64,000 bases of DNA from Siphonodentalium dalli (taxonomy: Eukaryota; Mollusca; Scaphopoda; Gadilida; Siphonodentaliidae), in NCBI GenBank assembly GCA_032622095.1, contig CP136069.1, forward strand, positions 5,382,976 through 5,446,975, given 5' to 3'. Made by a program: the position numbers and the translations under genes. The notes beneath the pieces are model-generated. The model saw only the letters and a program-made list of their open reading frames with translations, was not told the origin of the DNA and did no database searches. Below are positions 1 to 64,000 of this stretch, one piece after another (the first letter of the stretch is position 1; each line of letters begins with the position of its first letter).

Positions 1-661
1 AATCAAATTGTACACAGGTACATGTCTCGCTTCGTCTCAGAAGCGTGATTTAAATTCATTCATTTTGACTGTTTCTGTGTCCTAAGATATTAAAATCTTG
101 CGGGATATCTTTGAATGCGCTCAGGAATTATTGTTTTGGTATCTAATTAAATGTTGGATTTACCTCCCAAAAAGGTGAGTTTCAGGACTGCATTTGTTGT
201 CAATCTGATTCTGACAGTGACAGCGCTTGTCTGCAACTGTAATTGGCAGAATTCGCGTGTTTGAAGCAAACTTTTTCTCCACTCGATTCTCTCAAAATGC
301 ACCATAATCGGTCAAATTCTCTCAATAGTTCTATCTAAATACATCTTAGCTAGCTATTATTTAATTATTCGGATCAGATCTCCCCGTCGAGAAAGCGATA
401 TTTTGACCAAAACGACACTTGAGAAAATGATGATTGTTTACGCTGGTTTTTATCAACGAAACAAATCAATTTCTTCCATCTAAAAGACAATTACGTGCTG
501 GACCCTGTCATTTTAGGAATATATAAGTATTCCATGCATACACACCAAGTTTCAGCTTAAAATTTTGAAAAATAACAGTTTTATCGACATAAATCGATAT
601 GAATGGGAAAATCCCAATGATGATTGATGTTAAAATTTATTTGAAACTAATTTATATAGTT
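1..661. other. no gene seen; AT-rich non-coding DNA
   Basis: No long open frame, RNA gene or clear repeat is visible. A good donor-like site (AAAAAG/GTGAGT near 172) follows a short open frame, but the translation resembles nothing in the FKBP15 family, so I do not call an exon. This is either an intron of the FKBP15-like gene or sequence upstream of it. Confidence 0.5.
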
Positions 662-1390
662 TCATCGGTATTAACCGCATATCCAATTATCCACATGTAA
701 CCAACCCAACCTCTAATCCCAGTCCAAATTTTTTTTTTTTCATCGGTATAGTCCTGTTATGTACATATTTTCATCATGTGATCAATACTTATTATGTCTA
801 TGGTATTACTATACCGTATACGTATATCAATTGCTATTCCTTTCTATATAATCCTGGTGCCATCTATAGAGATAGAGATAATTTCAGGACCCCCCCCCCA
901 ATTTTATATCATTGCCGCTACAGTACAGTCGTGATGCATTACATGGCAACATTGATCGCAATCGCTCTACTAATTTATGTCAGTTCATCGGTATGAACCC
1001 CTTTTTCTCCGAGTCCATATAACCAACCCAACATCTAATCCCGGCCTAAATTATTATTTTTATTTTCATCGGTATAGTTGTGTTACATGTACATACATAT
1101 TTTTATCATTTGATTCTAATTTGCATTGTACCACTATAGAAGTCCATAAATGACTATTCTGGCACTTTATAGAGATAACTAAGATTCTGACACCCTCCCC
1201 CCTATTTTATAGCCTTGTTGCAACAGTAGAGTTGAGATGCATAATATGTCAACATTGGTCGTTATCGCTCTACAAATTTATATCGGTTCAACCCTTAGTT
1301 CCCTGTATCGCCCACCCCTCCCTCAATTTATTTTTTCATTTGTATTACATGTATAGTCTCGTTACGTACACATTTTATCTCTTGTAACTT
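662..1390. repeat. diverged tandem duplication, unit about 330 bp
   Basis: Two successive blocks (about 662-990 and 990-1290), and the start of a third, share the same order of landmarks: TTCATCGGTAT, an AACCAACCCAAC stretch, TTTCATCGGTATAGT, TATAGAGATA, a C-run, and a GATGCAT then CAACATTG-TCG pair followed by TCGCTCTAC. Divergence is considerable, so the duplication is old. Confidence 0.6.
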
Positions 1391-1605
1391 TTGCTTCAAC
1401 ATGCCAAGTTCCGCTGCAGACAATACAAAACTGACAACATTTTGAAATGTAAGCAGTCTTCAAACTCATCTTATCCAAGAAAAACTCTGGCTACATAAGA
1501 AATTTGTGTATAAGGTGTCTCGCATTTGTTGCGTTAAAAACCAAAGGTCCCAAGTCAAGGTCCAAAATCCCCAACACACTGATGTGAGGTTTAACTCCAT
1601 CTACA

Positions 1606-2135
1606 TACAGTAATGTCCAAAGTAATTGACTACTTAACCACAGCAGAATTATGGGTAATTTTTCCGGATTTTAAATCCTGAAAAATCACCCATAATTCTG
1701 CTGTGGTTAAGTGGTCAATTACTTTGGTCATTACTGTAACCAATATAAGGATGTGAGGTTTAATGATAACTCAATCCACAAACAGTAATGTCCAAAGTAA
1801 TTGACCACTAGAATTATGGGTAATTTTTCAGGATTTTAAATCCTGAAAAAATACTCATAATTCTGCTGTGGTTAAGTGGTCAATTACTTTGGGCATTACT
1901 GTAACCAATATAAGGATGTGAGGTTTAATGATAACTCAATCCACAAACAGTAATGTCCAAAGTAATTGACCACTTAATCACAGCAGAATTATGGGTAATT
2001 TTTCAGGATTTTAAATCCTGAAAAATTACCCATAATTAGGCTGTGGTTAAGTGGTCAATTACTTTGGGCATTACTGTAACCAATATAAGGATGTGAGGTT
2101 TAATGATAACTCAATCCACATAACCAATATAAAGA
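1606..2135. mobile_element. three tandem copies of a palindromic CAGT-ended MITE
   Basis: Near-perfect hairpins at about 1606-1738, 1782-1904 and 1947-2078 begin TACAGTAATG or ACAGTAATG and end CATTACTGTA. Their arms contain CCACAGCAGAATTATGGGTAA and its complement. TA at the outer edges and CAGT termini are typical of Tc1/mariner-derived MITEs. The flank ACCAATATAAGGATGTGAGG is repeated with each copy, so element and flank were amplified together (unit about 170-178 bp). No transposase is present. Confidence 0.75.
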
Positions 2136-2460
2136 TGGGAGGTTTAATGAGAACTCCATCCACATAACTAATAAATATGTGTGAAAATTAAACAAAATAA
2201 TTAAATTCCATGATGGCGTCCAATATGGACCACCTAATTCTGATCCAAAAACATGTATATTGAATATATGGATGTTTATTGGGGGAAACCGATTATTTCA
2301 ATGGTATTTTCATTAACTGGGATCCAAAACCCGACCTACGGGAGCGCGCTTCGCGCACAACTGCATCTAAAGCATACGTGCATATTTAATAAGCCAACAA
2401 TTGGAATCCCAACAGAGAAGATTGGCATGGGTCCCTTGCGCATAGACATCATGGATTAAC

Positions 2461-2995
2461 TGCAATAACTTAAGGCATCTCTAATTGCGCTTAAGCCCAA
2501 TGAGAATATTTCTCATGGAGCTTATGTGCAATAAGAATATTCCTTAAGTGATTGTGCTTAAGCTCAATTTGATATACCTTATTGCGCTTAAGCAATAAGG
2601 AATATTCTTATTGCAATAAGACATTCATTATTACGCTTAATCGCAATTACTTTCCATTGCACTGAAACACAATTAATTAGATCTCTCATTAGATCACCCT
2701 TCTGCAAATAGTAGAATAATCCTATATTTGTTCCACCCATTGTACCATGGAGATGGACTACACCACCTGAATTATAAGGAGTTTACGTACTATATATATA
2801 ATATATTATTCCTTATTAAGAGATTCATTATTGGGCTTTATAAGCGCAATTTGAATATTCTTCATTGCACTTAGCGCAATTAAATATTCCCTTATTGCGC
2901 TTAAGCACAATAGAGATTCCCTTAAGGAATATCCATGATTGTGCTCAAGCGCAATTAGCTCTTCTTGCGCTTAATTAAAAATAATGTTATAATTG
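2461..2995. repeat. irregular palindromic low-complexity region (GCTTAAGCGCAAT)
   Basis: Short self-complementary words (GCTTAAG, TTGCGCTTAA, AGGAATATTCTTATTGC) recur in both orientations at irregular spacing, so the stretch could form many alternative small hairpins. No gene is seen. Confidence 0.5.
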
Positions 2996-3602
2996 TATTG
3001 TAACTATTTATTGTCCTTTAATATTTCCATACATCATGCCCACATATGTTATAATAGAATAGTACTATTATTATTAATAGTACTCGTAGTAGTTAATACC
3101 ACCTTACTGTCAATATGCTAGCATGGTTAGTTTCAAAATCATAACGTTAATTGTTATTACTATTTGTGTGTACTGTATATGTACATCAGTCATCAATTAA
3201 CAAACTTAAGCAGAGCCTGGTTGAATATCTACCATATATGGTGGGTTATTCCCACATTCAAGCTGTTGGTGTCATTCTTGTTATTTTGCATTCGAAGCAG
3301 TTCGAAGTGGTAGACACTCCAATAGCTTATCAATACCACTCAGGACAGTGGGTGTTTTTCCTCAATTAATTGAATTTCTTGTTTGGTATATTATTACCAA
3401 CATGTCCATACTTATTGAGCATTAATTGCAAAATTTATTAACCCTTAACATATCTCTGTATAATGTGTGAAGATTGACTATCATGTATACACATAGTGAC
3501 ATAGAACATTAAATAAATTAATATATTTAAGAAAATAACTAGCTGATCATCATAATCTGGTGTACTAATTGTAAATCCAGAACAATTGAAAGGCACTGGA
3601 GG
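2996..3602. other. no gene or element recognised
   Basis: AT-rich sequence. The 72-codon frame at 3151-3369 has no recognisable domain and no convincing splice sites. Confidence 0.45.
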
Positions 3603-3604
3603 AA

Positions 3605-4126
3605 TTTTAGGATCACATGTTATAATGGAGATGTGTAAATTCATAGGACATTTAGGATCACATGTTATAATGGAGATGTGTAACTGTAGGACATTTAGGA
3701 TCACATGTTATAATGGAGATGTGTAGGACATTTAGGATCACATGTTATAATGGAGATGTGTAAATTCATAGGACATTTAGGATCACATGTTATAATGGAG
3801 ATGTGTAAATTCATAGGACATTTAGGATCACATGTTATAATGGAGATGTGTAAAGGCACTGTAGGACATTTAGGATCACATGTTATAATGGAGATGTGTA
3901 GGACATTTAGGATCACATGTTATAATGGAGATGTGTAGGACATTTAGGATCACATGTTATAATGGAGATGTGTGGGACATTTAGGATCACATGTTATAAT
4001 GGAGATGTGTGGGACATTTAGGATCACATGTTATAATGGAGATGTGTGGGACATTTAGGATCACATGTTATAATGGAGATGTGTGGGACATTTAGGATCA
4101 CGTGTTATAATGGACATGTGTAAATT
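3605..4126. repeat. minisatellite, 37/45-bp units
   Basis: About a dozen copies of a unit containing GGACATTTAGGATCACATG followed by TTATAATGGAGATGTGTA. Longer units carry an extra AATTCATA. Short open frames on both strands follow from the repetition and are not taken as genes. Confidence 0.85.
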
Positions 4127-4173
4127 TATAGACAACTAGAACATTATAGGTAATCCCTATGTTTTATACTAGC

Positions 4174-4562
4174 AGCACAAACAATTTGCAGAATGAGGTC
4201 CCCAGAGGGTGAATTTAGTGACGCTATCCCACATAGCGGGCTAGCATCACTAAATTCACCCTCTGATGACCTCATTCTGCAAAGGCCCTCAACTGCTATG
4301 GCAGACCTAGGATCAGATTGAAGTTCCCCAGTTGAAGTTGGTGATGTTCACCCATTGGGCACCTCGATTATGAATTTTATCTTCTGCAAATTAGGGGATA
4401 TAGAACTTCCTAGAAGGGAAATGTAACTAAAAACAATGTTAATTTGATACTATAGATACTTCCCAGAAGATGAGGCCTAAGCAGAATGAGGTCTCCAGAG
4501 GGTCAACTTCACCCTCTGGGGACCTCATTCTGCAAATGACAGACACACTATTTGCAGGCTTG
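4174..4562. mobile_element. hairpin MITE family 'GCAGAATGAGG' (full copy)
   Basis: Terminal palindromes open with GCAGAATGAGGTCCCCAGAG and close with its complement. They enclose an internal segment with CTATGGCAGACCTAGGATC, GCCCAATGGG/GGGCACCTCGATTATG and a final AGATGAGGCCTAAGCAGAATG. Outer edges carry a GACAGACAC...GGCTT motif seen at other copies. It is non-autonomous. Other copies or fragments lie at 19412, 21375, 22950, 23518, 41466, 53143, 53536 and 63285. Confidence 0.7.
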
Positions 4563-4589
4563 TATACATGTATGCATAACATAGTTCCC

Positions 4590-7500
4590 TCCACATTATC
4601 TGTCTGTTATTAGTCAAGGGAAGATATTAGAATCCATGCTTACGATATGCACTCCACATTATCTGTCTGTTATTAGTCAAGGTAAGATATTAGAATCCAT
4701 GCTTACGATATGCACTCCACATTATCTGTCTGTTATTAGTCAAGGTAAGATATTAGAATCCATGCTTACGATATGCACTCCACATTATCTGACTGTTATT
4801 AGTCAAGGTAAGATATTAGAATCCATGCTTACGATATGCACTCCACATTATCTGTCTGTTATTAGTCAAGGTAAGATATTAGAATCCATGCTTACGATAT
4901 GCACTCCACATTATCTGTCTGTTATTAGTCAAGGTAAGATATTAGAATCCATGCTTACGATATGCACTCCACATTATCTGACTGTTATTAGTCAAGGGAA
5001 GATATTAGAATCCATGCTTACGATATGCACTCCACATTATCTGTCTGTTATTAGTCAAGGGAAGATATTAGAATCCATGCTTACGATATGCACTCCACAT
5101 TATCTGTCTGTTATTAGTCAAGGGAAGATATTAGAATCCATGCTTACGATATGCACTCCACATTATCTGTCTGTTATTAGTCAAGGTAAGATATTATAAT
5201 CCTTGCTTACGATATGCACTCCACATTATCTGTCTGTTATTAGTCAAGGTAAGATATTAGAATCCATGCTTACGATATGCACTCCACATTATCTGTCTGT
5301 TATTAGTCAAGGTAAGATATTAGAATCCATGCTTACGATATGCACTCCACATTATCTGTCTGTTATTAGTCAAGGTAAGATATTAGAATCCATGCTTACG
5401 ATATGCACTCCACATTATCTGACTGTTATTAGTCAAGGTAAGATATTAGAATCCATGCTTACGATATGCACTCCACATTATCTGTCTGTTATTAGTCAAG
5501 GTAAGATATTAGAATCCATGCTTACGATATGCACTCCACATTATCTGTCTGTTATTAGTCAAGGTAAGATATTAGAATCCATGCTTACGATATGCACTCC
5601 ACATTATCTGACTGTTATTAGTCAAGGTAAGATATTAGAATCCATGCTTACGATATGCACTCCACATTATCTGACTGTTATTAGTCAAGGTAAGATATTA
5701 GAATCCATGCTTACGATATGCACTCCACATTATCTGTCTGTTATTAGTCAAGGTAAGATATTAGAATCCATGCTTACGATATGCACTCCACATTATCTGA
5801 CTGTTATTAGTCAAGGTAAGATATTAGAATCCATGCTTACGATATGCACTCCACATTATCTGTCTGTTATTAGTCAAGGGAAGATATTAGAATCCATGCT
5901 TACGATATGCACTCCACATTATCTGTCTGTTATTAGTCAAGGGAAGATATTAGAATCCATGCTTACGATATGCACTCCACATTATCTGTCTGTTATTAGT
6001 CAAGGGAAGATATTAGAATCCATGCTTACGATATGCACTCCACATTATCTGTCTGTTATTAGTCAAGGGAAGATATTAGAATCCATGCTTACGATATGCA
6101 CTCCACATTATCTGTCTGTTATTAGTCAAGGGAAGATATTAGAATCCATGCTTACGATATGCACTCCACATTATCTGTCTGTTATTAGTCAAGGTAAGAT
6201 ATTAGAATCCATGCTTACGATATGCACTCCACATTATCTGACTGTTATTAGTCAAGGTAAGATATTAGAATCCATGCTTACGATATGCACTCCACATTAT
6301 CTGTCTGTTACTAGTCAAGGGAAGATATTATAATCCATGCTTACGATATGCACTCCACATTATCTGTCTGTTATTAGTCAAGGGAAGATATTATAATCCA
6401 TGCTTACGATATGCACTCCACATTATCTGTCTGTTATTAGTCAAGGTAAGATATTAGAATCCATGCTTACGATATGCACTCCACATTATCTGACTGTTAT
6501 TAGTCAAGGTAAGATATTAGAATCCATGCTTACGATATGCACTCCACATTATCTGTCTGTTACTAGTCAAGGGAAGATATTATAATCCATGCTTACGATA
6601 TGCACTCCACATTATCTGTCTGTTATTAGTCAAGGGAAGATATTATAATCCATGCTTACGATATGCACTCCACATTATCTGTCTGTTATTAGTCAAGGTA
6701 AGATATTAGAATCCATGCTTACGATATGCACTCCACATTATCTGTCTGTTATTAGTCAAGGTAAGATATTATAATCCATGCTTACGATATGCACTCCACA
6801 TTATCTGTCTGTTATTAGTCAAGGTAAGATATTAGAATCCATGCTTACGATATGCACTCCACATTATCTGACTGTTATTAGTCAAGGTAAGAAATTAGAA
6901 TCCATGCTTACGATATGCACTCCACATTATCTGTCTGTTATTAGTCAAGGTAAGATATTAGAATCCATGCTTACGATATGCACTCCACATTATCTGTCTG
7001 TTACTAGTCAAGGTAAGAAATTAGAATCCATGCTTACGATATGCACTCCACATTATCTGTCTGTTATTAGTCAAGGTAAGATATTAGAATCCATGCTTAC
7101 GATATGCACTCCACATTATCTGTCTGTTATTAGTCAAGGTAAGATATTATAATCCATGCTTACGATATGCACTCCACATTATCTGACTGTTATTAGTCAA
7201 GGTAAGATATTAGAATCCATGCTTACGATATGCACTCCACATTATCTGACTGTTATTAGTCAAGGTAAGATATTAGAATCCATGCTTACGATATGCACTC
7301 CACATTATCTGACTGTTATTAGTCAAGGGAAGATATTATAATCCATGCTTACGATATGCACTCCACATTATCTGTCTGTTATTAGTCAAGGTAAGATATT
7401 AGAATCCATGCTTACGATATGCACTCCACATTATCTGTCTGTTACTAGTCAAGGTAAGAAATTAGAATCCATGCTTACGATATGCACTCCACATTATCTG

Positions 7501-10500
7501 TCTGTTATTAGTCAAGGTAAGATATTAGAATCCATGCTTACGATATGCACTCCACATTATCTGTCTGTTATTAGTCAAGGTAAGATATTATAATCCATGC
7601 TTACGATATGCACTCCACATTATCTGACTGTTATTAGTCAAGGTAAGATATTAGAATCCATGCTTACGATATGCACTCCACATTATCTGACTGTTATTAG
7701 TCAAGGTAAGATATTAGAATCCATGCTTACGATATGCACTCCACATTATCTGTCTGTTATTAGTCAAGGGAAGATATTATAATCCATGCTTACGATATGC
7801 ACTCCACATTATCTGTCTGTTATTAGTCAAGGTAAGATATTAGAATCCATGCTTACGATATGCACTCCACATTATCTGTCTGTTATTAGTCAAGGGAAGA
7901 TATTATAATCCATGCTTACGATATGCACTCCACATTATCTGTCTGTTATTAGTCAAGGGAAGATATTATAATCCATGCTTACGATATGCACTCCACATTA
8001 TCTGTCTGTTATTAGTCAAGGTAAGATATTAGAATCCATGCTTACGATATGCACTCCACATTATCTGTCTGTTATTAGTCAAGGGAAGATATTATAATCC
8101 ATGCTTACGATATGCACTCCACATTATCTGTCTGTTATTAGTCAAGGGAAGATATTAGAATCCATGCTTACGATATGCACTCCACATTATCTGTCTGTTA
8201 TTAGTCAAGGTAAGATATTAGAATCCATGCTTACGATATGCACTCCACATTATCTGTCTGTTACTAGTCAAGGTAAGATATTAGAATCCATGCTTACGAT
8301 ATGCACTCCACATTATCTGTCTGTTATTAGTCAAGGGAAGATATTATAATCCATGCTTACGATATGCACTCCACATTATCTGTCTGTTATTAGTCAAGGG
8401 AAGATATTATAATCCATGCTTACGATATGCACTCCACATTATCTGTCTGTTATTAGTCAAGGTAAGATATTAGAATCCATGCTTACGATATGCACTCCAC
8501 ATTATCTGTCTGTTATTAGTCAAGGGAAGATATTAGAATCCATGCTTACGATATGCACTCCACATTATCTGTCTGTTATTAGTCAAGGGAAGATATTAGA
8601 ATCCATGCTTACGATATGCACTCCACATTATCTGTCTGTTACTAGTCAAGGTAAGATATTAGAATCCATGCTTACGATATGCACTCCACATTATCTGTCT
8701 GTTACTAGTCAAGGGAAGATATTATAATCCATGCTTACGATATGCACTCCACATTATCTGTCTGTTATTAGTCAAGGGAAGATATTAGAATCCATGCTTA
8801 CGATATGCACTCCACATTATCTGTCTGTTACTAGTCAAGGGAAGATATTAGAATCCATGCTTACGATATGCACTCCACATTATCTGTCTGTTATTAGTCA
8901 AGGGAAGATATTAGAATCCATGCTTACGATATGCACTCCACATTATCTGTCTGTTATTAGTCAAGGGAAGATATTAGAATCCATGCTTACGATATGCACT
9001 CCACATTATCTGTCTGTTATTAGTCAAGGGAAGATATTAGAATCCATGCTTACGATATGCACTCCACATTATCTGTCTGTTATTAGTCAAGGGAAGATAT
9101 TAGAATCCATGCTTACGATATGCACTCCACATTATCTGTCTGTTATTAGTCAAGGGAAGATATTAGAATCCATGCTTACGATATGCACTCCACATTATCT
9201 GTCTGTTATTAGTCAAGGGAAGATATTAGAATCCATGCTTACGATATGCACTCCACATTATCTGTCTGTTATTAGTCAAGGGAAGATATTATAATCCATG
9301 CTTACGATATGCACTCCACATTATCTGACTGTTATTAGTCAAGGTAAGATATTAGAATCCATGCTTACGATATGCACTCCACATTATCTGTCTGTTATTA
9401 GTCAAGGGAAGATATTAGAATCCATGCTTACGATATGCACTCCACATTATCTGTCTGTTATTAGTCAAGGGAAGATATTAGAATCCATGCTTACGATATG
9501 CACTCCACATTATCTGTCTGTTATTAGTCAAGGGAAGATATTAGAATCCATGCTTACGATATGCACTCCACATTATCTGTCTGTTATTAGTCAAGGGAAG
9601 ATATTAGAATCCATGCTTACGATATGCACTCCACATTATCTGTCTGTTATTAGTCAAGGGAAGATATTAGAATCCATGCTTACGATATGCACTCCACATT
9701 ATCTGTCTGTTATTAGTCAAGGGAAGATATTAGAATCCATGCTTACGATATGCACTCCACATTATCTGTCTGTTATTAGTCAAGGGAAGATATTAGAATC
9801 CATGCTTACGATATGCACTCCACATTATCTGTCTGTTATTAGTCAAGGGAAGATATTAGAATCCATGCTTACGATATGCACTCCACATTATCTGTCTGTT
9901 ATTAGTCAAGGGAAGATATTAGAATCCATGCTTACGATATGCACTCCACATTATCTGTCTGTTACTAGTCAAGGGAAGATATTAGAATCCATGCTTACGA
10001 TATGCACTCCACATTATCTGTCTGTTATTAGTCAAGGGAAGATATTAGAATCCATGCTTACGATATGCACTCCACATTATCTGTCTGTTATTAGTCAAGG
10101 GAAGATATTAGAATCCATGCTTACGATATGCACTCCACATTATCTGTCTGTTATTAGTCAAGGGAAGATATTAGAATCCATGCTTACGATATGCACTCCA
10201 CATTATCTGTCTGTTACTAGTCAAGGTAAGATATTAGAATCCATGCTTACGATATGCACTCCACATTATCTGTCTGTTACTAGTCAAGGGAAGATATTAT
10301 AATCCATGCTTACGATATGCACTCCACATTATCTGTCTGTTATTAGTCAAGGGAAGATATTAGAATCCATGCTTACGATATGCACTCCACATTATCTGTC
10401 TGTTATTAGTCAAGGGAAGATATTAGAATCCATGCTTACGATATGCACTCCACATTATCTGTCTGTTACTAGTCAAGGTAAGATATTATAATCCATGCTT

Positions 10501-13158
10501 ACGATATGCACTCCACATTATCTGTCTGTTATTAGTCAAGGGAAGATATTAGAATCCATGCTTACGATATGCACTCCACATTATCTGTCTGTTATTAGTC
10601 AAGGGAAGATATTAGAATCCATGCTTACGATATGCACTCCACATTATCTGTCTGTTATTAGTCAAGGGAAGATATTAGAATCCATGCTTACGATATGCAC
10701 TCCACATTATCTGTCTGTTATTAGTCAAGGGAAGATATTAGAATCCATGCTTACGATATGCACTCCACATTATCTGTCTGTTATTAGTCAAGGGAAGATA
10801 TTAGAATCCATGCTTACGATATGCACTCCACATTATCTGTCTGTTATTAGTCAAGGGAAGATATTAGAATCCATGCTTACGATATGCACTCCACATTATC
10901 TGTCTGTTATTAGTCAAGGGAAGATATTAGAATCCATGCTTACGATATGCACTCCACATTATCTGTCTGTTATTAGTCAAGGGAAGATATTAGAATCCAT
11001 GCTTACGATATGCACTCCACATTATCTGTCTGTTATTAGTCAAGGGAAGATATTAGAATCCATGCTTACGATATGCACTCCACATTATCTGTCTGTTATT
11101 AGTCAAGGGAAGATATTATAATCCATGCTTACGATATGCACTCCACATTATCTGACTGTTATTAGTCAAGGTAAGATATTAGAATCCATGCTTACGATAT
11201 GCACTCCACATTATCTGTCTGTTATTAGTCAAGGGAAGATATTAGAATCCATGCTTACGATATGCACTCCACATTATCTGTCTGTTATTAGTCAAGGGAA
11301 GATATTAGAATCCATGCTTACGATATGCACTCCACATTATCTGTCTGTTATTAGTCAAGGGAAGATATTAGAATCCATGCTTACGATATGCACTCCACAT
11401 TATCTGTCTGTTATTAGTCAAGGGAAGATATTAGAATCCATGCTTACGATATGCACTCCACATTATCTGTCTGTTATTAGTCAAGGGAAGATATTAGAAT
11501 CCATGCTTACGATATGCACTCCACATTATCTGTCTGTTATTAGTCAAGGGAAGATATTAGAATCCATGCTTACGATATGCACTCCACATTATCTGTCTGT
11601 TACTAGTCAAGGGAAGATATTAGAATCCATGCTTACGATATGCACTCCACATTATCTGTCTGTTATTAGTCAAGGGAAGATATTAGAATCCATGCTTACG
11701 ATATGCACTCCACATTATCTGTCTGTTATTAGTCAAGGGAAGATATTAGAATCCATGCTTACGATATGCACTCCACATTATCTGTCTGTTATTAGTCAAG
11801 GGAAGATATTAGAATCCATGCTTACGATATGCACTCCACATTATCTGTCTGTTATTAGTCAAGGGAAGATATTAGAATCCATGCTTACGATATGCACTCC
11901 ACATTATCTGTCTGTTACTAGTCAAGGTAAGATATTAGAATCCATGCTTACGATATGCACTCCACATTATCTGTCTGTTACTAGTCAAGGGAAGATATTA
12001 TAATCCATGCTTACGATATGCACTCCACATTATCTGTCTGTTATTAGTCAAGGGAAGATATTAGAATCCATGCTTACGATATGCACTCCACATTATCTGT
12101 CTGTTATTAGTCAAGGGAAGATATTAGAATCCATGCTTACGATATGCACTCCACATTATCTGTCTGTTACTAGTCAAGGTAAGATATTATAATCCATGCT
12201 TACGATATGCACTCCACATTATCTGTCTGTTATTAGTCAAGGGAAGATATTAGAATCCATGCTTACGATATGCACTCCACATTATCTGTCTGTTATTAGT
12301 CAAGGGAAGATATTAGAATCCATGCTTACGATATGCACTCCACATTATCTGTCTGTTATTAGTCAAGGGAAGATATTAGAATCCATGCTTACGATATGCA
12401 CTCCACATTATCTGTCTGTTATTAGTCAAGGGAAGATATTAGAATCCATGCTTACGATATGCACTCCACATTATCTGTCTGTTATTAGTCAAGGGAAGAT
12501 ATTAGAATCCATGCTTACGATATGCACTCCACATTATCTGTCTGTTATTAGTCAAGGGAAGATATTAGAATCCATGCTTACGATATGCACTCCACATTAT
12601 CTGTCTGTTATTAGTCAAGGGAAGATATTAGAATCCATGCTTACGATATGCACTCCACATTATCTGTCTGTTACTAGTCAAGGGAAGATATTAGAATCCA
12701 TGCTTACGATATGCACTCCACATTATCTGTCTGTTATTAGTCAAGGGAAGATATTAGAATCCATGCTTACGATATGCACTCCACATTATCTGTCTGTTAT
12801 TAGTCAAGGGAAGATATTAGAATCCATGCTTACGATATGCACTCCACATTATCTGTCTGTTATTAGTCAAGGGAAGATATTAGAATCCATGCTTACGATA
12901 TGCACTCCACATTATCTGTCTGTTATTAGTCAAGGGAAGATATTAGAATCCATGCTTACGATATGCACTCCACATTATCTGTCTGTTACTAGTCAAGGTA
13001 AGATATTAGAATCCATGCTTACGATATGCACTCCACATTATCTGTCTGTTACTAGTCAAGGGAAGATATTATAATCCATGCTTACGATATGCACTCCACA
13101 TTATCTGTCTGTTATTAGTCAAGGGAAGATATTATAATCCATGCTTACGATATGCACA
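4590..13158. repeat. 63-bp satellite array, about 136 copies
   Basis: The unit starts ATGCTTACGATATGC and ends TATTAGAATCC. Unit starts at 4636, 5203, 6400 and 13141 differ by exact multiples of 63, so I see no indel across the array. Five diagnostic sites vary: TCTGTCTG/TCTGACTG, TTATTAG/TTACTAG, CAAGGTAAG/CAAGGGAAG, GATATT/GAAATT and TAGAA/TATAA. Runs of identical variant order (11125-12003 versus 12196-13074, 17 units apart, differing only in the first unit) show higher-order duplication. Because 63 is a multiple of three the array reads as long open frames, but it has no gene context, so I do not call it coding. Many units contain a strong 5' splice-site consensus, AAG/GTAAGA. Confidence 0.95.
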
Positions 13159-13204
13159 CAAAAATAGAAAATAAAAAAAATACTCCCTCCCAAATATAAT
13201 AAAA

Positions 13205-13345
13205 TACAGTACTAGTAATGCTCTAATTAATCGACTCCATAACCACAGTAGAATTATGGGTAACTTTTCAGGACTTAGTCGGAAATATGTCTTGTTGCCA
13301 TTCATCGGAAAGCTCTCGGAGTCGATTAATTAGAGCATTACTGTA
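13205..13345. mobile_element. deleted CAGT-type hairpin MITE
   Basis: The left end TACAGTACTAGTAATGCTC and right end GAGCATTACTGTA are complementary. The left arm has the family landmarks CCACAGTAGAATTATGGG and TTTAGTCGGAAATATG-like sequence, but most of the right arm is deleted, leaving a stub hairpin. Mariner-type by ends (inference). Confidence 0.65.
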
Positions 13346-13873
13346 CATAAAAATTGTCTGAGACTCAAATAGTTTTTTTTTTTGTGGCCTAATCAAGAAA
13401 TATAAAATATAATCTTTGGTGCTATAAGGTCTTTAGATTCACCTTGGTAAACGCTGTGCTCAAATTACCCAGAATGCACCCAGAATGAAAATGCACTTTT
13501 TGTTGTTGCACACTCATGTTCGTGACAAACATTAATGAGATAATAATATTTATTATTTGAAAAAATTAACAGGAAATCTATATTCTGAATTCCAAACTGA
13601 CTGCGAATTAAAAATATAATGATTGTCTGTCGAGATGCAAAGATTGAGCTTTTTTCGGATATATTTCGTAATATTCTCACGCGGGGTCAAACCGGTGGGT
13701 CCATTCTGATATGCCCAAATTCCACCTATCTAAAAGCCTGGGTGCTATGTCCCCGAGGCCATCATTGCTTCTAATGCTTTTCAGTTAGAGAATTGAAACT
13801 CAAGAACATGGCTGGCCATATATCGAAGATTTTCAACATATTGCTTTTTTATTTTGAGTAGCTTCATACTGTT
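13346..13873. other. no gene recognised
   Basis: AT-rich spacer. A 71-codon minus-strand frame at 13465-13680 has no recognisable domain, and I regard it as chance. Confidence 0.45.
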
Positions 13874-13877
13874 TTAA

Positions 13878-14117
13878 CCCTTTGAGTGCCAGGGGCCGAT
13901 CTCATCGGCCCTAAACCTACAAAATAAGTCTGTTAAAGAATATAAAGAATAAATTATTAAAATTGTAAAAAATTGTAATAAAAAAAAAAAAAAAATTGTT
14001 AGGCCAATGCATTCTCTTATATATGCGAGGCAACCTATGGTCCACTCGCATATATAAGAGAATGCATTGGCACAGGGTATATGGGTTGATACAAAAATCG
14101 ACCTGGCACTCAAAGGG
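13878..14117. mobile_element. TTAA-flanked MITE (piggyBac-type ends CCCTTTGAGTGCCAGG)
   Basis: Starts CCCTTTGAGTGCCAGG, ends CCTGGCACTCAAAGGG, and is flanked by TTAA at 13874-13877 and 14118-14121. TTAA target duplication with CCCTT-like termini is the hallmark of piggyBac superfamily MITEs. The right half contains the shared palindromic module (CCAATGCATTCTCTTATATATGCG and its complement). No coding capacity. Confidence 0.8.
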
Positions 14118-14332
14118 TTAATCTCCTCCTAATGCGAATATTTGAAACATTCTGAGATACTCACATATTGTTCATTTGCAAATGTACACCGAGAACAGAT
14201 AACAGCATTTTTTGATTATATTTGTGATCTTTATTAACGTTGAAGAGGTCACTCTTGCCTAAAAAATTGCTGACAGTTTTTGAAAATGTGCTGAAGGGTG
14301 TGCACAGGGTATGATATCAGTGCAGTCGCGGA

Positions 14333-14550
14333 TACAGTAAAGCCCTAAATAATCGACTCCTTAACCACAGCAGAATTATGGGTAACTTTTCAGGATTTAG
14401 TTGGAAATATGGCTTGTTGCCATTCATCGGAAAGCTCTCAGCAAGAGCTTTCTGATGAATGGCAACAAGCCATATTTCCGACTAAATCCTGAAAAGTTAC
14501 CCATAATTTTTCTGTGGTTAAGGAGTAGATAATTTAGGGCACTACTGTAC
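14333..14550. mobile_element. CAGT-type hairpin MITE (complete)
   Basis: TACAGTAAAGCCCTAAATAATCGAC at the left and its near-complement ending GGGCACTACTGTA at the right. The arms are complementary almost to the centre (AAGCTCTCAGCAAGAGCTTT). Mariner-like TA/CAGT ends. Part of a family with copies at 1606, 13205, 15637, 19969, 27531, 41914, 42288 and 43036. Confidence 0.8.
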
Positions 14551-14796
14551 ATGAACTGTGTTCCCGAAAGTCTGGTGCCCATCAACAGTTTGTTTTTCAG
14601 TTCATTTTAATTTTCATTGGAATGTAAACAATTATTCTCTAACAGAAATCGTGACAGACGCGAAAACTGAATGTCATTTCAAACAAGATTTCAAAACCTG
14701 AGTAACCCTTCAGTGCATTTTCTAAATCTGTGTACCCTTCAGCTCTTTATTTGGTGAGACTGACCCCTACAGAGTTAATAACCTCAAGGCCTTTAA

Positions 14797-14986
14797 CCCT
14801 TTCGTGCCAAGTCCGATTTTTGTATCAACCCATATTTCCTTGATCATTTTTCAAATTTATTGATTATAATAATGTGATACATTGGAAAGAGCTCTAATAA
14901 TGTATCACGTTATTATAATCAGTAAATTTGAAAAATGATCAAGGAAATATGGGTTGATACAAAAATCGGACTTGGCACTGAAAGGG
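14797..14986. mobile_element. TTAA-flanked MITE (ends CCCTTTCGTGCCAAGTCC)
   Basis: Flanked by TTAA at 14793-14796 and 14987-14990. The terminal inverted repeats extend through GATTTTTGTATCAACCCATAT and AATTTATTGATTATAATAATG to a central ATTGGAAAGAGC loop, so almost the whole element is one hairpin. It lacks the TATATATGCGAG module found in related copies. Confidence 0.8.
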
Positions 14987-15238
14987 TTAATGTCCCATCC
15001 ATACATAGAGCATTTTTTATTGACTTTTTATTTGATATATTTTCATCCAATTAATTTTAGCTGGAATTTCACGCATTTCGGGTAAATTGAAAATCAGTTA
15101 CATTCATTGGCACCTCATCCCATTGGTTTCACCAATGACCTTCCCAAAATCCCCTGCTTAAAAGCGCAACCATGCATAAAGATGTTCAAAATTATACTTA
15201 CATGTAGTCTTGCTCTGAGTTGATATCGTGTTCCTTAA

Positions 15239-15560
15239 AGGGCTACAGTACACTAAATCCGGCCATTGACCATCTCCTTTTATATTCAACAGAATATATG
15301 CAACAAATGAACGAATTTGAGCTATGGATTAGTACAAAATACACTCATGTGTATGGTAATTATAATGAAAATGAATTTATGACTCCAGCCATAAACTCAT
15401 TTTCACTATAATTATCATGTTTTTTCATCAGTCATAGAGCAGATGAGTGTATTTTGCACTCACCAATGGTCAAATTCATTCATTTGTTGCATAATTATAT
15501 TCTGTTGAGTATAAAAGGCGATGGTCCCATAAATGGCAGTATTTAGGGTACAGTCACCCT
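15239..15560. mobile_element. TTAA-flanked MITE (ends AGGGTGAC/AGGGCTAC)
   Basis: TTAA at 15235-15238 and 15561-15564. The left AGGGCTACAGTACACTAAAT and right ATTTAGGGTACAGTCACCCT are complementary, continuing inward (TCCTTTTATATTCAACAGAA). This is a different terminal family from the CCCTTT elements. The 63-codon frame inside (15220-15411) is not taken as a gene. Confidence 0.75.
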
Positions 15561-15636
15561 TTAACACTTTCTATATAATTTGGAAAACCATCTGCTTTTT
15601 GAAGAGTTGAAACTCAATGCACTTTGCCTTTCAATG

Positions 15637-15852
15637 TACAGTAATGCCCTAAGTAATTCACCCCTTCACCACAGCAGAATTATGGGTAAATTTTCAGGAT
15701 TTAGTCGGAAATATGGCTTGATGCCATTCATCGGAAAGCTCTCGGGGAGAGCTTTCTGATGAATGGCAACAAGCCATATTTCCGACTAAATCCTGAAAAG
15801 TTACCCATAATTCTGCTGTGGTTAAGGGGTCGATTACTTAGGGCATTACTGT
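15637..15852. mobile_element. CAGT-type hairpin MITE (complete)
   Basis: TACAGTAATGCCCTAAGTAA to TTACTTAGGGCATTACTGT with nearly perfectly complementary arms carrying the family landmarks (GCAGAATTATGGG, GGAAATATGGCTTG, GGAAAGCTCTC). Mariner-like by termini. Confidence 0.8.
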
Positions 15853-16034
15853 CACCTTGCACAGAGCACTCTCGCACGGTATCACCCAATACTCTCATGT
15901 GGTGTTCTAAATTTGTAACTATTGACTAATATGCATTTTGCTAAATGACTGGTCGATACCTACAAGGTATGGGACCGTCTTCATAGAAACCCACAATATC
16001 TTGCATAGAAATCAATGGAATCATGAAATAGAGA

Positions 16035-18585
16035 TGACTAACACAGGGTGACTAACTGTATCATGTACGAACATTAGAACTGGTTTTGGTAAGTAAAAGC
16101 CTGTACTGTACAAACAGACACAGGGTGACTAACTGTATCATGTATGAATATTAGAGCTGGTTTTGGTAAGTAAAAGCCGAGCTGTACTATACAAACAGAC
16201 ACAGGGTGACTAACTGTATCATGTATGAATATTAGAGCTGGTTTTGGTAAGTAAAAGCCAGTACTATACAAACAGACACAGGGTGACTAACTGTATCATG
16301 TATGAATATTAGAGCTGGTTTTGGTAAGTAAAAGCCTGTACTATACGAACAGACACAGGGTGACTTACTGTATCATGTATGAATATTAGAGCTGGTTTTG
16401 GTAAGTAAAAGCCAGTACTATACAAACAGACACAGGGTGACTTACTGTATCATGTATGAATATTAGAGCTGGTTTTGGTAAGTAAAAGCCAGTACTATAC
16501 GAACAGACACAGGGTGACTAACTGTATCATGTATGAATATTAGAGCTGGTTTTGGTAAGTAAAAGCCAGTACTATACGAACAGACACAGGGTGACTAACT
16601 GTATCATGTATGAATATTAGAGCTGGTTTTGGTAAGTAAAAGCCAGTACTATACGAACAGACACAGGGTGACTAACTGTATCATGTATGAATATTAGAGC
16701 TGGTTTTGGTAAGTAAAAGCCTAGCTGTACTATACAAACAGACACAGGGTGACTTACTGTATCATGTATGAATATTAGAGCTGGTTTTGGTAAGTAAAAG
16801 CCTAGCTGTACTATACAAACAGACACAGGGTGACTAACTGTATCATGTATGAATATTAGAGCTGGTTTTGGTAAGTAAAAGCCAGTACTATACGAACAGA
16901 CACAGGGTGACTAACTGTATCATGTATGAATATTAGAGCTGGTTTTGGTAAGTAAAAGCCTAGCTGTACTATACAAACAGACACAGGGTGACTAACTGTA
17001 TCATGTATGAATATTAGAGCTGGTTTTGGTAAGTAAAAGCCAGTACTATACGAACAGACACAGGGTGACTAACTGTATCATGTATGAATATTAGAGCTGG
17101 TTTTGGTAAGTAAAAGCCAGTACTATACAAACAGACACAGGGTGACTAACTGTATCATGTATGAATATTAGAGCTGGTTTTGGTAAGTAAAAGCCAGTAC
17201 TATACGAACAGACACAGGGTGACTTACTGTATCATGTATGAATATTAGAGCTGGTTTTGGTAAGTAAAAGCCAGTACTATACGAACAGACACAGGGTGAC
17301 TTACTGTATCATGTATGAATATTAGAGCTGGTTTTGGTAAGTAAAAGCCTAGCTGTACTATACAAACAGACACAGGGTGACTTACTGTATCATGTATGAA
17401 TATTAGAGCTGGTTTTGGTAAGTAAAAGCCAGTACTATACGAACAGACACAGGGTGACTAACTGTATCATGTATGAATATTAGAGCTGGTTTTGGTAAGT
17501 AAAAGCCAGTACTATACGAACAGACACAGGGTGACTAACTGTATCATGTATGAATATTAGAGCTGGTTTTGGTAAGTAAAAGCCAGTACTATACGAACAG
17601 ACACAGGGTGACTTACTGTATCATGTATGAATATTAGAGCTGGTTTTGGTAAGTAAAAGCCTAGCTGTACTATACAAACAGACACAGGGTGACTAACTGT
17701 ATCATGTATGAATATTAGAGCTGGTTTTGGTAAGTAAAAGCCAGTACTATACAAACAGACACAGGGTGACTAACTGTATCATGTATGAATATTAGAGCTG
17801 GTTTTGGTAAGTAAAAGCCTAGCTGTACTATACAAACAGACACAGGGTGACTAACTGTATCATGTATGAATATTAGAGCTGGTTTTGGTAAGTAAAAGCC
17901 TAGCTGTACTATACAAACAGACACAGGGTGACTTACTGTATCATGTATGAATATTAGAGCTGGTTTTGGTAAGTAAAAGCCAGTACTATACGAACAGACA
18001 CAGGGTGACTAACTGTATCATGTATGAATATTAGAGCTGGTTTTGGTAAGTAAAAGCCAGTACTATACGAACAGACACAGGGTGACTAACTGTATCATGT
18101 ATGAATATTAGAGCTGGTTTTGGTAAGTAAAAGCCTAGCTGTACTATACAAACAGACACAGGGTGACTTACTGTATCATGTATGAATATTAGAGCTGGTT
18201 TTGGTAAGTAAAAGCCAGTACTATACAAACAGACACAGGGTGACTAACTGTATCATGTATGAATATTAGAGCTGGTTTTGGTAAGTAAAAGCCTAGCTGT
18301 ACTATACAAACAGACACAGGGTGACTAACTGTATCATGTATGAATATTAGAGCTGGTTTTGGTAAGTAAAAGCCAGTACTATACAAACAGACACAGGGTG
18401 ACTAACTGTATCATGTATGAATATTAGAGCTGGTTTTGGTAAGTAAAAGCCAGTACTATACAAACAGACACAGGGTGACTAACTGTATCATGTATGAATA
18501 TTAGAGCTGGTTTTGGTAAGTAAAAGCCAGTACTATACGAACAGACACAGGGTGACTAACTGTATCATGTATGAATATTAGAGCT
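16035..18585. repeat. 77/81-bp satellite array, about 32 copies
   Basis: The unit contains CAGACACAGGGTGAC, TGTATCATGTATGAATATTAG and GCTGGTTTTGGTAAGTAAAAGCC. Two length forms differ by four bases (CCAGTACTAT versus CCTAGCTGTACTAT) and are interleaved. Each unit carries a near-ideal splice-donor string, TTTG/GTAAGTA. Minus-strand open frames of 65-69 codons recur because of the repeat and are not called. Confidence 0.95.
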
Positions 18586-18901
18586 TGTACAAAGTGTATC
18601 AAGATTGGAATTATCGGATTTGTAAATATAATTTTTTTTGTAAAACTACACTTGCCCTACCCTAAACATATCATGTGCATGCAGCTACCGCCAATTATCA
18701 ATTTATCAATAATTCTTTGAAATAACTGTGGTAGATTGGTTTTAACATTATATGACATCTTGTCTTGCTATAGCATAGGCATTTAAACAGTCTTAATTAA
18801 ACAAATAAACAAACCAGGGATGCGTATTATAAATTAGCTATACATATATGTATCCTTCCCTCCATATCTCATTGTCACTTCACTTCACTTCGGTATGTAT
18901 A
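18586..18901. other. no gene recognised
   Basis: Unique AT-rich sequence between the satellite and the next MITE, with a short CACTTCACTTC repeat near 18877. Confidence 0.4.
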
Positions 18902-18905
18902 TTAA

Positions 18906-19362
18906 CCCTTTACCCAACAAATTGGCCAAAAACGCCTAAATAAAGCTTCAACAGCCTAAAATATCTTCGGTCTGTCTCAATAACACCATACAAATATGGA
19001 TATCATTGGAACCGGTCCATTGACCACATTCTGATGGTTACAGTTATGCCCTGTGCCAATGCATTCTCTTATATATGCGAGTCGACCATAGGTCGCCTTG
19101 CATATATAAGAGAATGCATTGGCCTAAAAAATATCTTTTTTTAACACTTTTTACCATTTTTTCTTACATTCTTTAACAATTTTATAATTTTTTCTTACAT
19201 TTTTTAACAATTTTTATAATATATTTCTACATTCTTTGACAGTTTTATCATTTTTAATATGTGTTAAGCCAATGCATTCTCTTATATATGCGAGGCGACC
19301 TATGGTCGACTCGCATATATAAGAGAATGCATTGGCACATGGCCGTTCTGTTGGGTAAAGGG
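18906..19362. mobile_element. TTAA-flanked MITE (ends CCCTTTACCCAACA) with two palindromic modules
   Basis: TTAA at 18902-18905 and 19363-19366. Termini are CCCTTTACCCAACA and its complement TGTTGGGTAAAGGG. Inside, two copies of the TATATATGCGAG palindrome (about 19052-19123 and 19265-19337) face each other around a TTTTTAACAATTTT-type spacer. Left internal landmarks (CTTCAACAGCCTAAAATATC, GGATATCATTGGAACCGG) recur at 49262 and 62259. Non-autonomous, piggyBac-like by ends. Confidence 0.85.
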
Positions 19363-19411
19363 TTAACCACCTCACTCACCACTCCACATGCCTTGTAGTG
19401 AGTCACTGATC

Positions 19412-19630
19412 AAGCCTTGAAGGGTGAATTTAGTGATGCAACCCCGCATAGCAGGCTAGCATCACTAACTTCACCCTCTGGGAACCTCATTCTGAGATGT
19501 AAGCAGAATGAGGTCCCCAGAGGGTGAATTTGGTGATGCTAGCCCGCTATGCGGGGTAGCATCACTAACTTCACCCTCTGGAGACGTCATTCTGCAAATG
19601 ACAGACACTATTTTAAGGCTTGTGACTGAT
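19412..19630. mobile_element. GCAGAATGAGG hairpin MITE, internal segment deleted
   Basis: Two terminal palindromes stand side by side (about 19420-19497 and 19503-19596), separated by only a few bases, with the outer GACAGACACTATTTTAAGGCTTG edge preserved on the right. The long internal segment of the 4174 copy is absent, and the left end is partly truncated. Confidence 0.65.
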
Positions 19631-19640
19631 GTGTGATAAT

Positions 19641-19665
19641 CCCCCCCCCCCCCCCCCCCCCCCCC
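19641..19665. repeat. poly(C) tract, 25 C
   Basis: Uninterrupted run of 25 cytosines directly after GATGTGTGATAAT. Its true length is likely uncertain in the assembly. Confidence 0.9.
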
Positions 19666-19724
19666 AAGACCTCACTCAATTGACTTCCCCGTGACCACGC
19701 AAAACCAGCATCCATTCACATTTT

Positions 19725-19875
19725 GTTATTAGCAAATTCAGCAATGATCCGGGTTGGTATCCATCAAATTCAGCAATGGTCCGGGTAGGTATCCATCAAA
19801 TTCAGCAATGGTCCGGGTAGGTATCCATCAAATTCAGCAATGATCCGGGTAGGTATCCATCAAATTCAACAATAT
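19725..19875. repeat. 32-bp tandem repeat, about 4 copies
   Basis: The unit CAAATTCAGCAATG plus GTCCGGGTAGGTATCCAT is repeated with single-base changes. Confidence 0.8.
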
Positions 19876-19968
19876 CTGTAACACACCCTTGAGAATATTT
19901 TCACACGCGATGATGTGTGTGCACTCACTCACATACGACATCTTCAAACACATAATAGTAGCGATACC

Positions 19969-20149
19969 TACAGTAATGCCCTAAATAATCGACTCCCTAA
20001 CCACAGCAGAATTATGGGTAATTTTTCAGGATTTAGTCAGAAATATGGCTTGTTGCCATTCATCGGAAAGCTCTCACCGAAGTAGGACACCATTATAATA
20101 AGAAAATACACTTTGAATATGCTGGAGTCGATTATTTAGGGCATTACTT
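19969..20149. mobile_element. CAGT-type hairpin MITE with rearranged right arm
   Basis: The left arm is typical (TACAGTAATGCCCTAAATAA through GGAAAGCTCTC), but after 20078 unrelated sequence replaces most of the right arm, which resumes only at GGAGTCGATTATTTAGGGCAT. This is an internal replacement or deletion. Confidence 0.65.
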
Positions 20150-20215
20150 TATACTGGGATATGAGAGAGAAGTCTCTTCTATCGAGGATTATATAAGAGA
20201 GAATTGATACAATTT

Positions 20216-21045
20216 AGGGAGAAGATATCTCCCAAGTCGCCCTCAAGGCTGGTCCTCTCCCAAGTCACCCTCTAGGCTGGTCCCCCCTCCCAAGTTGCCC
20301 TCTAGGCTGGTCCCCTCCCAAGTTACCCTCTAGGCTGGTCCTCTCCCAAGTCACCCTCTAGGCTGGTCCTCTCCCAAGTCACCCTCTAGGCTGGTCCCCT
20401 TCCCAAGTTACCCTCGAAGCTGGTCCCCTCCCAAGTTACCCTCTAGGCTGGTCCCCTCCCAAGTCGCCCTCTAGGCTGGTCCTCTCCCAAGTTACCCTCA
20501 AGGCTGGTCCTCTCCCAAGTCACCCTCTAGGCTGGTCCTCTCCCAAGTCACCCTCTAGGCTGGTCCCCCCTCCCAAGTTGCCCTCTAGGTTGGTCCCCTC
20601 CCAAGTTACCCTCTAGGCTGGTCCCCTCCCAAGTCGCCCTCTAGGCTAGTCCTCTCCCAAGTTACCCTCTACGCTGGTCCTCTCCCAAGTCACCCTCTAG
20701 GCTGGTCCCCTCCCAAATCACCCTCTAGGCTAGTCCTCTCCCAAGTCATCCTCTAGCCTGGTCCCCTCCCAAGTCACCCTCTAGGCTGGTCCCCTCCCAA
20801 GTCACCCTATAGGCTGGTCCTCTCCCAAGTCACCCTCTAGGCTGGTCCCCTCCCAAGTTGCCCTCTAGGCTGGTCCCCTCCAATGTGGCCTCTAGGCTGG
20901 TTCTCTCCCAAGTCACCCTCTAGGCTGGTCCCTCCCAAGTCACCCTCTAGGCTGGTCCCCTCCCATGTGGCCTCTAGGCTGGTCCTCTCCCACATTGCCC
21001 TCTAGGCTGGTCCCCTCCCACGTTGCCCTCTAGGCTAGTTCCTGA
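20216..21045. repeat. 27/28-bp pyrimidine-rich minisatellite, about 30 copies
   Basis: The unit AGTCACCCTCTAGGCTGG plus TCCTCTCCCA varies at a few positions (CCCC/CTCT, GTTG/GTCA). It ends about 22 bases upstream of the exon 1 acceptor, so a long C/T-rich block sits where the polypyrimidine and branch region of that intron would be. Confidence 0.9.
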
Positions 21046-21067
21046 CCTGAAGCTTGACTAATTTTAG

Positions 21068-21245
21068 GAGGAGGTAACGGAAGCATCTCCGGAGCCGATG
21101 GAAACAGTGCAGGTTCAACCTCAACAAGTGAAGAGAGTCCCGCCTACAAAACCAGTCATTCAACCACAGATGGTTCAACAACCACAGCTTATTACTCAAC
21201 CAGTCATGGCCCAACAGGTCAACACTCAACCAGCTTTCCTACAAA
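21068..21245 (+). CDS. FKBP15: FKBP15 exon 1 of window (Pro/Gln-rich linker)
   Basis: Preceded by TAATTTTAG and followed by GTAAGG. It is open for 59 codons plus one base (phase 1 out), assuming phase 0 in. The product starts [15 protein letters not shown] and continues with a Gln/Val/Pro-rich run ([13 protein letters not shown]) to AFLQ. This low-complexity linker fits the segment between the FKBP domain and the coiled coil, where the family is poorly conserved. The preceding exon was not found. Confidence 0.75.
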
Positions 21246-24200
21246 GTAAGGACATTTAAAAACCAAATTCTGAGGCAATTTTGTCAAAAACCTAAAATAA
21301 AATTGACAGGTTGGTACTTATAGATATTTTTATGCGCCCGTTGTTTTATGGTTTTGGCCATCTCTCCAAGGCTGCATATAGCGTGTCTGTCATTTGCAAA
21401 ATGAGGTCCCCAGAGGGTGAATTTAGTGATGCTATCCCGCACAGTGGGCTAGCATCACCAAATTCACCCTCTGGAGATCTCATTCTGCTTAGGCCTCATC
21501 TTCTGGGAAGTATCTATAGTATCAAATTAAGATTGTTTTTAGTTACATTTTCCCATCTGGGAAGTTTCAATATCCCCTAATTTGCAGAAGGTAAAATCCA
21601 TAATCGAGGTGCCCAATGGGTGATCATCACAAGCTTCAAATGGGGAACTTCAATCTGATCCTAGATCTACCATAGCAGTTGAGGGCCTAAGCAGAATAAG
21701 GTCCTCAGAGGGTGAAATTAGTGATGCTAGCCTGCTATGTATCACTTAATATAACATATGACATATACATCATCTGAGCACATACCTTGACCACTATAAA
21801 ATGAATAATTACTACTGAAGATACACATGTATGCTGTATTATAAACAATGGCATGCATATCAATGTGTATGGCCCACCGCATCATTGCCCGGGGTTACTT
21901 GTAATAATGCATTCCGTTGACGGGAGGTAACTCTGTATAATCACCATGTGCATTTTATCCCTGAATTTATATTAAAAGAATGCATTACCGGGCTTTCTTT
22001 TCCATCAGAATGCATTTTTGTGAGGGATCATCTTAACATGTTAAATATATAGGTGGATCGTTGGTTATTAACAGTATGCAGGAACTAAAATGTATTAATA
22101 TGCAACTAGCATAATTATGACACAAATCACACTTGGCAAGTTAACATAGGTATCGTTAGAAGAAACCATTACTAACACTAACTATATAAAAGTATATGGA
22201 CCGTAGATGTCTTGACTTTTGACCTGTATATATTGTGATTATAGTCACTTATATGTACTACATTTTACCCCCACATTGTCCAAGAACCACCAATGTCACA
22301 AGTGTTACATGTAATGACATCCACGAAAGGGTGACAGACTGCAATTGGACGTAATTGCTTGGATAGTATAAACTCTAAATTACATCACACACGGCACCAG
22401 AGAGACCTCCAGACAGGAAAGGAAAAAACGGTACAATGCATCAATTGCCCCGTCAGTTGAGCTTAATAAATAACAAATTTAGTTGTTTGCCCCATAAACA
22501 GGAAAGAATGGACGATTCGAAGATATCCGAATCGGAGAGCCAATTCGGTATCAATCCCGAATCTGTTCACCGATGTCGACACCGCAGGAGCCCAATCCTA
22601 ACTCAAAACCTAGCCACTGTTTTGAAATTAACAGTCCATCTGTGTCAACACACAACCCATTGACCTCACGAGCTCACTGTCGTCTGCTTGTATTTTCAGA
22701 CATGCCAGCTGCTCAACAAGTCGCTGTTTTCCAACCTCAAAACCCTCTCACTCAGGTAAGTGCATTTGTCTATGACTCAATTGGTAACTTTCACCTTTTA
22801 TTGTGACAAAGTTACCAAAGTTCCCAAAATTGCAATAAAGCATTAGTGATGTAGGTTCCTGAATGTCTGAAGTGACGGTTTAGAGATTACATTACATAGA
22901 TTCCTGAACATCTGGCTGGAACCTGAGAGTAGCATACCAAATTTTGCTTAGGCCTCAACTGCTATGGGAGACCTAGGATGAGATTGACTGCTATGGGAGA
23001 CCTAGGATAAGATTGACTGCTATGGGAGACCTAGGATAAGATTGACTGCTATGGGAGACCTAGGATGAGATTGAAGTCCCCAGTTAAAGTTGGTGATGTT
23101 CACCCATTGGGCACCTCGATTATGCACTATATCCAGACTTGCTATGGACCAGTACAACGCATCCCTCTGAATGCCGCTACTTTAAATTTATAAATTCCAG
23201 TCACTACTTCTGCAAGTCATAAACGATGTGAATTTCAAATCCCCCTCACGGACATAAACAGTTTAAGCAACGACACTAGCTACATATTCTATATTTATAA
23301 ATTCCGGTCACTACTTCTGCAGGTTATCAACGATGCGAATTTCCCCCAAACATTATTTTAAATCCTGTTTATTGTACAGTTTGAAAATGGATTTTTTTTT
23401 CAGCCATTCCATCCCAGTGCCTTTCAGATGGGTCAACCTCAAGTTCAGCCTCCTATGTACAGCGGTGCATTCCCACAGCAACAACAACAACAGTTCTCAA
23501 GTATGTACATATACCCAAGCCTTGAAATAGGGTGTCTGTCATTTGCAGAATGAGGTTCCCAGAGGGTGAATTTAGTGATGCTACCCCGCATAGCAGGCTA
23601 GCATCACCAAACTATTGTAGTCAAAATCCTTTATTGTTTGTGCTTACAATGCCTTACATACTTATAATAAATTACAATGCCTTAGGTCATCCAAAATCCT
23701 TTATTGTTTGTGCTTATATGCCTTACATACTTTAAATAAATTACAATGCCTTTGGTCATCCAAAATTAATTAATTGTTTTTATACACCCATTTGAAAAAA
23801 AACGGTTGTATTATGTAAATGGTTGTCCATCCGTCCGCCGTACCGTCTGTCCGTCGTCCATCTGTCCGCTTTTGGTTTCCAGATGATAACTTTAGATTGA
23901 ATTGAGTGAACTGAACCAAATTTGTTTGTTAGTTTACCACATCAAAATACAGATCAAGTTCGAATATGGTTTTCTTCTGCATGATTTTGACTGAGTTATG
24001 TCCCTTTTTCGACTTAGATTTTACCTGATATGCGGTTTCCAGATGATAACTTTAGATTGAATCGAGTGAACTGAACCAAATTTGGTATACAGATCAAGTT
24101 CAAATATGGGTTCTGTCTACATGCCCCACTCTACACCAACGCAGCTCCTTATATCTTCCATATTGGGAGATTTAACCGGTTAACGCTCTTTATAGTCATC

Positions 24201-27200
24201 AACGTTGCTGATCACCCCATGTGTACGAAATACGGATGCAAAACGCGAAATGCATTTATCTCAGAATTGATCTAAGATGCGTAACTCTACATTTTTTATT
24301 AGTTTTCGCTATCGATTCATGACCGATCCAAGAGGCGTAACTCTACATTTTTTATATCTGTATGACGGGAACTACATAGCCGTGATTTGTTGGCGAGAAA
24401 ATGGCTCCCAAGCCGTGAATGCCAACAACAATGACTCTTTTAGGGACGGGTACCATTAGTTAATATAGCCGTGAATGCCAACAACAACGACATAATGCCA
24501 ACAACAATGACTCTTTTAGGGACGGGTACCATTAGTTAATATAGCCGTGAATGCCAACAACAACGACATATGCTATTTTCTCTTTACAGCAATGTGAGAA
24601 TATTCCGGTGGCCCCCAAGCCGTGAATGCCAACAACAACGACATTGTTGGCATACCTCTTTTAGGGACGGGTACCATAATTTCTCTTAAAAAGGCACAAT
24701 TAACTCATTGAAAAGCGAAAAAAAATGTCATGTTTCGGACCAACGCCGCCAGTGCGGGCTAACCTGCTAGTTAATTTATATCAGTATAAGTCAGCCCAAT
24801 GATAGAATCACTGTGGCAATCTTCCAAGTGTATTTAATTATTAGTATAAGTCAGCCCAGTGATATAATCACTGTGGCAATCTTCCAAGTGTATTTAATTA
24901 TTAGTATAAGTGTATTTAATTATTAGTATAAGTGTATTTAATTATTAGTATATGTGTATTTAATTATTAGTATAAGTGTGTTTAATATCTGGCGATTTCC
25001 AGGAATTTTGTGGTTATTGGAGTATGATGGTCCATAACTCATCTGATTATATAAGAAATGAAAAGCGGTTTCAATGTGGTCATGTGATTGTGACCACAAG
25101 CATAATGTTGCAAACTGCATACATGTACTCCAAAGGGGTTCATTCGGAGTGCTGAGTTTTTATTGTGGTCAGAACCCATGACCACATTGAATCCGCCATT
25201 TATTATTATACCCCCACTTTCGAAGAAAATGGGGAGTATACTGGATTGACTGCGTCAGTCCGTCACGCTTTCTCCCTCCGTCAGTCCGTCCGTCCGACCT
25301 CATAACTCGAAGAACTATGAACCGATTTCAATAATTTTTTGTATGCAATTTCCTTAGGACTGCCCCTCTGCATGATGCTAATTGTGGTTCGGTCCAACTT
25401 TTATTTTTTAAGTTACGCCTCATTTTTTACTTATTTTGACTTAGAAAATTCTGTCCGACTTAATAACTTTAACAAATATGAACCGATTTCAATAATTTTT
25501 GGTATACATGCTTCTCACAATACCCTCTCTACATGATGACTTCATTTTCAACTTATTTTGACTTAGAAAATTCTGTCCGACTTAATAACTTTAACAAATA
25601 CGAACCAATTTGAATAATTTTTTTCTGTACAAGCTTCTTGTGACACTATATCGATATTATTAGTCCGAATTTTTCTTTAAAGTTAAAAATCTTTTTTGTT
25701 CGGTTTACGGATAATGCGGGTTGAATTTGCCACTGTGGGGGTATGCTAGCACTCGAGTGCACACCTCTTGTTTATATTTATATACTTAAATTCATTATGA
25801 ATTAGGATTGTTTTATATCCTTCCCGCTATTTATTCAACTTAAAGTGAATCCGTGGACTGGATAATCTCTGAATTCTTCCCAATCGTAACATAAAATTTT
25901 TGTCTTAATAATATGATTAAGATCATATATGGATAGCTTATGTTATACTATATACTAAAAATATGTATAAAACATCAGCCTAAATATTACCCACAGCAAA
26001 ATATGTTTAAAACTATAGTGCATATGTTAAGGCCAAAAAAAAAAGTGTTTTGATTCTCAGGCAATTTTTTTTGAGAATCGATGAGGGAGCGAGGGTATTA
26101 TTTTTATTTTTTATTTTTTGTTATGGGGATAATGCCCATAGTTAGCATGGGTTATTATGCCTTCCCAGGTTAAGAAAATGTAAGGAGAACATTGTTTTGA
26201 TATAAACTAATGTATTCCACTATAACAATTGGCCAATTAACACATTGTACTACCCGTACATCAAATCTGGAATAAAGAATTACATAAATATATGACATTG
26301 TACTCTCCATACATCATATAGGGATTTACCAGAATGATATATATGTACAATGAATATTTCAATTTACTGTTGTTGATATATTTGATATATGTATGTACCT
26401 TTTTATAGTATATATCTATTGATATCTATCTATATACTTTAATATTTATCCATCTAAACTATAGTAACTATACTAGCCATAAAAACTTCAAATACTATTA
26501 TATTAAACCAGCATACACATCGCCAATACGCACCATATTACTTTCCTGTTTGCATTCCCGAAATTGGAAATCTCAGAACTGTTTACGAAAAGTGGGTTAT
26601 CTACCTTGCCAAAATATTTGAACATTACATTCCACCGTTCGGGTGCGTTTTGCGTCCATAATTTCATACGCAGAGGTGATCGTTTAGCAACGTCCAATTT
26701 ATACCAACCAACCAACCATTTGACTTAATAAACTTGGTGTTTGGGCAGCTTGTGGTGACAATATATCTGGTAGTTATCGTGGTCTAGTGTCTGTTTTTGA
26801 ATACCAACACATACACCATTGTATGTCTATCATATTCGATGTTTGAAACATAACTAATTTCCGTTTTCTAGTTTCCTATTTTCGTGTTATCATTTGACAG
26901 CATCGGTCAAAATCGTAATAAAATGGCTCAACGCGGGCCTTTTTTCCAGACGCGGCTATGCCCGAGAATCAAAAAACTTTTTGTTTTGGCCTTATAGGCT
27001 GTAAAATTACCCACAGCAAAATATGTATAAAACTATTGTGCATAAGTTTATAGGCTATATATTACCCACACCAATATATGTATAGAACCACAGCAATATA
27101 CTTATAAAACATCAGCCTATATATTACACACAGCAATATATGTATAGAACATCAGCCCAAATATTACACACAGCAAAATCCAACAGTCTGGTGATTTCAT

Positions 27201-30200
27201 GGATCTTTCATGTCCGACAATCTCTGGTGATCACCAGAGTCAATGTGTTCATTAACCTGTGAACCATATTGACTCAATGTAGTTAATAGGTTTATGAATA
27301 CATTGACTCGGGACCGTGATTATCGTAATAATAATTGTAATATTTATTTTCATTAATAGGTGCTCCCCAACCGGCTTCTTCAAGTGACGCACAGTTACCA
27401 GTCCTACTCTCCGAGTCACGTCAACAAAACACCGAAGTCCAGATAGCTGTCAGTAAAGTCTCAGATAAGCTTGAAAAAGTGTTAGAAAAGGTACTTCTCT
27501 CAAATTGTTGTCATCGTAGCAGGTATGCTGTACAGTAATGTTCTAATTAATCGACTCCTTAACCACAGCAGAATTATGGGTAACTTTTCAGGATTTAGTA
27601 GGAAATATAGCTTGTTATGGGTAACTTTTCAGGATTTAGTCGGAAAAACAAGCCGCATTTCCGAATAAATCTTGAAAATTTACCCATAATTCTGCTGTGG
27701 TTAATGAGTCGATTATTTAGGGCATTACTGTACTTTATGACGCAGACCAAGTCTTCTTGGTCCACGACAGCTTGATATATCGGTTGGGTTTATTCTGTTT
27801 TTGGACTGAGTCCCATCCCATTACTCTTCTTTATTAAACTCCTATGCGCGATTTCCATTGAAAACACCGTTAATTAAAAATGGTAATGTCACTAGTGAAT
27901 TATGTCATTTCTCGTTACGTCATTGACCTTGACTGAAATTTCCATGGTTAATCTTCATCTACATCGCAACTTTCATGCATTAATTCTGTGTGTTTTAATC
28001 ATAATTGGTGAACCAAATTGATGCAGAAGTGTAATAAATAGAGTAATCAATTAGTTCCGAGAGTTACATTAAATAATTCACTTAAGGTGATAGATGTTTA
28101 GGTAAGAAACTTGTGCGCCAACGCCAATTAAAAAACTGACTAAAATTTTTGAACAGATTGAAATGTCACCAGAAAATGTCATCAGTTGCTAGCGTTCGAT
28201 TTATGACTCCCTAACGGTTGCCATATTTATCCTTTTCACAATGAACTTGCAAACTGTGTTTACTGTCCTCCATGCGAAAGTATCATGTATCTGGACGTGT
28301 AAGTTTGTGGAGTGGAGTGATTTCACAGTTAAATTCTGATATTGCCTATCGGCTGAAATGATGATAAATCCTATAAACCTAACCTATACTTTTGTTGTTA
28401 TTATTTACACAAGTGGCTGTAAGATGTTAAACCCTATAAACCTAACCTATACTTTGTTGTTATTTACAGATTGAGACTCTGAGCGCTCAGAACACGAATG
28501 CCTTAACGTTGCACAGTCTTATACCCGGTATGGAAAGTACTGTGTTGTTACATAACATACAGAGGATAGTTACAGAAAACGAACGGCTGAAAAAAGATCT
28601 ATTCGAAAAAAGCGGAAAGGTGGAGACACTCAATGACAGGATTTCTGAACTTATTCAGAAGAATCAAAGGTAGATAATCCTATTGAATAAGAATCAATGG
28701 TAGATAATTCTATTGAATAAGAATCAAAGGTAGATAATTCTATTCAAGAAGAATCAAAGGTAGATAACACTACTTATTCAGAATAATCAAAAGTAGATAA
28801 TCCTATTCAAGAAGAATCAATTGTAGATAACTCTACTTATTCAGAATAATCAAAAGTAGATAATCCTATTCAAGAAGAATCAATTGTAGATAACTCTACT
28901 TATTCAGAATAATCAAAGGTAGATAATCCTATTCAAGAAGAATCAATGTAGTTAACTCTACTTATGCAGAAGAATCAAAGGTAGATAACTCTTCTCATTC
29001 AGAAAAATTAAAGTAGATAATAAACAGTCACAAGGGAATAACAGATCAACAACAGATCAATAACAGATCAATAACAGATCAACAACAAACAAGGGAATAA
29101 CAGATCAACAACAAACAAGGGAATAACAGATCAACAACAAATTCTATTTTTTTATAGAAATAGTTGAACACATATTTGAATACCTTATTCATATTTAAAT
29201 TGGCGCAGTACTATTTTTTCGTGCACCCATTGTTGCGCGAATATAAAACTGAGTGAAAAATAGTATGATTCATGAGTTTATACCAGACCAAAAGGGCAAC
29301 AGGATGACATGTTGCATACATTACGTAATGTTGGACTGAATAACCAATTAGGGCATTATATATGTGACCCGCCTTATCAAATCCAGTTGAAAGTCGGGAT
29401 TTTTTTTACCCTGTGCCAATGCATTCTCTTATATATGCGAGTCGACCATAGGTCGCCTCGCGTATATAAGAGAATGCATTGGCCTAACAATTTTTCTTAC
29501 AATTTTTAGGACATAAAATAAAAAACATCCATTACCCTGCAGGGAGCCCCACACATATATAGAAGCATATAGAAGAGTGTCGTCTGCTCATGTTTGTCTG
29601 GGGCTCTGTATGGGTGAAATTATATAATTGTTAAAGAATACAAGAAAAAATTATTAAAATTGTAAATAATTGTTAGGCCAATGCATTCTCTTATATATGC
29701 GAGGCGACCTATGGTCGACTCGCATATATAAGAGAATGCATTGGCACAGGGTAAAAAAATATCGACTTACGACTGGATTTGATATTGCGGGTCATATATT
29801 TACTTTTGGGGAAGTAATCTTAATACCATTATTTACATGTTTTTCGATAAATAATGATCAAATATTTGATGTTGCAATGCTTTAAGAAACACACATTGCA
29901 CACTGAATGAAAGCATGTTGTCATTTCAAGCAACAACCCTGGAGTGACACCTTTGAAATAATGGTCTGCGTTAACTAAAATTATGCCAACTCAATTATAT
30001 AGAATACACACATCAATGTGCTATGCGGATGTGGTTTTAATTTCATTTCAACAATGTCCATAACTGTATAATTATCAGAATGATTACCGGAGCATATAAG
30101 AACCCATATTCGCAACAAACTGATGATGCAGTCGTGTTCTATATATACTCGATGTACATATATCCGTCTTGATGATCTTTAATATAGAAATGTATTCCAC

Positions 30201-33200
30201 AGAACAATTAAGAACATAAAACGGCATCAGTTAAAAGGCTTTTATGAAAATATGTTTGTACCTTTGAGTGCCAGGTCCGATTTTTTGTATCAACCCATAT
30301 ACCCTGTGCCAATGCATTCTCTAATATATGCGAGTCGACCATAGGTCGCCTCGCATATATAAGAGAATGCATTGGCCTAACAATTTTTTACAATTTTAAT
30401 AATTTTTTCTTGTATTCTTTAACAATTTTATAATTTCACCCATACAGAGCCCCAGACAAACATGAGCAGACGACACTCTTCTATATGCTTCTATATATGT
30501 GTGGGGCTCCCTGCAGGGTAGATAGATAGATATACAGTATGGTGCTCAGAATTCAAAACTGAGCGAAAAATAGTCCTCCATTCAATATTTCAGTGTAGTA
30601 GAACAGAGCCAGTCTAAAAATAGTCCTCCATTCAATATTTCAGTGTAGTAGAACAGAGCCAGTCTTTAATGGAACAAAAGAACACAGGAATTAACACCTC
30701 GAAATCCAATATGCAGTCGAAGGTTCTCGATCTACAGCAAGAAAAGGTTTGTCTATCCTTCCATCAGTCCAAGGTTCTCGATCTACAGCAAGAAAAGGTT
30801 TGTATGCAGTCCAAGGTTCTCGATCTACAGCAAGAAAAGGTCAGTCCAAGGTTCTCGATCTACAGCAAGAAAAGGTTTGTTTATCCTTCCATCAGAGCTT
30901 CTCCCTATTCCAAGGAAAGGTTTGTTTATCTCTTTCATGATGGGAGCTGTGCTTGTGCAGCATTAAATGTCCTATGACAGTGCATTCTCTTATATATGCG
31001 AGTGTCCCATAGGTTTACAGTATCAATGTAAATATTGTTCGACCAATGTATTCTCTTACATATGTGAAGCTCCCTATGGGAGACTCGCATATATAAGAGA
31101 ATGCATTGGCACAGGGTTTTCGCAAAATTTCAGGAAGATCCAGTCATGGAAGGGTTCAACCATTGGCTATGCTATTGTGTTTATATATGTTGTAAATATC
31201 AGTTTTACACCCTGTGCCAATGCATTCTCTTATATATGCGAGTCGACCGTAGGTCGCCTCGCATATATAAGAGAATGCATTGGCCTAACAATTTTTTATC
31301 ATTTTTTTTAAATAAATGTTTCTTACAATTTTTAGGACATAAAATAAAAAACATCCATTACCCTGCAGGGAGCCCCACACATATATAGAAGCATATAGAA
31401 GAGTGTCGTCTGCTCATGTTTGTCTGGGGCTCTGTATGGGTAAAATTATAAAATTGTTAAAGAATACAAGAAAATATTATTAAAATTGTAAAAATTTGTT
31501 AGGCCAATGCATTCTCTTATATATGCGAGGCTCCCTATGGGAGATTCGCATATATAAGAGAATGCATTGGCACAGGGTTAAATGGTCCCCACCCAAACAG
31601 TATATTCTTGTCGGTAAATATCAGTTTTACACCCTACTGTGGGTATATATGTTGTAAATATCAGTTTTACACCCTACTGTAGGTATACATTTCTACTGTG
31701 GGTTATCCTCAAAGTTATGGTAAGCGTTGGTGGTGAGTATTGCTGTTAAGATAAGTCACATCCACTAAAACCGCTATAAACAGAAGGAAGTTTATATTAT
31801 AGACAAATTTTTTTCTTATACCAATCATAAATGTAGTGTAAATTTGTATGTTAGTGTCATGTTAGTACTCTGTGTTATGTAAACAAACAGTACATAAAGA
31901 GTGTGCGATTCATTCAAATCATTCAACACTGGGGAGACCCCACTAATTGAACTTTGAAATACGACAAGTTGTTTACAACATACTGATATAGCGCTCGCTA
32001 ATCTTCGCCTCTCAAGATTTCGGTGTTGAATGGGTCTCCAATAATCACTCTCCTAAAAAATTGCCACAGTGTTGAGTGTTTTGCTTATCGTTCACTGGTT
32101 ACCTGCTGCTGTATATAAACAAACACTCGGCTCACACAAATTGTATTATTTTGATAATATCGCATTCTTACTATCATAATGCTTTACTATTACAGTGAAA
32201 CGTCTACATACCGGACCCTCTACAATCCGAATCCCTCCTCAATCCGAATGAATTGTCTGGTCCCGAATTAACCCAAGTGCATTCTCACTAAAAATTACCT
32301 CTAAAATCCGGAACCTCTATATTCCGAATACCGGACAGGTTTGTTAGTCCATAATTAAGCAAACACTTGATTATTACCTCTGAATACCGGACGAGATCGG
32401 ACGAGATGAGATCGGTCAAGACGAGTGTGCGTAATGGTATAGTGATTACGTACTCTAGTATAAGCGGACCGTTTAATTAGCGTTCTTTTGTTCGGCGTAT
32501 GCTTTGAACCGGATTGTAACAACAGGAGTCTGATTAGATATCTATGCTCATTTCACACATTGAGTGAACAATGGTGACTTCACAGATCGAGAATTAGAGC
32601 ACTGACATATTGTTTTTGCAACAGTTATTGTGTTGAGTTAATTGGACTCTGTTTTTACAACCATTGTCGATCGCCGCTCACATCGCAAAACCCACAGACA
32701 ATGCCGAGACGACTATTAAGAAGATGACGCAATCCATAACAGAAGCGACGATCGTCTGTTGTATTTGAACAGTTTCTATATGGGGTTGTTTGGGTAGCCT
32801 TTATTGTCGCGTTGGGCGACTTCTTTTTGCAAGAATACCGGCACTAATCGAAATTATTTTTCTGTGTGGGCGCTGGGTTTCCCCGGCGATAAAAATAATA
32901 TCTGGGAAAAACAGAGTTGTTCTGAAAACTAGCACCGGAATATGGCGGAACGTAATAGATATGTTTAGATCGGGGTTAATGTCGTGGCATTGTCTGAAAA
33001 TCTTATCAAATGAATTTTGTTATGTAAAACTTGTGTTTATCAGCCATAGGTGTAGTATTTTTCTCCATTCCTCACAGTGGATTGCGAGACTAATAACAGG
33101 CAGTGTCATACTTCCGCATTTCGTTTCGGTTTCGGTTGTACGATGTAGGTTTTGAAAATTCCGGTAATGTTGTCAGCACGTAAATCATCCGATAGACTAT

Positions 33201-36200
33201 TAAGTTTTGGCAATACATACAGAGAAATAATATGTCAGGTGCCATTTTCAAATGTCCGGCACCGCTCATCTGGTACCTGACATTTTGTCCTGCACTCAAA
33301 TAAAAATTATACTCAGGCTTGGTTCTCCTAATTATTCAATAAATTCTCAGTAATAAATAATGCAGTCTTGGTCATTCTTGGTATTAAACGGCGGCAGTAT
33401 ATCACCGATGGTGACACGGTTTTCTATAAACCGAACACCGCTCTAAACCGAACGGAAGGGCCGGTCCGAAGGGTGTTCTAAACCAAACAGAAGGGCCGGT
33501 CCGAAGGGTGTTCTAAACCGAACGGAAGGGCCGGTCTGAAGGGTGTTCTAAACCGAACGGAAGGGCCGGTCCGAAGGGTGTTCTAAACCAAACAGAAGGG
33601 CCGGTCCGAAGGGTGTTCTAAACCGAACAGAAGGGCCGGTCCGAAGGGTGTTCTAAACCGAACGGAAGGGCCGGTCCGAAGGGTGTTCTAAACCAAACGG
33701 AAGGGCCGGTCCGAAGGGTGTTCTAAACCGAACAGAAGGGCCGGTCCGAAGGGTGTTCGGTTTAGAGCGGTTTTACTGTAATATATTCTTGGGGAAATGT
33801 TCATAATTTGGTAACTGGTTATAACCTATAACGTAGGCCATCCGTACGTTCAATCACTTGATATATTTCTTAGTTTTATAATTTGAATCGTGACGCCATC
33901 GTTACCATACTGATATACTTATTAATGCTACGAAACTTCCCATTAAAAAGTTGTATTTACCATTCAAAACTGATATTAACGATATTGTCTTGATCTTGAC
34001 CTATCGCCGGTGTTGTATTCACATCTTCATAAATGTGTCGTAGATCACCTGGGTCACCCTGCAAATTATCACCCTCCGCCCCTTGCCCATGATGACAGAC
34101 CATTTTTCCCTCTTGTAGATTGACCTGACCTGAGACATCTCAACACCCTCCACTCTGTTGAGAGCTCTGTCTTTGTTGTAGGTTGACCTGATGTCCCAGC
34201 TAAGTAACACTACATCACAGATCAGCACGTTACAGCTGGAGCTTACAGAATATAGGAAGAAGGAACTCGAACTCAACAAGCAGCTACAGGAAGTTCACAA
34301 TTCTAGTTCAGACCACAAGGATGAAATTAATACTCTAAAAGTACAGTGCAAAGGTATCGTTCAAATTATTATGGTACTACGGACGAAATTAATACTCTAA
34401 AAGTAAGGTGCAAAGGTATCCTTCAAATTATTATGGTAATACGGACGAAATTAATACTCTAAAAGTAAGGTGCAAAGGTATCCTTCAAATTATTATGGTA
34501 CTACGGACGAAATTAATACTCTAAAAGTAAGGTGCAAAGGTATCCTTCAAATTATTATGGTACTACGGACGAAATTAATACTCTAAAAGTAAGGTGCAAA
34601 GGTATCCTTCAAATTATTATGGTACTACGGACGAAATTAATACTCTAAAAGTAAGGTGCAAAGGTATCGTTCAAATTATTATGGTAATACGGACGAAATT
34701 AATACTCTAAAAGTAAGGTGCAAAGGTATCCTTCAAATTATTATTGTAATATGGATGAAATTAATATCGTTCAAATTATTATGGTACTACGGACGAAATT
34801 AATACTCTAAAAGTAAGGTGCAAAGGTATCCTTCAAATTATTATGGTACTACGGACGAAATTAATACTCTAAAAGTAATGTGCAAAGGTATCCTTCAAAT
34901 TATTATGGTACTACGGACGAAATTAATACTCTAAAAGTAAGGTGCAAAGGTATCCTTCAAATTATTATTGTAATATGGATGAAATTAATATCGTTCAAAT
35001 TATTATGGTACTACGGACGAAATTAATACTCTAAAAGTAAGGTGCAAAGGTATCCTTCAAATTATTATTGTAATATGGATGAAATTAATATCGTTCAAAT
35101 TATTATGGTACTACGGACGAAATTAATACTCTAAAAGTAAGGTGCAAAGGTATCCTTCAAATTATTGTGGTACTATGGACGAAATTAATACTCTAAAAGT
35201 AAGGTGCAAAGGTATCCTTCAAATTATTATGGTACTACGGACGAAATTAATACTCTAAAAGTAAGGTGCAAAGGTATCCTTCAAATTATTATGGTACTAC
35301 GGACGAAATTAATACTCTAAAAGTAAGGTGCAAAGGTATCCTTCAAATTATTATGGTACTACGGACGAAATTAATACTCTAAAAGTAAGGTGCAAAGGTA
35401 TCCTTCAAATTATTATGGTACTACGGACGAAATTAATACTCTAAAAGTAAGGTGCAAAGGTATCCTTCAAATTATTATGGTACTACGGACGAAATTAATA
35501 CTCTAAAAGTAAGGTGCAAAGGTATCGTTCAAATTATTATGGTACTACGGACAAAATTAATACTCTAAAAGTAAGGTGCAAAGGTATCCTTCAAATTATT
35601 ATGGTACTACGGATGAAATTAATACTCTAAAAGTAAGGTGCAAAGGTATCCTTCAAATTATTATGGTACTACGGATGAAATTAATACTCTAAAAGTAAGG
35701 TGCAAAGGTATCCTTCAAATTATTATGGTACTACGGACAAAATTAATACTCTAAAAGTAAGGTGCAAAGGTATCCTTCAAATTATTATTGTAATATGGAT
35801 GAAATTAATATCGTTCAAATTATTATGGTACTATGGATGAAAATAATACTCTAAAAGTAAGGTGCAAAGGTATCCTTCAAATTATTATGGTAATATGGAT
35901 GAAATTAATATCGTTCAAATTATTATGGTACTATGGATGAAAATAATACTCTAAAAGTAAGGTGCAAAGGTATCCTTCAAATTATTATGGTACTACGGAC
36001 GAAATTAATACTCTAAAAGTAAGGTGCAAAGGTATCCTTCAAATTATTATGGTACTACGGACGAAATTAATATCGTTCAAATTATTATGGTACTATGGAT
36101 GAAAATAATACTCTAAAAGTAAGGTGCAAAGGTATCCTTCAAATTATTATTGTAATATGGATGAAATTAATATCGTTCAAATTATTATGGTACTATGGAT

Positions 36201-39200
36201 GAAAATAATACTCTAAAAGTAAGGTGCAAAGGTATCCTTCAAATTATTATTGTAATATGGATGAAATTAATATCGTTCAAATTATTATGGTACTATGGAT
36301 GAAAATAATACTCTAAAAGTAAGGTGCAAAGGTATCCTTCAAATTATTATGGTACTACGGACGAAATTAATACTCTAAAAGTAAGGTGCAAAGGTATCCT
36401 TCAAATTATTATTGTAATATGGATGAAATTAATATCGTTCAAATTATTATGGTACTATGGATGAAAATAATACTCTAAAAGTAAGGTGCAAAGGTATCCT
36501 TCAAATTATTATGGTACTACGGACAAAATTAATACTCTAAAAGTAAGGTGCAAAGGTATCCTTCAAATTATTATGGTACTACGGACGAAATTAATACTCT
36601 AAAAGTAAGGTGCAAAGGTATCCTTCAAATTATTATGGTACTACGGACGAAATTAATACTCTAAAAGTAAGGTGCAAAGGTATCCTTCAAATTATTATTG
36701 TAATATGGATGAAATTAATATCGTTCAAATTATTATGGTACTATGGATGAAAATAATACTCTAAAAGTAAGGTGCAAAGGTATCCTTCAAATTATTATTG
36801 TAATATGGATGAAATTAATATCGTTCAAATTATTATGGTACTATGGATGAAAATAATACTCTAAAAGTAAGGTGCAAAGGTATCCTTCAAATTATTATGG
36901 TAATAAGGATGAAATTAATAATTTGGTTATTATGGGGAGCCATAGGGAGCCTCGCATATAAAAGGGAATACATTGGCCAAACAATATTTACCTTGACCTT
37001 GTAAGCCAGTGCATTTTCTTTTACATGTTAGGCTCCCTATTGGAGACTCGCATATATAAGAGAATGCACTGGTACAGGATATTTAATGCTGCTCCAGTGC
37101 AGCTCCCATCATGAAAGTGTTAACAAACAAGTCTCAAAGTAGATCTATAATATATTCTTAATCTATCTATAATATTCTTAATTTATCTATAATATTCTTA
37201 ATCTATCTATAATATTCTTAAGTTATTTATATATTCTTAATTTATCTATAATATTCTTTATTTATATATAATAGTCTTAATTTATCTATAATATTCTTAA
37301 TCTATCTATAATATTTTTAATTTATCTATAATATTCTTAATTTATTTATAATATTCTTAATTTATCAATAATAATCTCAGTTTATAATATTTTTAATTTA
37401 TCTATAATGTTCTTAATTTATCTATAATATTCTCAATTTATCTGTAATATTCTCCATGTATTCACGTAACAGATGGTGAGAATTGGATTAATATTCTTAA
37501 TTTATTAAATGTAACAGATGGTGAGAATCGGATATTAATATTCTTAATTTATTAAATGTAACAGATGGTGCGAATCGGATTAATATTCTTAATTTATTAA
37601 ACGTAACAGATAGTGAGAATTGGATTAATATTCTAAATTTATTAAATGTAACAGATGGTGCGAATCGGATTAATATTCTTAATTTATTAAACGTAACAGA
37701 TGGTGAGAATTGGATTAATATTCTTAATTTATTAAATGTAACAGATGGTGAGAATCGGATTAATATTCTTAATTTATCTGTAATATTCTCCATGTATTCA
37801 CGGATTAATATTCTTAATTTATTCATGTAACAGATGGTGAGAATCGGATAGAAGAGCTGTCAAGGCAAGTGAAGGAAGAAAAACAACTGAGAAGGAATAC
37901 AGAGAACAGTATGACCAGTGTACACGATGAACTCGGTGATCTTAAAGCAGCAAGGGAATCATTAGAAAAGGTGAGTCATGAATTGGGAGATCTCAAAGCG
38001 GTGAGAGAATTCTTTGAAAAGTTTTGATTTACATACATAATAAACTCAAGGTACATTAGCCCTTTCATGAAGGGAGCTGCGTTGGTGCAACATTAAAGAC
38101 CCTGTGCCAATGCAGTCTGTTATATATGTGAGTCGACCATAGGTCACCTCGCCTATATAAGAGAATCCATTGGCAGAAATTTTTTTTATGAATTTTTCTT
38201 ACAGGAATCACTGAACTAAATGGTTTCCCATAGGCGACAGTGTTAACCCTTTGAACCCTGACGCCCTACCACGACCGACACCCTGACCCTGGGCTCCTCG
38301 TGGGATTTTCCTTTAAATTTTATAGTGTCTTGTTGGATGATGTTGGTTATGTTTAATTTGTGACACAGGTATGAAACTTTACAGGGTCCCCCCCATTGAT
38401 CACTGATCATTATAAAATCGGAAGACTTTGCCACGCGGCAGCGTCTTGGTAACGGTTGCTAGGCAACTACCCGAATTGACTGGAAAAGGCAATTATAGCA
38501 TGGTATGTCATAACTCAATGCCAGTGATTGTGTTTTGATGACGATAATACCCTAATGTGAAATTTGAGATATATCTGACAAGAATTTAAGAGAGATCGAA
38601 TGAAATTAATTATTTAAGGTAGCAACGGTTGCTAATCAAGTACCACAAATGAACGGATGACACCACTGCACTAACCATTAAGTGGTAGTGTTCCCTTAAT
38701 TTATACAATATCTAGTCGCATAATGCTGTATATGTTCAATGGGGGCACCTGTTTGAAACTGTGCATACAAATGTATGTTATGCATGGACCATTCTATGAT
38801 CATTAAAATATAAGGACACTTTGCCACCCAATCTCTCCTTAATAACGGTTACCAGACAACTACCCGGCATTAGCAAGAAACTGCAATTATGATGCAGCTA
38901 TATGTCCTATATATAACACCACATTTCGCTTAAAACGCATGTTTTTGTCATTTACAACCTATGTTCTGCGCATGCGCATATATTCCTACCCGATACTATA
39001 GCAGGTAGACATTCCATATACACACCCTGACCACCGCCGATGCCTATGGGGCCATTTAAACATATATTAGTGGGTATGTCGTGCATAAGTACGCTATAAA
39101 CCATTTATTTCGCACTTCGCTGCTCTGCGCATGCGCCAAGAAATCAACTTGATATGCGATCGAGGCCCTTCACCATATAAATATAATTTGAACAGGCTTT

Positions 39201-42200
39201 TTATATTTTATATATATAACTAGAGTTTAGACGTCGATTTGTTATTGAATCGCATAGCTATAAACTATAAACACGTGGCGGTCGTTATAATGGCCGGTTC
39301 AGCGGCCGGTATACCGGCCGCTAGGGTATATGGAGGTTCACGCAGCGGCCGGTATTCCGGCAGCTGGGGTTCAAAGGGTTAACTTTTCGGCCAAATTCAC
39401 TGAATTGAAGCCTGCAGGCCATACCAGTGATGTTTACCTAGCTAGATTGACACCAGTTGATCACGAAAATGCATGAAAAATCATAGGTCATGTGTTTACT
39501 TTTTTAAATAAATCCCCAAGTGTACGACAGGGCTACCACACAGCCAAATTTGATCTGGAAAAACCCAGACCTACAGCAGCTAGTTAAATAAATTTCCCGC
39601 TCACAAAAATCCATTCCCCCATTCATTCACCAGTTTAAATTATTTGGATATGATGTTCAAATCAAATAATGTCATCCTTTAATAACGTGTCGCATGTATC
39701 AGGTGAAGGTCATTCTTCAGTTACCTTCACCTTTAGCATTCCACGGTGTACTCGCTCCCCGACTCTAGAACACATTTAGCTCCCTGATTCCTATATATAT
39801 GTATATGTGTAAATCACAGCGTTTCTTATAGTATTTTATCCAAATATAGACCTTACTGAAACCAAAAATGGATTATATCGGGCAGTAGTGGTTTATTTTT
39901 TCAATATGAGGCATCATGAAAATTAGTGTCAATCCTCAAAATAAAGCCAAATTTTTTTGATTTTTTTTCAATTTTACTAGCTGATGCATCTCATATAACT
40001 GAAGTATGCACTTTTATTCCACACCCATTGACGTGAGTCACATGTATTCAACGGAATCCCAGCCAATGAATAAATATTAGTGTATACCTCTAGTGGAATA
40101 CAAGCCGGAACTATTCTTGTTGACGTTGTCGCCAAGAAAGATGACGTACATTACGTCGATCACCCGCTTCCGGTGATTCCCCCCATAATTACTGGTTATT
40201 TGTCAGACTTAAATCACAATAAAGGTAGCTATAGTAACAATGAATGTGACATTCATGGATTTAACTTATCTGACTGAACGGTGTAGAATAAATACAGAAC
40301 ACAACGTGCATCATAATCTCGAATCTTTTATCGAACTCGTTGCGGACGGCGCAAAGTTATATTTCGCTCGAGCTACGCTCTCGCGAAATATATCCTTGCG
40401 CCATCCGCAACTCATTCGATAAAAGATTCTCGATTAAGATGCGCGTTGTGTTCTGTCTATATATACCATAATATTACTAAATTGAAGAGGAAATGTTAAT
40501 ATACATTTTGAGAGGGATATCTTGTCCAATTTTAACCCTTTTCATGCAGAATTTCGCAATTTATAATAAACATTTACCAAAATTAACAGAAAATTTAAAT
40601 TAAAAATACTTTAATAGCAATATAAAGCAACCATAAGTCAATTGAAATATCTATTTCAGAATTTGAGTGACAGAAGAAAGAAAGCTGCAGACGACAGGAT
40701 TAAGATGGAAGAAGAAATGGAGGAATTTAAAGCAAATTATGAGGTGAGAAACAAGTTTTATATAAATTATGAGGTGAGAAACACGTTTTATATAAATTAG
40801 GAGGTCAGAAACAAGTTTTATATAATTTAGTAGGTCAGAAACAAGTTTAATATAAATTATGAGGTCAGAAATAAGTTTTATATAAATTATGAGGTCAGAA
40901 ATAAGTTTTATATAAATTATGAGGTCAGAAACAAGTATTATAAATTATGAGGTCAGAAATAAGTTTAATATAAATTATGAGGTCAGAAATAAGTTTTATA
41001 TAAATTATGAGGTGAAAAATAAGTTTTATATAAATTATGAGGTGAAAAATAAGTTTTATATAAATTATGAGGTGAAAAATAAGTTTTATATAAATTATGA
41101 GGTCAGAAATAAGTTTTATATAAATTATGAGGTGAAAAATAAGTTTTATATAAATTATGAGGTCAGAAATAAGTTTTATATAAATTCTGAGGTCAGAAAT
41201 AAGTTTTATATAAATTATGAGGTGAAAAATAAGTTTTATATAAATTATGAGGTCAGAAATAAGTTTTATATAAACTTTGAGGTCAGAAATAAGTTTTATA
41301 TAAATTACGAGGTCAGAAATAAGTTTTATATAAATTATGAGGTCAGAAATAAGTGTTATATAAATTGTGAGGTCAGAAATAAGTTCTATATTAATTGGAC
41401 AGTAGACCATAAAAAACAACCCATCATCTTACATATAGATACCACTTTCTTCATATCTGTAGTATACAAGTCTGAGTTTAGTGTGCCTGTCATTCGCAGA
41501 ATGAGGTCCCCAGCGGGTGAATTTATTGATGCTATCTTGCATAGCGCGCTAGCATCACCAAATTCACCCTCTTGGAACCTCATTCTGCATGGCCTCATCT
41601 GATATTGGAGACATAGACTCAGATTGAGGTTCCCAAATGGTGAATATTGTGATGTACACCCATTGGGAACCTCGATTATGCATGTGTCTTCTGCCAATTT
41701 TGGGATATAAAGACACTAAAGAAAATGAAATAGAATGTGAAGAAGTTTCTATAGAAATTGACAATATAGAAACTTTCCAGAGAAGATGAGGCCTAAGCAG
41801 AATGAGGTCCCCAGAGGGTGAATATAGCGATGCTAGCCCGCTATGAGTGATAGCATCACTAAATTTACCTTCTGGGGACCTCATTTTGCAAATGATAATC
41901 AGGCTTTATAGTATACAGTAATGCTCTTAAGTAATCGACTCATTAACCACAGCAGAATTATGGGTAACTTTTCAGGATTTAGTCGGAAATATGGCTTGTT
42001 GCCATTCATCGGAAAGCTCTCACTGAGAGCTTTCCGATGAATGCCAACAAGCCATATTTCCGACTAAATGCTGAAAAATTACCCATAATTCTGCTGTGGT
42101 TAAGAAGTCGATTACTTGGAGCATTACTGTATGTCCAAGAATTTCAACAGTTAACACCAGTTTGAAGTGTGGGAAAACAGGAGGTATTATGCTCTGTGTC

Positions 42201-45200
42201 GTCATACTGCATGCAATGCATGTATAAATTATTTATAGCGACACTGATAGCGAAGGTGATTTACCACAGAGCCATTGTCACGAGATGTACAGTGATGCTC
42301 TGAATAATCGACTCCTTAACCACAGCAGAATTATGGGTAATTTTTCAGCATTTAGTCGGATATATGGCTTGTTGCCATTCATTGGAAAGCTCTCCAAACC
42401 AGACATTCTATAAACCAAATCCCTCTCCATACCGAACATGAACATACTGTGTACCCAAGTGCATAATCAATAAAAAATACCTGTATAAACCGGAACCACT
42501 CTTTATCGACCAACGGACGGCTTTTTAGTCCATAAGTGAACAAATATATTTTTAATTTTTATCTCCGAGATCCAAACAGGGAAAGCGATACCAATTGAAT
42601 GCACGTGTCGTAGATTTGACGTACTTGATGCTGAGCCCTTGTTGGCTTTGGTGTCAACTGGGGACCTTTTATATGTTTATATTTCTAGTCTACATGTACA
42701 TTCAACTCTGAGTGGTCATTTTCGAGACGGCTTATTCATTGTTATAGGTTGATTAAAAATGTATTGATGACAATACACTACCATTGAGTATTTTTGAGTG
42801 AATTAGTGTTCAGTTTTGACAGCGGTTGTAAAAATAAGAGTCCAACTAAGCGCAATGATTGATGTAAAGCGAAGAGTCAGTACTCTTCATGTTGAATTTA
42901 CTATTGTTCACTCAATGTGTGAAATAAGCATACATTCATCAAGTCAGACACACGCTGTTATTATTCTGTTCAAAGTGTTCGCCGAACAAAAGATCACTAA
43001 TTATAAATCGTTACTCATATACAAGAGCATGAAACTACAGTAATGCCCTAAATAATCGACTCCTCAACTGCAGCAGAATTATGGGTAACTTTTAAGGATT
43101 TAGACAGAAATATGGCTTGTTTCCATTTATTGGAAAGCTCTTACAGAGCTTTCCAATGAATGGAAACAAGCCATATTTCTTACTAAATAGTGAAAAGTTA
43201 CCCATAATTCTGCTGTGGTTAAGGAGTCGATTATTTAGGTCATTACCAGGGACCAGCTTAGGGTCAAAATATAGGGAGAAGTGACTTCTCCCTCTTGGAA
43301 AAATAAGGAGAAGTGAGGGCTTACCAGGGAGAAGTGGAGTGTTAGTGCGACTATTTGTCGCTAGTAACTATTCATTAGAACTGATTGTTTTAGCTGTTAT
43401 TATTGTCCACAATAGATTTTCTACATGTGTGAGGATAAACTGGAAGTGTTAAGCTGAGCACTAGATCATCCAGTCACCAATTCTTCAGGGAGATTAAAAA
43501 TTTAACTAAAAAAATTTTTTTTTTTTTTTTTTTTTAGGGAGACATCCACTTCTCCCTGACGTCATTTCAGGGAGACTTGCGGCCACACAGGGCGACTATT
43601 TCGCCCCCTAGGCTGGTCCCTGGTCATTACTGTACTATACCTGTGCTACTATACATCAGTGACATTTTCAAAAACTGCGAAACACAGGAAACTTGATTAT
43701 TTCCTTGTTTTATCTTTACCCGTATCATGTCTTAATTTCCCATGTTTTAATTCTTATTATACCATGCTTTATCTATTGTTATTTATATTTTATTTGGTCC
43801 CTTATTGAATAAAGTTTAATAAATTAATAATGAGTTGGTTGTGCTTCGCTCACAGTATTAGTCGGGCAGCTAGGTACACCCCCTATGGACCCCCCCCACC
43901 AGGACTCCTCCGGACCGATTTTTTATGTATCTGGACACATCTAGAGTAGAATTCCGGATGTTAACAAGAAATCAACCTGGCCGCATATGACGTAATCCAA
44001 GATGGCGCCCATGAGGGTCGGAAAATTTCGCGATTTTACCCTATCTCTATTTATATGACGATTGTGGAAAAAATAATTGAGATATGACATTACAATGAAT
44101 TGAATTCTGTTCCTTATATATTTCTATGTTAACAGATATCAAAATTGTAAATTAAAATCCATGATGGCCGCCAGAATATGGCTCAGAATTTTAGAAATTC
44201 GATTTTTTTTTTCAACAATTTTTTCAGAAAAAAGCACAAAACCAATCATAATATGACACACATATGTGAACATTATGATGCTTATATGACCGCAAGTAAT
44301 CCTTCGATCACCTGACAAAAAATCTGCAATCGACAACTCAGGGAGAAAACAAAATGGCCATCAGTGCGATCACCCGCAACAGTAGGTACATTTCGCGATA
44401 TTACCCTATGTCCAGTTATATGAAGATTGTGGTTAAACTATTCGCTGTATTGCATTCGAATCACATGTGGTGTATTCCTCATACTTTTCTAGTGTTAATG
44501 ATGCCAGTAAAGACCCAAAATGGCCGCTATGATATGCCTTAATTTAGGATTCTCAGGATTTATTGTTGTATGTACACATCTAGAGTAGAACTTTGAATGT
44601 TGACAAGAAATCGTCTTGGCGACACATGACTTAATCCAAAATGGCTACAAGAGGGTGAGCAATTTTCGCAAATTACCCATAAGTCTAAAGTTATATGACA
44701 ATTGGAAAAAAACTATATGAGATATTAAATTGAGGTAAATTGCATTTTGTTCCTTATACCAATTTACTTATTGTATTATCTGTGTTCGGTTCAGAGGGTA
44801 TAACAACCCTTCTATCCAGCCCCACCAATGCGGAGTCAGACACCAGGCGCGAATTTGTGACAATTTGTATGCAAACGTTACAACAAGTAGCTCCAACCTC
44901 AACATTATTCATCATGAACAGACGCCCCGAGTAGCCTATGGTAAACAAGACGGGCACCAACTCGTATTTATTATACCCCCCGCAACGAAGTTAGGGGGGT
45001 ATACTGGAGTCAGCTTGTCCGTCCGTCCGTCCGTCCGTCGTCCGTCCGTGGACACAAATTTGTCCGGAGTTTTTCTCAGTCGTTTTTTGATCAATTTCCG
45101 TGAAACTTGGCACAGACATCAACCACCATGGGAACCTGTGCACCTGCGATTATGACGTCTGTCAGACTTTTTTTGGTGGAGTTATCCCCCCTTTTTCGAC

Positions 45201-48200
45201 TTAGAAATTTTTCGCAACATGTATTCTTTTGTCCGAGCTTTTATTCCTACATTTTTCGGTCAATGTGTTTTAATCTTGGCACTGTTATTTAGTACCATGG
45301 GAACCTGTGCACCTGCGATTATGACGTCTGTCCGACTTTTTTTGTGTGGAGTTATTCCCCTTTTTCGACTTAGAAATTTTGTCGCAACATACATAATTTT
45401 GTCCAAGCTTTTATTCCTACATTTTTCGGTCAATAGGTTTAAGATTAGGGTTATGGTTGTACACCTGCAATGGGAACTGTTAATTTATTATTTTAACTAA
45501 ATGTTTACTGACATGTGAAACATCTTAGTATTTTAAAAACAGGGGGGTATCCGTAGTCCCATTGGGACAGTCACACCTCTAGTTAATCCTGATATCATCG
45601 GATTCAACATCTTCGTCGTCAGAGCTTTCGATGTTTCCTTCGACAAGCAAATCTTGGAGCGTTGGTGGAAGAATGCCACATTCGGGCCACAGTGGCTCTA
45701 AAAATCCTTCGGCATTAATCCATCCATTTTCCAATGGTGACGGAATAGTGTGCTTATTCACATGCGACAGTTTCAGTTGACCAACACGGAAGTTCACTCG
45801 TTTTATGTGAGGCATCAGCGACCTCTTACATGGTGGCATTTTGGATAAGTCAACTTTTGATGACTTGGTGCTGATTAGTTCGCCTTTCCCAATCATCTTT
45901 GTCAGCATCAAAGATCTCACCGTGCCAATGCTCTTCGTTCTAGGAAACCCATAAATTATGCATATGAACGCTTCCAACTCAGTGACAACGTCATTTGGAA
46001 TGTGCCAACTGACACCGAGTTTCCTAAATTCTCTTTGGTATTTTGGAGTTTTTTTTTTAGTTTTTTTCAAAGGAATAACCTTTCCTTTTCCTTTGAATGG
46101 AGTTACAATCTTCTCCCCTGAAGCAATGGAATCCAAGGAGGCAAGAGCAAAATTCTGACCCGAGACCATCCACAATCTCAGTCAAGTCCATAAGGCGTCT
46201 CTTATTACCATGCCCGGTATCGAATAGTATTTTGAGTGGATGTAACTCATAGAGGATGATGAAGACAATGGCCATGTCTGGACTTTGGACAATCGCATTC
46301 GCATACCCTTTATAACGCCCATACATGAGGTACAGTACAGCCCGGGTGTCAGTTTCCTCTTGCAAATACTATTGCTTCTCTTTCCACAATAAGAACTGCA
46401 CTCTTGATAACCAGGTGGGAAGCAGCGGCATCACTGCCCCATACATTCTGCATCAGCTGGAATAGCTATTTTTTATGTTTACCCATACCATAGTATGGTA
46501 AACATAATGTCGACGTCCGGATTGACCACTCGTCTTGTGTCCGTCCGTCCGTCTGTCTGTCTGTCTGTCTGTCCGTGGACACTTTACGCATGGTGCGATA
46601 ACTCAATAATTTTCTATCCGATCGGAACCAAATTTTGTATATGAGTTTCTCAGACCAAAATACAGATCGAGTTCAAATATGGGTTTGATCCAAATTTTTG
46701 TTACGGAGTTATGGCCCTTTTTCGACCTCGAATTCACGCATGCTGTCATAACTCGAACAATTTTTATCTGATCGGAACCAAATTTGGTATGCGAGTTTCA
46801 GAGCCCAAAATACAGAACGAGTTCGAATATGGGTTTGATCCGATTTATTTTAAAGGAGTTATGACCCTTTTTTCAAAAATAAAATTAAAAAAACAAAAAT
46901 CTGATTCTAAAACCGAAGTATATTTTGTCCGATTGTGTTCATATTTGATATGTAGGTTTATGATGAGATGCCCCTCATCTGTATAGTTTTTGGTATTGAT
47001 TGGTTGATTGGTTTAGAAAATAATTAACCCTTTACACACATGTATCCAATGCAATAAGTTGAACATATTTCTTCTGATCTGCCTCATATTTCTTACCTAG
47101 GTTTTTCTTAGCATGTTCTTCGTTTGTATGGTTTTTGGTATTGTTTAATTAACCCTTTTCACTCTTATGTTTACTTAGAATTCACCCAAGCTGCTATGAC
47201 TCAAAACATTTTTCATCTGATCAGCACCAAATTTGGTATATGAATTTATCACCCCTAAATACAGATCGAGTTCGAATATGGGTTTGATCCGATATATTTT
47301 AACAGAGTTATGACCCTTTATAATTCAAGTAATTACTGCTGGGAATTTTAAGAGAACATATCTGGCAGACCATGTGTGTAATTGAAATGAGTTAATTATC
47401 ACTAGGGACATGCTATAAAGCCTGATAGTGGTACTCTTGGCTGGCAGGATTTGTTATCATATTAATGTCAAATTGATTGATGGCTATCTGGTGGAGTTCT
47501 GTTTTGCAATATTAAGTTAACCCCTTTACTGAAACAGGTTCATTACTAAAGTTTATGTAAACACTATAGGACACCTATTCTAAAATATTAAATTGGAATA
47601 GTCCATTGTTACTTTGTAGGGATGTTTTACAGACATTGTTGTCTACATACACTCGGTTGTCTTATCTTAGACAAAAATTAATCCACACATTCCCAGTTCC
47701 ATGATATGATGTCATTGCAAATGATTAACCCTCTCCACACATCATATGGTTTTGATGCTTTTCATTTGATCATTCTCCTATATTTGTTATCAGTGTTTTG
47801 GAGGAACGATTTAAACTCTGCTGGTTTCCTTGTACCACGACGAGTACTCGTTTGTGCCTGAAACAGGAGCACCAGACGATCCAGATGTACAGCCTATCCC
47901 GATCAACCATGTTGAATGGGTTCATGAAACCCACTACAGCACCAGCATTGTTACTGGATTGCACGCTCACTCTTTTGAACTTCAGATGGAAGAGTATCCC
48001 TGTGAATTCCATGTATGGTGCAATCCGCATCTCTTGATGCCCGTCACCTATAACTATTCCAGATACTTAGCATGGTTTGTTGCTTTTCTCACTAACATCG
48101 AGCACAGCCATACTTGGGTGACAACATTATTGAAGTGGGTGCCATTTCTGTGTCCCGATCCCTGATACCAGGCAATCTTTGTGCGGTCAACAAGACCATG

Positions 48201-51200
48201 GAAGAAACATCTCTCGCCAAATCTCGCGGTGGATCTTCTGGAGCTGGCCTAATGGGAATTCTCCAAAATTATGGGGCTTATCAGAGATGGATAAGGTCTA
48301 CCTCCGAAAGAGGCGAATTTCACCAAGCAATACTTGAGATGATGACAGGCATGTCAAGAGAGGCTGATTGCACCATACGTGGACTGCACAGGGATACTCT
48401 TCCATCTGAAGTTTAAAAGAGTGAGCGTGGAGTCCAGAAAGTTATTGGTGCTGTAGTGGGTTTCATGAACCCATTGAACATGGTTGATCGGGATAGGCTG
48501 TACATCTTATCGTCTGGTGCTCCTGTTTCAGTAGCAGTAGAGCTCGATGTGATTAGGGCAGAAGACTTCGGTATATAAAAGAAAGAAATGATTTTCTTAA
48601 GAAGAGACTGACCGAAAATGTCGAAAAGAGAACACTCGATTTTGTTCACAAAGGTAAAACTACTAAGGGTGGATAAATGTAACAAGAGACTTAAATTGAC
48701 ATCTACCCAGGGCAAGATGGTTCAATCCGTGAACAAAGAGATGTCCATTTCACTAGCTCGTGAAATTCCAACTGCAAAACCATTAAGCATCGATGAGTTA
48801 TGTAATTCTCTATAACACCTGTACCACACTCCCTTGGCATATCAGACGGTTATATGGCAAAACCTAACAAAGCCACACATGTTGGCTTCCTGGCCGATAA
48901 CATAAGTGATGTGGATTTGCCTGATCCAAACAAGACAATATACATAGAAGACGGCATTGCTCATATTCACGCCTTGGTTGAGATCCCAAACACTTTCCAG
49001 GAAATTGCCTTGAAAATTCTTTCTCAACAGAGCAGGAAGTCAAATTTTATATTTTCCACTGATATGTACGAACCACCAGCTGTCAAGCCACAAGAGCGTT
49101 CTCATCGTGGTACTGGCGACCGAATAATTATTGGAGGCCCAGCCACAAGGAAACCAGCGAAGTTTAAATCGTTCCTCCAAAAACGCCGATAACAAAAAAT
49201 AGCTATTCCAGCTGATGCAGAATGTATGGGGCAGTGATGCCGCTGCTTCCCACCTGGTTAACCCTTTACCCAACAGAACGGCCCTGTGCCAATGCATTCT
49301 CTTATATATGCGAGTCGACCATAGGTCGCCTCGCATATATAAGAGAATGCATTGGCTTAACACATTAAAAATTATAAAATTGTTAAAGAATGTAAGAAAA
49401 AATGGTAAAAAGTGTTAAAAAAAGATTTTTTTTAGGCCAATGCATTCTCTTATATATGCGAGGCGACCTATGGTCGACTCGCATATATAAGAGAATGCAT
49501 TGGCACAGGGTATAACTGTAACTATCACAATGTGGTCAAGGAGCCGGTTCCAATGATATCCATATTTGTATGGTTTTATTGAGACAGACCGAAGATATTT
49601 TAGGCTGTTGAAGCTTTATTTGGCCGGTTTTGGCCGGTTTGTTGGGTAAAGGGTTAACAAGAGTGCAGTTCTTGTTATGGAAGGAAAAGCAATGGAATTT
49701 ACTTTATTATTTTAACTAAATGTTTACTGACATGTGAAACATCTTAGTATTTTAAAAACAGGGGGGTATCCGTAGTCCCATTGGGACAGTTACACCTCTA
49801 GTTTTTATTGGCGCGCTGCCAAATTGTCCAGAAGCACGGGCTTATTGGTGATATATAGAGGATATGAAATGAGTGTTTCTCTCATTTGATATTTATGAAA
49901 CGAGTCTAAGAATTTTCAGTTTTCTCGAGCCTCTGGCGAGAGAAAACTGAAAATTCGTGACAAGTTTCATAAATATCATATGAGAGAAACACGAATTACA
50001 TATTCTATTTATCATATGACACCTTTAAATTGATTATGATGTCCAAAATGCACACAAATCACTAAATAGCTATATGACATCGGCAGCAAAAGGTTAATGT
50101 GACGTCACTTCATTGCACCGGAAGCCCAATTACACCTTGTGAACTAGCAGAAATAATATGCACGCGAAGATATAGTGTGCTATTCTGTTCTCAGTTTGTG
50201 ACATTATATCGTATGTTTATTAAATAAATACGAATTACATATTCTATTTATCGTATAACAATGTCCAAAACTATATATTTCAAGATTACAATTGCGAGAA
50301 TTTCGGCATCGCGTTGATTGACGCGCACGAATTTGACCTGCATTTAGTTAGAGATGCGGTTCGGCTCAGGCTGCCATTCAGCCAATCAGAACACACTTTT
50401 TGTCAACAATCCAATCAAATTATCGGAAGGTGATATGAACTAGTAGTTCATATGAAATTGATTTATGACATACTTTCCAACGTAAATAATGATTGAGTCA
50501 TATGATAAAAGGAAATATGTAATGGCTTTTTTAAGGATATAATAGGAGTTTCATGTGATATAAAATGTATGATAATAACTAATTTTGGTATGTTTCTTCT
50601 GAACACCTCAGTGTATTATTACTTTAAGATGTGTCACTAATTTTGGTATGATTCTTCTGAACACCTCTGGATTATTACTTTAAGATGTGTCACTAATTTT
50701 GGTATGATTCTTCTGCACACCTCAGTGGATTGTCACTTTAAGATGTGTCACTAATTTTGGTATGATTCTTCTGCACACCTCAGTGGATTGTCACTTTAAG
50801 ATGTGTCACTAATTTTGGTATGTTTCTTCTGAACACCTCAGTGGATTGTCACTTTAAGATGTGTCACTAATTTTGGTATGATTCTTCTCATCATCTCAGT
50901 GGATTGTGTGTGGATTGTCACTTTAAGATGTGTCACTTTAAGATGTGTAACTTTTGTGAATTTGTTATTCCAGAGTGAGATTAAGTCATTGAGAGGAAAA
51001 TTAAGAAGTTACAAGACGAACACGAGTTCAGCGAAGGCGGAGCAGGCAGCGGTTATAGAGGAGGAGTTAAATCAGGAGTGGCAGAATAAATTTGACAGAC
51101 AGCTGTCATCTACTCAGGAGAAACATAACCGGATTCTAGAGGAGCTGACAGAGGAGAGGAATACGCTCGAGCAGCGTAATAAAGAACTCGACGACAAGGT

Positions 51201-54200
51201 GCGTTCAGATCATAAGTTTATTATTGCCATGGCAACCAATAGCCAATTTGTTAAGAAAATGGTCAAACAAAATTTCTTTTGGAATAACAGATTTCAAGCC
51301 TAGTCTATGATGAATAACAGATTTCAAGCCTCATCTATGATGACCATTCTGGATGTATGATATATTGGACGTGATGGCGGTATTATTATCGACGTGGTAT
51401 AATTATCGATGTGGTATTAGTATGGACAAACACTATCCATTTCTATTATATCAATATTTCAGATTTTAAGAAAATCCAGGACCTGTGCAGTATGCAGTCT
51501 AATCACGCCATGATTTCATCATTTATTCTGGTTCAAATATTCACGAAACGGAGAAAAAATTACTTTTTCTGATAATTTTTATTAAATTCTCCCTACCAGA
51601 CTCAAAACAATTAGAAGTTTGCATGGCAAAACAACAGAGACAAAGCGAGTCTATCTATCCCGCCCATCCATCCATCGGCATTTTGGTTTCCGGTTGATAA
51701 CTTTATTATCCATTTTTGGTTGACTCAAACTTTATATGTGCCAACACAGATCAAGTTTGAATATAGGTCGGTCCGACAAATTTTGTCTGAGTTATAGCCT
51801 TGTTGGATTTAGAAAATTAAGTATTGATTTTGGATTCTGCCTGTGCCCAGACACTTCATATAACAATTTGTTTATGTCAGGCATTCATGAACAAATAAGA
51901 AGGGTATTATAATTAAACGGTGCACTTGTCGACAATGCCATATCTTATAAAATCAGCAGTAGATTGCCTATGTACTTTTGATAATGGTCCATAATGATAG
52001 TAATATGATGATAATAGTGCCTGATAATGCTGGATAATTTCCCTTTCTTTTTTTTGTGGCATAACAATCGTCCACAGGTAGTGATGGGCGGTTAACCGAG
52101 AAAACAACTCGGTTTCGGTTTTTGACAATAAACCGAAAACCGACCGACGCGATTCTGCTCAAACCGACATTACGGTTTTATTATATATGTTTATTTTTCA
52201 CTTAAATCTACTTAGTATACCTCCCCAGGTACTTATTAGTTGATATTGTTATCAAATTATCGGCCTCTCTGATCAATATTATATCGGAATGTGTCCATTT
52301 CGTCTCAGATATGTGTTGTTATAATATCTTAGGCGACTGTTTTTGTTCTTTTTCAAAACATTGCCGAACAAAATAACGAACAGGGTTCAACAAAAAGCCC
52401 TGTTTGGAGTTATTTTACGCGTCGAACTGGAGACGACTCCAAAAAATGTCGCTGCTTAATATGTCATAAAAACGTATCAGAGCATGCAAATACCAGCAAT
52501 CTGGCCAGACAGTCGAAAACTAAACCAAGTAAATGGTATGAACACTTTGATCGTCTGGACATTCCGATGTGACGTAATCTGGGCAAACCATGTGCAGCTT
52601 GTAAACTATGTCGCAACATCAAAGCGATCACACCGCAGTCATTGGATGTGGGTCAATCATGCACGTGTCAAGAATTGTTACACAGTCAGGTCAAGGACGC
52701 CCACTGTTTGTGAATTTGCTGTTTGCGGTTGAATTCTCAGATACTATAATGCATATAATACGATAAATATGTTTTAAACATGTCAGAAAGGGATGAACAT
52801 TGAACAGTGAAGATGGGGGTGTTTATTTTTTTAAATACCGAATTGTATCATCTTTATGATCTTATCGCATTGGATTCATTTTGCGTCGGCATTTTGTCCC
52901 GTTGTTTACCGGTGATCGCAGTTCCTTCCTCAAATATTCAACGTTATTGGGACATTATTGACTCTAATTACGGTTACTTTGAAAGTATATACTCAAATTG
53001 TATGTATTTCAGTATAATTTCACTATCTAGTAAAAAAACGAAAACCGAACCAAAACTGAAGTTTTTTCTCCCAAAAAAAACGAAACCGAACGTAAAAAAT
53101 CAAAACAGCCCATCTCTATCCACAGGCCTCACAATATGGCACTAGATATTTACAGAATGAGGTCCCCAGGGGGTGAATTTAGTGATCCCGCCCGCAGCAT
53201 GGGGTAGCATCACTAAATTCACCCTCTGGGGACATCATTATGCATTATCTCTACTGCTATGGGAGACCTGAACACAGATTTAAAGTTCCCAAATGCTGAA
53301 GATGGTGATGTGCACCCATTGGGCACTTTGATTATGCATTGTATCGTCTGCCAATTTGGGGATATAGAGAAACTAAACTAAAAAAGAAAAAGAAAATGAA
53401 CTTTCTAAAGAAACAAAAAAGCTTGTTGAGTTGATAATAAAGATACTTACCAGAAAAAATGAGGCCTGAGCCGGATGAGGTCCTCAGAGGGTGAATTTGC
53501 TGATACTAGCCTTCATTATAAAGATATTTTACAGAGAAGATGAGCCCAAGCCTTGAAATAGTGTGTCTGTCATTTGCAGAATGAGTTCCCCAGAGGGTGA
53601 ATTTAGTGATGCTACCCCACATAGTGGGCTAGCATCACCAAATTCACCCTCTGGGGACCTCATTCTGCTGAGGTGTAAGCAGAATGAGGTCCCCAGAGGG
53701 TGAATTTGGTGATGCTAGCCCACATAGCGGGGTAGCATCACTAAATTCACCCTCTGGGGACCTCATTCTGCATGGCATGTCCACAGAGAGAACGAAGCAT
53801 GGCATGTCCACAGAGAGAACGAAGCATGGCATGTCCACAGAGAGAACGAAGCATGGCATGTCCACAGAGAGAACGAAGCATGGCATGTCCACAGAGAGAA
53901 CGAAGCATGGCATGTCCACAGAGAGAACGAAGCATGGCATGTCCACAGAGATAACGAAGCATGGCATGTCCACAGAGAGAACGAAGCATGGCATGTCCAC
54001 AGAGAGAACGAAGCATGGCATGTCCACAGAGATAACGAAGCATGGCATGTCCACAGAGAGAACGAAGCATGGCATGTCCACAGAGAGAACGAAGCATGGC
54101 ATGTCCACAGAGAGAACGAAGCATGGCATGTCCACAGAGAGAACGAAGCATGGCATGTCCACAGAGAGAACGAAGCATGGCATGTCCACAGAGAGAACGA

Positions 54201-57200
54201 AGCATGGCATGTCCACAGAGAGAACGAAGCATGGTATGTCCACAAAGAGAACGAAGAGTATGGCATGTCCACAAAGAGAACGAAGAGTATGGCATGTCCA
54301 CAAAGAGAACGAAGCGTATTTATTGAGGTTCCATGTCCACAAAGAGAACGAAGAGTATGGCATGTCCACAAAGAGAACGAAGCGTATTTATTGAGGTTCC
54401 AAATTTAAATCTAGGTTTTTTTTACATGGAAGTTGAATTTGATTTCGGATTGAACAATATGTTCACTGTGGACCAAGTCTTCTCTGTCCACAACAGCTTG
54501 GGATATCGGCAAAGCTCAAAATATTTTTTATTCTACTGACTGTCAAAATGACAGGCTCCAAATGGATGGTTTTGGTCATTTAAAAATGGTGCCTGTCAAT
54601 TTTGAGATGTACTGAATGAGACCGTATTTAAATTTCCAATCAACTTATTATTCGTCAGTGAGTTAGTGAGCGTCCAATCGCCACCCAGAAAAAACCCAAG
54701 TTATTTTTGTTTTCAAAAGTTCAAAAATGTTTTGTTGATTAATACATACAAATGCACTTCACAAACGAGATAATTGCATTAACTCTGAATTGATCTGAAA
54801 TTAAAAAAGGACTATTTTTTACTTTCAATGTCAAATTTGGCCAGTAGTTGCTCCTTGGACCCAAACAGATACAGATTGTTTAAAAATTTGCATTGGACAA
54901 AATGTCTGACAGATACAGAAGTGCACTGGACATAAGCTATTTTTCGTCGGACAATGACCTTGACCGGCCTCTTAATTTGAGCCTTGGATATCTGTTGGGA
55001 TGACGCTGTTTTTGGACCGAGTACTGCCCTGCTCTTCTATAAGGGACATTCTGCCCAGAATGATGGGCGGGAGTTATATTGCTTACATGTCGTCGGATTA
55101 GGGCAGCCTTTCCGAAGCATGATATATCAATCATGCATATATCAGAGGTCTGTTAAATGTCAAAGTAACGAGATATATAAGTAAACAAAGCCTAGTTTTC
55201 CAGAGAATTTAGATTTTTCTCGCCATTAGATGGAAACAATACATGAAACGATCGTATCATCACTATACCTTTTTCTATCATGGTAGATGATATATCATTT
55301 TGAAGAAAGATTAATCGCAGACATATAAGGTGATCAAACACATATCCCAAGCTGTTACAGCATCAACCCAACCGATATCCCAAGCTGTTACAGCATCATC
55401 CCAACCGATATCCCAAACTGTTACCGATATCCCAAGCTGTTACAGCATCAACCCAACCGATATCCCAAGCTGTTACAGCATCAACCCAACCGATATCCCA
55501 AGCTGTTACAGCATCAACCCAACCAATATCCCAAGCTGTTACTGATATCCCAAGCTGTTACAGCATCAACCCAATCAATATCCCAAGCGACAATTGTTGA
55601 GGTTGACAGCCATAAACATCTGGGGCTCACTTTCGACAACACGGGGTCATGGGGTATCCATATCAGATCTATGCTTGACAAAGCATGGAGTCGAGTAAAT
55701 CTAGTACGTAAGCACAGATACAGGCTAAGCAGAGTAACGCTTGAAAAAATACATTATACATTTATCCGACCAATACTGGAACACGCCTCCCCCGTTTGGG
55801 ATAACTGCCCTGATTATCTTAGTGATGACATTGAAAAGGTTCAGTATGAAATGGCCCGAATAGTAACAGGCACAACCATCAGTACGAGTAACGCGCGTCT
55901 TTTATCAGAAACTGGCTGGGAACTCCTCTCCTCACGTCGTAGAAAACACAAACTATGCCAGTTTTTTAAAATGATACGCGGAACTGCCCCGTCAATTTTA
56001 AGAAATTATGTTCGACCAATCCAGGCAAATAACTCTAGATATAACTTCAGATTTGAACATATAAGACTACCCTCGAATATTAACTATGACTATTATATGG
56101 ATTCGTTCTTACCAGCGGCAATTACTGAATGGAACAAACTGCCGGACTCTACAAAGGGTAGCAGAACAATCGACGAATTCAAAAAGGAACTCAACAATGA
56201 CAATATGCGTCCACCTGCCCATTTTTATCATAGTAAATGCCGTAAATCACACATCCTTCATACCCGGTTAAGACTGAACTGTAGCCACCTGAGTGGAGAC
56301 CTGACAGATAATCATGTTAAAAATTTCCCCTTTTGTCTATGTGGGGAATTTGAGACAACTTACCACTATCTCTTTGAATGTACACTTTATCAAGAGCCCA
56401 GAAGAGAACTATATGACTCCCTACCCAATGTTGCCTTATCTGAAAATACTCTACTGTGGGGATCAAGGGAGCTTAGCCTTCGCGGAAAACAAAGAAATAT
56501 TTAATGCATCATGATATTCCCCACTGTTTTATGCCTAATTACAAATTGACAAATGCAACCAATAACTATCTGGGCTTGACCCCCCTCCCATGGCGCCTGA
56601 CGCACGAAGAATACTATAGACGAGCATCATTACTAATACACAATAAATCAACTCAACTATTGAAAACTACCCCCTCTCCCAGCATCTCATCACTTTTATC
56701 TCTCTATCTCTCTCGCTCTCTCTTTCTCTCTCTCGTCCTCTCTACCTCTTTCTCGTTCACAATTTCTCTCCCTGCTTCTAACGACATCATCATTACTATA
56801 ATTATGATATTTTCATTCCTTCCCGTCCGACCCCCTCTCTACACTTAATGAAGAGCGGGGCGCGAAACAAAAGGGGAGCAAACTTAATAAAAGCCCTTGG
56901 GCTTGTTGTTTAATCCCCTTTCCAATCAATCGAATTTATATTATTCTATTCTCCTGTAAAATGTCTGTTAAATGTTTATATATGTTATTATTTTGATTGG
57001 AATAAAATATGTTTACACTAACCCAACCGATATCCCAAGCTGTTACAGCATCAACCCAACCGATATCCCAAGCTGTTACAGCATCAACCCAACCGATATC
57101 CCAAGCTGTTACAGCATCATCCCAACCGATATCCCAAGCTGTTACAGCATCAACCCAACCGATATCCCAAGCTGTTACAGCATCAACCCAACCGATATCC

Positions 57201-60200
57201 CAAGCTGTTACAGCATCATCCCAACTGATATCCCAAGCTGTTACAGCATCAACCCAACTGATATCCCAAGCTGTTACAGCATCATCCCAACCGATATCCC
57301 AAGCTGTTACAGCATCAAACCAACCGATATCCCAAGCTGTTACAGCATCAACCCAACCGATATCCCAAGCTGTTATAGCATCAACCCAACCGTTATCCCA
57401 AGCTGTTACAGCATCAACCCAACCGATATCCCAAGTTGTTACAGCATCAACCCAACCGATATCCCAAGCTGTTACAGCATCAACCCAACCGATATCCCAA
57501 GCTGTTACAGCATCAACCCAACCGATATCCCAAGCTGTTACAGCATCATCCCAACCGATATCCCAAGCTGTTACAGCATCAACCCAACCGATATCCCAAG
57601 CTGTTACAGCATCAACCCAACCGATATCCCAAGCTGTTACAGCATCAACCCAACCGATATCCCAAACTGTTACAGCATCAACCCAACCGATATCCCAAGC
57701 TGTTACAGCATCAACCAACCGATATCCCAAGCTGTTACAGCATAAACCCAACCGATATCCCAAGCTGTTACAGCATCAACCCAACCGATATCCCAAGCTG
57801 TTACAGCATCAACCCAAACGATATCCCAAACTGTTACAGCATCAACCCAACCGATATCCCAAGCTGTTACAGCATCAACCAACCGATATCCCAAGCTGTT
57901 ACAGCATCAACCCAACCGATATCCCAAGCTGTTACAGCATCAACCCAACCGATATCCCAAGCTGTTACAGCATCAACCCAACCAATATCCCAAGCTGTTA
58001 CAGCATCAACCCAACCGATATCCCAAGTTGTTACAGCATCAACCCAACCGATATCCCAAGCTGTTACAGCATCATCCCAACCGATATCCCAAGCTGTTAC
58101 AGCATCAACCCAACCGATATCCCAAGCTGTTACAGCATCAACCCAACCGATATCCCAAGCTGTTACAGCATCATCCCAACTGATATCCCAAGCTGTTACA
58201 GCATCAACCCAACTGATATTCCAAGCTGTTACAGCATCATCCCAACCGATATCCCAAGCTGTTACAGCATCAACCCAACCGATATCCCAAGTTGTTACAG
58301 CATCATCCCAACCGATATCCCAAGTTGTTGTGGACTGAGAAGACTTGATCTTCTGGTTAATATGTCAAGAGATGGGTCCAAATTAGTATAATACACCTAT
58401 GAAGACATGGTTAATGATGGAAAACCCTGTGCAAACCCTAACAAATTTTATATTATTTTTTATAATTGTTAAAAATTATAAGAAAATAGAAAAAATAATA
58501 AAAAATTGTCACAGAAAAGTAAGAAAGAAATTATAAAAATTGATAAAGAATGTAAGAAAAAACTATATATAAACACATGTTTTTTCATACATTCATACAA
58601 TTTTTATCATTTGTATCATTATTTCTTACATTCTTTAACAATTTTTTATTAGTTTTTTAGCTCACCTGAGACGAAGTCTCCGGTGGAGCTATAGTCATCA
58701 CTCCTCGTCCGTCGTCCGTCCGTCTGACCGTCCGTCCGTCCGTCCGTCCGTCAACAATCATCTTCTCGTCCCGAACCGTAAGACTTAACGTGTTCATATT
58801 TGGTGTGGATGTTCCCTAGGTGAATCACATTCAGATTTGTTCAAATGAGGTCACTGGGTGGAATAGTTGTGAAAGCAGGGCCATAACTCTATTCCTCCAT
58901 AGTAATTCTTAGAACGACTTCTTTTACTGAACTATAAGGCCGTATGGATTCATATTTGGTGTGGATGTTCCCTAGTTGACTCACATTCAGATTTGTTAAA
59001 ATGAGGTCACCAGGTTGATTAGTTGAGAAACCAGGGCCATAACTCTATTCCTCCATAGTAATTCTTAGAATGACTTCTTCTTTTGAACCATTTGACCGAT
59101 TTAGCTTACATTTGGTATGGAGAGTCCTTGTGTGACTGGGGTTCAGATTTGTTCAAATGGGGTCACTGGGTCAAATAGGGGCAGAGCCAGGGCCCAGGGA
59201 CATAACTCTTAAAAAAAAGTTAATTCAAATCCTTGTTTTAAACTCTTGCCCCCCCCCCCCAACCTCCCCCACCACTGCATGCCCATGCCACCCCACACCA
59301 GAGATCCCTGCAAGGTTTACCCCATTAAAAGCCTTACACTTTAGTTATATGACATGCCAGGAACTGACCAGCCTTAATTCTCACAGTGCTCACAGCTGTG
59401 TGTCCAGTCATTATAAAGTAATTAACTTTTATCTCAATATCCACAGTTATCAGGGTAATAGAGAAAGATGTCTGTGAATGAAATTTAATCCTATGTGTTT
59501 ACAGCAATCTCAAATACAACTCTAACTGTTTGACAGTGTACACATTTTATAATAGCATTAGTATTAACCATTTCATTACCAGAGCTATGCTGGTACAGCA
59601 ATAAAGACCCTGCACCAGTGTATTATCCTATATATAAGAGAATACACTGGGGTTCAAGATCAAGGAAATATTGTTAGGCCAATATGGTCAGACATCCAAA
59701 TAAATCACACATGTCCTACCGGTATTCTCGCAGGGATGTCCCCACATATGTTTGGGGAGGGGGCAAATTTCTCAGATTTGTTCATTGAGATGTAATTGTT
59801 TTTCCAAAACCAATTACATATACTAAAATAAAATGAATATAAAATAATAGACCATTGATCAAGAGAAATGAGCTCCTAGTTTTAATATTTGTCCAATATT
59901 TATTATTTTATAACAAAGTACTAGTATCATGCCAGTGCATTGTCTTATATATGTGAGTGTCCCATAGGTAGCCTCACCTAAGAGAATGCACTAGCTTTCA
60001 AGGTTAAGGAAATATTGTTAGGCAAATGTAGACAAGCATCCAATAAATCACAGATGTCCTATTCTTGCAGGGATGTCCCCATGGGTTGAGGGGTGGAATT
60101 AGCAGATTTGTTCAATGAGATGTAATTTGTTTTCTCAAAATTAATTATATAGACTAAAATGAATATAAAATAGTAAACTACTTAATTTTTTAACCCCCAG

Positions 60201-61869: not shown

Positions 61870-62254
61870 GTTAGCATCACATATCTTTATTCAAAATCTT
61901 GTTACTTCAAGTATTTTCATTTAACATCCAGTTGGCATACCGTATTGCGAATTAAGGAATGTTAGTGACTCATGAGTGGCTGTTGTTTTTCAATGCCAAT
62001 ACAGATAAGTTTGATTGACAACCTGAGATTACTTTACATACCCGCACCTACCATTTGGTTTGCCGCCTCTCTGCACCTCTCTGGCTAAAAATTGTTTATG
62101 TAGGATACGATGTGAATAAATAAGGATCTATGCTAAATAATGCATTCACCCTGTACTGTGATTACACCCTGACCACTCATATGATCCCAGACAGTAGAAA
62201 TACCCATTAAAACTGAAAATTACTTCCACTGCACGCTTGAAACGCTCCTTTCTC
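61870..62254. other. intron 11 start, no element recognised
   Basis: Unique sequence without terminal repeats or open exon-like frames. Confidence 0.4.
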
Positions 62255-62258
62255 TTAA

Positions 62259-62644
62259 CCCTTTACCCAACAAAACGGCCAAAAATGCCCATATAAAGCT
62301 TCAACAGCCTAAAATATCTTCGGTCCGTCTCAATAATACCATACAAATATGGATATCATTGGAACCGGTTCATTGGCCACATTGTGATGGTTACAGTTAT
62401 ACCCTGTGCCAATGCATTCTCTTATATATGCGAGTCGACCATTGGTCGCCTCGCATATATAAGAGAATACATTGGCCTACATTTGGTCTTACATTTTTTA
62501 ACAATTTTTATATATTTTTGGACAATTTTATCATTTTTAATATGTATTAAGCCAATGCATTCTCTTATATATGCGAGACGACCTATGGTCGACTCGCATA
62601 TATAAGAGAATGCATTGGCACAGGGCCGCTTTGTTGGGTAAAGG
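62259..62644. mobile_element. TTAA-flanked MITE (CCCTTTACCCAACA), right flank damaged
   Basis: TTAA at 62255-62258, then CCCTTTACCCAACAAAACGG, CTTCAACAGCCTAAAATATC, and two modules (62405-62477, 62552-62622). The right end GTTGGGTAAAGG is followed by ACAT instead of GTTAA, so the last terminal bases and the target duplication are lost. Confidence 0.8.
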
Positions 62645-63284
62645 ACATAATTTATTTCAAATCGCAGACAATAATGATTGATGATGAACGTCTCAGAAAC
62701 ACAATGCCACTCTTATGACATATCAAAAATCATTATAATTAATGAAAACAGCTTGATATGCATCAAAAATGTCAATGCCGTCTATGTGGCATTTCCATTG
62801 GCGTCTATTATTTACAATTGTGATACACAACGTCACCAGAAATTGGACAGTTGTCATTAATTAAAACGAGGTGTGTGGCTGCTTAGGATGGAATGAGGTT
62901 TATATCATTCTTGTTGATAACATCCGGGTAGAATTATCAGTGGTGTCATGCTGATCAACCCTTAAATTTGTTGGTTCCTTTGGGGAACATGGTATCCATT
63001 GACATGGTTTAACCCTTTCATGACTGGAGCTGCGCTGGTGCAGTATACAGATCCTGTGCCAGTGCATTCTTATGAGAGTCTCCCTATTTGACCCATAAAT
63101 TTTAATAATTTGTTTTATTTTGTACATTTGTCTATAATAGTACATAACAGTTTACTCTATAATATAACATAAAAACTCTAAATTATGATTCTGATCATAG
63201 TAATTTACTATCGCCCAGGGATGGGTTAAACATCTGCCGATTGTGATCGTCTCTCATTTAGTTTCTTTAAAATGTTTCTTTTCT
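62645..63284. other. intron 11; one TTAA-family end remnant
   Basis: TTAACCCTTTCATGACTGGA, GCTGCGCTGGTGCAG then CCTGTGCCAGTGCATTC at 63009-63072, breaking off inside the palindromic module. This is a solo end of a fifth TTAA-type terminal family. The rest is unique. Confidence 0.5.
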
Positions 63285-63359
63285 TTTTTAGTTTAGTTCT
63301 CATATCCCCAAATTGGCAGACAGCACAATGCATAACCAAGGTGCCCAATGGGTACACAT
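63285..63359. mobile_element. internal fragment of the GCAGAATGAGG MITE
   Basis: CATATCCCCAAATTGGCAGA, GACAGCACAATGCATAACCA and AGGTGCCCAATGGGTACAC match the internal part of the 53143 copy in reverse. It is cut at 63360 by the next element. Confidence 0.7.
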
Positions 63360-63500
63360 TAGTGATGCGGACCGGACCGCTTTGGACCGGTCCGGTCCGC
63401 GGTCCAGGATTGGACCGCGATCCGGTCCGGATCGCGTGTCACTGGACCGGACCGCTTTTTGTCGCCGGTCCGGTACTCTCCGGTCCGGTCCACTATTTTA
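63360..63500. mobile_element. left end of a hAT-like element running off the window
   Basis: TAGTGATGCGGACCGGACCG starts abruptly within the MITE fragment and is followed by dense GGACCGGTCCGGTCC repeats in both orientations. TAGTGATG termini match the hAT element at 52079. The adjoining GTACACAT (63352-63359) would be half of an 8-bp target duplication. The other end was not found before 64000. Confidence 0.55.
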
Positions 63501-64000
63501 CTTCAGTTATAATAAACTATCGCGAATATTATTGCGTATTTGCCGTCATTATATCAATTAGCAACGATGTATTGACGCATTCAAGTGGTTAATATCTATT
63601 AAACGTTTGATGCCACAAAAACAATGTATAGATGTACTTTGTACATGTCAATTTTCTTATAATGAAAGACAAGACAGTCACATTAATCCAATAGTAGTTG
63701 TACATAGGTATATAAGATATATAACTGTAATTGTCAAGACTATACAATCAGCCATCACAATCTCCAAGACTCCAATATTAATGCAGTAGTCATATTCGTA
63801 CACATTTGTATAATTGTCATCAGTATAGTTATTTTGTTTAAATTTCAATTTAATGAAAATAAGTATGATACGAATCATGCATACGATCAGTTGATTGCCA
63901 TGTTAGATTGGTTATAACACATTCTGGCCCTAGCTATATATATGTCCAATACATTTAATTAGTGCATGTTCGCATTACTAGAATTACTATTATCGTGCAT
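63501..64000. other. no gene recognised; possibly interior of the hAT-like element
   Basis: AT-rich sequence with short frames on both strands only. Confidence 0.35.

Follow-up and report, generated by a model that had tools for sequence, protein, structure and literature searches.

Tandem duplications that span an exon–intron boundary are known from amphioxus, where they are called mirages. They lie over an acceptor or a donor, contain many copies of the splice signal, and have been reported from Adh3, the globins BflGb6 and BflGb9, troponin C and PGBD5, with units from 10–72 bp in Adh3 to 150–160 bp in the globins (PMC3087553, PMC3902484). Both papers cite Canestro 2002 as the founding description. 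Mirages are backed by RT-PCR and instability data, whereas the arrays described here are known from the sequence of one assembly. In human genes of segmental duplications, repeats at exon–intron boundaries, located as they are here, can alter splicing (PMC2812944), although that case concerns recently duplicated primate paralogs and ours concerns conserved genes of several families. The Rogers model of intron gain by tandem duplication around AG/GT, as treated in the discussion of PMC3087553, has in common with our arrays the duplicated segment with a splice signal; unlike in that model, the copies here sit within an existing intron.

We analyzed a stretch of 64,000 nucleotides from the mollusc Siphonodentalium dalli, hereafter the window. 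Exons 5–13, when joined, read through 420 codons in a single open frame, with 0 stops. Exon 5 is matched by the Pfam entry PF23649 at E 9e-14, as is exon 7 at a score below the Pfam cut-off, and no Pfam match was obtained for exons 10 and 13. We assign exons 5–9 to an FKBP15 gene; their positions are as follows.

28470..28669, plus strand: FKBP15 exon 5 (open frame, splice sites, PF23649)
30644..30746, plus strand: FKBP15 exon 6 (open frame, splice sites)
34182..34353, plus strand: FKBP15 exon 7 (open frame, splice sites, PF23649 below cut-off)
37834..37970, plus strand: FKBP15 exon 8 (open frame, splice sites)
40660..40743, plus strand: FKBP15 exon 9 (open frame; acceptor without a copy)

Twenty junctions from 10 exons make up the junction set of the window, a possible exon near 22500 being excluded as uncertain. 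Under a strict criterion, a direct repeat that crosses the junction with at least 6 bases on either side, repeats were found at 6 of the 20 junctions: the donors of exons 5, 6, 7 and 9 and the acceptors of exons 6 and 8. None of the 10 junctions outside exons 5–9 has a strict direct repeat; the exon 13 acceptor does carry a direct repeat, whose upstream copy lacks the AG. Two Markov simulations of 22 kb yielded no repeat that satisfied the same criterion. The arrays, followed by three weaker copies, are listed below.

28659..28988, plus strand: array over the exon 5 donor, units of about 30/63 bp, 11 exon bases in the unit
30566..30665, plus strand: perfect 2 x 50-bp duplication over the exon 6 acceptor, TRF 100% match, 22 exon bases
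30714..30930, plus strand: array over the exon 6 donor, covering 33 exon bases, with 4 more donor-like sites within 2 bits
34319..36920, plus strand: 2.6-kb array over the exon 7 donor, TRF units 62 and 38 bp, 35 exon bases
37445..37849, plus strand: array over the exon 8 acceptor with 9.0 copies of a 45-bp unit, covering 16 exon bases, and with 7 acceptor-like sites within 2 bits
40734..41396, plus strand: array over the exon 9 donor with 22.2 copies of a 30-bp unit, covering 10 exon bases
28360..28402, plus strand: weak copy beside the exon 5 acceptor, confined to the intron side (against 28423–28464, 40/42 aligned bases)
34113..34128, plus strand: weak copy, 16 bp long, at the exon 7 acceptor (against 34176–34191, 15/16), including the AG and 10 exon bases
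37978..38021, plus strand: weak, diverged counterpart of the final 44 exon 8 bases (33/44 identical), without the donor GT

The first-pass annotation had nine of the ten junctions of exons 5–9 accompanied by a copy. This count was too high, as six are strict direct repeats and three are weaker: the copies at the exon 5 acceptor, the exon 7 acceptor and the exon 8 donor were found by alignment and score 0 under the strict criterion. The copy at the exon 5 acceptor exists on the intron side but stops 5 bases short of the exon and therefore holds no exon base and no AG. The one at the exon 7 acceptor is real but only 16 bp long, and that at the exon 8 donor side has diverged. The exon 9 acceptor, which had been described as free of a copy, has none under the strict criterion, and the high copy numbers claimed for exons 7, 8 and 9 were borne out.

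The six array units share no 9-mer in any of the 15 pairs. In a genome search that skips very common words, the exon 7 donor array matched only its own locus, and five of the six matches of the exon 9 donor array lay at its own locus, the sixth being a 72-bp match at 75%. These data support the reading of the six arrays as separate duplications, and agree with the earlier statement that no single family is spreading. A mobile family that inserts at splice sites in the manner of introners would explain why the association with splice sites recurs, but the lack of a common 9-mer and the local matches of both arrays searched leave it scarcely credible. We reject a dispersed introner-like family on the strength of the six units compared and the two arrays searched. 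It is also very improbable that sequence was duplicated wrongly during assembly. Arrays are hard to assemble, these are known from one assembly, and one amphioxus mirage was reconstructed by its authors from traces, the draft having the look of a misassembly (PMC3087553). Several arrays here have diverged copies, however, a preference of such errors for exon borders has no evident cause, and the amphioxus counterparts are backed by haplotype and RT-PCR data (same source).

Repeats cover 41% of positions in 28–42 kb of the window and 30% in 20–62 kb. TRF arrays straddle 5 of the 20 window junctions compared with 0.5–1.0 expected, in a window that was chosen for the pattern. Where tandem repeats are this abundant, some must cover junctions, and borders need not be special; the 6 of 20 junctions fit such coverage. 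A further sample, from across the genome, was chosen regardless of repeats. It consists of 197 exons of six protein families, none from FKBP15, found by Pfam hits with a preference for stop-free and non-redundant matches (28/85 myosin, 42/53 CCT, 40/73 SNF2, 56/89 dynein, 25/63 UCH and 6/10 FKBP_C matches taken). Of the possible junctions, 394 in all, a splice-site weight matrix called 368; the remaining 26 were dropped. The matrix uses generic animal frequencies. Two candidate exons at one locus (L180, 3543–3695 and 7074–7175) stand outside the straddling count.

In base coverage, the sample showed no excess: 17 of 298 junctions lay in repeats, compared with 6–11% of intron positions depending on distance. 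Nor was there an excess of edges among all direct repeats, with 15 edges in the final 50 bases of exons (1.0 per kb) against 1.2–2.0 per kb more than 50 bases into introns. Both results favor background overlap. Coverage, however, is dominated by long arrays grown within introns, which by reasoning could not have grown across the border, and for this reason we did not rely on coverage statistics. The flanks of 171 exons held 52 direct exon-derived matches that carry the exon's own junction (13 loci), 13 direct matches from the exon interior (6 loci), several of which start just 5 bases from the junction, and 1 inverted match. This distribution is more in keeping with local tandem duplication than with dispersed copying. 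Inverted copying was rejected, given the one match in 171 exons.

We then counted one event per array in a locus-matched test over the 368 junctions, which treated junctions and intron positions by one and the same rule. The ungapped detector gave 17 straddling arrays versus 4.8 expected (3.6x), and 11 versus 1.2 at an identity of at least 95%. TRF gave 16 versus 6.4 over all arrays (2.5x), 14 versus 2.7 at a match of at least 90 and 7 versus 0.8 at a match of at least 95, whereas arrays with a match below 90 showed no excess (3 versus 3.9, 0.8x). The high-identity ratios were thus 5.1, 8.5 and 9.4, those at 95% or more being 8.5–9.4x. A bootstrap over 100 gene bins, on near-full-unit matches with identity of at least 0.93, gave 13 straddling arrays and a ratio of 6.8 (95% interval 3.0–13.5). 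The excess depends on the definition, of which several were tried in turn, and rests on 16–17 straddling arrays in one genome. Cruder expectations gave ratios of 1.1 (TRF match below 90) and 2.3 (TRF period of at least 10) and up to about 20, and plain TRF edge density was weak (12 versus 7.3, P 0.07; 12 versus 5.8, P 0.02). Adjacent, tandem copies alone show the border excess; all direct repeats taken together do not. Background overlap, against which both the overall ratios and the high-identity ratios speak, is rather unlikely as the whole explanation. The first-pass annotation had proposed that duplication is nucleated at borders, and had suggested a genome-wide overlap count as its check. 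It had also offered, as speculation, a coupling to splicing or transcription by way of nascent RNA, R-loops or RNA-templated repair. Base coverage, which comes close to that count, shows no excess, but the excess appears when one event is counted per array and is strongest at high identity. The implication that the pattern is peculiar to one gene did not hold, as 16–17 of the 368 junctions in other genes are straddled.

A conserved exon copy might keep straddling repeats recognizable for longer than repeats that lie in introns only. Purifying selection on one copy would, by reasoning, slow divergence up to about 2-fold. Such a bias predicts an excess of old, diverged arrays, and the opposite was found in the TRF identity classes; two-copy arrays at an identity of at least 0.93 still gave 5 straddling cases versus 9 in 166 kb of intron. 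We regard persistence bias as clearly unlikely.

Splice motifs themselves are not the sole target. Donor-like sites inside introns were straddled in 4 of 160 cases (2.5%), about twice the random intron rate of 1.3% but only four cases, and acceptor-like sites in 5 of 576 (0.9% versus 1.3% of random intron positions). Real junctions were straddled in 21 of 368 cases (5.7%) under a slightly looser rule. Splice-motif targeting as the only cause was rejected, as intron splice-like sites are without clear excess.

The sequence of all 21 cases from an initial scan of the sampled junctions was read through, and the structures were compared with the mirages. As in amphioxus, the repeat unit spans the exon–intron boundary (6 of 20 window junctions; 17 of 368 sampled junctions with the ungapped detector and 16 with TRF), donors and acceptors are both duplicated (11/174 and 10/194), and many copies keep AG/GT signals: in 17 of 20 cases a copy site differs from the authentic one by no more than 2 bits. 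One of the 21, L021, was left out of this comparison of splice strength as a likely miscalled donor. Since the structures match, arrays of this kind are already known. Mirages have been reported gene by gene in lancelets, whereas here 16–17 of the 368 junctions in the sample carry them and the excess at borders was quantified. The excerpts of PMC3087553 and PMC3902484 deal with single lancelet genes, and the frequency, the border excess, the youth and a mollusc host of such arrays were not found there; the excerpt of an amphioxus huntingtin paper (PMC2206037) likewise holds nothing on border repeats. The frequency given here comes from exons sampled across a whole genome, outside lancelets.

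We lean, by somewhat more than an even chance, toward mirage-type minisatellites: local tandem duplications that are more frequent at exon borders, persist under exon-proximal splicing and are lost while young. The unit is mostly 30–100 bp and includes the exon end and the adjoining splice site, the copies lie side by side in the same orientation, and straddling arrays occur at about 4–6% of sampled junctions. The first duplication could arise by break repair, in which a staggered break is filled in and the ends are then joined. Small tandem duplications do arise by 3' overhang fill-in and end joining through Pol alpha-primase/CST (PMC8355091). In this process, too, a short segment is duplicated next to itself in direct orientation, and the process is a plausible founding step, although the abstract of that paper names no exon-border preference. 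Slippage or unequal exchange would add further copies. The arrays would be tolerated because the exon-proximal site is spliced and the surplus copies leave with the intron. Exon borders, or whole exons from which interior duplications are purged, would gain more duplications than introns, and most straddling arrays would disappear before diverging.

Alternatively, selection might retain the copies as useful spare splice sites, for splicing regulation, as added coding stretches or as new introns. Of the six alternative sites joined in FKBP15, two could serve without breaking the frame or bringing in a stop, namely the donor 51 bases beyond that of exon 6 and the one 30 bases beyond that of exon 9, and novel introns from tandem repeats at exon–intron boundaries are reported for human paralogs (PMC2812944). 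But the other four sites introduce a stop, the missing excess of old arrays speaks against long retention, and the copy upstream of the exon 13 acceptor has lost its AG, so that selective retention is decidedly improbable.

Mirage-type duplication may also be put more broadly, in a form that we hold tentatively and give somewhat less than an even chance: in this lineage, exon borders would be a genome-wide hot spot where new 30–100-bp tandem duplications arise by a process linked to exon identity or to transcription/splicing, and not to the DNA motif of the splice site. Lancelet mirages would then exemplify something general to metazoans that contributes to the turnover of splice sites and to changes in introns. 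If true, there would be a steady, observable supply of duplicated splice sites, the proposed raw material for intron gain and alternative splicing. If borders do gain duplications faster, the cause can be tested in any chromosome-scale annotated genome through the edges of arrays, their identity classes and the level of expression.

CpG observed/expected is 0.66 in exons and 0.64 in introns, and this likeness gives no lead toward a methylation link. Units at donors look exon-heavy, with an intron part of 2–57 bases in the 10 of 11 donor cases usable, measured by hand, which is too weak to lean on. A muscle-myosin exon has its best matches in PDB 3i5f (140 bits) and 1dfk (133 bits), which we take to be squid and scallop myosin; Myosin-7 chains, presumably vertebrate, reach at most 114 bits among the best 60 of 100 matches.

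The source genome (2.2 Gb) comprises nine contigs of 190-301 Mb, and ten exons, corresponding to 20 junctions, were located in the window. A Pfam search matched exon 5 to the family FKBP15 (PF23649) and exon 7 weakly, with no match to PF23649 in exons 10 and 13. An FKBP-domain exon lies upstream of the window and two further exons lie downstream, and exons 5-13 joined form a single open frame. On these grounds taken together, exons 5-9 are part of an FKBP15 gene.

Strict direct repeats lie across 6 of the 20 window junctions, namely the exon 5 donor, the exon 6 acceptor (a perfect 2 x 50 bp duplication), the exon 6 donor, the exon 7 donor, the exon 8 acceptor and the exon 9 donor. The first-pass annotation had claimed duplication at nine of the ten junctions of exons 5-9; these six stand, while the other three are weaker. 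The exon 5 acceptor copy ends 5 bases short of the exon, the exon 7 acceptor copy matches in 15 of 16 bases, and the exon 8 donor copy is identical at 33 of 44 exon bases and lacks the GT. No strict direct repeat was found at the ten junctions of the remaining window exons (1, 3, 4, 10 and 11). Downstream of the window, the exon 13 acceptor (base 3296 of locus L178) is straddled by a 156-bp duplication, and the AG is missing from the upstream copy. No straddling repeat was found at either junction of exon 12, at the donor of exon 13 or at the FKBP-domain exon.

The six array units have no 9-mer in common, and both arrays searched genome-wide match strongly at their own place only. The FKBP15 arrays are therefore separate, local tandem duplications, in agreement with the earlier view that they differ in sequence and are not one spreading family. 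The FKBP15 introns also carry an inverted-repeat element, short and by eye resembling a MITE (CCAATGCATTCTCTTATATATGCGAG...), which is present in several copies.

Approximate window positions of the CCAATGCATTCTCTTATATATGCGAG... element copies
29428-29760, element copies
30305-30525, element copies
31040-31110, element copies
31215-31580, element copies
36930-37070, element copies

Whether borders are favored depends on the unit counted, as coverage and array counts give opposing answers. Repeats contain 41% of the positions in 28-42 kb of the window, and in the genome sample they cover 17 of 298 junctions vs 6-11% of intron positions, by distance. Counted by bases covered, junctions are thus ordinary. 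Since an array born in an intron should not grow across the border, the array, placed by its edge, is the fair unit. The sample comprised 197 exons of six protein families, picked without regard to repeats, with 368 junctions. Each junction was scored for whether it fell within an array's edge unit, and intron positions at that locus were scored in the same way. The ungapped detector gave 17 straddled junctions vs 4.8 expected and TRF gave 16 vs 6.4. Straddling arrays occur at 4-6% of sampled junctions. At an identity of at least 95%, the counts were 11 vs 1.2 (ungapped) and 7 vs 0.8 (TRF), and TRF arrays below 90% match showed no excess (3 vs 3.9 expected). The straddling ratio was 6.8 at identity >=0.93 (95% interval 3.0-13.5; bootstrap over 100 gene bins). 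This excess rests on one genome, 16-17 straddling arrays and splice sites called by weight matrix, with several definitions tried. It disappears when all direct repeats are counted rather than adjacent ones, and plain TRF edge density shows a weak excess only, so the claim concerns true tandem duplications and rests mainly on the high-identity classes. Overlap of tandem repeats with splice junctions beyond background, the check first suggested, appears per array but not by base coverage. In the window, which was picked for this pattern, TRF arrays straddle 5 of 20 junctions vs 0.5-1.0 expected.

A DNA motif at the splice site hardly explains the excess alone, because splice-like intron sites were straddled without clear excess (4/160 donor-like and 5/576 acceptor-like vs 1.3% at random). 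Longer-lived similarity owing to a conserved exon copy predicts enrichment of old arrays; young ones are enriched instead. Among the matches between 171 exons and their flanking sequence, 52 direct ones included the exon's own junction (13 loci), 13 were interior (6 loci) and a single one was inverted.

The kind of structure is already known from the mirages of amphioxus, minisatellites spanning exon-intron borders, and this is a further case. In two reports (PMC3087553, PMC3902484), regular splicing is reported or suggested to be undisturbed, and length differences are described for Adh3 and one globin locus. The present structures match every part of that description open to testing here; mirages were described from lancelets, whereas the host here appears to be another group. 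Among the hits listed for a muscle-myosin exon, the highest scores went to PDB chains of squid and scallop, ahead of vertebrate chains. Among the titles and abstract openings listed, the phenomenon was not found outside lancelets except in a human paralog study (PMC2812944), nor was an earlier report of the 4-6% frequency, the border excess or the youth of the arrays.

The first duplication likely arises via break repair with fill-in, which is reported to yield small tandem duplications (PMC8355091). A duplication ending in exon and intron would keep the exon and one splice site intact, so splicing at the exon-proximal site could still yield a normal message, and surplus copies would be removed with the intron. 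In 17 of 20 cases a copied splice site comes within 2 bits of the authentic site, so the splicing machinery would have to select mainly by position. If used, 4 of the 6 FKBP15 copy sites tried would introduce a stop; the other two, donor copies at +51 for exon 6 and +30 for exon 9, would add residues in frame. As young straddling arrays are many and old ones are not in excess, the data suggest that such arrays are born often and lost early. Arrays entirely within exons numbered 0 (strict detector) and 1 (TRF), as expected if these are purged.

Other repeats were also observed. The left part of the window (4589-13157) holds an 8.6-kb array of ~136 copies of a 63-bp unit (98% match), and young tandem array makes up 86% of the 10-kb locus L179 (C9:5456976-5466975), chiefly one ~6.9-kb array. 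Separate window arrays at 55342-55588, 57020-58329 and 61515-61701 have the common core GATATCCCAAGCTGTTAC. The first shares an open frame with a stretch at ~55.6-56.5 kb resembling reverse transcriptase by eye, and this minisatellite may travel with a retroelement. Elsewhere in the genome, three successive partial SNF2-domain matches at the same profile positions (4-44, 4-32 and 4-38; C6:220294135-220294508) are probably a tandemly repeated exon piece, and a cluster of many similar muscle-type myosin matches (C4:274.2-275.5 Mb) is probably a gene array. At C8:83763210 and C1:137265288, CCT/Cpn60 matches extend over about 1.2-1.3 kb without a stop and are possible intronless copies.
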